Shown piece by piece: positions 1 to 46,927 of a stretch of DNA of 46,927 bases. The DNA comes from a virus. Position numbers and translations under genes: made by a program. Position 1 is the stretch's first letter; each line of letters opens with the position of its first letter. Location: IMG/VR virus record IMGVR_UViG_3300030060_003381, positions 1-46,927 of that record; one strand, 5' to 3'. The notes under the pieces were generated by a model. It was not told the origin of the DNA, searched no databases, and worked only from the letters and a program-made list of their open reading frames with translations.

Positions 1-7
1 AAAAACT

Positions 8-295
8 ATGACGTTTTATTACCAGACTAGATCGTGGAATAGTCAACCACAAATTTCAGAAGAAACCATTAACCTTTGGAAACATCTTTCAGACAAAAAA
101 AACTGGAGAATAACCCAATTACCTAACGGTTTTTATCAAACTGAATACCAAGATCCAAATAATGATACTTGGCACGACGTTACAAGACGTGAAACTATTG
201 AAGGTGCAGAGCAAGCTATTGATGGTTCAGTAGAGCACTACACTAAAAAAGTAGATTTCTTAAAAGGTCCTAAAGTCGTAAAAACCTTTGAATAA
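8..295 (+). CDS. Hypothetical protein, 95 aa
   Basis: I do not recognise this protein. It is soluble-looking, with no signal peptide or membrane segment, and is rich in Trp, Tyr, Asn and Thr in its first half (a WNSQPQISEETINLWKHL stretch, then NWRITQLPNGFYQTEYQD). The C-terminal third is charged and ends in Lys/Val-rich sequence. The ATG lies only seven bases from the window edge, so a start further upstream cannot be excluded. It is followed by the AATTA repeat leader of groEL and reads in the same direction, so it probably belongs to the same transcription unit. Confidence 0.6.
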   Translation: MTFYYQTRSWNSQPQISEETINLWKHLSDKKNWRITQLPNGFYQTEYQDPNNDTWHDVTRRETIEGAEQAIDGSVEHYTKKVDFLKGPKVVKTFE

Positions 296-296
296 T

Positions 297-316
297 AATT
301 AAATTAAATTAAATTA
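297..316 (+). repeat. Four AATTA units forming the groEL leader
   Basis: Four perfect copies of the pentamer AATTA are followed by one A and the groEL ATG at 318. The same arrangement, base for base, occurs at 7755-7774 before another gene. Because the period is five, TAA falls in all three frames. The tract should be free of RNA structure and has no Shine-Dalgarno sequence, which fits A/T-rich initiation regions in Bacteroidota. A role in translation initiation is inference. Confidence 0.75.
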
Positions 317-317
317 A

Positions 318-1865
318 ATGATAGTTAAAAATCTGAACTTTGGCGATAACGCTAGAGACGAAGTATTTAAAGGTATAACAAAACTTACACAAGCTGTTAG
401 CTCCACACTCGGAGCTAGCGGTAAGTGTGTTTTACTAGAAGACGCAAGCGGTAATCCTGTTATTACTAAAGACGGTGTAACTGTAGCAAATTCTATAATT
501 TTGTTAGACCCTGTAGAAAACATGGGCGCTACTCTTTTAAAAGAAGCAGCGCGTAAAACAGTTCAACAAGCTGGTGACGGTACTACTACAGCTACTATAC
601 TAGCACATGCTATATTAGAAGAAGCTTACAAAGTTGTTGATAAAACTAATGCAAGAAGTTTAAAACAAGGAATAAACAGCGCTGTTGAAAAAGTTGTAAA
701 ATATTTAGAATCTATATCTGTTTCAGTAGAAGGAGATATGATTGATAACATTGCTACTATATCTACTAATAATGATCCAGAACTTGGTAAATTAATTGCA
801 GATGCGTTTAGAGCTGTAGATCTTACAGGTGTAGTAATGATGGAGCCTTCTGCCATTGGCAAAACAGAAATAAAAATTGTTGAAGGTGCACAATATGATA
901 AAGGTTTGACAAATAGGCATTTTATTACTAATGCTGAAAGTCAATCGGCGGAATTAGATAATCCGTTAGTACTGTTAATAGAGTCTAAGGTTGATTCAAT
1001 AAGACAAATTCAAACAGTGCTAGAGTACGTAATAAAAAACAATAAACCTTTGCTTATTATAGGCGATTTAGAAAAAGGTGTTTTATCGGCTCTAGCTATG
1101 AATAAAATAAAAGGTAATATTAAAATAAATGTAATTGATGCGCCAACTTTTGGTGTAAATAGAAAACAATTACTTGATGATTTATCTTTATTAACTGGTG
1201 CTACAATTATAAACGAGGATTTAGGTGATGATTTAGATTTGATTAAAGTTGAATATTTAGGTAATTGTGTAAAAAGCATTACAACAGATAATGAAACTAT
1301 AATACAAATAAATGAAACTTCTGAGCAAGTAAAAGAGGTTATTCATGAAATAAAAAATAAATTAACTAAAAAAAATACAGCAAACGAAGTAGTTAAGTTA
1401 GAAAAAAGACTTGCTATGTTGGCTGCTAAAATAGCAATAGTAAAAATAGGCGCTAACTCTGATATTGAGTTAAAAGAAAAACAAGACAGAGTAGAAGACG
1501 CTATATGTGCTACTAAAGCTGCAATAAAAGAAGGAATAGTTCCCGGTGGCGGTGTAGCTTTACTTAATGCAGCATCAAATATAGATCATAAAGGTTTAGG
1601 CGAAGAAGTACTGTTTAAAGCGATACATGCCCCATATGAAACAATACTAGAAAATGCTGGTATTAAAAATGATGTACCAATTGTTGTAGAAGGACATGGT
1701 ATTGACGTTGTTACAGGAAATATGGTAAAAATGATTGACAGTGGTATTATCGATCCATTGTTAGTAACTAAAAGCGCTCTTCAAAATGCAGCTTCAGTAG
1801 CTACTACTATTTTATCAACTGATTGTGTAATTAATAATATTAGAGTTAATGAAAGCAGTAGGTAA
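318..1865 (+). CDS. groEL: GroEL-type chaperonin (phage-encoded)
   Basis: A group I chaperonin subunit of 515 aa, against about 548 in E. coli GroEL. The ATP-binding motif GDGTTTAT is at residues 86-93, with the catalytic Asp at 87 exactly as in E. coli. The equatorial VEDAICATKAAIKEGIVPGGGVALL region, including the second catalytic Asp, is also intact. The Gly-Met tail is missing. In the apical domain the segment matching E. coli 195-206 reads YDKGLTNRHFIT, so Tyr199, Pro202 and Tyr203 are replaced by Leu, Arg and His at sites that bind substrate and GroES. Expected role: ATP-driven folding of phage proteins such as the capsid. It overlaps groES by 17 bases. The ATG follows the AATTA leader. 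Confidence 0.96.
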   Translation: MIVKNLNFGDNARDEVFKGITKLTQAVSSTLGASGKCVLLEDASGNPVITKDGVTVANSIILLDPVENMGATLLKEAARKTVQQAGDGTTTATILAHAILEEAYKVVDKTNARSLKQGINSAVEKVVKYLESISVSVEGDMIDNIATISTNNDPELGKLIADAFRAVDLTGVVMMEPSAIGKTEIKIVEGAQYDKGLTNRHFITNAESQSAELDNPLVLLIESKVDSIRQIQTVLEYVIKNNKPLLIIGDLEKGVLSALAMNKIKGNIKINVIDAPTFGVNRKQLLDDLSLLTGATIINEDLGDDLDLIKVEYLGNCVKSITTDNETIIQINETSEQVKEVIHEIKNKLTKKNTANEVVKLEKRLAMLAAKIAIVKIGANSDIELKEKQDRVEDAICATKAAIKEGIVPGGGVALLNAASNIDHKGLGEEVLFKAIHAPYETILENAGIKNDVPIVVEGHGIDVVTGNMVKMIDSGIIDPLLVTKSALQNAASVATTILSTDCVINNIRVNESSR

Positions 1866-2109
1866 ACACTTAATAGTACAAATAAAAAAAGAAGGAACTA
1901 CTAAAACTGAAGGTGGTTTACTTTTAGCTGAAAATCAAAGAAAAGACATTAGATATATTGAAGCTACTATATTATCTGTTGGCGATGAAATAAATGGTTT
2001 AAAAAAAAATGATAATATTTATTTTGATAGACACGCTGGTCATAAATTAGAAATAGATAAAAAAGATTATCATGTTATAAAAGCTCAAGATATTGTAGTT
2101 ATATTATGA
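1849..2109 (+). CDS. groES: GroES-type co-chaperonin
   Basis: The 86-residue protein has the GroES barrel pattern: MKAVGKHLIVQI at the start, a mobile loop around residues 13-32 with GGLLLAEN in place of the usual GGIVL motif, and the closing strand QDIVVIL. It should cap the GroEL ring encoded just upstream. The gene order groEL then groES is the reverse of the usual bacterial operon. The ATG lies inside the last codons of groEL (17-base overlap), and its stop overlaps the next start as ATGA, so translation is probably coupled. The assignment is secure; whether it pairs with phage or host GroEL cannot be told from the sequence. Confidence 0.92.
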   Translation: MKAVGKHLIVQIKKEGTTKTEGGLLLAENQRKDIRYIEATILSVGDEINGLKKNDNIYFDRHAGHKLEIDKKDYHVIKAQDIVVIL

Positions 2110-2546
2110 GATTAAATGCAGATGACATTAAGGATTTAAACTTGATGAAGTATTATAGAATAATACGCAAATGGGCTTGTAAAAATAACAATTTAACAGA
2201 CGCTGAATTAGAGTTGTTAATATATTTAGATTGTATAGATTTATTTACCTTAGATGATTTTAAAAAAGGCACATATACTTATAGTTGGAATAATAGGCGT
2301 TGGAATAAATTAATTCAAAATAATTGGATAGTTGTTTGGCGTAATAGAAATAGAACAACGCAAAAGTATAATATATATAAAATATCTTTTAAAGGTAAAC
2401 AACTTATAAAACGTATATATAGAATAATGTTAGGTGAAGAAGATATTAATGTAGGTAGTAGAAATAAAATAATAGTTGGTGATTCTTATATGGATAAAGT
2501 AATGACAAAAGCTATTTATAATTTAAACAAAGATAAAACAAGATGA
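2106..2546 (+). CDS. Winged-helix-like small protein, 146 aa
   Basis: This is a basic protein rich in Asn, Arg, Tyr and Trp. Residues 10-100 look like a winged helix-turn-helix fold: helices (IIRKWACKNN, LTDAELELLIYLDCIDLF), a helix-rich middle with TYSWNNRRWNKLIQNNWI, then a basic beta-wing (VVWRNRNRTTQKYNIYKIS) and a closing helix KGKQLIKRIYRIML. MarR-type DNA-binding proteins share this order, so DNA binding is plausible but unproven. It overlaps groES by four bases (ATGA) and the next gene by four bases, so it sits in a coupled string. It could equally be a structural or regulatory phage protein. Confidence 0.6.
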   Translation: MRLNADDIKDLNLMKYYRIIRKWACKNNNLTDAELELLIYLDCIDLFTLDDFKKGTYTYSWNNRRWNKLIQNNWIVVWRNRNRTTQKYNIYKISFKGKQLIKRIYRIMLGEEDINVGSRNKIIVGDSYMDKVMTKAIYNLNKDKTR

Positions 2547-3214
2547 GTAAAAGTCCATTAAAATTCGGAGCAATAGGAGCTATAGGTTCTATGTTTGGTA
2601 CAATGGGAAATAATCAAATGATTAATTCTTTAACCAACGCTAATGCTTTAGCGGCTCAACAAGCAGCGGCTAGACAAGTTAATAGAAACGCTATAGGTGC
2701 AGCGCAACCAGTAGGAAGCGGAGCTTCAGGCGTTGGAGGAATTAACGATTTATCTCAAATGGTAATGGACGGAAGTATGGCAACTTTTGATCCAGCAGCT
2801 CAACAAGCTGGTATGGGTATATTTGGAAGTAGAGACGCGAGAAACAGAGCGTTGCATCCATCAGCAATTATGATGCATAGTGATGTTCAAAAACAAATAG
2901 ACGCTAAAAAAGAAGAAATAAAAAAAGCTAAAGCTGAAGGAGGAGATCCAGATATAGTTTTTGAATTAAAGTCTGATTTAATGGACTTAGAAAAAGAATT
3001 AAAAACAGCTAAAGAAGCTCATAATTCTCCAGCTAATTATGGTAGTCCTTTAAATGACGATAGAGAAATACCTCAATGGAGAAAAGAACACAACGAGAAG
3101 TTTGCAGCTAAAAAAGCAGCTATTGCGGCTGAAAAAGCAAGGCTTTTAGAAATTACTAGAGCCAGAAGAGAACAAACATATGGAACAGACCAATCTAATT
3201 TTGGAAAAAAATAA
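2543..3214 (+). CDS. SPL-motif protein with Ala/Gln-rich N-terminal half, 223 aa
   Basis: No family is recognised. The protein starts MSKSPLKFG, then has a Gly/Ala/Met-rich hydrophobic stretch (residues 8-35) and an Ala/Gln/Asn-rich region resembling phage ejection or internal head proteins. A charged helical segment (about 115-160, KKEEIKKAKAEGGDPDIVFELKS and following) comes next, then a second motif pair NSPANYGSPLN (161-171) and a basic helical C-terminus. The S-P-L element is shared with several other small proteins in this window. A small virion or cargo protein is my best guess. It is coupled to the preceding gene by an ATGA overlap. Confidence 0.65.
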   Translation: MSKSPLKFGAIGAIGSMFGTMGNNQMINSLTNANALAAQQAAARQVNRNAIGAAQPVGSGASGVGGINDLSQMVMDGSMATFDPAAQQAGMGIFGSRDARNRALHPSAIMMHSDVQKQIDAKKEEIKKAKAEGGDPDIVFELKSDLMDLEKELKTAKEAHNSPANYGSPLNDDREIPQWRKEHNEKFAAKKAAIAAEKARLLEITRARREQTYGTDQSNFGKK

Positions 3215-3226
3215 AAAAAAATAGAT

Positions 3227-3442
3227 ATGAATCACAAATACGATCCAGCAATGGAAAAATTAAAGCCCGGAACTAAAGTAGGTATAGTAGGTGAATCTCA
3301 CATATGGGACGGACCACTAGATCAACAAGGAAGACCTCATGGTGTTGGTTCTAGTTCAGGTATAACAGGTAAGCAAATATTAAAAGCAAAATCTTATTAC
3401 AAAGGCATGCCTATAACTGAGTGTGCTAAAGGATATAAATAA
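3227..3442 (+). CDS. Hypothetical protein, 71 aa
   Basis: A small soluble protein of unknown function. It has Gly-rich turns (KPGTKVGIVGESHIWDG, then GVGSSSGITGKQ) and ends in a basic Tyr/Lys-rich tail with one Cys. No signal peptide or membrane span is visible. It begins 12 bases after the preceding gene with an A-rich leader and is followed nine bases later by the next small gene, so it belongs to the same run of short co-oriented genes. It lacks the S-P-L/S-P-F motif of its neighbours. Confidence 0.6.
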   Translation: MNHKYDPAMEKLKPGTKVGIVGESHIWDGPLDQQGRPHGVGSSSGITGKQILKAKSYYKGMPITECAKGYK

Positions 3443-3450
3443 AAATAATT

Positions 3451-3669
3451 ATGGGATATACACAATATAGCAGTCCTTTTTTACAGGAAAAGTTCCCTGA
3501 AATAAAAGAAGAAAACAAAGGAAAGTTTACAGCTTGGGTAAAGAAAAACATGCCAGATAAATCAACATGTGAAGCAGCTAGCGCTGTTATGGCTAAAAAA
3601 GATAATTATAGTGAGTCAGTAGTAAAAATGGCGAACTATGCTAAAAACTTTGGTTGTTCAAAAAAATAA
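3451..3669 (+). CDS. Small SPF-motif protein, 72 aa
   Basis: The N-terminus MGYTQYSSPFLQEKFPEI carries the S-P-F form of the motif found in many small proteins here (Ser8-Pro9-Phe10). The rest is a compact helical unit: KGKFTAWVKKNMP, then STCEAASAVMAKKDNYSESVVKMANYAKNFG, ending in a Cys and two Lys. From memory, short phage proteins combining S-P-L with a following F-T-x-x-(K/A)-K segment and a NFAKN-like ending are common in marine phages, but no function is known to me. The start is chosen for the A-rich leader AAAAATAATT before ATG. Confidence 0.65.
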   Translation: MGYTQYSSPFLQEKFPEIKEENKGKFTAWVKKNMPDKSTCEAASAVMAKKDNYSESVVKMANYAKNFGCSKK

Positions 3670-3673
3670 AAAA

Positions 3674-4495
3674 ATGAGTTTTTCAAAAAAATTTTGTCGC
3701 AAAACTCCTTTAAGAAACAACACAACAGGTGGTGGATATGATGCAGAAATACACAAGGTAGCGTCTGTTCCAGATAAGCATGCTACAAATATAACTGGTA
3801 CATATAATAAAGCTTATGATGAATACACTAATAAGCATGGTTATATAGATCCAGATGAGTTTGATAAAATGCAACAATCAACAGCACCTACAAAAATGTC
3901 TCCATTAAACTCAGCTTATGAACAAGCTGTAGATACTGCAGGTGCAGCTACATATGTACCTACAGCATCTATGTATCAAAACATGTTTAATGCTATAGGT
4001 TTAGCGGCTCATAATATAAGCGATTGGATGAAAAGAAACCCTGGTAAGCATGCTAGTGGTTTTGATAAAGATACTCATGATTTTTTAGGTAGAGAAAGAA
4101 CAGGTAAAAAAGGTAACTACGTAAGAAAAGGAGATAAAAAAAGATATGAAAAACTAGCTGCTCAAGATGGTTGGACTGAAGATTCTGGTATGAGTGCAGA
4201 AGAATATTTTTTCAAAGATAAAGGATTTAAAGATGTAAAAGATCCATTAGAACGTGAAGAAAAATTAAGAGATTTTGCTGAAACTGCAGGTCGTGTTACA
4301 GAAAAAAATGAAGGTTTTACTCTTGAGAGAGACGATCATGGATTTTTAACAGGTGGAGGAGAATATATGGTTACAAATGCTGATGGTTCAACTGCTAAAA
4401 CTGATAAATCGCAATTAACCGTAGATGACAATTATCATCCGGATTTAGAAACCTACGAAGAGTTTAAACAAAGAACTGGAATAAAAACTACATAA
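3674..4495 (+). CDS. Hypothetical protein with SPL motif, 273 aa
   Basis: A longer frame opens at 3638 inside the preceding gene, but the ATG at 3674, just after that gene's stop and an A-run, is the more likely start and gives MSFSKKFCRKTPLRNN. A motif variant T-P-L occurs at residues 11-13 and a full M-S-P-L-N at 75-79. Between and after them the protein is polar and acidic/basic, rich in Asp, Lys, His, Gly and Tyr, with no membrane segment. I do not recognise a family. The position among small motif proteins suggests a virion-associated or early-assembly role, which is inference only. Confidence 0.62.
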   Translation: MSFSKKFCRKTPLRNNTTGGGYDAEIHKVASVPDKHATNITGTYNKAYDEYTNKHGYIDPDEFDKMQQSTAPTKMSPLNSAYEQAVDTAGAATYVPTASMYQNMFNAIGLAAHNISDWMKRNPGKHASGFDKDTHDFLGRERTGKKGNYVRKGDKKRYEKLAAQDGWTEDSGMSAEEYFFKDKGFKDVKDPLEREEKLRDFAETAGRVTEKNEGFTLERDDHGFLTGGGEYMVTNADGSTAKTDKSQLTVDDNYHPDLETYEEFKQRTGIKTT

Positions 4496-4503
4496 ATAAT
4501 AAA

Positions 4504-4908
4504 ATGGGATATTCAAAAGGACATTATGGAAAATACACTGGAAACTCTAAGTTTTCAGAAGATCATGCTCACACAAGAGTAACAAAAGAAAATTATAAAG
4601 CAACTGAAAGAGATGACGCTGCTCATATTGATTATCTTAAAAGAGATATTGATTATGATGCTAAGCATGGTCATAGTGATGAAAATATGACTGCTGATGA
4701 AAAACATATTTCAAAATTAGCAGGTGATATGAAATACGATAAAGAACATCATGGTTCGCCAGCAAAGAAATTAGATTCTAGAATGAAATATGGTCATGAA
4801 GATTTTGATTATGATTTTGCTAGCGATGCAGGTGTTTTTGATAAAGAACTAAGCGCTGATAAAGGAGTTAGAAGAGCTCAAAAAAGATATAGAAGAAAAA
4901 CTAAATAA
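4504..4908 (+). CDS. His/Asp/Lys-rich protein with internal repeat, 134 aa
   Basis: The protein is extremely polar. Two copies of a pattern H-I-x-x-L-x-x-D-x-x-Y-D-x-x-H start at residues 41 and 68 (27-residue offset). A diverged partial copy, MKYGHEDFDYD, follows near 94-104. The second copy runs into H-G-S-P-A-K-K, a form of the S-P motif (Ser85-Pro86). The C-terminus is basic (RRAQKRYRRKTK). It starts MGYS, like its neighbours at 3451 (MGYT) and 4916 (MGYN). The dense His/Asp could bind metal, but there is no recognised domain. Confidence 0.62.
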   Translation: MGYSKGHYGKYTGNSKFSEDHAHTRVTKENYKATERDDAAHIDYLKRDIDYDAKHGHSDENMTADEKHISKLAGDMKYDKEHHGSPAKKLDSRMKYGHEDFDYDFASDAGVFDKELSADKGVRRAQKRYRRKTK

Positions 4909-4915
4909 TTATAAA

Positions 4916-5224
4916 ATGGGATACAATAAAGAAAAAAATGAATCACCAGTTCCTAATTTAAATAAAGGATATGGTCACGAATCAGTAAAAACAGAAAGAC
5001 ATGATTTATTAAATGATAATCCAGTAGCAAGAGACGCTAGTGGAGATAGACCTTGGATTTCTAAGCATTTTAAGTCTACAATGGGAACATCACCTTTAAC
5101 AAAAAAAGTTGTAGAAGAAGACGCTAAAAGACCAAAACCAGAAGCAAAACCTGATTTTATTGATGCTGATGGTGATGGTGATACACAAGAACCTATGGTG
5201 GACGCAGTAGCAGACGCTAAATAA
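4916..5224 (+). CDS. Small SPL-motif protein, 102 aa
   Basis: A polar, probably disordered protein starting MGYNKEKNESPVPNLN (S-P-V at 10-12) with a second, better motif G-T-S-P-L-T-K-K at 57-64. After that comes a Pro/Lys/Glu-rich linker. The C-terminus carries an acidic loop, DADGDGDTQEP, resembling an EF-hand calcium-binding loop, followed by MVDAVADAK. The calcium-loop resemblance rests only on the spacing of acidic residues. The gene is seven bases after its predecessor and is the last of the first motif-protein cluster. Confidence 0.6.
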   Translation: MGYNKEKNESPVPNLNKGYGHESVKTERHDLLNDNPVARDASGDRPWISKHFKSTMGTSPLTKKVVEEDAKRPKPEAKPDFIDADGDGDTQEPMVDAVADAK

Positions 5225-5249
5225 ATAAATAAGAAAAAAAAAGAAAAAA

Positions 5250-5525
5250 ATGAATAGATTAATAATTCCAACATTAGACGCTACTTACGGAAATGTTTAT
5301 TTTGACAAGAGTCAAATAATTAGTATACTAAGAGCTGCTTCAAATATGACTATATATACGCCAACTAGCACGGATAGCGTACAATTTACATTAGGTGTTG
5401 CAGAGGCAAGTTCTAACGCAACATATGACGCTTTTATTAATGCGTGTTACAATGATAATCCTGGTGGAGACACTACAGTGCAACTTCCTGAAGGTCAATC
5501 TATAACTGCAGTAAGTATAATTTAA
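5250..5525 (+). CDS. Tandem paralogue 1 of 3, beta-rich, 91 aa
   Basis: First of three consecutive genes whose products share a plan. There is an N-terminal strand pair (RLIIPTLDATYGNVYFDKSQIISI), a hydrophobic middle with alternating Thr/Ser (TIYTPTSTDSVQFTLGVAEA), a short helix AFINACYNDNPGG and a C-terminal V-Q-L-P-E-G-Q-S-I-T-A-V-S-I-I strand. The NPGG plus V-x-L-P-x-G signature is repeated in the genes at 5548 and 5907. It looks like a small capsid decoration or fibre-type protein, but this is inference from size and beta content. Confidence 0.65.
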   Translation: MNRLIIPTLDATYGNVYFDKSQIISILRAASNMTIYTPTSTDSVQFTLGVAEASSNATYDAFINACYNDNPGGDTTVQLPEGQSITAVSII

Positions 5526-5547
5526 AAATATTTAAAAGAGATAAAAA

Positions 5548-5832
5548 ATGAAAAACTATATAACATTTCCAACAACATCTGGTAATCCTCATGATTTTGT
5601 TTTAACTACTGAGTATATTACTGGTATATTTGATACAAGCGCCACTGATGTATTAATAATAAAATTAAATCAGTATGATGTCGAGGTTAGTATTGAACAC
5701 ACTGATGACGCTGCTCTTCAAGCAGAGTTTGTTAATAATATTAGAAAAGCTTTAATAGCAAACCCAGGTGTTGGAAAAATACCAGTACAACTTCCTGCAG
5801 GTTTTGAAGTTACGTTTGTTGAATTTGCATAA
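5548..5832 (+). CDS. Tandem paralogue 2 of 3, beta-rich, 94 aa
   Basis: Second of the three related genes. It shows an N-terminal strand, a beta-rich middle (DVLIIKLNQYDVEVSIEHTDD), a helix EFVNNIRKALIANPG and the closing strand VQLPAGFEVTFVEFA. The helix plus NPG and V-Q-L-P-x-G block aligns directly with the flanking paralogues. The gene ends in two consecutive TAA stops. The same frame then stays open for 15 codons of coding-like sequence to another TAA at 5881, which suggests a former longer C-terminus. Function unknown; a small virion surface protein is possible. Confidence 0.65.
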   Translation: MKNYITFPTTSGNPHDFVLTTEYITGIFDTSATDVLIIKLNQYDVEVSIEHTDDAALQAEFVNNIRKALIANPGVGKIPVQLPAGFEVTFVEFA

Positions 5833-5880
5833 TAAAACGCAACTGATAAACAAGCTAAAAGAGACGCAAAAAAAGAAAAA

Positions 5881-5904
5881 TAAATAAATAAATAAATAAA
5901 TAAA
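5881..5904 (+). repeat. (TAAA)6 tetranucleotide tract
   Basis: Six perfect TAAA units lie directly before the ATG of the third paralogue. A period of four places TAA in every reading frame, so any ribosome running past the previous gene would terminate here. The tract is also an unstructured A-rich leader of the type used before many genes in this window. It may be a replication-slippage product; a function is not shown. Confidence 0.7.
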
Positions 5905-5906
5905 TT

Positions 5907-6248
5907 ATGACAAGTTTTATATCAATAGAAGTAGTAAATTCAACAGCTGGTGATTACGAAGATGGAATACATGTAATTAGCAAGAATGTTGTAGTAGGTG
6001 TTATACAAACAGGTTTTGATAAAATTGAAATACTAACTGACGGTGGAACGCCATCAGATAAAGTTGAATTAACAATTGGTACTGCAGAAACTGGAGCAAA
6101 TGTTCCGCCTGTAATGTCAAGTAATCTTGGTACAGCTGCTATAAACAAAGCTTTATTAGCTAATCCAGGTGGTATTGTGGCTAAAGTGTTTTTACCTAAA
6201 GACGATAACGGTAACCAAATATATTGTAGAAACATATCATTTGTATAA
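5907..6248 (+). CDS. Tandem paralogue 3 of 3, beta-rich, 113 aa
   Basis: Third member of the local family, longer than the other two. It has beta-rich N-terminal sequence (TSFISIEVVNS, IHVISKNVVVGVIQ, FDKIEILTDGG), the helix TAAINKALLANPGG and the strand VAKVFLPKDDNGNQ. The ALLANPGG segment is nearly identical to ALIANPG in paralogue 2. Its TAA overlaps the ATG of the next small gene (TAATG), so translation is probably coupled. It is probably a small structural protein, but I cannot name a family. Confidence 0.65.
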   Translation: MTSFISIEVVNSTAGDYEDGIHVISKNVVVGVIQTGFDKIEILTDGGTPSDKVELTIGTAETGANVPPVMSSNLGTAAINKALLANPGGIVAKVFLPKDDNGNQIYCRNISFV

Positions 6249-6394
6249 TGAGTGAATCTAGAGGTTTAGGAGATACTATAGAAAACTTCACCAAAGCTAC
6301 TGGGATTAAAAAAATAGCTGATGCTATACCTGGTGGTTGTGGTTGTGGTAAACGTAGAGATGCTCTAAATAAAATTTTTCCCTATAAAAAATAA
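6248..6394 (+). CDS. Small CGCGKR protein, 48 aa
   Basis: A short frame opening at the TAATG overlap with the preceding gene and stopping two bases before the next ATG. The product reads roughly ESRGLGDTIENFTKATGIKK, then a Cys pair in G-G-C-G-C-G-K-R-R-D-A-L-N and a Phe-Pro-Tyr-Lys-Lys end. From memory, similar mini-proteins (GLGDTI... TGIKK... CGCxKR) recur in many phages without an assigned function. The C-x-C could bind metal or form a disulfide. The exact fit between flanking genes and the conserved-looking sequence support it as a real gene. Confidence 0.7.
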   Translation: MSESRGLGDTIENFTKATGIKKIADAIPGGCGCGKRRDALNKIFPYKK

Positions 6395-6396
6395 TT

Positions 6397-6705
6397 ATGG
6401 CTTTTAAATTAAATAATCCTCCGTATAAACTAAACAGCGTCCCTGTTTATCATGTTGATATGGAAGAAGGTGTAATGGGTAAAGCTAATAACAATGGAAC
6501 AATTATTATTAATAAAGACCTTGATCCTAACAAAGTAAAAGATGTAATTAAGCATGAGATGGTTCATATAAATCAAATGCAAAGAGGTGATCTTGATTAT
6601 GATGATGATTGTGTATATTGGAAAGGTAAATGTTATCCTAGAGCTAGTATGAAAGAAGGAGCAAAAAATTTACCTTGGGAAGCAGAAGCATATAAAAACG
6701 CATGA
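6397..6705 (+). CDS. Small zinc metallopeptidase-like protein, 102 aa
   Basis: The protein carries an HExxH zinc motif, H53-E54-M-V-H57, within a helix (DVIKHEMVHINQMQRGDL). A downstream Glu in PWEAEAYKNA (95 or 97) is placed to be the third ligand, as in gluzincin-like mini-peptidases. Two Cys (72, 79) sit in an acidic DYDDDCVYWKGKCY segment between them. This pattern, with the E-x-E-A-Y ending, is common in small phage metallopeptidase-like proteins. The substrate is unknown; peptidoglycan or a virion protein is conceivable. The stop overlaps the holin-like gene as ATGA, hinting at a shared lysis or morphogenesis role. Confidence 0.7.
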   Translation: MAFKLNNPPYKLNSVPVYHVDMEEGVMGKANNNGTIIINKDLDPNKVKDVIKHEMVHINQMQRGDLDYDDDCVYWKGKCYPRASMKEGAKNLPWEAEAYKNA

Positions 6706-7160
6706 GTAAAAAGAAATTCAAAGATACAACCGTTGGACAATTATTGTTTGGCGCAGCGTCTGTAATAAATCCTACATTAGGAAACGTGTTACAAGGAGTT
6801 ACTTCACCAAAAGAAGCTATTGAAGCTATAACAAAATCTGATGCACCAGCTGAAGATAAAGTTAAATTACAACAAATTATATTTGAACAACAGAATAAAG
6901 AAATAGAAGCTATAACTTCAAGATGGCAAGCTGATTCTATGTCTGATTCTTGGCTAAGTAAAAACGTACGCCCGCTAGTATTAGTTTGGTGTATAGTTAT
7001 ATTTTCAATGGCTGGAATTTTAGACAGTATAGAAACACTGCCATTTCATATAAATGAGTTATGGAATGATACTTTCGAGAAAATAATGATGTCTGTTGTA
7101 TTAGCCTATTTCGGTGGACGCACAACAGAAAAAGCAAGTAATATATTTAAACAAAAATAA
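6702..7160 (+). CDS. Holin-like membrane protein (GTA_holin_3TM-like)
   Basis: The C-terminal half matches the plan of the 'holin of 3TMs, for gene-transfer release' family. W-L-S-K-N-V-R-P leads into a membrane helix (about 91-109, PLVLVWCIVIFSMAGILDSI). A short amphipathic segment follows, then a second helix ending in V-L-A-Y-F-G-G-R-T-T-E-K (about 125-144). The N-terminal 85 residues contain a Gly/Ala hydrophobic stretch and a charged coiled-coil-like helix. Expected role: membrane permeabilisation at lysis. It is coupled by ATGA to the metallopeptidase-like gene. No endolysin is adjacent; the nearest candidate is at 39679. Confidence 0.78.
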   Translation: MSKKKFKDTTVGQLLFGAASVINPTLGNVLQGVTSPKEAIEAITKSDAPAEDKVKLQQIIFEQQNKEIEAITSRWQADSMSDSWLSKNVRPLVLVWCIVIFSMAGILDSIETLPFHINELWNDTFEKIMMSVVLAYFGGRTTEKASNIFKQK

Positions 7161-7162
7161 AA

Positions 7163-7717
7163 ATGGCAAATTACAATAGGGTATTAACATGGATACCAAA
7201 TGATACAATAAATATTCCACAATTTCCAGATTACGCAAGTGGTACAAACATAGGTTTAGGTGCTGATATAGCTGATCCTACTGGTAAATTTACAACAGGT
7301 CCACAGCCAGTAGCTATTGGAGATGTGGTAATGACATATGACGTCAACAATCTACCTGTTGAAATAGAACAAGTAGTGTCTATTTTAAATGACACATCTT
7401 TAACTACAACAGGTGCTTTAACAAATGGATTGGTTTATAGAATATATAGATCTAATGGAGGATCACCTAACATTAAACAAGGTTATGATGGTTATAATTT
7501 TAGAATTACCGCTGTAGTTGCTCCAGCTAGCAATCACGATTTAAACGTAATCCCAGCTGGTCAAACAACTGAATCATTATTAACACTAGCTTGGATTGGA
7601 GTAACACCTACTGGTAGTAATAGTGGAGCGTATGATGACGTTAAAGTTACAAGAATATTAGCAACAGGAAGTACAGGGGTAGAACAAGTAATTATATTAG
7701 GCGAAGCGGATAATTAA
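7163..7717 (+). CDS. Beta-rich hypothetical virion protein, 184 aa
   Basis: A Gly/Thr/Asn/Ile-rich protein with alternating hydrophobic residues throughout, typical of small all-beta phage structural proteins. Visible elements are RVLTWIPNDTINIPQFPDYASG at the start, a central VAIGDVVMTYDVNN, and a C-terminal VKVTRILATGSTGVEQVIIL strand pair. There are no Cys residues, signal peptide or membrane span. It sits between the holin-like gene and the second AATTA leader and ends the unit that starts near 5250. A head fibre or decoration protein is possible but unproven. Confidence 0.62.
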   Translation: MANYNRVLTWIPNDTINIPQFPDYASGTNIGLGADIADPTGKFTTGPQPVAIGDVVMTYDVNNLPVEIEQVVSILNDTSLTTTGALTNGLVYRIYRSNGGSPNIKQGYDGYNFRITAVVAPASNHDLNVIPAGQTTESLLTLAWIGVTPTGSNSGAYDDVKVTRILATGSTGVEQVIILGEADN

Positions 7718-7754
7718 AAAGTAAAAAAAAAGTGTAACTATATAATTAGTTAGC

Positions 7755-7774
7755 AATTAAATTAAATTAAATTA
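7755..7774 (+). repeat. Four AATTA units, second copy of the groEL-type leader
   Basis: Four AATTA units, then one A and ATG, exactly as before groEL (297-320). It lies at the end of the only sizeable plus-strand gap in this part of the window (7718-7775), which also holds an A-run and a TATAATTA stretch that could include a promoter. I could not match a full Bacteroidota promoter (TTTG...TAnnTTTG) there. Confidence 0.72.
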
Positions 7775-7775
7775 A

Positions 7776-8018
7776 ATGGAAGTTAAAAAAATAACTGATC
7801 ATCAACTTAAAAAAGTAAATGATCAACAAAGTAAGTTAACACGGTTATTGAGCAATATAGGTGTGTTAGAAGTTCAAAAACAAAACCTTGCTAGTGATAT
7901 TAAAAAACTAGGTGAAGAGATAGAGCAAACTAAAAAAGAATTAGAAGAAGAATACGGTACTGTTAATATAGATTTATCCAGTGGCGTTATAACACCTATT
8001 GAAAGCAAAGATGAATAA
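7776..8018 (+). CDS. Coiled-coil protein, 80 aa
   Basis: The product is almost entirely predicted helix, with heptad-like hydrophobics from residue 5 to 60 (ITDHQLKKVNDQQSKLTRLL, then VLEVQKQNLASDIKKLGEEI and an acidic TKKELEEEYG). A short beta tail follows (VNIDLSSGVITPI). Such small coiled-coil proteins are frequent in phage genomes upstream of terminase; no specific function can be named. Translation starts right after the AATTA leader, and the stop lies inside the start region of the next gene. Confidence 0.62.
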   Translation: MEVKKITDHQLKKVNDQQSKLTRLLSNIGVLEVQKQNLASDIKKLGEEIEQTKKELEEEYGTVNIDLSSGVITPIESKDE

Positions 8019-8235
8019 TATTAGAAAAATAAGCATCGGCGCAGATTATAAAAATGATGCAATGCATTATTCTATAGGTCAACAAGTTTATGGTGGTCAT
8101 GAAATATCACATATATTACTTGAGCCTTCAGATAATTCTTATAATATTTTTATAAAAAAAGATAATGAAGTTTTGCCTTGGAAAAAGTTTAACTCTAACA
8201 TGGCAATTTCAATAGAATATGATTTAGAGTATTAA
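8011..8235 (+). CDS. Hypothetical protein, 74 aa
   Basis: The ATG at 8011 overlaps the end of the preceding gene (ATGAATAA) and is preferred over a TTG at 7999. The product is beta-rich: NIRKISIGADYKNDAMHYSI, GQQVYGGHEISHILLEPSDN, YNIFIKKDNEVLPWKKF, and a final SIEYDLEY strand. The IGQ-VYGGHEI...I...Y-I-F-I-K layout looks like a small SH3-like or barrel domain, but this is only an impression. It overlaps the double-GroES-like gene as TAATG, which suggests co-translation with that protein. Confidence 0.62.
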   Translation: MNNIRKISIGADYKNDAMHYSIGQQVYGGHEISHILLEPSDNSYNIFIKKDNEVLPWKKFNSNMAISIEYDLEY

Positions 8236-8840
8236 TGAAAAGTTTGTATGATTTTATTGTTGAACCTCTAGGTGAGAAATACACTAATGAAGTTAAGGTT
8301 GGTGATAAAAAACTAGTTGTTAATACTAAAATAGAATCATGGACTTTTGTAAATAGGTTTGCAAAAGTTATATCCACACCATTAGCTTTTAGTACAGGTA
8401 TAAAAAAAGATGATATAATTGTTATACATCAAAATGTTTTTAGAACCTTTTATAACATGAAGGGTGAAAAAAAAGTAAGTAGATCTTGGTTTAAAGATAA
8501 TTTATATTTTGTATCATTAGATCAAATATATTTATATAAAAATATAGATGGTTGGAATGCTTTTAATGATAGATGTTTTATACAACCTATAAAAAATACT
8601 GATAAAATATCAGTAAATAAAGAAGAAAAATTAAAAGGCATTTTAAAATATAGTAATGATTATTTAAAAAGTCTTAATATAAATGTTGGTGATGTTGTTG
8701 GTTTTAAACCAAATAGAGAGTGGCAATTTTTAGTTGATCAAAAACGTTTATATTGTATGAAATCTAATGATATTGTAATTAAATATGAGCACAAAGGAAA
8801 CGAAGAAGAATATAATCCAAGCTGGACAAGTAGCAGTTAA
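8235..8840 (+). CDS. Two-domain GroES-like protein, 201 aa
   Basis: Each half resembles a GroES barrel. Residues 4-102 run from YDFIVEPLG, through a loop with the hydrophobic tripeptide LVV (27-29), AKVISTPL, TGIKKDDIIVIHQN and the closing YFVSLDQIYLYK. Residues 112-184 run RCFIQPIKN, KGILKYSN, INVGDVVGFK, then RLYCMKSNDIVIKY. The last matches the GroES ending: E. coli LIMSESDILAIV, and QDIVVIL in the groES here. I infer a tandem GroES fold, functionally comparable to phage co-chaperonins such as T4 gp31, possibly for folding the capsid. Its place just before terminase supports an assembly role. An unrelated barrel protein is the alternative. Confidence 0.7.
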   Translation: MKSLYDFIVEPLGEKYTNEVKVGDKKLVVNTKIESWTFVNRFAKVISTPLAFSTGIKKDDIIVIHQNVFRTFYNMKGEKKVSRSWFKDNLYFVSLDQIYLYKNIDGWNAFNDRCFIQPIKNTDKISVNKEEKLKGILKYSNDYLKSLNINVGDVVGFKPNREWQFLVDQKRLYCMKSNDIVIKYEHKGNEEEYNPSWTSSS

Positions 8841-9063
8841 AGAGTTAATTAAAGTTGCTAAAGAACCAATTATAGATTATGGTCCTGATATTTCCGCAGA
8901 TAGACTTAAAAACGCTGCAGCTACAAAAAAACTAGCTATATTTGATGCTTTTGAAATACTTAATCGTATTGAAGAAGAAAAAAATATGTTAGAAGATAAA
9001 CCAAAAGTAGAAGAAAAAAAGAAATCTAATTTTAAAGGTTTTGCAGAAGGGAGGTCTAAATAA
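8785..9063 (+). CDS. Small helical protein, candidate terminase small subunit
   Basis: A 92-residue, mostly helical protein (GQVAVKELIKVAKEP, SADRLKNAAATKKLAIFDAF, then EILNRIEEEKN) with a disordered Lys/Glu-rich tail. It overlaps the preceding gene by 56 bases in another frame and ends in TAATG with the large terminase gene. Terminase small subunits are normally encoded at this position and are of this size with helical DNA-binding domains, so that role is the natural guess. No helix-turn-helix signature is distinct enough to confirm it. Confidence 0.62.
   Translation: MSTKETKKNIIQAGQVAVKELIKVAKEPIIDYGPDISADRLKNAAATKKLAIFDAFEILNRIEEEKNMLEDKPKVEEKKKSNFKGFAEGRSK
9047..9054 (+). promoter_or_regulatory. 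Strong Shine-Dalgarno before terminase
   Basis: AAGGGAGG ends eight bases before the terminase ATG at 9063. It lies inside the last codons of the preceding gene. Nearly all other genes here have A/T-rich leaders without such a site, so this is the clearest classical ribosome-binding site in the window. It may raise terminase translation, although ribosomes of Bacteroidota make little use of Shine-Dalgarno pairing. Confidence 0.55.
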
Positions 9064-11279
9064 TGTATAAACAAGAATTATATAAAGTATTAGATAATTA
9101 TATTACACCAGCTACACTTAAAAAATATAATAAAAATAAAAAGTGGGAATACGGTTATAATGAACAACATGATATGGTTGTTATTAGTAAAGACGGTACA
9201 ATAGGTGAAATATATGAAATACAAAACCTTAAAATAGCTCTACCTAAACAAAAAGATATTCATAAGTTTTCCAATAATACATGGGAAAAAACTGAATATC
9301 CAAAAGTATTAAGTAAAATTAAATCAGTTTATGATTTTAAACAATACCCTGAAGATTTTAAAGAAAAATGGTACGATTATATAGATAACGAATTTAATCG
9401 TAGAGAAGAAGGGTTTTGGTTTTATAATAAAAATATTCCCACATACATAACGGGTACTCATTATATGTATCTACAATGGTCTAAAATAGATGTAGGCGCT
9501 CCAGATTTTAGAGAATCAAATAGGTTGTTCTTTTTATTTTGGGAGGCTTGTAAAGCAGATAAAAGATCATATGGTATGTGTTACTTAAAAAATAGACGTT
9601 CTGGTTTTTCGTTTATGGCTTCGGGAGAAGTTGTTAATTTAGCAAGTATATCAAGTGATAGTAGGTATGGTATATTATCGAAAACTGGGCCTGATGCAAA
9701 AAAAATGTTTACTGATAAGGTTGTGCCTATTTCAGTTAATTATCCTTTCTTTTTTAAACCGACTCAAGACGGTATGGATAGACCTAAAACTGAATTAGCA
9801 TATCGTGTTCCTGCTAGTAAATTTACTAGACGTAAAATTGTAAGCAACGAAGAAACAATACAAGATGAATTAAAAGGGTTAGATACAACAATTGACTGGA
9901 AAAATACAGGTGATAACAGTTACGATGGTGAAAAATTAAAACTATTAGTTCACGATGAAAGTGGTAAATGGGAAAAACCAAATAATATTCTTAATAATTG
10001 GAGAGTTACAAAAACAACCTTAAGATTAGGTTCAAGAATTATTGGTAAATGCATGATGGGTTCAACATCTAACGCATTAGATAAAGGAGGTAGAAACTTT
10101 AAAAAACTTTATGATGACTCAGATGTTACACAGAGAAACAGCAATGGACAGACTCGCTCAGGACTATATTCTTTGTTCATTCCTATGGAATGGAACTACG
10201 AAGGATACATTGATTCTTATGGAATACCTGTATTCAATACACCTAAAAAACCCGTTGAAGATCCACACGGAGTAAAAATTACTCAAGGAGTAATTGAATA
10301 TTGGGATAATGAAGTAGAAGGATTAAAAAATGATCAAGACGGTTTAAACGAATTTTATAGACAGTTTCCAAGAACTACTAAACATGCTTTTAGAGATGAG
10401 TCTAAACAGTCTTTGTTTAATCTTACAAAAATATATGAGCAAATAGATTTTAACGAAGATTTAAAAAATAGTTTAAATGTTACTCAGGGTTCTTTTCAAT
10501 GGGAAAATGGACAAAAAGATAGTAGAGTTATTTTTATGCCAAATAATAATGGTAGATTCTTTGTTACATGGATTCCTGATATTTCTTTACAAAATAGAAG
10601 ATATAATAAAAATGGAATAAATTATCCTGGAAACGAACATATGGGAGCTTTTGGTTGTGACCCTTATGATATATCAGGTACTGTAGATAAAAGAGGTTCA
10701 AACGGTTCTTTGCATGGTTTAACTAAATTTAGTATGGAAAACCATCCACCTAATCATTTTTTTTTAGAATATATAGCTAGACCTCAAACAGCTGAAATAT
10801 TTTTTGAAGATGTTTTAATGGCTTGTGTTTTTTACGGTATGCCTATATTAGCAGAAAATAATAAACCTAGATTATTATATTATTTTAAGAAAAGAGGTTA
10901 TAGAGGTTTTGCAATGAATAGACCTGATAAAAAAAGAAATAAATTATCTGTAACAGAAAGAGAAATAGGTGGAATACCTAATTCAAGTGAAGATATAAAA
11001 CAAGCTCATGCCGCAGCTATAGAATCTTACATAGAAGATTTTGTTGGATTAAAACAAACTGGGTATGGCGATATGTATTTTCAAAGAACACTAGAAGACT
11101 GGGCAAAGTTTAATATAAATAATAGAACCACTCATGATGCTTCTATTAGTTCTGGATTAGCATTAATGGCTTGTAATAAGCATAGATACTCGCCATCTAT
11201 AAAAAGAGAATTAAAACCAGTTGATTTAGGCATAAAAAAATACAATAACAAAGGTGCTTTGTCAAAAATAATAAGTTAA
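9063..11279 (+). CDS. terL: Terminase large subunit
   Basis: DNA-packaging ATPase/nuclease of 738 aa. The N-terminal part has the IPTYITGTHYMYLQWSKID segment typical of this group (about 125-143). A Walker A-like LKNRRSGFSF lies at 175-184, Walker B with catalytic Glu in LKLLVHDESGKW (292-303), and a motif III-like MGSTSN about 50 residues later. The C-terminal RNase H-like nuclease begins at AFGCDPYDISG (first acidic residue Asp533), with acidic residues further on. It would cut and pump phage DNA into the prohead through the portal encoded immediately after it. The gene starts at a TAATG overlap with a strong Shine-Dalgarno and abuts the portal ATG. Confidence 0.9.
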   Translation: MYKQELYKVLDNYITPATLKKYNKNKKWEYGYNEQHDMVVISKDGTIGEIYEIQNLKIALPKQKDIHKFSNNTWEKTEYPKVLSKIKSVYDFKQYPEDFKEKWYDYIDNEFNRREEGFWFYNKNIPTYITGTHYMYLQWSKIDVGAPDFRESNRLFFLFWEACKADKRSYGMCYLKNRRSGFSFMASGEVVNLASISSDSRYGILSKTGPDAKKMFTDKVVPISVNYPFFFKPTQDGMDRPKTELAYRVPASKFTRRKIVSNEETIQDELKGLDTTIDWKNTGDNSYDGEKLKLLVHDESGKWEKPNNILNNWRVTKTTLRLGSRIIGKCMMGSTSNALDKGGRNFKKLYDDSDVTQRNSNGQTRSGLYSLFIPMEWNYEGYIDSYGIPVFNTPKKPVEDPHGVKITQGVIEYWDNEVEGLKNDQDGLNEFYRQFPRTTKHAFRDESKQSLFNLTKIYEQIDFNEDLKNSLNVTQGSFQWENGQKDSRVIFMPNNNGRFFVTWIPDISLQNRRYNKNGINYPGNEHMGAFGCDPYDISGTVDKRGSNGSLHGLTKFSMENHPPNHFFLEYIARPQTAEIFFEDVLMACVFYGMPILAENNKPRLLYYFKKRGYRGFAMNRPDKKRNKLSVTEREIGGIPNSSEDIKQAHAAAIESYIEDFVGLKQTGYGDMYFQRTLEDWAKFNINNRTTHDASISSGLALMACNKHRYSPSIKRELKPVDLGIKKYNNKGALSKIIS

Positions 11280-13673
11280 ATGAATATATATACTAACACT
11301 AACAGTCCTTTTCCAAGTCAAGTAGTAAGTGACCAAGAGAAATCTAGTATTGAATATGGTAAGCAAGTTGCTCAAGCCATAGAACAAGAGTGGTTTTCTC
11401 AAGGAAGAACTAGTGGTAATAGATACTTAACTAATTGGAATAACTTTCACATGTTAAGAACTTATGCTAGAGGAGAACAGTCAATACAAAAATATAAAGA
11501 TGAATTAGCTATAAATGGTGATTTATCATATTTAAACTTAGATTGGAAGCCTGTACCTATTTTATCTAAGTTTGTAGATATTTTAGTAAATGGTATATCT
11601 TCAAAAAGTTATGACATAAAAGCATACGCACAAGATCCTGAATCTATAAAGAAAAGAACTAATTACGCTTCTAAAATATATGAAGACATGTTATCTAGAG
11701 AATTTTTAGATAATTTAAAACAAACATTAGGAATAGATTTATATCAGGCTCCTGATCCAGATGTAGCGCCAGAAACTCAAGAAGAGTTGGAATTACACAT
11801 GCAGTTGACATATAAACAAAGCGTAGAAATAGCTGAAGAAGAAGCAATATCTAGTGTTTTGGCTCAAAATAAATATGATTTAACTAGACGTAGGTTAAAC
11901 ATGGATTTAACAGTTTGCGGTATCGCAGCTGCTAAAACAGATTTTAATACTGCTAATGGAGTAACTGTAGATTATGTAGATCCAGCATATCTTGTTTATT
12001 CTTATACAGAAGATCCTAATTTTGAAGATATATATTATGTTGGTGAATTAAAAGCTATAACAATTCCAGAGCTTAAAAAAGAGTTTCCTCATATTAGCGA
12101 TGAAGAATTAGAAAGAATACAAGCAATGCCTGGTAATAGATCGTATATAACAGGTTGGGGTGATTATGATTCTAACACAGTACAGGTTTTATACTTTGAT
12201 TACAAAACGTATCATAATCAAGTTTTTAAAATAAAACAGACTGATCAAGGGTTAATTAAAGCTATTGAAAAACCAGATACATTTAATCCACCAGAAAATG
12301 ATAACTTTGAAAGAGTTTCAAGATCTATAGAAGTTTTATATAGTGGAGCAAAAGTATTAGGAACAGATACAATGTTAAAGTGGGAGTTAGCAGAAAATAT
12401 GTCTAGACCATATGCTGATACTACTAAGGTAAAAATGAATTATGCTATATGTGCTCCTAGAATTTATAAAGGTAGAATAGAATCACTAGTTAGCAAGTGT
12501 ACTGGTTTTGCTGATATGATTCAAATTACACATTTAAAACTACAACAGGTTATATCTCGTATGGTACCAGATGGTGTCTATTTAGATATGGACGGTTTAG
12601 CTGAAGTAGATCTTGGTAATGGTACTAATTATAATCCTGCCGAAGCATTAAATATGTATTTTCAAACTGGTAGTATTGTAGGTAGATCATTAACACAAGA
12701 AGGTGATATGAATCCAGGTAAAGTACCTATTCAAGAATTACAATCAAGTGGTGGTCAAGGAAAAATACAAAGCTTAATAAACACGTATCAATATTATTTA
12801 CAAATGATAAGAGACGTGACCGGCTTAAATGAAGCTAGAGATGGTAGTTTACCAGACCGTAACACGCTTGTAGGATTACAGAAACTAGCCGCTAATGCAT
12901 CAAATGTTGCTACTAGGCATATTACACAGTCTAGTTTATATTTAACTCTTACGTTAGCAGAAAATATTAGCTTAAAAGTAGCTGATGCTTTAGAATTTCC
13001 ACTAACAAAATCATCATTACAAAATTCAATATCTACTTATAATATTAAAACACTAGAAGAAGTTGTTAATTTAAATCTACATGATTTTGGTATTTATTTA
13101 GAATTAGAACCCGATGAAGAAGAAAAACAACAATTAGAAGCTAATATACAAATAGCCTTACAAGCTGGTAATATAGATGTGGAAGATGCTATTGATTTAA
13201 GACAAATAAAAAATCTTAAATTAGCTAATCAAATGTTAAAGATTAAGCGTAAAGAAAAAGAAAAGCAAGATCAAGCTAATCAACAAGCTAATATTCAAGC
13301 TCAAGCTGCTGCTCAAGCAGAGACTGCAGAAAAAACCGCTATGGCTGAAGTTCAAAAACAACAAGCAATATCTGGTGCAAATGTTGAATATGAAAAAGCG
13401 AAAAGTGAATTTGAAAAAGATCGTATGCAGTTGCAAGCTCAATTAGATAAAGAAAAAATGATGCAGCAGCATAAAAACGCTATGGAGTTGAAACAATTAG
13501 AAACTCAACAACAACAAGAAAAAGAACAAGAAATAGAAGATCGTAAAGATAAAAGAATAAAAATGGAAGGTACTCAACAAAGTAAAATGATTCAACAAAG
13601 AAACGTTGATGGCCCTGCTATTGATTTTGAAAGTGAAGGAGCTGACTTAGACATGTCTGCTTTTATGCAATAA
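11280..13673 (+). CDS. Portal protein
   Basis: The 797-residue length, position directly after terminase and composition fit a podovirus-type portal. The stem/wing region contains DVTGLNEARDGSLPDRNTLVG (about 515-535), a segment seen in P22-like and crAss-like portals, and the first part has IEQEWFSQGRTSGNRYLTNW. From about residue 620 the protein becomes a long Gln/Glu/Lys/Ala coiled coil (barrel-like tail), ending in an acidic DFESEGADLDMSAFMQ. It should form the dodecameric DNA gateway at the capsid vertex. The N-terminus contains NSPFPSQ, which by chance or not resembles the S-P-F motif of the small proteins. Confidence 0.85.
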   Translation: MNIYTNTNSPFPSQVVSDQEKSSIEYGKQVAQAIEQEWFSQGRTSGNRYLTNWNNFHMLRTYARGEQSIQKYKDELAINGDLSYLNLDWKPVPILSKFVDILVNGISSKSYDIKAYAQDPESIKKRTNYASKIYEDMLSREFLDNLKQTLGIDLYQAPDPDVAPETQEELELHMQLTYKQSVEIAEEEAISSVLAQNKYDLTRRRLNMDLTVCGIAAAKTDFNTANGVTVDYVDPAYLVYSYTEDPNFEDIYYVGELKAITIPELKKEFPHISDEELERIQAMPGNRSYITGWGDYDSNTVQVLYFDYKTYHNQVFKIKQTDQGLIKAIEKPDTFNPPENDNFERVSRSIEVLYSGAKVLGTDTMLKWELAENMSRPYADTTKVKMNYAICAPRIYKGRIESLVSKCTGFADMIQITHLKLQQVISRMVPDGVYLDMDGLAEVDLGNGTNYNPAEALNMYFQTGSIVGRSLTQEGDMNPGKVPIQELQSSGGQGKIQSLINTYQYYLQMIRDVTGLNEARDGSLPDRNTLVGLQKLAANASNVATRHITQSSLYLTLTLAENISLKVADALEFPLTKSSLQNSISTYNIKTLEEVVNLNLHDFGIYLELEPDEEEKQQLEANIQIALQAGNIDVEDAIDLRQIKNLKLANQMLKIKRKEKEKQDQANQQANIQAQAAAQAETAEKTAMAEVQKQQAISGANVEYEKAKSEFEKDRMQLQAQLDKEKMMQQHKNAMELKQLETQQQQEKEQEIEDRKDKRIKMEGTQQSKMIQQRNVDGPAIDFESEGADLDMSAFMQ

Positions 13674-13679
13674 ACTAAT

Positions 13680-13704
13680 TATTTAATTATATTATATTAT
13701 GTCA
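13680..13704 (+). promoter_or_regulatory. A/T leader before the scaffold gene (copy 1)
   Basis: Twenty-five bases, including the ATG and TCA of the second codon, are identical to 16437-16461 before the gene that follows the major capsid protein. The core reads AATTATATTATATTATG. The two sites lie about 2.76 kb apart. A shared translation-initiation or promoter element for highly expressed head genes is plausible. TATATTAT could act as a -10-like box, but no -35 partner was identified. Confidence 0.6.
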
Positions 13705-14922
13705 GAAAAAACAAAAACAAATGAACCTGTTAAACAGGAAGGTGAATTTACATTAAAAGGTAAAAAGAAACCTACAAAACCAAAACAACTTGGAAACAAA
13801 AATCAAGAAATACAAAAGGTAAACATTAAAGAACCTTTAGTAGAAGTTGAAAGTAATGTTAAAAAAGTTGAAATCAAAGAAGAAGTAAAAAAAGAAGACG
13901 ATGCCATTCAAATCGGAGAAACAGAGAAAGTATCTGTGGCTGAACCATCCGGAGATAGCACAGAGGTGGGAGAACCTGTACAAGAGTCCAACGAGACTGC
14001 TGAAGGGTTTTCTCCGATCAAAGAAGTAACAGAAGAAGAAGTTAAAAAAGTTGAAGCAGAAATAAAAGAAGCTGTAAGAGACGAAAAAGTATTAGGTAAA
14101 CAATTACCTGAAAACGTTGAAAAACTTGTTAACTTTATGGAAGAAACAGGTGGTACTGTAGAAGATTATGTAAGACTAAATGCAGACTACTCTAGTGTTG
14201 ATGAAAAAGCATTATTAAAAGAATATTATAAAAAAAATAAACCTCATTTAGATACCGACGATATAAATCTTATTTTAGAAGATTATGAGTGGGACGAAGA
14301 TATACATGAGGAAAAAGAAATACGAAAGAAAAAACTAGCTTTTAAAGAAGAAGTTGCTAAAGCTAAAAATTATTTAGAAGAGCTAAAAACTAGGTATTAT
14401 GATGAAATAAAATTAAGACCTGGTGTTACTCAAGAGCAACAAAAAGCTATGGAATTTTTTAATCGTTACAATAAACAGCAAGAACAAGCTGAGCAACTAC
14501 ACGATGCGTTTAAACAAAAAACTCAAACGCTTTTCAATGAAGAATTCAAAGGTTTTGATTTTGAAGTTGGAGGCAAGAGATATAAGTATAACGTGCAAAA
14601 TCGTGACCAAGTTGCAGAGAACCAATCAAACATTAACAACTTAATAGGGAAGTTCCTAGATTCAGATGGAAATGTAGTAGACCCGGCTGGTTATCATAAA
14701 GCAATGTATGCTGCTTCAAACGTAGATAAAATCGCTACACATTTTTACGAGCAAGGTAAAGCTGATGCAGTAAAAGAAGTGGTAAACAAATCTAAAAATC
14801 TTTCTGATGTGAAAGCAAGAGAAGGAAATAAAGGTGATGTTTTCGTTGGTGGAATGAAAGTGAAATCAATTAGTGGTGCAGATTCTACAAAACTTAGAAT
14901 TAAAACTAGAAAATTTAACTAA
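13699..14922 (+). CDS. Candidate capsid scaffolding protein, 407 aa
   Basis: The gene lies between portal and major capsid protein, the usual place for the scaffold. The protein is highly charged and helical: a Lys/Pro/Glu-rich N-terminus (to about 110), a long Glu-rich coiled-coil region (about 110-290, with QEQQKAMEFFNRYNKQQEQA), and a basic C-terminus ending LRIKTRKFN. Basic C-terminal ends bind the coat protein in several scaffolds. Composition and synteny are the evidence; no specific motif is recognised. It starts after the repeated A/T leader. Confidence 0.75.
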   Translation: MSEKTKTNEPVKQEGEFTLKGKKKPTKPKQLGNKNQEIQKVNIKEPLVEVESNVKKVEIKEEVKKEDDAIQIGETEKVSVAEPSGDSTEVGEPVQESNETAEGFSPIKEVTEEEVKKVEAEIKEAVRDEKVLGKQLPENVEKLVNFMEETGGTVEDYVRLNADYSSVDEKALLKEYYKKNKPHLDTDDINLILEDYEWDEDIHEEKEIRKKKLAFKEEVAKAKNYLEELKTRYYDEIKLRPGVTQEQQKAMEFFNRYNKQQEQAEQLHDAFKQKTQTLFNEEFKGFDFEVGGKRYKYNVQNRDQVAENQSNINNLIGKFLDSDGNVVDPAGYHKAMYAASNVDKIATHFYEQGKADAVKEVVNKSKNLSDVKAREGNKGDVFVGGMKVKSISGADSTKLRIKTRKFN

Positions 14923-14936
14923 TTTAAACAATTATT

Positions 14937-16391
14937 ATGGGAACATTAAATCCACAGTTTGGAACAATCTTACCATCACAAACGCAAGAATTATTAAACA
15001 GTAATTATTTACAGTTTAATACAGGTGGTGCTAACGATTTTATCCAACAGTATTTACCAGAGGTCTACGAACAAGAAGTAGAGCGTTATGGAAACAGAAC
15101 GTTATCTGGATTTTTAAGAATGGTCGGTGCAGAAATGCCAATGACCTCAGATCAAGTAATCTGGTCTGAACAAAATAGATTACATATTGCTTATGACGGA
15201 ATGACTCAAGCTGCTGGAGCTGGTACAACTACTGTACTAACTTTAGGTGCTGCTGCAGATCAAGAAATGGTTATGAGTATTAATGATACAATTGTTGTTT
15301 TAGATCCAGCTACTGGATTAGAAGCTAAGTGTATTGTTATTGACGTGACTGCAGGTGGTCCTGGTGTAGGTGATGTAACAGTTGAATGTTTTGATCCAGT
15401 TGCTACTTTAACTGCTCAAGGTTTTTCTGCTGCAGGTCTTAAAGCTTTTGTTTATGGTTCTGCATATACAAAAGGTACAAGCATTGCTGCGGGTGGAGCT
15501 GGTAATTCAAATGTTAGAAACAGCGTAGAGCCTAGCTTTACTCAATTTTCTAACTCACCAGTTATTATTAGAGATCAGTACGTTGTATCTGGTTCTGATA
15601 TGGCTCAAATCGGTTGGGTTGAAGTTGCTACTGAAGACGGTGCTTCTGGATACTTATGGTATTTAAAAGCTGAGTCTGAAACAAGACTAAGATTCGAAGA
15701 CTACCTAGAAATGGTATGCGTTGAAGGTGAACTTAATGCAGGTATTGGTGGTGTTAATACACCAGCTCAATTACCAGGTACACAAGGTTTATTCGCTGCT
15801 ATTGAAGATAGAGGTAACGTAGAAGTAGGATTTACTGCAGGTACTGGTATCGGAGATTTTGATGAAATACTTCAAAACTTAGATACTCAGGGAGCTATTG
15901 AAGAAAACATGCTTTTCTTACAAAGAGCTACTGCTTTAGATTTTGATGATATGTTAGGATCTATTTCTGCTGGTGGTGCTGGTGGTACTGCTTTTGGATT
16001 ATTTGAAAATTCAGAAGAAATGGCACTTAACTTAGGATTTACAGGATTTAGAAGAGGTTCTTATGACTTTTACAAAACTGATTGGAAATATTTAAATGAC
16101 GCTTCTACAAGAGGTGGTATTGATGGTATCAATTCAATCGAAGGTGTATTAGTACCTGCTGGAACTTCTACTGTTTATGATCAAATCTTAGGAACTAATA
16201 TCAGAAGACCTTTCTTACATGTTCGTTATAGAGCTTCTCAAGCTGACGATAGAAGAATGAAGTCTTGGATAACTGGTTCTGCAGGTGGTGCATTTACTTC
16301 AACTCTTGATGCTATGGAAGTAAACTTCCTTTCAGAAAGATGTTTGGTAACACAAGCTGCTAATAACTTTGTATTATTCAAAGGTATTTAA
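14937..16391 (+). CDS. Major capsid protein
   Basis: The 484-residue protein sits right after the scaffold and before a strong hairpin. The sequence is Gly/Ala/Thr-rich with HK97-like features: a helical N-terminal arm (NDFIQQYLPEVYEQEVERYG), a long hydrophobic insertion of about 90 residues (about 95-185) that looks like an added beta domain, and a C-terminal RPFLHVRYRASQADDRRMKSW segment. Codons appear smoother and more G/C-containing than in neighbouring genes, as expected for a very abundant protein. It forms the icosahedral shell and is the likely main client of the phage chaperonins. The exact family was not verified. Confidence 0.85.
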   Translation: MGTLNPQFGTILPSQTQELLNSNYLQFNTGGANDFIQQYLPEVYEQEVERYGNRTLSGFLRMVGAEMPMTSDQVIWSEQNRLHIAYDGMTQAAGAGTTTVLTLGAAADQEMVMSINDTIVVLDPATGLEAKCIVIDVTAGGPGVGDVTVECFDPVATLTAQGFSAAGLKAFVYGSAYTKGTSIAAGGAGNSNVRNSVEPSFTQFSNSPVIIRDQYVVSGSDMAQIGWVEVATEDGASGYLWYLKAESETRLRFEDYLEMVCVEGELNAGIGGVNTPAQLPGTQGLFAAIEDRGNVEVGFTAGTGIGDFDEILQNLDTQGAIEENMLFLQRATALDFDDMLGSISAGGAGGTAFGLFENSEEMALNLGFTGFRRGSYDFYKTDWKYLNDASTRGGIDGINSIEGVLVPAGTSTVYDQILGTNIRRPFLHVRYRASQADDRRMKSWITGSAGGAFTSTLDAMEVNFLSERCLVTQAANNFVLFKGI

Positions 16392-16400
16392 GCATTTTAT

Positions 16401-16432
16401 AAGGTTAGGGCGCTTCGGCGCCCATATACCTT
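16401..16432 (+). terminator. UUCG hairpin after the capsid gene
   Basis: GGGCGC and GCGCCC (16408-16413, 16418-16423) enclose a TTCG loop with the stable C(UUCG)G closure. They are flanked by an outer AAGGT/ACCTT pair (16401-16405, 16428-16432). This is the most G/C-rich structure in the window. No clear T-run follows, so it may act as a partial terminator or as a 3' end stabiliser that raises capsid mRNA over downstream genes. Confidence 0.75.
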
Positions 16433-16436
16433 TAAC

Positions 16437-16461
16437 TATTTAATTATATTATATTATGTCA
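16437..16461 (+). promoter_or_regulatory. A/T leader before the post-capsid gene (copy 2)
   Basis: Identical over 25 bases to 13680-13704. It starts four bases after the capsid hairpin, so it could restart transcription or translation downstream of that structure. Both genes it precedes start with Met-Ser and Lys-rich sequence, but identity ends within the second or third codon, which favours a leader element over coding homology. Confidence 0.6.
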
Positions 16462-17277
16462 AAAAAAGATAAAAAAGTTGTTGAAGAAACAACACCATTG
16501 GTTGAAAAACCAAAACAAGAAATTCCAAAGGTTAAAAAACCTAAATGGGAAGTAAAAGATAGAGTTTATTATTTAAAAGGAAAAAAACAACCTTTAACAT
16601 TAAGAATACCAGGAAAACATACTAAAAAGCACGCGCTTTTATGGTTTGATCCTGTTAAACAAAAGCAAAGAGAAATAAGATATGCTACAAATATGGCTAG
16701 TCCTTTTGCAGATGAGCAAGAAGGAGAAGTTACATTGGGTCATATATTATTTAAAGATGGTGTTTTAAAAGTACCAGCTAAAGAGGTTGCTTTACAAAAA
16801 TTATTAAGTTTATACCACCCTTTAAAAGATAAACTATACTATGAGTTTAGACCATCAGTTGTTGCAGTAGATGAGTTAGAGCAAATAGAATATGAAATAG
16901 ATGCATTAAATGCAGCTAGAAATATTGATATTGATCAAGCTGAGGCGATAATGAGAGTTGAGTTAGGATCTAAAGTATCATCAATGAGTTCTAAAGAAAT
17001 AAAAAGAGATTTAATGGTTTTTGCTAAAAGAAATCCAAAGTTATTTATATCTTTAGCTAATGATGAAAACGTTATGTTAAGAAACCTAACTATTAGAGCT
17101 CAAGAAGCTGGTGTTATTAGATTGTCTCAAGATCAAAGAACTTTTTCCTGGGGATCTAATGATAGAAAGTTAATGAACGTACCATTTGATGAAAATCCGT
17201 ACTCGGCATTTGCTGCTTTCTTGAAAACAGATGAAGGAGTTGAAGTTTTTAAATCTATAGAGAAAAAACTAAATTAA
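16456..17277 (+). CDS. Head-associated hypothetical protein, 273 aa
   Basis: The N-terminal 35 residues are Lys/Pro/Glu-rich and probably disordered. A mixed domain follows (KWEVKDRVYYLKGKKQPLTL, KHALLWFDPVKQKQREIRYA), and then a helical C-terminal half with YEIDALNAARNIDIDQAEAI and a winged-helix-like segment IRAQEAGVIRLSQDQRTFSW. It lies between two hairpins directly after the capsid gene, so it is probably an auxiliary head or completion protein. No family is recognised. Translation begins at the repeated A/T leader. Confidence 0.65.
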   Translation: MSKKDKKVVEETTPLVEKPKQEIPKVKKPKWEVKDRVYYLKGKKQPLTLRIPGKHTKKHALLWFDPVKQKQREIRYATNMASPFADEQEGEVTLGHILFKDGVLKVPAKEVALQKLLSLYHPLKDKLYYEFRPSVVAVDELEQIEYEIDALNAARNIDIDQAEAIMRVELGSKVSSMSSKEIKRDLMVFAKRNPKLFISLANDENVMLRNLTIRAQEAGVIRLSQDQRTFSWGSNDRKLMNVPFDENPYSAFAAFLKTDEGVEVFKSIEKKLN

Positions 17278-17291
17278 CAAGTGATAATAAT

Positions 17292-17317
17292 ATAGGGGCA
17301 GTATTAACTGCCTCTAT
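17292..17317 (+). terminator. Stem-loop between head and neck genes
   Basis: An 11-bp stem (one G-T pair) with the four-base loop ATTA: the left arm is 17292-17302 (ATAGGGGCAGT) and the right arm 17307-17317 (ACTGCCTCTAT). It is followed by GTTATAATA and an A-run instead of a T-run. With the capsid hairpin it brackets the single gene at 16456, so both may be attenuators or mRNA-processing/stability elements. Confidence 0.6.
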
Positions 17318-17337
17318 GTTATAATAAAAAAAATATA

Positions 17338-18102
17338 ATGGTAAATATAAATACAGTATACACTACAGTCTTGTATATATTAAACAAAGAACAAAGAGGT
17401 TATGTGACTCCAGCTGAATTTAATAGTTTAGCAGTTCAAGTACAAGAAGAAATATTTGAATCATATTTTCCAGATGGCAATCAATTAAATAGAGCCAATC
17501 AACAAAACATACAAAATGATACTGAGTTTTTTAATATGTATAAAGATAATGCGTATAAACTATATCCTTTTGAAGAAGAAAATCAATTTACATTTGCAGG
17601 TGCTCCATACAATGGATGGTTAGCAAACAGTCCAACTAAAACATTATATAGAATAGGTGAAATAATATCTGAATATAATGAAACTGGAACTGACATACAA
17701 TCTATTACTGATTTAATTAGTAAAAAAGAATATACTATAACTGAAAAATCTAAATTAACAAAAGCTACACAGCAATATCCTATTGCGTATTTAACTAATT
17801 ATGTTAATCCTCCAGCTTTCCCCGATCCTTTACCTATGTTAAAAATAAGTCCGTTACCAAATAATGTAACGGTTAATTGTATATTTAAACCTTCAGATCC
17901 TGTTTGGGCTTTTACTATTGGTACATTAGGTCAATATGTTTATGATAATACATCTTCTGTTAACTTTCAACTAGATGCTTCAGAACAAACAAATTTAATT
18001 ATAAATATATTAAAATACACAGGATTAATAGTAAGAGACCCAGAAATTATACAAACAGCTACACAAGAAGCTGCTAAAGTAGAACAAAACGAAAAAGCAT
18101 AA
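17338..18102 (+). CDS. Neck / head-to-tail adaptor candidate, 254 aa
   Basis: The protein opens with VNINTVYTTVLYILNKEQRG and a helical YVTPAEFNSLAVQVQEEIFE segment. It has a beta-rich middle and a C-terminal helix NLIINILKYTGLIVRDPEII that leads to an Ala/Glu/Lys tail. Adaptor proteins of podoviruses are of this size, mostly helical at their ends, and lie between capsid and tail genes, as here. It overlaps the next gene as TAATG. The assignment rests on order and general shape, not on a specific motif. Confidence 0.65.
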   Translation: MVNINTVYTTVLYILNKEQRGYVTPAEFNSLAVQVQEEIFESYFPDGNQLNRANQQNIQNDTEFFNMYKDNAYKLYPFEEENQFTFAGAPYNGWLANSPTKTLYRIGEIISEYNETGTDIQSITDLISKKEYTITEKSKLTKATQQYPIAYLTNYVNPPAFPDPLPMLKISPLPNNVTVNCIFKPSDPVWAFTIGTLGQYVYDNTSSVNFQLDASEQTNLIINILKYTGLIVRDPEIIQTATQEAAKVEQNEKA

Positions 18103-19334
18103 TGGCACAAATAACAGAAACAAACGCACAATATTACCAAGGCGCGCAAGGCTTTAGAGAAGATGGAGTTTTTAATGGCAAGTATCGTGCTACCTTTGAT
18201 ACTGATCTAGTTTGGTATACATCAGATGCGGCAGATGAAAATTATGCTAGAAATAACTTTAAAGTATATACTAGTGCAACAGGTTTACCAGGAACATTTG
18301 GAGAAGTAGCTGGTGTAGGTGCTTATCTAGTTTCTGATAACACTGTAGATTTTGGTTTAGCTCCACCACTAGGAACTTATATAGTTATACAATTAAAAAC
18401 ATTAGATGGTGGTAAATACGGTTTAACTCCAGCAGAAAAAGCTTATGGCGAAACTGTTGAAGATAACTACGGTGGGTATCAATATGTTAAATTAAACGAT
18501 ATAGTAAATAACTTTATGGTTGGATATGTTGGTGACGGTAAAGTTGTACAAACATGTAAGAAATCAGATGTAGTATTTTTTGCTAAAAGAAGTTTACAAG
18601 AATTTAGTTATGATACATTGAAAAGTATTAAATCTTCAGAACTTACTATACCTGAATCTTTATCATTAATAATACCTCAAGATTATGTTAATTATGTCAA
18701 TATTTCTTGGATAGATCAATTAGGAGTTAAACACCCTATATATCCTGCAAATAACTTAACTATTGATCCGTATTATACAAATATACAAGATAACGTAGGT
18801 GTACCAACTCAAGATAATTTTGGAGAAAATTTAGAAGGAACATCAATAACAGAAGAAAGATGGAAAAATGCTAATGATAGATTATTAAACTCTTCATGGT
18901 ATGCTAATTTTGAATGGTTTGGTTATGCTAATCCTGATTTATGGAGTTTAAACGGTCCATGGAATTGGGGTAGATTATATGGTATTGATCCACAAAGAAG
19001 TAATTTTAATGGTTGGTTTGGTATAGATGAAAGACAAAATAAATTTACTTTTTCTAGTAATTTAGTAGGTAAATTAATTGTTTTAGAATACATATCTGAT
19101 GGATTAGCGTATGATTTAGATACAAAAGTTCCTAAAATGGCTGAAGAAGCAATGTATAAAAGTATTTTATACAACATTGTTTCTACTAGAGCTGGTCAAC
19201 CTGAGCACTTAGTACAAAGATACAAGAAAGATAGATATGCTGCTTTACGTAATGCTAAAATAAGATTATCTAATATTAAACTAGAAGAGTTTACGCAAGT
19301 AATGCGTGGTAAATCTAAATGGATAAAACACTAA
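18102..19334 (+). CDS. Virion structural protein (neck/tail ring), 410 aa
   Basis: The N-terminal third is beta-rich (YRATFDTDLVWYTSDAADEN and a Gly/Thr/Val region). The middle has VVFFAKRSLQEFSYDTLKSI and DYVNYVNISWIDQLGVKHPI. The C-terminal part contains a long aromatic/Asn region and ends in a helix with VPKMAEEAMYKSILYNIVST and a basic tail. The K-R-x-L-Q-E-F-x-Y-D segment reminds me of ring proteins following the adaptor in marine podoviruses. It is translated together with the adaptor candidate and followed by the tail hub gene. Its name stays tentative. Confidence 0.7.
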   Translation: MAQITETNAQYYQGAQGFREDGVFNGKYRATFDTDLVWYTSDAADENYARNNFKVYTSATGLPGTFGEVAGVGAYLVSDNTVDFGLAPPLGTYIVIQLKTLDGGKYGLTPAEKAYGETVEDNYGGYQYVKLNDIVNNFMVGYVGDGKVVQTCKKSDVVFFAKRSLQEFSYDTLKSIKSSELTIPESLSLIIPQDYVNYVNISWIDQLGVKHPIYPANNLTIDPYYTNIQDNVGVPTQDNFGENLEGTSITEERWKNANDRLLNSSWYANFEWFGYANPDLWSLNGPWNWGRLYGIDPQRSNFNGWFGIDERQNKFTFSSNLVGKLIVLEYISDGLAYDLDTKVPKMAEEAMYKSILYNIVSTRAGQPEHLVQRYKKDRYAALRNAKIRLSNIKLEEFTQVMRGKSKWIKH

Positions 19335-19340
19335 AATTTA

Positions 19341-22300
19341 ATGGCTAGAATAGTTAATACCTTTGTTAAGGGAAAATTAAATAAAGACCTAGAAGCTCGT
19401 TTATTACCAAACGGAGAATATAGAGATGCTAGAAATATTCAAGTTAGTAAATCTGAAGGACCTGATGTAGGTGAATTAGAAAACGCGTTGGGTAATGAAA
19501 AAATATTTGATTGGGATAATGGCCTTAGTAAAATAAGCGCTACATGTATCGGGTATGTTACTGATGATTTAAATAATGCGGCTTATTTATTTTTAACATC
19601 ATACACAGATCCTAACCCATTAAACTTTACTTACACGCCTGGAAACTTAAGCCAAATAATTAAGTTCGACGCTTTTAACAATACTAGCACTATTTTATTA
19701 CAAGGTAGTTATTTAAATTTTTCTACTACACATCCTATTTTTGGTGCAAATATAGTAGAAAACCTATTGTTTTGGACAGACAATAGAAATCAACCTAGAG
19801 TAATAAATTTAGAAAAAGCATTGGCAAATCCTTATGATTCGCCAAATCCTCATTACACCAATGAAGATCAAATATCTGTAGCTAAGTATAATCCTTATGA
19901 AGCAATAAAAATTTGGCAAGAAATAGGAAGTACTGGTGAGTATGAAACTACAATGAAAGATGTTACAAGTAAAACCTTACCTAATGGTGCTAGGTTTACT
20001 TCAGCTGCTCCTGCTCCAACTGTTCCTGCAGGCGTAATCAATGTAGACCCAGGAACATATCAAGGTAAAAAGGAAGCAGTACCTGGAACTCAATATAGTG
20101 TTCAATATCCTAATACTAAAATAGGTTTTATAGGAGCAGACGGTTGTTTAAATAGAACTGCAGGTGGTGATTTAGAGTTAGCTGATTTAGTCAATATTAA
20201 TGTTCCAACCCCAGCTTTACCTGATCCAAATTCTGAACCATCGTCAGTAACTTTTATTAATTTCAACGGCACTTCAATTCCAGTTGGTACAGAAGTTTTA
20301 ATAAGTCCTAATCCATATTACGATTGTAATTTTGCTGGTGATCCTGCATATTTAGATGATAAATTTGTCAGATTTAGTTATAGATTTAGATTTGAAGATA
20401 ATGAATATTCTATATTAGCTCCTTTTACTCAAATAGCTTTTATTCCTAAACAAGATGGTTATTTTATTTATCAAAAACAAAAAAACCCTGACTTAAGTAA
20501 AGATGATATGGCTAACGCATATCAAAGTACTATTGTTGAGTTTATGGAAAATAAAGTTGATGAAGTAAAGTTAATAATACCTTTACCTTTTGGAGCAGAT
20601 GAAATTAGAAATAATTTAAAAATAAAAGAATTAGAAATAGTACAAAAAGAATCTGATGGACTAGCTTTAAGAGTAGTTGATACAATTCCAATAGATACTA
20701 TTGAAAGCGAAAGTGGTACAGAAAGTTTTTATGCTTTTGATTATTTATCTAAAAAACCTATTAAAACACTACCTAGTAATGAAATAACAAGGGTTTTTGA
20801 TAAAATACCAGTTAGAGCTTTGGCTCAAGAATTAAGCGGTAATAGAGTTATTTATGGTAATTATCTAAATAAACACACTCCACCGGAAACGTTAAATTAC
20901 AATGTATCTGTTAGTGAAAAGTCTGATTTTAATTTAAACTTTGCTACCGCTACAAAAGATGGTGCTCCTATTCCTCCAGCAAGTAGCGTTACTTTAACTT
21001 TAGATCCAGCAACTGTTGTAGGAGATATAGATGTTGGTGATACAGCATCTGTACCTGCTCTTGGTATACCTAGTCTTGGAACTGTTGTAGACACTGATGG
21101 GTCAACCTATGTAACATTAGATCAATCAAATACTTTAGGAAACGGTAATGTAATACTATTTAGTCCATCTGGACCTGATGTAAATACTACAAGCATAGTT
21201 GAATATCCAAATCATACTTTAAAACAAAATAGAAATTATCAAGTTGGTATTGTTTTATCTGATAGATATGGCAGGCAATCATCTGTTATATTATCTAACA
21301 ATAAAGAACTAGTTAATTTACCTAGTGGAGCTTCATTTATTGGTGATACTGTATATTCAGCTTATTTACCAGATGGAACTGAACAGGTTAATTGGCCAGG
21401 AGACTCATTAAAAGTTTTATTTAATGATCCTATTGGACCAACAGCTAAAATACCTCAAACTTATTATCCTGGTTTATATAATAGTGATATAAGTAGCGCA
21501 GATTATAATCCGTTAGGTTGGTATTCTTACAAAATAGTTGTAAAACAAACTGAACAAGAATATTATAATGTTTATTTACCGGGTATAATGGCAGCTTATC
21601 CTGAAGATATTACGTTAGAAGTTAATGAAACATCTCATGTTGTTTTAATAAATGATAATATAAATAAAGTACCTAGAGATTTAAGCGCAGTAGGACCAGA
21701 GCAAAGACAATTTAGAAGCTCCGTACAGTTATTTGGTAGAGTACAAAATACAAATCAAGTTATTACATATATTGATAATACAACTGATTTTATATACTCT
21801 AATAATATGGGATTAGCAAATGAACAATATTATCCAGGTAGACAATCTGACACTGTTTCAACCATATCTACTCTTGTAGATTTATTTGATTACAGTCCTA
21901 TAGATCCACCAAAACCAAATTTTTTCCCTCAGTTCTATCAAGTAAACTCTAATCCATTAATTGCTAAAATAAGTACAGAAAATAAAATAGGTCAAACATC
22001 TAACACTGATTACGAACCTTTTACATGTACAGTTGCTACGACTATTGCTTCACCAGGAAACCCAGAAGTAGAAGTTAACACTATACCTGTTACAAGTCCA
22101 GGATTTGAACCCGAAGCTTTTGATATTGTTACAGGGGCAAATTTACCAGAAGGTATAGTAGTAGAATCATTTACACCAGGAACTCCACCTGGACCTCCTC
22201 CAGCAGTAGGAACTCCAGATACCTTAACATTACAAGATGAAAATGGTATTGGTTATAGAGCTGTGTTAGAAGAAGGAGATGTATTATACATATCTCCAGG

Positions 22301-23672
22301 AGCTGATAATACAGCAAATAGAGGATCTTTAATATTACCTGGGTTACAGTATTTAGGTGTTTATGAAACTTCTCCTGTGGTATCTAATTTAGATATATAC
22401 TGGGAAACAACTACAAGTGGACTAATTAGTGATTTGAATTTTTTAATTTTATCAGAAAGTCAAGGTGGAGCTGATATTAGTTCTTTTGACACTGGTAGTT
22501 GGGACGAAGGACTTGCTAGTGGTGGTGATATTTTAGATACTGAATTTGAAGTAGTAGATTTATTTGGAGTACCAGTAGATACAGCTGATCTTTTATTAAC
22601 TCAACTTACAGTCACAATGTCAGTTACTGATGCTAATACTCCAGGTAACAATGTTGATAATTATTTTAATTTAGTTCAAACTGGTGTTTTAGGTGATGCT
22701 TCAATAACATTTCAAGTAGAAACTACTGCTGATTATTACAATGTAGTATTTTATGAATACATTGAAGAACAAAGATTATTTAACTTTGTATTTAATATAA
22801 CTACAGTATATGATGGTGAAACTACAAACGTACAAGTTCCTGTTACTAATAGAGGACCTGGAAATATAGCACCGATTATAACACCAGCTAGTACTCCAAT
22901 TACTACAAATAGATTAGATACTAGTGTGCTTTTTGAAACAAGAGGTGTTAATGGAGCTGATAATAACGATTTAAGAGATCAAGATTTAGCATGTTTAATA
23001 ACAGCGGTATCATTTGATATAAATGGAGTAATAACAGCAGTAAACTCTGATGATTTTGGAGTGTATTTTCAGTCGCTTTCTTTTAACGATAATTTAACTA
23101 ATGAATTAGTTAATCAAATATCATTTACAAATTCAGCTATACCTGTTGCTGATTATAGCATAACTGTTGAGTATATAGACGCTGCTGAAGCTAGTTCTGA
23201 AGATTATCAAGTTCTTTTAAATGAAATATCAGCTTTAGGAACAGGTGTTCCTGAACCTGGAATACGTCAAATAGAAAGAGTTTGTCCTGGTCCTGGTAAT
23301 GTAATACCAGATCCTTATTGTCAAATTTATATTGATGCTGCTAATGATCCAACTGATAATGGTTATTATTTGTTCCATGGGACATTTGCTGAATTAACAA
23401 ACAATAGTACAACAATTACGGTAGATAAAACAAATGCAGCAACATCAACATTAGTTCCAGCTAATTGTCAAACTGAATTTTTCTATGCACCTTTAGGTGG
23501 TCCTAGTGATTTTGCTACCTTGAGAGCAATGGCGTTGGCAAGTGGATGTTCACAGCAAGTAGAGAATTGTGAAGATTTTGATGACACTCCTATTGCTACA
23601 GAGTGGGAAGGTTTAACAGGTGCTGGATCTATAATAGATACATCAACTGGTTATGTACTAGAAATAATATAA
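19341..23672 (+). CDS. Tail hub/nozzle-type protein, N-terminal part, 1443 aa
   Basis: The opening RIVNTFVKGKLNKDLEARLL followed by P-N-G-E-Y-R-D-A-R-N-I-Q-V is the hallmark of phage tail tubular B / P22 gp10-like hub proteins. A beta-propeller-like region follows. Further on come Gly/Pro/Thr-rich insertions (about 540-610 and 910-960, the latter with GTPPGPPPAVG) that look like added beta-sandwich domains exposed on the tail. The last 100 residues contain several Cys. The protein stops without the usual hub C-terminal segment, which appears in the next gene. It forms the tail tube exit and is the best candidate for host contact. Confidence 0.78.
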   Translation: MARIVNTFVKGKLNKDLEARLLPNGEYRDARNIQVSKSEGPDVGELENALGNEKIFDWDNGLSKISATCIGYVTDDLNNAAYLFLTSYTDPNPLNFTYTPGNLSQIIKFDAFNNTSTILLQGSYLNFSTTHPIFGANIVENLLFWTDNRNQPRVINLEKALANPYDSPNPHYTNEDQISVAKYNPYEAIKIWQEIGSTGEYETTMKDVTSKTLPNGARFTSAAPAPTVPAGVINVDPGTYQGKKEAVPGTQYSVQYPNTKIGFIGADGCLNRTAGGDLELADLVNINVPTPALPDPNSEPSSVTFINFNGTSIPVGTEVLISPNPYYDCNFAGDPAYLDDKFVRFSYRFRFEDNEYSILAPFTQIAFIPKQDGYFIYQKQKNPDLSKDDMANAYQSTIVEFMENKVDEVKLIIPLPFGADEIRNNLKIKELEIVQKESDGLALRVVDTIPIDTIESESGTESFYAFDYLSKKPIKTLPSNEITRVFDKIPVRALAQELSGNRVIYGNYLNKHTPPETLNYNVSVSEKSDFNLNFATATKDGAPIPPASSVTLTLDPATVVGDIDVGDTASVPALGIPSLGTVVDTDGSTYVTLDQSNTLGNGNVILFSPSGPDVNTTSIVEYPNHTLKQNRNYQVGIVLSDRYGRQSSVILSNNKELVNLPSGASFIGDTVYSAYLPDGTEQVNWPGDSLKVLFNDPIGPTAKIPQTYYPGLYNSDISSADYNPLGWYSYKIVVKQTEQEYYNVYLPGIMAAYPEDITLEVNETSHVVLINDNINKVPRDLSAVGPEQRQFRSSVQLFGRVQNTNQVITYIDNTTDFIYSNNMGLANEQYYPGRQSDTVSTISTLVDLFDYSPIDPPKPNFFPQFYQVNSNPLIAKISTENKIGQTSNTDYEPFTCTVATTIASPGNPEVEVNTIPVTSPGFEPEAFDIVTGANLPEGIVVESFTPGTPPGPPPAVGTPDTLTLQDENGIGYRAVLEEGDVLYISPGADNTANRGSLILPGLQYLGVYETSPVVSNLDIYWETTTSGLISDLNFLILSESQGGADISSFDTGSWDEGLASGGDILDTEFEVVDLFGVPVDTADLLLTQLTVTMSVTDANTPGNNVDNYFNLVQTGVLGDASITFQVETTADYYNVVFYEYIEEQRLFNFVFNITTVYDGETTNVQVPVTNRGPGNIAPIITPASTPITTNRLDTSVLFETRGVNGADNNDLRDQDLACLITAVSFDINGVITAVNSDDFGVYFQSLSFNDNLTNELVNQISFTNSAIPVADYSITVEYIDAAEASSEDYQVLLNEISALGTGVPEPGIRQIERVCPGPGNVIPDPYCQIYIDAANDPTDNGYYLFHGTFAELTNNSTTITVDKTNAATSTLVPANCQTEFFYAPLGGPSDFATLRAMALASGCSQQVENCEDFDDTPIATEWEGLTGAGSIIDTSTGYVLEII

Positions 23673-23691
23673 AAAACGTGTAATAATAAAT

Positions 23692-25194
23692 ATGGGCGCA
23701 GTAGTTGAAGTAAAGTTTTTTAACTCTTTTGTATTAAAGAAGATAATAAATGCCGGTAACGATATTATTTGGAATGGTTCTTATGGTATACCCGCTAGTT
23801 TACCAGGTGGTTATCCAGCCACAACTGCAGGAATAGATGATGAAGATTTTGCACTTGAAGAAGCTAGAATACGTGGCGGGTTTAATAATACAGCTACAGA
23901 TTATGGAGCAAAAGCATATTTAGTAGAAGAAGAACCAGCTGGATATATAAGATTTAACGCTTTAATATACTCTGGTATATTTAATTCTAGAACAGGTATA
24001 AATAATACCAATGTATTTAGTACAGCAGAAGATATTGAAAAAGCTACAGATCCATCAAATGGAAGTATTCAAAAATTATACGCTGAAGATACTAACTTAA
24101 ATATATTTCAAGAACTTAAAGTAAGTAGAGCATTGATAGACAAAGATGCTATTTTTACAGCAGAAGGTAATCCAAATGTTACAGCAAGTAATTTAGTTAT
24201 TGGTGTTATTCAACCAATACCAGGTAAGTATGGTATAAGTAAAAACCCAGAAAGCTTTGCTATTTATGGAAATAACAAGTATTTTACAGATAAAAATAAT
24301 AATGTAGTTTTATCGTTAAGAGGCAGCGGAATAGTTGAAATATCTCAATTAGGTATGAGAGACTTTTTTAGAGATAAATTAAATGAGTTAGATATTAACG
24401 CTATACGGGGTAAAGCTGTTGGTGGTTGGGATATATATAACCAGCAATATGTATTATCTTTACAACAACAAGATGAAGTAAAATCATCTAATACAGAATA
24501 CAATACAGTTGTATATGATGAGGGTGTACAGGGTTGGACTAGTTTATTTGATTATCGACCTGATCAAATGTTTAGTTTAAGAAATAATTTTTACAGTACT
24601 ACAGCATCTAGTTTATATCAGCATTATAGTAATAATGTTCCACGAGGACAATATTATGATGTAGAATATCCTAGCACTATAACTGTTGTATTTAATCCAG
24701 AACCTACTAGGTCTAAAACTTTTAGCACTATAGGTTATGAAGGAAGTAATGGTTGGAGATTAAATTCTTTAATTTCTGATGAAACAGGTAAAGATAAAAA
24801 CATAAGTGGAAACTTTGAGTTTACAAATGATATAACAGCTAGTATACCAAGTTATTATGAAGGAGAATATGTATTTAATCCAGTTGGCGGAGCAGTTGTA
24901 AATGCTGTTGCTGGTAATGTATATGGAGCTGGTTACAATGCTGTATTTGGAACTGATAATCCGGCTTTAGATAGATATAATGCTGGTTTTACTAGAAAAG
25001 AAAATCATTACGTAGCAAACGTAATAAACAATAGTTTTACTACAAATAGAGAAATTATATTTGGTAATGCTATAAGTGGAATAAAAGGATATTATACTAC
25101 AGCAACTTTTTCAACAGATGAAGTTACTAATAAAGGAGGTTTAAAAACTTTATTTTCAGTAGGAGCAAAATTTGATTCAAACAATGGATATTAA
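23692..25194 (+). CDS. Tail hub protein, C-terminal part as a separate gene, 500 aa
   Basis: The product contains the segment NPESFAIYGNNKYFTDKNNN followed by VVLSLRGSGIVEISQLGMRDFFRDKL. From memory this normally ends hub/stabilisation proteins that start like the gene just upstream. The N-terminal 170 residues are beta-rich with an irregular Gly/Asn stretch. The two genes are separated by 19 bases with a stop between, so the hub seems to be made as two chains. The rest is Tyr/Asn/Gly-rich beta sequence. A separate nozzle protein is the alternative reading. Confidence 0.7.
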   Translation: MGAVVEVKFFNSFVLKKIINAGNDIIWNGSYGIPASLPGGYPATTAGIDDEDFALEEARIRGGFNNTATDYGAKAYLVEEEPAGYIRFNALIYSGIFNSRTGINNTNVFSTAEDIEKATDPSNGSIQKLYAEDTNLNIFQELKVSRALIDKDAIFTAEGNPNVTASNLVIGVIQPIPGKYGISKNPESFAIYGNNKYFTDKNNNVVLSLRGSGIVEISQLGMRDFFRDKLNELDINAIRGKAVGGWDIYNQQYVLSLQQQDEVKSSNTEYNTVVYDEGVQGWTSLFDYRPDQMFSLRNNFYSTTASSLYQHYSNNVPRGQYYDVEYPSTITVVFNPEPTRSKTFSTIGYEGSNGWRLNSLISDETGKDKNISGNFEFTNDITASIPSYYEGEYVFNPVGGAVVNAVAGNVYGAGYNAVFGTDNPALDRYNAGFTRKENHYVANVINNSFTTNREIIFGNAISGIKGYYTTATFSTDEVTNKGGLKTLFSVGAKFDSNNGY

Positions 25195-25212
25195 CAATAA
25201 AATAAACAAACT

Positions 25213-25905
25213 ATGTCAGCAGGAGCAATTATAGGCGGCGCGGTAAGTATCGTAGGAGGTATTTTTGGTGCTAGTAGAGCTAGACGTGAAGCTAGAAGAA
25301 GAGAGGCTCAAGCTAGAGGACTAGAAGCAAAGCTAAATGAACTAGAAGCTAACAGACAAGAAATAATTGATCCTTATGAGAATATAACTGATTTAAGCAG
25401 CATGCTATCAAATCCGTTTGCTAATTTATCTGTAGCAACAAAAGCTACTGAAATTCAAATGGAAGAAACAGATATTGCATTAGCAAATACATTGGATACA
25501 ATTAGATCAACTGGTGGTGGAGCCGGTGGTGCTACAGCTTTAGCTCAAGCTGCATTACAAAGTAAAAGAGGTGTAGCCGCTAATATTGAGCAACAAGAAG
25601 CTGCTAATAATAGACAAAGAGCTCAAGGTGAAGCAACGCTACAACAACAAAGAATGGCTGAAGCTCAAAGACAGCAACAAGCTGATATGCAAGGTGAATT
25701 ATTTACCTTCCAGGCACAAGAGCAAAGAGACATGCAGCAAATGAATAGATTATCAAATCAAATTGGTGCTTTAAGAGGACAAGCAGCTATGGCTAGAGCA
25801 GATGCAACAGCTGCAATAACAGGAGCGATTGGAGGAGCGGCTAATTTAGCAGCCGCAGCTTTCGCACCTCCAGCACCACCTTCTGATGATGGAGATACAC
25901 CATAA
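25213..25905 (+). CDS. Internal virion / ejection protein (T7 gp14-like layout), 230 aa
   Basis: A Gly/Ala/Ile-rich hydrophobic stretch at the N-terminus (about 3-22) leads into an Arg/Glu/Ala coiled coil (RRREAQARGLEAKLNELEAN). A Gly/Ala linker and a Gln-rich helix follow, then a second hydrophobic Ala/Gly segment (about 196-215) and a Pro tail. This order and size resemble the small ejection proteins of short-tailed phages, which leave the head first and enter the outer membrane. Position after the tail hub and before two larger internal proteins agrees with the core-protein order of T7. Sequence identity with T7 gp14 is not apparent. Confidence 0.68.
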   Translation: MSAGAIIGGAVSIVGGIFGASRARREARRREAQARGLEAKLNELEANRQEIIDPYENITDLSSMLSNPFANLSVATKATEIQMEETDIALANTLDTIRSTGGGAGGATALAQAALQSKRGVAANIEQQEAANNRQRAQGEATLQQQRMAEAQRQQQADMQGELFTFQAQEQRDMQQMNRLSNQIGALRGQAAMARADATAAITGAIGGAANLAAAAFAPPAPPSDDGDTP

Positions 25906-25917
25906 AAATAGCAAGTA

Positions 25918-27033
25918 ATGGAAGATAAAAATATAAAAATAAATTTATTTATTAGACAATTAAATCAAAGCAATGCTTTAGGTTATAATAAAAGATACAT
26001 TGCTAGTACAGCTGACTATAATTTTAAAATACTAGATCGCGCCTACGAAGGAACAGGAAGAGTATATGCAAAATTAAAAACAGCTATAAATAATAATAAT
26101 TGTTCAGATCCTATTTGTCAAGCAGAAACAATGAAGCTAAAATACTTAATGGAAGCACCTCGTAAATCATTAAAGTTTTTATCTGATTTAGGTTCTCAAT
26201 TATTAATAACAGAAGATAATTATTACGATGTAAATCAAAATTATCAATATGCTGTAGCACATTGTATACTTACTGGTAAACCTACTTTTGCTAAAAGCGA
26301 TGGATATAATGTTACATTGATGTTGAAAAGTGATGGTAGTCAAGAGTTAATTTTTGAAGGTCCTATGTTAGAACAACCTTTAATTGTAAATAGCGATGCG
26401 CTAGCTGCTTTGTTAGAGTCAAACACAAATGTAGTAGCAGAAACACCAGATGTAAATAAAAATATGCTAGCATTATTAGCTAATGTTGGAATAATGGCTG
26501 GTAACTCTATCAACCCTGACACAGGTGAATTATCCCCACAAGCTAAAATAGCTGATGAATTCGTGTTAAAAGATAAAAATGGTCAATATATTTATGAAGT
26601 TGTAGAAATAGGTGATGGTATGGGTAGAAATATATTACAATTTGATTTAGATAAAATTGAAAGAAAAATAACACCATTAATAAATGCTGAAGTAGCGGGT
26701 ATGTTAACCGCAGAACAATCAGTTGTAGCCGCGTGGAATGTTTTTATAGGCGCTCAAACAAGTGTTGAAGAAGATGATCAAATGGCACAAAACGCAAACG
26801 CTGGGTTTGTAGCATGGTCTTATGATTATGATCTACCTTTAATGCCTGATAAGAAAAATCTTTTTATGAATAAATATAAAGAATACTTTATGAATAATTA
26901 TTTAAAGCAATTCACCACTAATAAACTACCAACAGTAAAAGCTGATGCGGTTCCTTTTCAATTAGAAACTGAAGAGGTTAAAGAAGAAAATAAAGAGCAA
27001 GAACAAGGAGCACAGGAAGCACCTCAAAATTAA
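25918..27033 (+). CDS. Internal virion protein candidate, 371 aa
   Basis: A soluble, mostly helical protein. It begins IKINLFIRQLNQSNALGYNK, carries a Cys pair in NNCSDPICQAETMKLKYLME (about 60-80), and has a Leu/Ile/Asn-rich middle with GIMAGNSINPDTGELSPQAK. It ends in an acidic Glu/Gln tail. It lies between the gp14-like protein and the giant internal protein, the slot of the second T7 core protein. A head core or ejection role is inferred from order only. The next ATG follows after five bases. Confidence 0.62.
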   Translation: MEDKNIKINLFIRQLNQSNALGYNKRYIASTADYNFKILDRAYEGTGRVYAKLKTAINNNNCSDPICQAETMKLKYLMEAPRKSLKFLSDLGSQLLITEDNYYDVNQNYQYAVAHCILTGKPTFAKSDGYNVTLMLKSDGSQELIFEGPMLEQPLIVNSDALAALLESNTNVVAETPDVNKNMLALLANVGIMAGNSINPDTGELSPQAKIADEFVLKDKNGQYIYEVVEIGDGMGRNILQFDLDKIERKITPLINAEVAGMLTAEQSVVAAWNVFIGAQTSVEEDDQMAQNANAGFVAWSYDYDLPLMPDKKNLFMNKYKEYFMNNYLKQFTTNKLPTVKADAVPFQLETEEVKEENKEQEQGAQEAPQN

Positions 27034-27038
27034 ATTGA

Positions 27039-30000
27039 ATGCAGACTTACGATGATTATTTAGCAACTGTTCCTGAAGGTCAAGAGCCTTTAAGTGCGGA
27101 AGAGTTTGAACAATCACTTGTCGACAAAGAAGACAAAGAAATCAAAAAACTTCGTAGCGACGAACAGATGGTGTCTGATTCAGCAAAAATAGCTGAAAAC
27201 ATTGACGACAACGAAATGATAACTATTGGTGTGTCAGGTGACTTAGCTACAGATGTTGGTAAAGAAGGTTATAGAGGTTCAACAAGACTTAAAAAAGAAG
27301 ACTTGCTTACATCACAAACATTGATGAATCAAGCATATCAATACATCGATACTGTAAGCTCTGATGGTTTTGTAAAATATGATGAAAATGTTTTAAAAGA
27401 TAAAGCTGCTGAATTATATTTTGGTGAAGTAGATGATTATGAAGCTGATTACACTTGGGATAAAACAAAATCAAAAAATGATCCTAGAGGAAGATATTAT
27501 GGTTACAACTTAATAGCTGATGTTAATAATGCTAATCAAAGAGGTGAATATGAAACAGAAGAGGAGTATCAAGCGGCTTTAGCTAGTGCAAAAAGAGAAG
27601 CGCATAAAAAATTTGGTAACCAAGATGATTATGATAAATATTTAAGAGAGACTCTCGGTGATAAATATGAGGCATACATAAAATATAAAAAAGGTGAAGA
27701 TGTTGAAATGGATGACGATGTTATCCAAAGAGCTAAAGAAAAACTATTTGCAGAAGAATTAAATAGATTTAATAGAAGTGATGAGGGTTTTGGTGGTAAG
27801 TATGGTGAAGAAATACAAGAAATAGTAAAAATATTAACTGGTGATGTTAAATCTAAAGAAGAGCTTTATAAAGCAACTAATGTAACTAAAGATTTAATAA
27901 ATGCGAAAGCAGCTTCTGTTGAACAACAACAAGCTGAATTAGAGAAAAAGCAAAAACCATTTGTTGATGCTATTGATGAAGCTGGTAAAAAAATCATTGA
28001 TGAGTTTGGTGAAAATTATCAAGATTTTGGTAGAAGATATAGTGACGGTAAATTAATGGGCATGAATGATGATTTATTTATGTCTGAAGAAGATTTTGAA
28101 GAAAAGAAAGTGTTATTTACACAGTACATGGAAGACTATTCTGCTGCATATGATGCGTATACCCAACAAGATTTTGAAGGACAATACGATTTATTAATAA
28201 AAAATTCTGACAATTTAGGTGTTTTAGTTAATAAATACATGAAAGATGTAGAAGCTATAGCAGATAGTAGTGATAAAGATTATCTTATTGCTAAAGCAGC
28301 TGGATTTGATTATAGTATAAGTGGTAGAGCCGCTGCTGCTATGGAAGATTTTTTCATTAAAGGAGGTAAAAATGTTTTAAATTTAACTGGTCAGTTAGGT
28401 TTAAAAGCTATTAAAGCACTAACTTTTAATCCAGCTTTAGATGCACAAATAGATAAGACTATAAAAAATATGTCTGATGGTATTGCTAATTACAATCAAA
28501 GATTAGCACAACATAGAGCAGAAACTTTACCACCTGCTTTAACTTTAGATGATGTAGAATTTGGTGCTGATGGATCTGGTGTTTTACGTTATGTTGGTGA
28601 GGCTTTAGCAGATAACAGTCCTTCAATTTTAACTACTTTTATACCAGCTGGTTTAGCTATAAAAGGAGCTGCTGGTGTAGCAAGAGCTACTCAAGCATTG
28701 AAAGCAGCTAGAATTGGTAAAGGTGGTGTAAGACTTCATGGTAATGCCAAAGCTGTACAAACTGCAAACGCTGCTTATAGAGAGGCGTTAGCAACTCAAA
28801 AAACATATGGTTTATATGGTATGAGAGCAGCTCAGGGAATATTCTTTGCTGGTGAATCTGGTGGTAAATATGGAGATATTGTTGTAGAAGAGTACAATAT
28901 TAGAGATCGTATAGATGAAATAAATGAAAGACTTGAAATAGAATCTTTACCAGAAGGTGAAAGAAAAGCTTTAATTCAAGAAAAAGAAGAAGCAAATAAT
29001 ACTTTAAGCAATAATTATAGTTTTGCAAGAAAAGCTTTTTCATCATACGGTTTTGGAGCTGTAGCTACAGTAGCTGAAACAATGGGTTCGTTAAGTTTGG
29101 TTAGTGGTGTACAAAAAGCTGCTAGATCTTATGCTAAAAAAGAAATAAAAAAAGAATTATATACTAATGCCACTAATTTTAAAGGTGTATTAGCAGGTAC
29201 GGTTATCAAAGGATTAAGACCAGCTGTAACCAAAGCAATGCCTAGTGAAGTATTTGAAGAAGCATTTACACAAGTAGGTCATAATGCTATAGATATTGTA
29301 GCATTAAATGAAGACAAGAGTTTGTTAGAGGGTTTAAATGCTGACTTCTTTGTTAAAACAGCTATTACTTCTTTTGCTATTATGGCGCCTACTACAATGA
29401 ACAACACTAGACAAATGTTACAAGATGAGTTTAAAACTCGTGATGAAATGTTAGATAATAAAAGTGATGTTCACAGATTAATAACAATACAAGGTAGATT
29501 AAATTCAGGAGCATTAGACACAAAAGAAAAAAGAGCTTTTTATAACGCTGAGAAAAAAGCTTTAATTAAAAAATTAGGTTTTTATGATGCGCAAGTCATG
29601 CAAAAATTGAATCACATGACTGAGGCTGAAATACGAGAAGTTGCAGATATAAATCAAAAACAAAGATTTTTAGATAAACAAATGAAAGGTTTAGCTTCAA
29701 CAGGAGGATCATTGGAGCAAGATAAGGTATTTGAAAAAACTAAACAAGATTTAAGAAAAGAATCAGAAGCTTTAGAAATAAGAAAAAATGAATTATTAAA
29801 TCGTAAAACTGAAAATGTATTAGAAAACCAAAAAAGATTAAACGAGAAGTATGGTACATCACCTAATATAGATTTAGCTTACACATTAGGTTTAAATGAT
29901 TTTGCTTTTGATGCTGCGTTAACTATGTCAGATAAAAATAAAAAGTTCACGCAAATAAGTTCTGAATCTTTTCAAAATCCAGCTGCTATTAGAGCAGAGT

Positions 30001-33000
30001 TAGAAGCTGCAGGTTATGAAGCTGCTGATGTAGATTTAATAGTAGATAAGTTTATGGGTGAAACACAGTCTAATGCAATGTATTTACCTAATGGTGATAT
30101 AATTATCAACCAAGGCGCGATTGATGCTAGAATGCACTCATCTAATCAATCTGATGGTAATTATGCTGCTTTAGCTCCATTAGAAGAATTATTTCATGCT
30201 ACTATAAAATCTAAGGGTTTAAAAGTAGAGGGTTTACTTAAAAAAGATGCTGCTCTTGCTACTAACGAATTGTTAGAGCTTATTAAAGGTAAAATGGAAA
30301 CTGGTACTCCTAAGCAAAAAAAGGATTTACAAGATTTACTTGAAAGAGTAGAAATGTACAAAAGCAATGGTGAGTACAATTATGAAGAAATGCTAGCTCA
30401 AATAAACAATGGTATGATGCTAGGTGTTATTAATGCTAGTGATTTTCAAGCTTTACCATCGTTTAAATCTTTTTTAAATGGAGCTATACAAAAAATATTA
30501 GGTGATCCATCTTGGATGTTAGAATTAAACACAGCTTCAGATGTAAATCAATTTATGAATAATTGGCGTGGTAATATATTAGAAGGTAAAGCTGGTATTG
30601 ATCAAATACCGCCAGAAGATGAAATTGTAAATGCAAAGCCAAACATTAGAGATGACGAAGCTATGCAGTCCGTTGGACAAGTTATACCACAAGCTACTCA
30701 AGCTTATATGGAGTTAGACAACGAAATGCTTCAACAAGGTTTAAATGAAGCTATACAAAATAAAACCGATCAACAGTTTCCACTAGCACAGGCACTAGTA
30801 GAAAAAAACTGGCCATTAATAAGTAAGTCACTTAATATCAATAATCAACAAGAAATGGAAGCTGCTAAAGAAGTTGTTATTGATCAAATATTAGGACAGT
30901 TTGAAGGATCTGGTCAAGGTAAATATGGTCCAAGAAATACTAGTGCATTAGCTGGTTTTGATTTAGAAGGTGGAGCTCAAGTTAGTACATATTTAGCTGA
31001 AACAATAAGAACTAGAAAACCTGAAATTGATGCGGCTATAGCTGATAGAACTGGTGGTCCTGGGATTCAAGTTGATCAAGTTGGCGATGTAGTAACACAA
31101 ACTGAAACAACAGAAGTAGCAAAAGTTAGACCAGTGCCTAGCAAAACAACTAAGTTTTCTAAAGACATATTAGCTAGAGTAGAAACTGATAAAGCTGGAT
31201 TAGAAACTAAAATAACTGAAGCAGTTCAAGAATCATATAAAGGAAAAGAAGTTACATTAGCAGAGACTAGAAATATTCCTGAAAAAGTAGCTAAGGTTTA
31301 TACAGATATGTTGGAAATAACTAATCCTAACAGATTAACGGATAAGTCTCAAACATTTTCAGTAACAGATGAAGCTGGTTTAAGAAATGCTCAAATGTTT
31401 TTAACTCAAAATGCTCAAGCTGATTTTGCTAATTTACCAAAAGCATTAGATGCAAGTGGTAAAGGTACATTTATACCACTTAATGTTAAGCGAGCTTTAT
31501 ACACAGATGGTAAAAAAACAGGCAGTTTAAAAGATTATTTAGATCTTATTAAAATACCTGCAACAAAAAAGATTTATAGAGATAGTGCTAAAGTAGGTAC
31601 AATTAGAGGTTTATTATCATTACATATACGTAATCGTATGTTAGAAACTGCTCAACCTGATTCTGCTAAAAGAAAAGCAAGTGGAGCTCAGTTTAGTAAA
31701 GGTAAAAAAATAAATCTAAATAAATATAAAGAAATTGCTAGAGCAAAAGATAAAAATGCTGCTAATGATATAGTAGGCACTAAAACAGAAATAAACCAAG
31801 ACAATAGAAAGAAAGTTCAAGATGAGGTTCAAAACGCTATTGAAACACAAGGTTTAAATGAAAATACTTTTAATGCTGCTAGATTTAATAATGCAGGAGC
31901 ACAAAGAACTAGATTAGAAAATGGTGATGTAGTTTATGATTTATCAAATGGTAAAAAAATAAAAGGTGTGCCAATTTATGAAACTGGTACTAAAAAAATT
32001 AAAAGAAACAAAGACGGTAGTAAAAGATTTAAACAACCTACATTAAAACAAATTGAAGCAGAGTTTGGCGAAGGTGTTACTTTGGTTCCTGGTAGAAATA
32101 GATTGTATTATGGTGTTAATGATCCAGCTTATATAAAAGCTAGAGATGCAGCTATAAAAAACAATAAAAAAGGTCAAAAAACATTTAAAAGAGTCACTGT
32201 TAAAAATGCTTTTACTGAAAAAGGTAGAAAACAAGCTGCTATTAACATGGATATTTTAGAAGAAACGGCTCTTGAATTAGAAAAAGCTGTTGCAAATGGA
32301 ATGCCATTAAGTATTGCTGCTATTATAATTGAAGGAGCATATCAATCTACAAATGGTTTAATAAAAGTAGCCGCGCCATTTAAGTATAAATCAACTAAAT
32401 TTGAGTATGCTGAAGATGGTAAAAAATCAGATAGACAGGGAAATAAGTATAGAGAAGAACATAGTCCACCAGCATCTGTTATTGGAGCTTCTTTATTATT
32501 AGCTATAAAAAATGGTAACGTTAAAGATGTTATGTCTGGTATTAGAGATAATTTTATTCAAATACAATTATCTAAAAAAGATGATACTAAACTAGATAGA
32601 GCAGGTTTTGCTAGTATTTTACCAGAAGACACAAGTGTTTTAACTCCTAATATTGCAGCGATAAGATTAGCAGCTGCAGATATTAATTTAAATTCTATTG
32701 TAAACCCTGTAACTGGTAAAACAATGGCTGAAGAAGTAGGTTTACCAATAAAAAATAAAGCTGATATTAATTTAGAATCAGTACATTATCAAAATGAATT
32801 AATAGTAGAAAGTAAAGGTGAAATACTACCTATACATAAACAAAAATTAAAAGCGAGTTTACCAGTACAAAATGCTAAGGCGAATGTAGCAAGTGAAAAT
32901 GCTAATGATTTTGATGTAATAGTTAACAAAGAACAAAGATCACAACAACAAAAAGATGTTATGATTGCTTCTATGGAAAGTAGAGGCAAAGCTATTGAAA

Positions 33001-35777
33001 GAGTAAAACCTACAAAAGGTATTAGCGTATTTGATTTTGATGATACGTTAGCTAAAACTAAAGAAAAGGTTATAGTTAACATGCCTAATGGTGAAACAAG
33101 AGAAATAAGTGCATCAGAATTTGCTGAAACAGCTGGTCAATTAGAAGCAGAAGGTGCTGAATTTGATTTTAAGAATTTTGAAAATGTAGCTAAAGATACT
33201 CAAGAAGGACCACTGGCTGATCTAGCTAGGAAACGTCAAGGTAAGTTTGGTAGTGGAGATATATTTGTTTTAACAGCTAGACCCAATAGCGCAGGACCAG
33301 CTATACAAAAATTCCTTAAAAGTATTGGTATAAATATACCTTTAAAAAATATTACTGGATTAGCTGATGGATCACCACAAGCTAAAGTTGATTTTATATT
33401 AAACAAAACAGCTGAAGGTTATAATGATTTTTATTTTGCTGATGATTCTTTTGCTAATGTGGAAGGTGTTAAACAAGTTTTAGACGCATTAGACGTTAAA
33501 AACGAGGTTCAGCAAGCCATGGAAAGCAAAGGTAGAAAACTAAACCAAGAGTTTAATAAGCAAATAGAAGAAGTTACTGGTGTTGGTAGATTTAAACAAT
33601 ATTCAACAGCTAGAGCTAAATTAGAAGGAAAAAAGAAAGATGGAGGTTTAGTAAAAAGATTTATTAGACAGTTTAAAATTACCCCATCAGCTGATGATTT
33701 TTTAGGTTTGCTATATTCTATTGTAGGTAAAGGTGAACAAGGAAATAAACATTTAAAATTTATAAAAGATAATTTAATAGATGTTTATAACAAAGCAGAA
33801 AGAGAATTGTTATCTGCTAAAGTAGCTGTAGCTAGAGACTTTGCCGCGTTAAGAAAAAAGTTTCCAACATTAAAAGGAAGTAAATTAAGTTTTAGAAATC
33901 CGTTGTTAAAAGAAATAGATGGAGGACCTTTTAATAAAGAGCAAGCTATAAGAGTTTACATATGGAATAAACAAGGTAATGATATACCTGACATGTCTAA
34001 AAGAGATATAAATAGACTGGTTAAAGCAGTAGAAGCAGATCCTGAACTAAGCGTGTTTGCTGATGAATTACAACTTATTCAAAAAGGTAGAACATATCCT
34101 GCTCCAGGAAAAAATTGGTTAGGTGGAAGTATTAAAAACGATATAATAGATGGACTAGACACATCGTTTAGAGCAGAACTAATGAAAGAGTTTAATGAAA
34201 ATGTTGATGCTATATTTGATGACGCAATGTTTAATAAACTTGAAGCTATATATGGAAGTAAATATGTAGAAGCCTTAAAAGATTCTCTACGTAGAATGAA
34301 AAGCGGTAGCAACAGACCAGTTATGGTAGGTGCAGGTGCAGGTTTAGTAAATGAAATGCTAGACTGGTTAAATGCTTCTGTTGCAAATGTTATGTTCTTA
34401 AACATGAGATCTGGTTTGCTTCAAACTTTATCTGCTGTAAACTTTATAAATTGGGGTGATAATAATATTGTAGATGCTTCTAAAGCTTTTGCTAGTAAAG
34501 AAATGTGGCCAACATTTTTAAAATTAATGAATTCTGATTACTTAGTTAACAGACGTGATGGTTTAAAAATAAATGTTAATGAAGCTGAACTTGCAGATGC
34601 GGCTAAAAAAGGTGGTATTAAAGGAGCTTTTAGTTACTTACTAGATAAAGGTTTTGCTATTACAAGAATAATGGATAGTTTTGCTATAGCATTAGGTGGT
34701 GCGCCATTTTTTATTAATCGTAAAAAAGCTTTACTTAATAGAGTTAATCCTAAAACAGGTAAAAAATATACTGAAGCTGAAGCTGAAGAGCAAGCATTTG
34801 CAGATTTTTATGCCATAGCAGAAGACACTCAACAATCTAGTAATCCAAGTAAAATATCTTCTCAACAAGCAAGTTTTGCTGGTCGTCTACTTTTATCGTT
34901 TCAAAATGTTACGATGCAGTATAATAGAAAAACTAAAAAATCTATACAAGATCTATATAATAGACGTAAAAAGCCTGGTATGACTCAACGTGAAAGTGAT
35001 ATGAGTAACTTGTCTAGTATTGTTTATTATGTTGGTATGCAGAACTTAATGTTTAATGCTTTGCAACAAGCAATGTTTGCTATGTTGTTTGATGAAGAAG
35101 ACGAAGACAAAAGAAAAGATGATAGGTTGGCAAGGACATTAAATGGTATGGCTGATTCGTTGCTGTTTGGTCTTGGTTTTGGTGGAGCAATAATTTCTAC
35201 TACTAAAAACATACTTATGCGTGTTGCTGAAGAATCAGATAAAAATAAACCTGATTATAGAGATATACCTGACGATGTGTTTGATGTAAGCTCTGTTATA
35301 GATGCTAAATATAGAAAACTTAAATCAGCAGCTAGAACATTTACATTTGAAAGAGATGAAATAAAAAGAAGAGGTTGGAGCTTAGATAATCCAGCTTACT
35401 TAGCAGTAGCTCAAATAATATCTGCTGTTACTAATGCTCCTGTAGATAGAGTATTAATGAAAGTTAACAATTTAAGACAAGCCTCAGATGAATCTGTTAG
35501 GATGTGGAAAAGAGTAGCTTTAACTCTTGGTTGGAGTGGTTGGAACTTTAATTTACCATATTGGGGAAGACAAAGTACAGTTGAAAGAGAAGCTAAAGAA
35601 GATGCTAATATTAAAGAAAATTACGAAAAACAAGTTAAAGAAGTTAAGTCCAAAGGATTTACTAAGAAAATTCCAATGGAAGGACCGAATCATTATAAAC
35701 CAAAAGGTGAACTTGGTGTAGATTATATGCAAGTAGAAAGACCAAGTGGTGTCATACAATATTACGTAAAACCATAA
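27039..35777 (+). CDS. Giant internal virion protein with HAD-like domain, 2912 aa
   Basis: The N-terminal 500 residues are acidic and helical. A Gly/Ala hydrophobic zone (about 520-560) and further hydrophobic stretches (700-800) follow, as expected for a channel-forming ejection protein. Around 1040-1060 lies a peptidase-like LEELFHATIK (1048-1057) in which the first His of HExxH is Glu. Residues 1994-2150 form a HAD-type phosphatase-like domain: D1999-F-D2001-D-T2003 (motif I), F-V-L-T2079-A-R-P (motif II), and F-A-D2135-D2136-S (motif IV). The C-terminal 600 residues have membrane-like helices (LLFGLGFGGAIIS). The position corresponds to T7 gp16-type core proteins injected with DNA. Confidence 0.8.
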   Translation: MQTYDDYLATVPEGQEPLSAEEFEQSLVDKEDKEIKKLRSDEQMVSDSAKIAENIDDNEMITIGVSGDLATDVGKEGYRGSTRLKKEDLLTSQTLMNQAYQYIDTVSSDGFVKYDENVLKDKAAELYFGEVDDYEADYTWDKTKSKNDPRGRYYGYNLIADVNNANQRGEYETEEEYQAALASAKREAHKKFGNQDDYDKYLRETLGDKYEAYIKYKKGEDVEMDDDVIQRAKEKLFAEELNRFNRSDEGFGGKYGEEIQEIVKILTGDVKSKEELYKATNVTKDLINAKAASVEQQQAELEKKQKPFVDAIDEAGKKIIDEFGENYQDFGRRYSDGKLMGMNDDLFMSEEDFEEKKVLFTQYMEDYSAAYDAYTQQDFEGQYDLLIKNSDNLGVLVNKYMKDVEAIADSSDKDYLIAKAAGFDYSISGRAAAAMEDFFIKGGKNVLNLTGQLGLKAIKALTFNPALDAQIDKTIKNMSDGIANYNQRLAQHRAETLPPALTLDDVEFGADGSGVLRYVGEALADNSPSILTTFIPAGLAIKGAAGVARATQALKAARIGKGGVRLHGNAKAVQTANAAYREALATQKTYGLYGMRAAQGIFFAGESGGKYGDIVVEEYNIRDRIDEINERLEIESLPEGERKALIQEKEEANNTLSNNYSFARKAFSSYGFGAVATVAETMGSLSLVSGVQKAARSYAKKEIKKELYTNATNFKGVLAGTVIKGLRPAVTKAMPSEVFEEAFTQVGHNAIDIVALNEDKSLLEGLNADFFVKTAITSFAIMAPTTMNNTRQMLQDEFKTRDEMLDNKSDVHRLITIQGRLNSGALDTKEKRAFYNAEKKALIKKLGFYDAQVMQKLNHMTEAEIREVADINQKQRFLDKQMKGLASTGGSLEQDKVFEKTKQDLRKESEALEIRKNELLNRKTENVLENQKRLNEKYGTSPNIDLAYTLGLNDFAFDAALTMSDKNKKFTQISSESFQNPAAIRAELEAAGYEAADVDLIVDKFMGETQSNAMYLPNGDIIINQGAIDARMHSSNQSDGNYAALAPLEELFHATIKSKGLKVEGLLKKDAALATNELLELIKGKMETGTPKQKKDLQDLLERVEMYKSNGEYNYEEMLAQINNGMMLGVINASDFQALPSFKSFLNGAIQKILGDPSWMLELNTASDVNQFMNNWRGNILEGKAGIDQIPPEDEIVNAKPNIRDDEAMQSVGQVIPQATQAYMELDNEMLQQGLNEAIQNKTDQQFPLAQALVEKNWPLISKSLNINNQQEMEAAKEVVIDQILGQFEGSGQGKYGPRNTSALAGFDLEGGAQVSTYLAETIRTRKPEIDAAIADRTGGPGIQVDQVGDVVTQTETTEVAKVRPVPSKTTKFSKDILARVETDKAGLETKITEAVQESYKGKEVTLAETRNIPEKVAKVYTDMLEITNPNRLTDKSQTFSVTDEAGLRNAQMFLTQNAQADFANLPKALDASGKGTFIPLNVKRALYTDGKKTGSLKDYLDLIKIPATKKIYRDSAKVGTIRGLLSLHIRNRMLETAQPDSAKRKASGAQFSKGKKINLNKYKEIARAKDKNAANDIVGTKTEINQDNRKKVQDEVQNAIETQGLNENTFNAARFNNAGAQRTRLENGDVVYDLSNGKKIKGVPIYETGTKKIKRNKDGSKRFKQPTLKQIEAEFGEGVTLVPGRNRLYYGVNDPAYIKARDAAIKNNKKGQKTFKRVTVKNAFTEKGRKQAAINMDILEETALELEKAVANGMPLSIAAIIIEGAYQSTNGLIKVAAPFKYKSTKFEYAEDGKKSDRQGNKYREEHSPPASVIGASLLLAIKNGNVKDVMSGIRDNFIQIQLSKKDDTKLDRAGFASILPEDTSVLTPNIAAIRLAAADINLNSIVNPVTGKTMAEEVGLPIKNKADINLESVHYQNELIVESKGEILPIHKQKLKASLPVQNAKANVASENANDFDVIVNKEQRSQQQKDVMIASMESRGKAIERVKPTKGISVFDFDDTLAKTKEKVIVNMPNGETREISASEFAETAGQLEAEGAEFDFKNFENVAKDTQEGPLADLARKRQGKFGSGDIFVLTARPNSAGPAIQKFLKSIGINIPLKNITGLADGSPQAKVDFILNKTAEGYNDFYFADDSFANVEGVKQVLDALDVKNEVQQAMESKGRKLNQEFNKQIEEVTGVGRFKQYSTARAKLEGKKKDGGLVKRFIRQFKITPSADDFLGLLYSIVGKGEQGNKHLKFIKDNLIDVYNKAERELLSAKVAVARDFAALRKKFPTLKGSKLSFRNPLLKEIDGGPFNKEQAIRVYIWNKQGNDIPDMSKRDINRLVKAVEADPELSVFADELQLIQKGRTYPAPGKNWLGGSIKNDIIDGLDTSFRAELMKEFNENVDAIFDDAMFNKLEAIYGSKYVEALKDSLRRMKSGSNRPVMVGAGAGLVNEMLDWLNASVANVMFLNMRSGLLQTLSAVNFINWGDNNIVDASKAFASKEMWPTFLKLMNSDYLVNRRDGLKINVNEAELADAAKKGGIKGAFSYLLDKGFAITRIMDSFAIALGGAPFFINRKKALLNRVNPKTGKKYTEAEAEEQAFADFYAIAEDTQQSSNPSKISSQQASFAGRLLLSFQNVTMQYNRKTKKSIQDLYNRRKKPGMTQRESDMSNLSSIVYYVGMQNLMFNALQQAMFAMLFDEEDEDKRKDDRLARTLNGMADSLLFGLGFGGAIISTTKNILMRVAEESDKNKPDYRDIPDDVFDVSSVIDAKYRKLKSAARTFTFERDEIKRRGWSLDNPAYLAVAQIISAVTNAPVDRVLMKVNNLRQASDESVRMWKRVALTLGWSGWNFNLPYWGRQSTVEREAKEDANIKENYEKQVKEVKSKGFTKKIPMEGPNHYKPKGELGVDYMQVERPSGVIQYYVKP

Positions 35778-35779
35778 TT

Positions 35780-35857
35780 ATGAAAAAATTTATTGATAAG
35801 CTGCAGCAGGCTTGGAACAAATTGCTGTACAAACTAATGTTTAAAAAATACAAATAA
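35780..35857 (+). CDS. Basic amphipathic micropeptide, 25 aa
   Basis: A complete ATG-to-TAA frame fills the gap after the giant gene, with its stop overlapping the next ATG (TAATG). The peptide begins KKFIDKLQQAWNKLL and continues Tyr-Lys-Leu-Met-Phe with a Lys/Tyr end. It is strongly basic, and its hydrophobic residues fall on one helix face, like membrane-active or antimicrobial peptides. No start alternative exists. It could be a leader for coupling to the secreted protein downstream or a membrane-acting lysis factor. It is too short for family assignment. Confidence 0.5.
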   Translation: MKKFIDKLQQAWNKLLYKLMFKKYK

Positions 35858-36084
35858 TGAAAAAAATAATTTTAATTTTATTAGCATTTACTTTAACAAC
35901 AAATGCGCAAGAAAGAAAAAAATGTGTAACAACTACAATTGAAAAAGTAGGTGAGCACAAAGTAAAAGTTATCAGAAAAAATACATGTGGTGATCAGATG
36001 GTTATAAATATTCAAACATATTTAAGAAAAGACTGGCAAGCACTACAGAAAAAAAGAAAACAAAGAAAAAAAAGAAATAAATAA
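35857..36084 (+). CDS. Small secreted basic protein, 75 aa
   Basis: A clear Sec signal peptide of flavobacterial type (MKKIILILLAFTLTTNAQ, cleavage after Gln18) precedes a short, very basic mature chain. That chain has two Cys (23 and 44) that could form a disulfide around the central VGEHKVKVIRKN, and it ends in a dense Lys/Arg tail (KKRKQRKKRNK). It would reach the periplasm or outer membrane. TAATG overlaps link it to the micropeptide upstream and the beta-barrel candidate downstream, so the three are likely made together. Function unknown. Confidence 0.68.
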   Translation: MKKIILILLAFTLTTNAQERKKCVTTTIEKVGEHKVKVIRKNTCGDQMVINIQTYLRKDWQALQKKRKQRKKRNK

Positions 36085-37253
36085 TGAAAAAAATATTAGC
36101 TCTTATTTTACTCGTAACATTCTCTTTTCAAGCACAAGAAAAGAAAAAGTTATTTAAAGATTTTTTTAAGTATAGTACTGTATATATATCAGGTGATATT
36201 AAAAACGCTAAAGAAAATGCACCTAATTATTTTGTTAGAACAAATCCTAATGGAAGTTTATATGATGTACCTGTTGTAGTTGATGGAACAAACTACTATG
36301 ATTTTGATTATAGGTATGGTTTTGGTATTCGTAAGATCGCAAGGTTTGATTATGAATTAAAAGGCAAAAACTATTATGATGGGACTGAATCTAACGTATC
36401 TATGACTGCTCCTAATTCAGCGGTTAATGGATTTGAATATGTATTTCATACTGAAAAAGAAAGATCCAGAGATGATGTATTTCAAAATCATCGATATTTT
36501 CTAAAACACAGTGGAAAATACCATATTATTAAGATAGAAAGTAGAAAACAAGGAAAAGTAAATTTTGATTACAAATCAGCAGAGTTAAGAGCTAAATTAC
36601 CTATTGGTAAAAAGTTTAGTTTATCAGGAGGAATTATGTATCGTACACATGAAAGACCTTATGGTTATAACCCTGTAGAGATATGGTTAAATGAAACTAC
36701 TCCAGATGGATATGCGGTAAACCCATGGTATACACTTGGTTTTTATTACGGTTATGATGATATTTATTATACATCAGAAGATCAAGATGGTAACGAAGTA
36801 AGTGATTGGTATTGGATTAATCCAGCGGGTGAGACTGTAGCTTATACAGATTTACAATTTAGACAAACAGTGTTTACTGATCTTATGAATCGTTATAATA
36901 ATGAAATATGGGCAGATATAGACGCTTTTGGTGTTATATCACCAGTGCTCGGTTTTGACTTTTATCATTATAAAAATAACTTTTGGCTTCATGCTTATGG
37001 TTCTTATTTATTACCATATCATAAATATGTAAAAGGTGATGAAGATTTTAGTTATCATAATAGAAACAATTGGGGACTTGGAGGATTAATACAAGATGCT
37101 GAAAAAGAACAGTGGGAAGATTATCAAACAGGAATACAATTTGGTTGGAAACTGAGCAAAAGCATAGGAGTATTTGTTGAAGGCGAATATACTAAGTTTT
37201 GGGATAGTAAAATATATAATAGTTCAGTTGGCCTGAACATAACATTAAAGTAA
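36084..37253 (+). CDS. Predicted outer-membrane beta-barrel protein, 389 aa
   Basis: The signal peptide KKILALILLVTFSFQAQ is followed by a 370-residue chain rich in Tyr, Phe, Trp, Asp, Asn and Gly with many alternating amphipathic strands: YRYGFGIRKIARFDYELKG, KVNFDYKSAELRAKLP, KFSLSGGIMYRTHERPYGYN, FWLHAYGSYLLP, YQTGIQFGWKLS. It ends in S-S-V-G-L-N-I-T-L-K, close to a barrel-closing strand although not ending in Phe. I infer insertion in the host outer membrane during infection, perhaps masking a receptor or changing permeability. Such a protein is unusual in a phage genome. It overlaps the preceding gene as TAATG. Confidence 0.7.
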   Translation: MKKILALILLVTFSFQAQEKKKLFKDFFKYSTVYISGDIKNAKENAPNYFVRTNPNGSLYDVPVVVDGTNYYDFDYRYGFGIRKIARFDYELKGKNYYDGTESNVSMTAPNSAVNGFEYVFHTEKERSRDDVFQNHRYFLKHSGKYHIIKIESRKQGKVNFDYKSAELRAKLPIGKKFSLSGGIMYRTHERPYGYNPVEIWLNETTPDGYAVNPWYTLGFYYGYDDIYYTSEDQDGNEVSDWYWINPAGETVAYTDLQFRQTVFTDLMNRYNNEIWADIDAFGVISPVLGFDFYHYKNNFWLHAYGSYLLPYHKYVKGDEDFSYHNRNNWGLGGLIQDAEKEQWEDYQTGIQFGWKLSKSIGVFVEGEYTKFWDSKIYNSSVGLNITLK

Positions 37254-37254
37254 A

Positions 37255-37728
37255 ATGGGAAAAAAAGAAAGATTACAAAGAAGAGTCAAAAGAATTGACG
37301 ATAGGTTTAAAGCAAAGGTTGCAAAAGGAAAAAAAGGCACGGATAGTGATATTCAAAATCATGAAAATAGAATAGAACGTTTAGCTAAGAAAGGTGGATT
37401 TACTGCTCCTTTTATGTCAAAATCTCCTTTAAAAGAATTAGGAGAAGTACATATAGGAAACCCTAATGAAACTCCTGACGGTAAAAAATTAGGTCCTACA
37501 AAAATAGGAAATAAGTTGATGGAACCTCATATGGAAACTATTACAAATGCGGCTAATGCTATAAATTCAGGAGATGAAGGAGCTATTGAAAACGCAATTA
37601 ATACAAAATTAAAATTAACTTCAGGTGGAAAAGGTAGAACCTCTACTGGAGCTCCAATTAGCGTGCCTTCATTTACAACTACAGTGTATGATGCAACAAA
37701 AGAATCTGGTTTAATAGAAGACGAATAA
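37255..37728 (+). CDS. SPF/SPL-motif protein with basic N-terminus, 157 aa
   Basis: The first 45 residues form a very basic helical segment (GKKERLQRRVKRIDDRFKAK, then ENRIERLAKK), which could bind nucleic acid. Directly after it stands F-T-A-P-F-M-S-K-S-P-L-K-E-L (residues 49-62), the same block that opens the next genes at 37743 and 38215. The remainder is a polar region and a C-terminal Gly/Ser/Thr/Pro stretch with SAPVPSFTTTVYD-like beta character. Function unknown. The internal position of the motif suggests a modular tag behind an added N-terminal domain. Confidence 0.65.
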   Translation: MGKKERLQRRVKRIDDRFKAKVAKGKKGTDSDIQNHENRIERLAKKGGFTAPFMSKSPLKELGEVHIGNPNETPDGKKLGPTKIGNKLMEPHMETITNAANAINSGDEGAIENAINTKLKLTSGGKGRTSTGAPISVPSFTTTVYDATKESGLIEDE

Positions 37729-37742
37729 TAAAACAAGTAATT

Positions 37743-37931
37743 ATGAGTAAATTTAGTTCGCCATTTATGGCAAAAAGTCCCTTAAATAGTAGAAAAGGAG
37801 AAAAAGTTTCTTGGAAGTATGGAGATGGTACATATAGCGGTACATGTATAAATGATGATTGTAGTAGAGCTAGAACCGAAAATGGTAAAGTTAAATACTT
37901 ACCTAAAAATAAAAAGAATAAAGATGATTAA
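37743..37931 (+). CDS. Small SPF/SPL-motif protein, 62 aa
   Basis: The N-terminus MSKFSSPFMAKSPLNSRKGE carries the most complete form of the shared motif. The rest is a compact WKYGDGTYSGTCINDDCSRA unit with two Cys, then a basic tail. The K-V-S-W-K-Y-G-D-G-T-Y-S-G pattern resembles a small beta-hairpin or Tudor/SH3-like strand pair, which is only an impression. Its stop lies eight bases inside the next gene. With the genes at 37255 and 38215 it forms a local trio sharing the motif. Confidence 0.68.
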   Translation: MSKFSSPFMAKSPLNSRKGEKVSWKYGDGTYSGTCINDDCSRARTENGKVKYLPKNKKNKDD

Positions 37932-38211
37932 CAAGTCACCATTCTATATAAAAGAAGAAGCTTACGAAAAGCAAAATAGAGCTATGCGTAAAAAGCATAA
38001 AAAAGAAACTGGTAAAACCTTAGGTGATAGACAAACTTCAGGTACAGGTCCCAGAAGAGTTTCTTTTGCTTGTAGATTTGCGGGTATGGCTGGAGCATTA
38101 AAAGATGCAAAAGGTGAACCAACAAAATTAGCAATGGCTTTAAAAAAGTGGGGTTTTGGAAGCAAAGAAAGCGCTAGAGCCTTTTGTAATAAACATAAAG
38201 AAAAAAAATAA
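37924..38211 (+). CDS. Small basic SPF-motif protein, 95 aa
   Basis: The frame is open from 37852, but the ATG at 37924 overlapping the previous stop gives the sensible start MINKSPFYIKEEAYEKQ. The following core, PRRVSFACRFAGMAGALKDA, then KGEPTKLAMALKKWGFGSKE and SARAFCNKHK, resembles from memory a family of small basic phage proteins with a C-R-x-x-G-M-x-G...LKKWGF signature whose function is unknown to me. The protein is rich in Lys/Arg and could bind DNA. The S-P-F at residues 5-7 links it to the neighbouring motif proteins. Confidence 0.68.
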   Translation: MINKSPFYIKEEAYEKQNRAMRKKHKKETGKTLGDRQTSGTGPRRVSFACRFAGMAGALKDAKGEPTKLAMALKKWGFGSKESARAFCNKHKEKK

Positions 38212-38214
38212 ATC

Positions 38215-38403
38215 ATGAGTAATTTTACGAGTCCATTTATGGCAAGAAGTCCTTTGGCTGAATTAAAAGGTATGAAGGTTAAAAAAGATAAACCAGCTAA
38301 ACCAGTTGCTCCTGTTGTACCTATACCACCAAATGTTGCATCATTTGAAGGAAGTGGAAGATCTAAGGTAACAAGAAGAGGAGACGAAACTTACAAAAAT
38401 TAA
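38215..38403 (+). CDS. Small SPF/SPL-motif protein, 62 aa
   Basis: The N-terminus MSNFTSPFMARSPLAELKG is almost identical to that of the gene at 37743 over 14 residues, while the rest differs completely. It is a Lys/Pro/Val-rich, probably disordered linker (KKDKPAKPVAPVVPIPPNVA) and a basic, Gly/Ser/Arg-rich end. The sharp switch from conserved tag to unrelated body is the clearest sign that the motif is a separable element. It lies four bases after its neighbour and 11 bases before the lipoprotein gene. Confidence 0.68.
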   Translation: MSNFTSPFMARSPLAELKGMKVKKDKPAKPVAPVVPIPPNVASFEGSGRSKVTRRGDETYKN

Positions 38404-38413
38404 TAATAAATAA

Positions 38414-38857
38414 ATGAAAATATGGAAAATTGCCCTATATGTGGTGGCCATTGCGGCCTTTGCTAGTTGTGGAACATACACACAAGCACCAAAAAACACT
38501 ATTAAAGTACTAGCGGTTACTCATGAAGGTGATACTATTCAGCTTGATGTTAATTCGTTAAGACCTAGAGTATATCAAAATATTTACCACACTTATCCTT
38601 ACTATCATAATTACTGGAGACCATCTCCTTATTATGGAATGTGGGGTTGGGGTAATTATTATTATACAGTACCAAGACCACAGGTAACCGTACCTAATAT
38701 ATCTAATGTTACATTACCAAATAACAAACCTACAGGCACTTATAATAAACCAGCTAACGTAGGAACAGGACCATCGTTATCACCAAGTTTAAGTACACCA
38801 TCTAATAACACTATAAACAAATCAAATGGCAGCACCCCAAATAAGCGAAGAAACTAA
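38414..38857 (+). CDS. Phage-encoded lipoprotein, possible outer spanin, 147 aa
   Basis: A type II signal peptide (KIWKIALYVVAIAAFASC) ends in a lipobox F-A-S-C with the lipidated Cys at 19. No acidic Bacteroidota surface-export signal follows the Cys (GTYTQAPKN), so a periplasm-facing outer-membrane anchor is expected. A Tyr/Trp/Pro-rich middle (YHTYPYYHNYWRPSPYYGMW) and a Pro/Asn/Thr/Ser-rich C-terminus follow. Proline-rich lipoproteins overlapping a single-span membrane protein gene resemble outer spanins. The 32-base overlap with the gene at 38826 fits that idea, although the order is reversed from lambda Rz/Rz1. Alternatives are a superinfection-exclusion or cell-surface lipoprotein. Confidence 0.72.
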   Translation: MKIWKIALYVVAIAAFASCGTYTQAPKNTIKVLAVTHEGDTIQLDVNSLRPRVYQNIYHTYPYYHNYWRPSPYYGMWGWGNYYYTVPRPQVTVPNISNVTLPNNKPTGTYNKPANVGTGPSLSPSLSTPSNNTINKSNGSTPNKRRN

Positions 38858-39116
38858 GGTAACACTAGATCTTAAAACTATTGGAATGATAGTGGCGTTT
38901 GTAATTACACTAGCAGGTATGTGGTTTACATTACAAGCAGATATAGCACAGGCAAAAGAATTACCGGCACCTGTGATCGATAGAGTTGAGTATGATTTAA
39001 AAGACGAATTGATACGTCAAACAATAATGGATACACAAGAAGATGTTGAAGAAATAAAAGAGACAATTGATAAAATCGACGAAAGATTATACGAAATACA
39101 AAAAAACGGAAGATGA
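38826..39116 (+). CDS. Single-span membrane protein with coiled coil, 96 aa
   Basis: One transmembrane helix (about 18-36, LKTIGMIVAFVITLAGMWF) is followed by a periplasmic or cytoplasmic helical segment ending in an acidic coiled coil (DTQEDVEEIKETIDKIDERL). This layout fits an inner-membrane spanin or a small holin/antiholin-type protein. The gene overlaps the lipoprotein by 32 bases in another frame and the next gene by four (ATGA). An M15 peptidase gene lies within 600 bases, so this neighbourhood looks like a lysis cassette. Which lysis role it has cannot be decided from sequence alone. Confidence 0.68.
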   Translation: MAAPQISEETKVTLDLKTIGMIVAFVITLAGMWFTLQADIAQAKELPAPVIDRVEYDLKDELIRQTIMDTQEDVEEIKETIDKIDERLYEIQKNGR

Positions 39117-39526
39117 GAGCAATACTAGCATTTTTAATTTTTTTACTTTTATTTTTTACATTTACACCAACCTTCGGACAAGAGTGGATTACAGATGATA
39201 ATTTTGATAGTAAAATAAATGAAAGACAAGCTTTTGGTGATGATAAAAATAAACCTGTTATTGTAGAGTTTTATGCTAAGTTTAACGATGCGAATAAGTT
39301 TGATCAATGGTCAGAACTAAAAGATGTTATATATTATAGAGCAGATATAGCTATATGTCCAACTGCTAAGAAAAAATATAAAGTACGCATGGCACCAACA
39401 CTTATTATATTTAAAGATGGTATAAAAGAAACTGTTTTTAAAGCTGGTTTAGATTTAACATTACCAGCAGATTTAAATGATATACAAGAAGCAATAAACG
39501 AAGTTAATAAAGCTTCACAATTTTAA
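39113..39526 (+). CDS. Secreted thioredoxin-fold protein lacking CxxC, 137 aa
   Basis: A hydrophobic signal sequence (about 1-22, ending TFGQ) precedes a thioredoxin-like domain: PVIVEFYAKFNDANKFDQW, then VIYYRADI, and the cis-Pro loop V-R-M-A-P95-T-L-I-I-F-K-D-G. The usual W-C-G-P-C-K becomes F57-N58-D-A-N61-K62, so both redox Cys are Asn. The only Cys (82) lies elsewhere. It should therefore have no dithiol redox activity and may act as a binding or chaperone-like module in the periplasm. It is coupled to the membrane protein upstream by ATGA. Confidence 0.7.
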   Translation: MRAILAFLIFLLLFFTFTPTFGQEWITDDNFDSKINERQAFGDDKNKPVIVEFYAKFNDANKFDQWSELKDVIYYRADIAICPTAKKKYKVRMAPTLIIFKDGIKETVFKAGLDLTLPADLNDIQEAINEVNKASQF

Positions 39527-39527
39527 A

Positions 39528-39677
39528 ATGAAAAAAAGAAAATTAAATAGCACGAATCCTAAGTACTATCCTGTAAAAGAAGAGGAAGTTAAAGATCGTA
39601 AAGAACTAATAGCTACAATACGCAAAGGCAGAAACAGAGATATACATGTCTATGCTGTATTTAGCGAAGCAGAATAA
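39528..39677 (+). CDS. Small basic protein, 49 aa
   Basis: A frame starting one base after the preceding stop and ending one base before the preferred start of the M15 peptidase. The product (KKRKLNSTNPKYYPVKEEEV, then DRKELIATIRKGRNRDIHVY and AVFSEAE) is basic at the start and has a helix plus strand pattern. It has no hydrophobic segment and no recognised family. The exact fit between two genes, with A-rich leader AAAATG, supports it as real and argues that the peptidase starts at 39679. Confidence 0.58.
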   Translation: MKKRKLNSTNPKYYPVKEEEVKDRKELIATIRKGRNRDIHVYAVFSEAE

Positions 39678-39678
39678 T

Positions 39679-40143
39679 ATGGAAAATATAAGTAAACATA
39701 TAACTTACGCGGAAGCAATACACTCACAAACAGCTAAACGTAAGTGTATAGATAACACACCTAATCCTACACAAGTAGAAAATATGAAAGTATTGGCGGA
39801 AAAAGTATTTGAACCATTAAGATTATGGGTTGGTGGACCTATAAAAGTTAATTCATTTTTTAGATCACCTGAACTTAATGAAAAGATCGGTGGGTCAAAA
39901 ACCTCACAGCATTGTAAAGGTCAAGCAATTGATATAGATGATGTATATGGTTATAAAACAAATGCAGAAATGTACGCGTGGATAAAAGAAAACTTAAACT
40001 TTGATCAAATGATATGGGAGTTTGGAACGGATATGAATCCTAATTGGGTACATATATCATATGTATCAGAAGAAGATAATAGAAATAGATGTCTAAAAGC
40101 CTATAAAGATGATATGGGTAGAACTAAATATAAAACAATATGA
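39679..40143 (+). CDS. Peptidase M15-type endolysin candidate, 154 aa
   Basis: This is a zinc D-Ala-D-Ala carboxypeptidase/L,D-type domain of the M15_3 family. Zinc ligands are H78 and D85 in S-Q-H-C-K-G-Q-A-I-D-I and H125 in N-W-V-H-I-S-Y, with the acidic E114 in MIWEFG. The region VGGPIKVNSFFRSPELNEKI is typical of the family. It should cleave peptidoglycan peptide bonds at lysis. There is no signal peptide, so export would need the holin. A frame extends up to 39646, but the ATG at 39679 (MENISKHITY), one base after the previous stop, is preferred. ATGA couples it to the next gene. Confidence 0.85.
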   Translation: MENISKHITYAEAIHSQTAKRKCIDNTPNPTQVENMKVLAEKVFEPLRLWVGGPIKVNSFFRSPELNEKIGGSKTSQHCKGQAIDIDDVYGYKTNAEMYAWIKENLNFDQMIWEFGTDMNPNWVHISYVSEEDNRNRCLKAYKDDMGRTKYKTI

Positions 40144-40874
40144 TAAATAAAATTTGTAAAACAACTGGGTTTAAACTGCCTCATACTTCAACGAGTCCAG
40201 TTTTAACAAAACAAACTAAAGAAGTACAACCAGAAATAAACAGAAATTTTCCAAGACTTGAAAACAGAATGCCAGAGGGCGAAGGAAAATACAACGCAGC
40301 GTTAAATAGTAATCATCATGATTTTGATCCAAGAAACAGAGAAATATATGAAAGCATGCCGCAACATGTAAAAGATAGTTTACACAGCGAAGCTAATAAA
40401 TACGGTAAATCTTTCTGGAGCGATCAACACCAAGTTAATGTTGATCCTGAAGATGGAGTGTTATCAAATAGACCAAGAGACGCTAAAGGCGAATACTTTA
40501 AATATGAAACTATAAATAAACCTTATAGTAATGCTGCTCCACAACAAACTGTAAGTAGTTCTGGAGGTGATAATACTATAGATTATTCTAACATGACACC
40601 TGAACAAAAATCTAGTTTGGCAGACTTTTGGAAAAGTGAAATTGAAGCTTATGGAGGAATTGAACCAGGTAGTGAAGGTTATGCAGAATTAGTAGGAGCT
40701 AATAGCTATGCAGTATATGATGATTATGCTAAAGGACGAAGAGGTGAAAATATAAAATTAGATGCACCAAGATGGAGATTTAAAAGTCAAGGACCAGAAT
40801 ATGATAATCCATCAGGAATACATCCAAATCAATTAATGAGGATGTATCAAGGGGATGATAATGTATATGAATAG
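40140..40874 (+). CDS. Hypothetical protein with SPV motif, 244 aa
   Basis: A polar protein rich in Asn, Asp, Pro, Tyr and Gly and probably partly disordered. The N-terminus NKICKTTGFKLPHTSTSPVL contains a variant of the small-protein motif (S19-P20-V21). Later segments include HDFDPRNREIYESMPQHVKD and TPEQKSSLADFWKSEIEAYG, the latter a likely helix. It ends near MRMYQGDDNVYE with a TAG stop. I do not recognise a family. It is the last intact gene of the plus-strand arm before the terminator and is coupled by ATGA to the endolysin candidate. Confidence 0.62.
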   Translation: MINKICKTTGFKLPHTSTSPVLTKQTKEVQPEINRNFPRLENRMPEGEGKYNAALNSNHHDFDPRNREIYESMPQHVKDSLHSEANKYGKSFWSDQHQVNVDPEDGVLSNRPRDAKGEYFKYETINKPYSNAAPQQTVSSSGGDNTIDYSNMTPEQKSSLADFWKSEIEAYGGIEPGSEGYAELVGANSYAVYDDYAKGRRGENIKLDAPRWRFKSQGPEYDNPSGIHPNQLMRMYQGDDNVYE

Positions 40875-40936
40875 GATCAAAATATAATGGGCGTACCATA
40901 CCCAAAGATCCTGTAACAAGAAGGGGAACTCATTGA
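40867..40936 (+). pseudogene. Frameshifted micro-ORF running into the terminator
   Basis: From the ATG at 40867 the frame reads MNRIKI and stops at once. Dropping one base of the AAAA run at 40879-40882 would give MNRIKYNGRTIPKDPVTRRG followed by Thr-His and a TGA inside the terminator loop (40934-40936). The shifted part looks like a genuine basic C-terminus, and a stop inside a terminator is common. It may be a decayed gene, a sequencing or assembly slip in a homopolymer, or chance. Confidence 0.35.
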
Positions 40937-40949
40937 GCTCCCCTTTTTT
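40921..40949 (+). terminator. Intrinsic terminator between convergent arms
   Basis: AAGGGGA (40921-40927) pairs with TCCCCTT (40939-40945). An inner CTC/GAG pair encloses the loop ATT, with one A/C mismatch between the two stems, and the structure ends in six T (40944-40949). This is a textbook rho-independent terminator for the plus-strand arm. It lies two bases from the nrdA stop codon, so the same stem could also stop transcription from the minus strand, although that side lacks a long T-run. Confidence 0.85.
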
Positions 40950-40950
40950 A

Positions 40951-41628
40951 TTATCCGTCACAAGCAACGCAGTCTTCCATAGCTTTAGCTGCTATATCTC
41001 CACGTAGCACTGATTCAGTCCGCATATAATATAAGGTTTTAATACCTTTTTTCCATGCGTCTAAATGAACTTGGTTAATCCATTTAGGTGTTGCTTCAGC
41101 TGGAAAAGCTAAATTCAAACTAACTGACTGATCTATATATTGTTGACGTATTCCTGCTTGTCTAACTAATTCTAATTGATTTATTTCTTTAAATGTTTTA
41201 AATACTTCTTTGGTATCTTCGTCTAATTCTGGTATATCTTGTACCGAACCTCCATCTGCTAAGATTTTGTCCCACGTTTCTTTCGTATTGATGTTTGCTT
41301 TTTCCAACACTTTAACCAACGTAGGATTTTTCCTAATGAACGTTCCTTTAGCTGACTGTTCCGTAAATACATTAGCTGCCCAGGGTTCAATCCCGGGACT
41401 AACATTTCCAGAAAGTTTAGAATTACTAACAGTGGGAGCAATAGCGCGTAAATGGGTATTACGAAAACCAGTACCGACACACCAAAGAGGTTCTCCATAA
41501 ACATCTGCAAGAGCCATAGAAGCTCGTTCAGATTCGATTTTGATTTGGCTAAAGATTCTTCTAGTTTCATATTGTGATAATAAACCCTCAAATGGTAAAC
41601 CTTTTTCTTGTATTTTTCCACTCGTCAT
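40951..41628 (-). CDS. nrdA: Ribonucleotide reductase large subunit, C-terminal fragment
   Basis: This frame encodes the C-terminal part of the class Ia large subunit from the K-G-L-P-F-E-G-L region on. It carries the barrel segments IAPTVSNSKLSGNVSPGIEP and SIRQ-like AGIRQQYIDQSVSLNLAFP, the radical-transfer tyrosine pair in K-T-L-Y200-Y201-M-R, and the reducing C-terminal cysteines C220-V-A-C223. The first six residues (MTSGKI) come from reading the N-terminal part's sequence in another frame, so this ATG is probably not a natural start. A segment of roughly 55 residues expected before it is absent. Together with the next feature it represents one broken gene. Confidence 0.8.
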   Translation of the reverse strand: MTSGKIQEKGLPFEGLLSQYETRRIFSQIKIESERASMALADVYGEPLWCVGTGFRNTHLRAIAPTVSNSKLSGNVSPGIEPWAANVFTEQSAKGTFIRKNPTLVKVLEKANINTKETWDKILADGGSVQDIPELDEDTKEVFKTFKEINQLELVRQAGIRQQYIDQSVSLNLAFPAEATPKWINQVHLDAWKKGIKTLYYMRTESVLRGDIAAKAMEDCVACDG

Positions 41629-42490
41629 ACTTAGCTAGGTTTAAGCTAGATAGACAACAAACGAATGAATGATTTTCATCTGTATGTAAAACTATTTCAC
41701 TACAGATATTTGTCATGTGTACCTTCAGCGCGTTGTCTTTGTAAGCTGAAGGGTTTTGCTTATTTGTATTTCCTTTAAATAAAATATAAGGTTCGCCAGT
41801 TGCTTTACGCTTTTGAAGTAATTTTCCCCATCGTTTTCTAGCTTCATCATCTCCGCTAATAAGTCTTCGCATGAATTTATCACCGACGACCGCGCATTGA
41901 TGGAGGTTAAGTGATTGTCTGTTGACATCTCCTTTTGGTTCTCTAATCTCGAGCCATTCTTCAAAATCGTCATGTTCAATGTTGATATTAACAGATGCAG
42001 CTCCTCGTCTGACAGATCCTTGATTTGTTGCAAGTATAGTTGAATCATATATTTTACAAAAAGGTACAACTCCGTCACTTGTTCCATTCCCTGTTATTTT
42101 TGCTCCGGCTGGTCTTATTTGATTTACTCCAATGCCAACTCCACCGCCGTGTTTAGCGAGCAGCATCATCTCTAGATTTTTTTGTCCTATGTCAATAATG
42201 GAATCAGCAACATCAATCCCAAAGCAGCTAATAGGAAGACCACGATCTGTTCCGGTGTTACTGAGCACAGGCGACGCCAAGCATAACCAATTTTTCCATA
42301 TGTAATTAAAAAAGACATCAGCCATTTCAGGTTTACCCAACCTTTTTGCAACTGTTTTACTAACTCTTTCATAAGCTTGTTTTGGTGTTTCTCCATTATA
42401 TAAATATCCTCCTCCTATTGTTTTTTTATAGACTTCATTATCACCCCACTCTGGGTAATCAACTCCCTTTTTCCATTGATTGTTCCACAT
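41588..42490 (-). CDS. nrdA: Ribonucleotide reductase large subunit, N-terminal fragment
   Basis: The 300 residues contain the N-terminal half of a short NrdA without an ATP cone. Present are the first active-site Cys in LPISC89FG, the G-G-G-V-G-I-G loop, the N261-I-C263-S-E265 radical-site triad and C278/C279 matching the second redox Cys. After S-S-L-N-L-A-K-Y-D-E-W the frame is lost and ends within nine residues. The conserved region that should follow, with a G-L-G-V-L-G-x-H motif, is missing, and the gene resumes in another frame. As written the enzyme cannot be complete. It overlaps the coiled-coil gene upstream by 32 bases. Confidence 0.82.
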   Translation of the reverse strand: MWNNQWKKGVDYPEWGDNEVYKKTIGGGYLYNGETPKQAYERVSKTVAKRLGKPEMADVFFNYIWKNWLCLASPVLSNTGTDRGLPISCFGIDVADSIIDIGQKNLEMMLLAKHGGGVGIGVNQIRPAGAKITGNGTSDGVVPFCKIYDSTILATNQGSVRRGAASVNINIEHDDFEEWLEIREPKGDVNRQSLNLHQCAVVGDKFMRRLISGDDEARKRWGKLLQKRKATGEPYILFKGNTNKQNPSAYKDNALKVHMTNICSEIVLHTDENHSFVCCLSSLNLAKYDEWKNTRKRFTI

Positions 42491-42686
42491 CTTTTAATCT
42501 TTTTTCTTTATCTTTTAATTCATTAACTATTTTTTCCCATTCTTCTTTGCCTAAATGCATTTGCAAAGCCGTTAGTGTTCCTTGACTTACACTAACACAT
42601 GAGTGTACTTCGTGTATTAAGTTTTTAACTATTCTAGTTAAACCTTCTACTTTATTTTTTAATTCAATTAGTTTAGATTCTTTCAT
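42459..42686 (-). CDS. Small coiled-coil protein between nrd genes, 75 aa
   Basis: The protein is almost wholly helical: KESKLIELKNKVEGLTRIVK, then NLIHEVHSCVSVSQGTLTAL and a charged KIVNELKDKEKRLKDVEQS end. Small helical proteins of this kind commonly accompany nucleotide-metabolism genes in phages, without known function. It overlaps the SET-domain gene by four bases and nrdA by 32 bases in another frame, so it is clearly part of the minus-strand operon. No motif points to an enzyme. Confidence 0.62.
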   Translation of the reverse strand: MKESKLIELKNKVEGLTRIVKNLIHEVHSCVSVSQGTLTALQMHLGKEEWEKIVNELKDKEKRLKDVEQSMEKGS

Positions 42687-43156
42687 AGGTTGTTATCGTT
42701 TTTAGCTTTGAGCACATTATATTTAGCGCCGTAATCTATTATTAATTCTTCTCCTGCTTTAATTTTTCTTTTAGTAATATAATATACTCTTTCATTAACT
42801 ATTTTTGGGCTCGTATTAATTAATTTTTTTTGCTCGTCATTCGCATAAGTATTTACATATGCTAAAGGATTTCCTACTTCATGAACACAAGCCTCTAATC
42901 TTAGTGTTTGTTTTGTTAGATCACTATCAAATCTCCAAGTATATAATCTATTATGAGTAATTACCTTTTCTTTTGTTATTCTTCCTTTGTACCAATCAAT
43001 AGCTGTATTTTTTGGTATATCTTTTATAGCGAATAACCCTAATCCAGCATCTTTTAACGTGGATTCTTTTACTTCCACGTAATCCATAGGTTCATTTAAT
43101 TTCCATATTTCTATAGGATCACCACAGCTACATCTTTGTTTTACTTTATGTTTCAT
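42683..43156 (-). CDS. SET-domain protein, 157 aa
   Basis: Residues 27-53 (VEVKESTLKDAGLGLFAIKD then IPKNTAI) match the opening of SET lysine methyltransferase domains, and K-A-G-E-E-L-I-I-D-Y-G (133-143) matches the closing motif with the catalytic-site Tyr. The middle pseudoknot motif appears as N96-P...Y-V-N102-T-Y-A-N, a loose form of R-x-x-N-H. Such a protein would transfer methyl groups from S-adenosylmethionine to a protein lysine; the target is unknown. Three early Cys (9, 11 and 90) might bind zinc. Its leader contains TTAAATTAAATT before ATG, like the plus-strand AATTA leaders. Confidence 0.75.
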   Translation of the reverse strand: MKHKVKQRCSCGDPIEIWKLNEPMDYVEVKESTLKDAGLGLFAIKDIPKNTAIDWYKGRITKEKVITHNRLYTWRFDSDLTKQTLRLEACVHEVGNPLAYVNTYANDEQKKLINTSPKIVNERVYYITKRKIKAGEELIIDYGAKYNVLKAKNDNNL

Positions 43157-43163
43157 TTTTAAT

Positions 43164-43388
43164 TTAATTTAAATAATGTATTATCCATGCAACTAAGCCA
43201 TTTATATTTAAAACTACTAAGTTCCATTGTTTTCTATGTGTAACTTGAACTAGTACGCAGCTAAAGCCACATATAAATAATATAGGTTCTAATGTCCAAT
43301 GCGCTGCTAGTATCATACCTGCACCCATATAACCTACACGTACTGGCCAATTTTTACTACCAAATATCTTCGAAATCTTCTCCTTCAT
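43164..43388 (-). CDS. Small membrane protein after nrdB, 74 aa
   Basis: A longer frame opens at 43544 inside nrdB, but the ATG at 43388, 32 bases inside the nrdB end, gives a sensible start KEKISKIFGSKNWPVRVGYM. Two or three hydrophobic helices follow (GAGMILAAHWTLEPILFICG, FSCVLVQV, and LVVLNINGLVAWIIHYLN). The HRKQWNLVVLN turn between helices is basic. It resembles small inner-membrane proteins with a repeated-helix plan; function unknown. It is co-encoded with ribonucleotide reductase by overlap. Confidence 0.68.
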   Translation of the reverse strand: MKEKISKIFGSKNWPVRVGYMGAGMILAAHWTLEPILFICGFSCVLVQVTHRKQWNLVVLNINGLVAWIIHYLN

Positions 43389-44325
43389 TTGCCTTACTGT
43401 AATCAGTTGGACGAATCGCGAAAAAATCTGTATGGGTGTGACCACCAGTAAGATGATAAAACCAATCAAGTACATCAGCGCTAGCTCCATCATAGCTAAA
43501 GAAGCGTCTTTTATCTGTATAACCCAACTCCACAAGTTTCTCATTTGTTCTTTTTCTAATAAATTGTTTTAAGTCGTTTGCTTTAAGGTTTTCAATATCA
43601 CCCATTTCAAACATTTTATCTATATATTTTTCTTCAAGATCTACCATAATTTTAGCAGCTGTATATATATCTTCTTTACAGTCTTCTTTTAATGTAGGTA
43701 TTTCTTCGCACATATGTCTAAATAATTGACAACCCATTTTACTGTGTAACGATTCGTCTCTTACAGACCATTTCATTTGTTGACCTATTCCTTTGAGAAG
43801 ATTTCGTAACTGAAAAGAATATAAAACAGCAAAAGCTGAATACAAACTAACGCCCTCTGCGAAGGCAGAAAATATTGCCAAGCTTCTACCAATGCCAACA
43901 GGATCGTTGCCGTCATAAGCAACCAAATTATCAAACCTTTCCGATGTTGCGGGTTCGTGCAAAAACGCTTCAAAGTCTTCAAGTCCCAGTGTTTCATTTA
44001 AATAACTATATGCAACAGCGTGTATTGTTTCTTGTGAGCCGAACATCATAGCCATCTGTTGCACTTCGTGTTTTGGAAACCATGATACGACTTTTTGTGT
44101 CCAGTAGTCAGATACAGCACATTCAGTTTGAGCAAAACCTAATAGTATATTACCAACTAAGTTTTTTTCAGCTAATGTAAGCTTTTCGTTCCAGTCTTTA
44201 ACATCACCTGACATAGGTATTTCTGTATGTAACCAAAACGCTTGTGCTTGCTTTAACCAACCTTCGGTGTAATATATAGGGTATTCAAACGGTTTGTAAG
44301 GTATTCTTTCTTTAAATAGACTCAT
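43357..44325 (-). CDS. nrdB: Ribonucleotide reductase small subunit (class Ia)
   Basis: The 322-residue protein has the di-iron ligands of NrdB: E68 (AQTECAV), E99 and H102 (Q-E-T-I-H), E157 (A-E-G-V-S), E191 and H194 (R-D-E-S-L-H). The radical tyrosine Y106 stands seven residues after E99, as in E. coli (E115/Y122). It generates the tyrosyl radical used by NrdA to make deoxyribonucleotides for phage replication. The C-terminus ends in an acidic DFEDIW that should bind NrdA. Unlike nrdA the gene is intact, so a working partner would have to come from the host or from an unbroken phage nrdA. Confidence 0.93.
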   Translation of the reverse strand: MSLFKERIPYKPFEYPIYYTEGWLKQAQAFWLHTEIPMSGDVKDWNEKLTLAEKNLVGNILLGFAQTECAVSDYWTQKVVSWFPKHEVQQMAMMFGSQETIHAVAYSYLNETLGLEDFEAFLHEPATSERFDNLVAYDGNDPVGIGRSLAIFSAFAEGVSLYSAFAVLYSFQLRNLLKGIGQQMKWSVRDESLHSKMGCQLFRHMCEEIPTLKEDCKEDIYTAAKIMVDLEEKYIDKMFEMGDIENLKANDLKQFIRKRTNEKLVELGYTDKRRFFSYDGASADVLDWFYHLTGGHTHTDFFAIRPTDYSKANEGEDFEDIW

Positions 44326-44473
44326 TGTTATAAGGTAATTCTAGTGCTACATCCACAAACGGGATATAAAACACATAAGTTAATCGGTCTTCTTCTTCAT
44401 AAGCTCTCATACCAAATAATATACCTGGATAAAAACCTATTGATAAAGACCAGTTCCATTTTTCTTTATCCAT
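44312..44473 (-). CDS. Small hypothetical protein before nrdB, 53 aa
   Basis: A frame from the ATG at 44473 to a TAA inside nrdB, overlapping the nrdB start by 14 bases. The product starts DKEKWNWSLSIGFYPGILFG, then M-R-A-Y-E-E-E-D and a hydrophobic LTYVFYIPFVDVALELP. From memory, mini-proteins with F-Y-P-G-I-L-F-G and Y-I-P-F-V-D recur next to phage ribonucleotide reductase genes; the role is unknown. It may be a small membrane-associated protein. The overlapping starts and stops on both sides support translation. Confidence 0.65.
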   Translation of the reverse strand: MDKEKWNWSLSIGFYPGILFGMRAYEEEDRLTYVFYIPFVDVALELPYNNESI

Positions 44474-44639
44474 AAACTTTAATATTATACTGATCTTGAT
44501 ACTTAACCAGTTCTTTATATTTTACTTTTCCTCTTTGTTGCCAAGACCACTTAACCCATTTATCAATTTGGCGCTCAGCATATTTTTTTCTAGCTATTAT
44601 TTTTGCAAGCTTAGGATTAACTCTACTGTTTCGTCGCAT
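44466..44639 (-). CDS. Small basic protein, 57 aa
   Basis: A frame opening at 44639 within the end of the endonuclease gene (43-base overlap) and ending eight bases inside the next small gene. The product is basic and aromatic: RRNSRVNPKLAKIIARKKYA, then ERQIDKWVKWSWQQRGKVKY and KELVKYQDQYN. It is likely helical and could bind nucleic acid. No family recognised. Its place in the chain of overlapping minus-strand genes is the main reason for calling it. Confidence 0.58.
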   Translation of the reverse strand: MRRNSRVNPKLAKIIARKKYAERQIDKWVKWSWQQRGKVKYKELVKYQDQYNIKVYG

Positions 44640-45046
44640 TGTTTTTGATTTTGTGGTTTGTACAAAGTTGTTTTTATTTTATTATCTGCTAAATATTTTT
44701 TAAACAGCTTCCATCGTATTGGAAAAGATTCATTAGCTCTACCTTTACATTCAATGATAAAATTTTTACCTATAAAGTCAGGTGTATATTTAATAGGTAA
44801 TATTTTTTTATTACCTCTTTCTTTATATTCACCTTTACCATTAGCTGCTCTAGCTATGCAACTATTTTTAAAATTAAAACCTTTTACTATTTCATAGGTT
44901 TTACCTTCGTATTTAGCTTTTATTTTAGCTTTTTTCAAAGCCATATACATATAACGCTCAAGACCTGAAGCAAAGTTTATACCGTCATATTTAACTTTCT
45001 TTGCTTGTACAGGTCCACGTTTTCTTTTATAGTTCTTCCTCTTCAT
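44597..45046 (-). CDS. PD-(D/E)XK endonuclease (DUF1064 / T7 endonuclease I-like)
   Basis: A 149-residue nuclease fold: an N-terminal basic strand region, the helix with F-A-S-G-L-E30-R-Y-M-Y-M-A-L, and the catalytic core Y-T-P89-D90-F...I-I-E99-C-K101-G, which is the PD...ExK signature. RANESFPIRWKLFKKYLADN follows and completes the domain. This pattern is found in phage Holliday-junction or branched-DNA endonucleases like T7 gp3 and in DUF1064 proteins. Probable roles are resolving branched replication intermediates before packaging or degrading host DNA. It overlaps the MazG-like gene upstream by 20 bases. Confidence 0.78.
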   Translation of the reverse strand: MKRKNYKRKRGPVQAKKVKYDGINFASGLERYMYMALKKAKIKAKYEGKTYEIVKGFNFKNSCIARAANGKGEYKERGNKKILPIKYTPDFIGKNFIIECKGRANESFPIRWKLFKKYLADNKIKTTLYKPQNQKQCDETVELILSLQK

Positions 45047-45329
45047 CTAACAATTGGTCCAAGTTATCATTGAACTTTTTTTGTTTGTTAATCATACACT
45101 CTTCTATTTCATCACGTAAGCAAGCTCTTGCTGCTTGTATGTATAGCAAAGCATCCATTATTTCTTCTTGTACATCAATTAAGAAATCATTTAAGTCTTT
45201 GTCTTTACCTTCAACTTCTTCCATCATCATTGCACCGTATTTAGCTTGACCAATCAGACTACGTTGATCTATCTTTTCGATAACTTGCTCTACGATTTTA
45301 TCGTCTGTTTTTACTACGTATTTATTCAT
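45027..45329 (-). CDS. MazG-like small helical protein, 100 aa
   Basis: The sequence VIEKIDQRSLIGQAKYGAMM, a short acidic loop, then DFLIDVQEEIMDALLYIQAA has the helix-loop-helix plan and E-E-x-x-D core of all-alpha NTP pyrophosphohydrolase-like proteins. The tail is acidic (LLDEEEEL). If active it would hydrolyse a nucleoside triphosphate to the monophosphate. The second metal motif is not obvious, so a non-catalytic MazG relative is possible. It overlaps the GIY-YIG/MazG fusion by eight bases, making two MazG-type proteins side by side. Confidence 0.68.
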   Translation of the reverse strand: MNKYVVKTDDKIVEQVIEKIDQRSLIGQAKYGAMMMEEVEGKDKDLNDFLIDVQEEIMDALLYIQAARACLRDEIEECMINKQKKFNDNLDQLLDEEEEL

Positions 45330-46119
45330 CTTTTACAAATGTTCCGTTAATCATTTTACCTTTGCGATTACTAATAACTTTATAAGCTTCAGCAATACAA
45401 GTTTCTATATGTACTCCTTCTAAGTGAGCTAGGTTTGTCAATACTACAACCATATCACCTATTGCATCGATAACTTCAGCTTTATCATTTTGTAATAATG
45501 CTTTAGCTAATTCACCAGCTTCTTCTTGAAGCTTTACGTATTGAGTATGTGAATTACCTTTATCGTATAGGCCTCTAGTTTCAGCCCAGTCTCTAATGTT
45601 TTCAAATATTTTAAGAGGTTTTTTACTGCATTTAACTACTGGTTTATCTACTACATCATCACTCCATAATTCAGGAGTTTTAAACCACTCAGCAAATGCT
45701 TTATTGTATACATAACACCTATTGTCATTGTACATAGATGTTTTAACGTTTTGCATTATCCAACGTATAGAATCTAAATTAAGTATACAATCACCGTGAT
45801 CTGTATTCCATTTAAACCCTATGTTATCCATTAAATTACCTTTTAGTTTTTTAATAGGATAAGGAAACGTAGTAGTTTGTTCTGTTACGTTTATATTCAT
45901 TTTATTTAATTTAACTAATTCATTATATTTCTTACGGTCAACTCTGTAGCCATAAGACTTTTGAAGTTCTATCTCTTTCTCTGATATATAATCTATATCA
46001 TCGGACTGATCAAGAACTTCATATTCGTCTGGGGCATAACCCTGTGTTAACGTAACTCTCGTATTAAGATTACGTGTAACACCGATTTTTTTACCCGGTA
46101 TATGATAAATATAATACAT
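45322..46119 (-). CDS. GIY-YIG-like / MazG fusion protein, 265 aa
   Basis: The N-terminal 60 residues resemble a GIY-YIG nuclease module: Y2-Y-I-Y5-H-I, K-I-G13-V-T-R-N, R21, and a Glu-bearing helix EKEIELQKSYG. A linker of about 110 residues follows. Residues 185-255 are a MazG-type pyrophosphatase, L-Q-E199-E200-A-G-E203-L-A and E215-V-I-D218-A-I-G-D222, ending R-K-G-K-M-I-N-G-T-F-V. The MazG part should hydrolyse a deoxynucleoside triphosphate, for example dCTP feeding the adjacent dCMP-modifying enzyme. Whether the GIY-YIG-like part cuts DNA is open. Confidence 0.8.
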   Translation of the reverse strand: MYYIYHIPGKKIGVTRNLNTRVTLTQGYAPDEYEVLDQSDDIDYISEKEIELQKSYGYRVDRKKYNELVKLNKMNINVTEQTTTFPYPIKKLKGNLMDNIGFKWNTDHGDCILNLDSIRWIMQNVKTSMYNDNRCYVYNKAFAEWFKTPELWSDDVVDKPVVKCSKKPLKIFENIRDWAETRGLYDKGNSHTQYVKLQEEAGELAKALLQNDKAEVIDAIGDMVVVLTNLAHLEGVHIETCIAEAYKVISNRKGKMINGTFVKDE

Positions 46120-46121
46120 AT

Positions 46122-46763
46122 TTATATTTTGTCGTTATATAAGTGTAAGTTGTGTGCATAATGATAATATTCACCAACTTTAATATCTAATCTATCTGCA
46201 ACTAATTTTTGTATCATACTAAAACAGTACTGGTCATTGCAGAAACCGTACCAGAGGTCATTAGAACGCATTAAAACAGCCATATTTAATCTGTTGTTAA
46301 CAATTGTAAATTGTATTGCATAAGTACATGGAGTATCTTTACTATAAAACTTATGTTCTTTAGCATCATATATACTAATTGCTGCATGTCTAGTATCTTT
46401 TTCATGTCTAAGTTTAGCTACAACATAATCTAACTGATCGTTACGATACATCTGCCAACCGTAGTTAGAGTTTACACATCGTTCACTGTCAGCCATACGT
46501 TCCCATATAGGTGGTACTTTACCGTATATGTCGCCAAGCTTATCAATACTTGGATCACCAGATAAATACCATTGCCACTCAGCTTCAGCATAATCAGGTT
46601 TCCAATTACGTTCTTTATTAAATATATAATTTTCTAATGGGTTTTCTAACGTAAACCCTACGTTAAACAAAGCTTTTGTATTGCCAAACTCTTGACCATC
46701 AACTATAATCTTGTCAAGAAAATAATTGTAAGCTTCATCTGCATTATTAAATTTTCTGCGCAT
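46122..46763 (-). CDS. Thymidylate synthase family, likely dCMP hydroxymethylase type
   Basis: The 213-residue protein has the ThyA-family catalytic Cys in D-T-P-C146-T-Y-A, the phosphate-binding R166-S-N-D169, the E62-W-Q-W-Y-L-S-G-D loop, and H207-L-Y209 near the end. The residue matching Asn177 of E. coli ThyA, which selects dUMP, is Asp177 (W-Y-G-F-C-N-D-Q-Y). T4 dCMP hydroxymethylase has the same Asn-to-Asp change. The enzyme therefore probably acts on dCMP with methylene-tetrahydrofolate. The ATG at 46763 is preferred; an alternative in-frame start at 46793 adds ten residues but overlaps the upstream gene more. Confidence 0.82.
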   Translation of the reverse strand: MRRKFNNADEAYNYFLDKIIVDGQEFGNTKALFNVGFTLENPLENYIFNKERNWKPDYAEAEWQWYLSGDPSIDKLGDIYGKVPPIWERMADSERCVNSNYGWQMYRNDQLDYVVAKLRHEKDTRHAAISIYDAKEHKFYSKDTPCTYAIQFTIVNNRLNMAVLMRSNDLWYGFCNDQYCFSMIQKLVADRLDIKVGEYYHYAHNLHLYNDKI

Positions 46764-46926
46764 ATTTATTATAATAGTATTTATAATATTCATACATCTT
46801 TATCCATATAGTTATTGGACTATATGCTTCGGGTGATCTATGATTATTGTTATTTAGTTTTATATCTATATACCATGTTCCTTCACCAGTTGCAAAAGGA
46901 GAAATAAAAATACCATTGTTTATACA
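46747..46926 (-). CDS. 3' end of a truncated gene at the window edge
   Basis: An open frame enters from the right edge and stops at 46747, overlapping the preferred start of the thymidylate-synthase-like gene by 17 bases, as is usual in this operon. The visible C-terminal 59 residues read NNGIFISPFATGEGTWYIDI, an Asn/His-rich link, and an aromatic helix TIWIKMYEYYKYYYNKYAQK. The family cannot be named from this part. The start lies outside the window. Confidence 0.6.
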   Translation of the reverse strand, partial: CINNGIFISPFATGEGTWYIDIKLNNNNHRSPEAYSPITIWIKMYEYYKYYYNKYAQKI

Positions 46927-46927
46927 C

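What the first reader, a model, noticed from the sequence alone, without database searches (positions are those of the whole stretch)
2543..5224. A second cluster of small proteins with looser SPL/SPF motifs
Far upstream, the genes at 2543 (KSPLKFG and GSPLN), 3451 (SSPFLQ), 3674 (KTPLRN and MSPLNS), 4504 (GSPAKK) and 4916 (ESPVPN and TSPLTK) carry related S-P-hydrophobic elements, mostly near the N-terminus. So do 37924 (KSPFY) and 40140 (TSPVL). About ten proteins in two clusters flanking the virion block share the element, with no other similarity. This suggests a phage-wide system of small proteins addressed to one common partner. Single occurrences of S-P-x are weak; the case rests on recurrence and position.
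Basis: partly seen in the sequence, partly recalled or inferred. Interest (0 to 1): 0.72.

Follow-up and report, generated by a model that had tools for sequence, protein, structure and literature searches.

The report
Shared address tag on phage proteins
Marine flavobacterial phages put the same short Ser-Pro-hydrophobic tag, usually at the front end, on dozens of otherwise unrelated small late proteins, which looks like an address label that sends swappable cargo to one place, perhaps the inside of the virus particle.

Summary
In the window, S-P-[LFV] occurs 11 times in the two small-protein clusters against 0.93 expected from composition; the virion block and the other genes are at expectation. 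In relatives, 200 mutually non-homologous small proteins carry 31 SPL (4.8 expected) and 13 SPF (2.9 expected), while every control pattern is at expectation. The element lies near the N-terminus, is better conserved than its flanks, is nearly confined to the late strand, and is selected at protein level. It behaves as a modular tag: one syntenic slot keeps M-x-Q-Y-x-SPF-x-K while three unrelated payloads swap behind it; one payload sits behind different tags; several payloads occur untagged in other phages. One payload is a domain of the crassvirus cargo family C1, which is packaged in the virion, and the window phage has a crassvirus-type muzzle domain. Best reading: a docking tag that loads interchangeable small proteins into the virion, working like the T4 capsid targeting sequence but unrelated to it. 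The tag is shown by comparison; virion loading and the partner are inferred.

The parts
2543..3214 (+). slot 1 small protein (223 aa); tag MSKSPLKF at residues 1-8, second element YGSPLND at 166-172
   Evidence: relatives keep M[SN][KN]SP[ILFV][NK]F with an otherwise diverged protein
3227..3442 (+). slot 2 small protein (71 aa) with a conserved WDGPLDQ element (Gly replaces Ser); found in all ten tag-bearing relatives examined in full and in none of seven tag-poor ones
3451..3669 (+). slot 3 small protein (72 aa): tag MGYTQYSSPFLQ + class A payload (three predicted helices)
   Evidence: alignment A1, AF2 model (tag pLDDT about 50, payload 77-89), payload-swap test, match to the crassvirus C1 family
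3674..4495 (+). slot 4 small protein (273 aa); KTPLRN at 10-15 and MSPLNS at 75-80
4504..4908 (+). slot 5 His-rich small protein (134 aa) with HGSPAKK at 83-89
4916..5224 (+). slot 6 small protein (102 aa); ESPVPN and TSPLTK; relatives carry tandem GHSPAEM/HESPAKM repeats here
37255..37728 (+). cluster B protein (157 aa) with an internal FTAPFMSKSPLKEL double element
37924..38211 (+). cluster B protein (95 aa): tag MINKSPFY + DUF6321 payload (PF19846)
   Evidence: (Pro of the tag invariant in 30 of 30), AF2 model
38215..38403 (+). cluster B protein (62 aa): N-terminal double tag MSNFTSPFMARSPLAEL
   Evidence: the same double tag occurs on many unrelated payloads
40140..40874 (+). cluster B protein (244 aa) with TSPVL at 18-22; its homologues start MEISKFSGPFMMKSPIDP, so the element is in the tag position
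2106..2546 (+). conserved 146-aa gene directly upstream of cluster A (anchor used to collect relatives)
318..2109 (+). phage GroEL (318-1865) and GroES (1849-2109) upstream of cluster A; GroEL is 64-89% identical within the tag-bearing clade and 36-39% in the tag-poor clade
13699..14922 (+). gene between portal and major capsid protein, probable scaffold (by position only); candidate docking partner
25213..25905 (+). 230-aa glycine-rich, ejection-like protein present only in the tag-bearing clade; candidate docking partner
27039..35777 (+). 2912-aa giant late protein, detectable only in the tag-bearing clade; candidate docking partner

Best explanation
S-P-[L/F/M/V/A/I]-x, usually inside a leader such as M-x-x-x-Q-Y-x-SPF-x-K or M-x-K-F-[ST]-SPFMxKSPL, is a short linear docking tag. 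In this clade of marine flavobacterial podoviruses it is fused, usually at the N-terminus and sometimes between modules, to interchangeable small late proteins. Shown here: the tag is real, selected at protein level, modular, nearly confined to late genes and confined to one clade. Inferred: the tag binds one phage assembly protein (best candidates are the scaffold-position gene 13699 or the clade-specific ejection-type proteins 25213 and 27039), so that the tagged proteins are co-assembled into the virion and delivered with the genome, where the varied payloads act early in infection. It would work like the capsid targeting sequence of T4 internal proteins.
For: Enrichment only in the small late proteins: window 11 vs 0.93; relatives 35 vs 4.5 SPL, cluster B 20 vs 3.0 SPL and 15 vs 1.8 SPF, 200 non-homologous proteins 31 vs 4.8 SPL and 13 vs 2.9 SPF with controls at 1.0x. 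Late strand 84 vs 14.8, other strand 9 vs 5.2; first 20 residues 30 of 66 vs 7.4 expected; S and P conserved 0.64 vs flanks 0.37. Synonymous codons at background frequency and unrelated upstream DNA. Payload swap at one syntenic slot, three payloads with no mutual similarity, best E 0.2. The same payload behind different tags (L216_3558 and L197_3003) and untagged in other phages (DUF6321 in pelagiphages). 294 N-terminally tagged proteins fall into 55 payload families, 21 of them recurrent. Tag disordered and payload folded in AF2 (weaker). Virion link: the payload A profile matches a crassvirus C1 homologue (E 4e-12) and two other crassvirus late proteins, and its only PDB hit, weak alone (E 0.15), is cargo protein gp45 of PhicrAss001; gp45 is virion cargo by mass spectrometry and cryo-EM (PMC10172136). 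The window phage has a crassvirus muzzle C-domain.
Against: No proteomic evidence that any tagged protein is in a virion; no cultured phage with the tag was found in the phage collection. The partner is unidentified. The link to gp45 concerns one payload of about 20. Some payload copies in tag-bearing phages are untagged (for example L224_1975), and a few clade members have little tag (G005, G031). Internal and tandem copies (GSPAKK, HESPAKM repeats) are not typical of a T4-type leader. No prohead protease or consistent cleavage site was recognised.
Confidence: 0.5

Rival explanations
1. The tag recruits the small proteins to a non-virion hub in the infected cell (host RNA polymerase, a host protease or another late phage factor), so it is a shared interaction motif of late host-takeover proteins.
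For: The motif evidence is equally compatible with any common partner; some payload-A and DUF6321 relatives are stand-alone small proteins without a virion assignment.
Against: Confined to late-strand genes beside virion and lysis genes, where takeover proteins would be expected early; payload A is built into crassvirus cargo proteins.
Confidence: 0.2
2. The tag is a recognition element for the phage's own GroEL/GroES, encoded just upstream, and marks clients that need folding or holding.
For: groEL-groES lie directly upstream of cluster A, and GroEL identity splits with tag status: 64-89% in the tag-bearing clade, 36-39% in the tag-poor clade. A hydrophobic residue after S-P is plausible for an apical-domain ligand (inference).
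Against: All virion genes diverge between the clades too; the tagged proteins are small and mostly disordered or simple helices, unlikely clients; Elemovirus encodes GroEL but shows no such enrichment.
Confidence: 0.1
3. The element is a processing or linker site: a phage protease cuts at S-P-hydrophobic elements to release modules.
For: In multi-module proteins SP elements lie between payloads (L205_910 and L217_5555), and T4 leaders are both targeting and cleaved (PMC9026906).
Against: No protease recognised in the virion block; a cut at residue 5-10 would remove almost nothing in proteins that start M-K-SPL; the flanks show no cleavage-site consensus.
Confidence: 0.08
4. The shared element is an SPKK-like minor-groove DNA-binding motif of basic proteins.
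For: Many tagged proteins are basic (pI 9-10) and GSPAKK or SPLKK occur.
Against: Enrichment requires a hydrophobic third residue (SP plus non-hydrophobic is 0.72x); the residue after it is N, K or E without preference for basic; some tagged proteins are acidic.
Confidence: 0.03
5. Chance, shared ancestry, or a DNA-level recombination site rather than protein selection.
For: Single S-P-x hits are weak; modules clearly move by recombination.
Against: Enrichment persists among 200 mutually non-homologous proteins; S is encoded by TCN and AGY at background frequency, with 29 distinct 9-mers in 53 cases.
Confidence: 0.02

Closest known systems
T4 internal proteins IPI, IPII, IPIII and Alt with the capsid targeting sequence (CTS)
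   Same: A short N-terminal leader shared by otherwise unrelated, often basic small proteins whose payloads vary strongly between related phages (PMC3012670, PMC9026906).
   Different: Sequence unrelated as far as inspected; here the element is S-P-hydrophobic, can be doubled, internal or in tandem, and reaches tens of payload families; cleavage and packaging not shown; podovirus with a crassvirus-like tail instead of a myovirus.
Crassvirus cargo proteins (PhicrAss001 gp45, C1)
   Same: Payload A is a domain of the C1 family; the window phage has a muzzle C-terminal domain.
   Different: There the domain is part of a large C1 protein, without an SP tag; here it is a separate 72-aa tagged protein.
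DUF6321 (PF19846) small phage proteins
   Same: Window 37924 and class C slot-3 proteins are above the family cut-off.
   Different: Pelagiphage members start directly at the domain; the flavobacterial-phage members have the added tag.
Encapsulin cargo-loading peptides
   Same: A short peptide loads unrelated cargo into a protein shell (general knowledge).
   Different: No encapsulin is involved; the element is mostly N-terminal and unrelated in sequence.

Membership tests
T4 CTS / internal-protein system | short N-terminal leader common to otherwise unrelated small proteins | tested here: met
   294 N-terminally tagged proteins in 55 payload families
T4 CTS / internal-protein system | payloads hypervariable or exchanged behind a conserved leader | tested here: met
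   three unrelated payloads in one slot; one payload behind different tags
T4 CTS / internal-protein system | proteins are inside the virion and injected | not testable with these tools
   indirect only: payload A in the C1 cargo family
T4 CTS / internal-protein system | leader removed by a prohead protease | tested here: inconclusive
   no protease recognised in the virion genes scanned, but several are unannotated; no consistent cleavage motif seen
T4 CTS / internal-protein system | homology of the leader or payloads to T4 IPs | not tested
   PHROG and Pfam scans of the tagged proteins gave no T4 IP match, but no direct comparison was made
Crassvirus cargo protein C1 (payload A only) | sequence homology of the domain | tested here: met
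   profile hits to crassvirus late proteins at E 2e-17, 9e-13 and 4e-12; direct match to gp45 itself weak, E 0.15 in the PDB
Crassvirus cargo protein C1 (payload A only) | full-length C1 architecture (TM segment, portal-binding domain) | tested here: not met
   window 3451 is only tag + domain, 72 aa
DUF6321 (PF19846) | score above Pfam gathering cut-off | tested here: met
   window 37924: 39.3 bits vs 28.5

The most novel reading that the evidence does not exclude
A whole phage clade uses a generic peptide address code, unrelated to the T4 CTS, to load a large, rapidly exchanged repertoire of small proteins (more than 20 recurrent families) into its virions for injection. Any module acquired by recombination becomes cargo once the tag is added.
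Probability: 0.45. Interest if true: 0.9.

Novelty: new variant of a known kind. Interest (0 to 1): 0.8.

Why it matters
If the tag is a virion-loading signal, it gives sequence-based prediction of injected phage proteins in abundant, mostly uncultured marine phages, assigns a likely role to many 'hypothetical' small proteins, and offers a minimal tag for packaging foreign proteins. It would also be a second, independent case of the T4 internal-protein strategy, in a phage group related to crassviruses. Even without the virion step, a protein-level tag shared by tens of unrelated small-protein families in one phage clade was not found described in the papers searched.

Tried and rejected
Relatives by the slot-1 protein alone gave only 2 loci, and by 37255 only 1; anchors 2106 and the M15 peptidase gene solved this. 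Elemovirus, Cellulophaga phi19:3 and phi38:1, Tenacibaculum Gundel_1 and Maribacter Panino lack the small-protein pattern. Slot-5 and CKAAAKRKF-payload searches in the phage collection found nothing. Foldseek of both models found no significant PDB match, so payload function stays open. Phmmer of the candidate partners 25213, 27039, 13699 and of 16456 against the PDB gave no usable hit. A possible analogous [FY]xxGG element in crassvirus gp45 was only marginal (p about 0.05) and is not claimed. SPKK-type DNA binding, DNA-level recombination tag and chance were considered and rejected. Literature searches for a prior description of such a motif found none.
Full report
Setting. The window is a 46.9-kb virus record of a podovirus whose terminase, portal and major capsid protein match PHROG head families and Elemovirus, Cellulophaga, Maribacter and Tenacibaculum phages, mostly at low identity. 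One late protein (23692-25194) carries the crassvirus muzzle C-terminal domain above its cut-off, so the tail is probably crassvirus-like. Two contigs of Flavobacteriaceae MAGs encode the slot-3 payload, which points to flavobacterial hosts.

Observation. Every quoted motif is present. Within-protein shuffling gives 11 SP[LFV] in clusters A and B against 0.93 expected (p<0.0002), while the virion block (6 vs 4.1) and the other genes (1 vs 1.0) are at expectation. Because the motif was picked after looking, it was tested in relatives.

Independent tests. The gene 2106-2546 anchors the cluster; 80 IMG/VR relatives were fetched and 75 analysed. Six syntenic slots downstream of it nearly all carry the element. 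An unbiased scan of tripeptides in 156 non-redundant proteins puts SPL second (35 vs 4.5, in 28 proteins) and SPF fourth; the top one, MGH, comes from tandem repeats in 8 proteins. Controls: PS-hydrophobic 0.85x, SP plus non-hydrophobic 0.72x, any other residue plus P-hydrophobic 0.95x; genes upstream of the anchor 1.36x; large virion-block proteins 1.05x. Cluster B relatives, collected with the M15 peptidase gene: SPL 20 vs 3.0, SPF 15 vs 1.8. Among 200 mutually non-homologous small proteins of eleven clade members: SPL 31 vs 4.8, SPF 13 vs 2.9, controls 1.0x; in seven relatives of the neighbouring clade SPL is only 7 vs 3.9. The element sits mainly on the late strand (84 vs 14.8; other strand 9 vs 5.2), 30 of 66 copies lie in the first 20 residues (7.4 expected), and S and P are better conserved than their flanks (0.64 vs 0.37; Wilcoxon p 5e-6, though the cases are partly related). 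Synonymous codons follow background, with 29 distinct 9-mers in 53 cases, and DNA upstream of tagged genes is unrelated, so selection is on the peptide.

Tag and payload. Slot 3 holds three payloads, A (KGKFTAW..), B (KGCAKSEGGSG..) and C (RKTTKGKG.., DUF6321), with no similarity to each other (best E 0.2), behind the same kind of leader, typically M-x-Q-Y-x-SPF-[FL]-K. In cluster B the leader KF[ST]SPFMxKSPL precedes many unrelated sequences; the SKCSSL payload has that leader in L216 and MYKQFNSPFRK in L197. Payload A, payload C, KHSDAPDAKGKF and SVVSQLKKASK occur untagged in other phages; the pelagiphage DUF6321 proteins begin at the payload. In total 294 N-terminally tagged proteins fall into 55 payload families, 21 with two or more distinct members (single linkage, so the largest group is probably merged). 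In 30 aligned DUF6321 homologues the leader varies in length and sequence but its proline is invariant. AF2 leaves the slot-3 leader disordered (pLDDT about 50) and folds the payload as three helices; the DUF6321 model shows the same trend (first ten residues 54, rest 81-94).

Clade and partner. Tag-bearing phages have MCPs of 62-86% and GroELs of 64-88% identity to the window; the tag-poor neighbours 48-50% and 36-38% (similar). Proteins detected in all ten tag-bearing relatives and in none of the seven others are 3227, 25213 and 27039. 25213 looks like an ejection protein (glycine-rich membrane-type N-terminus; reading of the sequence). These, the scaffold-position gene 13699 and GroEL are the candidate partners; co-occurrence cannot separate them from common descent.

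Why the virion. A profile of payload A without the tag hits three crassvirus late proteins: the N-terminus of a cr127_1 protein (E 4e-17), a 72-aa protein between portal and MCP genes in cr50_1 (1e-12), and a cr128_1 protein (4e-12). The cr128_1 protein is 44-49% identical to PhicrAss001 gp45 over two long parts and its neighbour is 35% identical to gp46. The only PDB sequence reached by the payload A profile is gp45, at residues 371-419 (E 0.15, weak alone). gp45 is cargo protein C1, found in virions by mass spectrometry and seen by cryo-EM bound to portal and tail barrel (PMC10172136). So a domain that crassviruses carry inside a packaged cargo protein appears here as a separate tagged late protein.

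Mechanism. The anatomy matches the logic of T4 internal proteins, where a conserved leader (ten residues suffice for IPIII) loads diverse proteins into the head for injection (PMC9026906, PMC3012670). Shown: a protein-level, modular, late, clade-specific tag. Inferred: that it docks to an assembly protein, that the proteins are packaged and injected, and that payloads act early in infection. Confidence is about 0.95 that the tag is real and modular, and about 0.5 for virion loading.

Limits. No proteomics, no cultured host system, no peptide docking. Internal and tandem copies may have another role. Gene calls on contigs are mechanical. Several relatives are fragments.

Noticed in passing
window 23692-25194: 500-aa late protein with the crassvirus muzzle C-terminal domain (PF25729, E 1.5e-9), linking this phage group to crassvirus-type tails.
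   Followed up: partly
window 3227-3442 and relatives: Small protein GESHIWDGPLDQxGRPHGxGSSSGITG, detected in all ten tag-bearing relatives and no tag-poor one; carries a G-P-L element instead of S-P-L.
   Followed up: partly
L149 7444, L069 1-225, L050 262-645: Slot-1 and neighbouring small proteins contain EF-hand-like loops (DINKNGKIDDWE, DQNGDGEITRAD, DLDKDGSMSEYE) together with the tag cluster.
   Followed up: no
PHROG families 727, 3477, 10346: Long phage proteins of unknown function match several of the same payload modules, so the modules may act as beads on a string elsewhere.
   Followed up: no
L317 16988-19516 (PhicrAss001 gp45): Modules in gp45 are separated by [FY]xxGG-type elements (AFAEGGGL, FAYGGDT); possibly an analogous motif, only marginal statistically.
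   Followed up: partly
window 318-2109: Phage GroEL differs far more between the two clades (36-39%) than the capsid protein does (52-56%), suggesting a separate origin of the chaperonin in one clade.
   Followed up: no
window 41259-42490: A ribonucleotide-reductase-like ORF ends early and appears to continue in another frame, possibly a frameshift or an intron; judged from sequence only.
   Followed up: no
window 42683-43156: Protein that reads like a SET-domain methyltransferase (KDAGLGLFA...EELIIDYG); not searched.
   Followed up: no
window 6397-6705: Conserved small HExxH-type protein with a weak match to DUF6782 metallopeptidase, always just downstream of cluster A.
   Followed up: no
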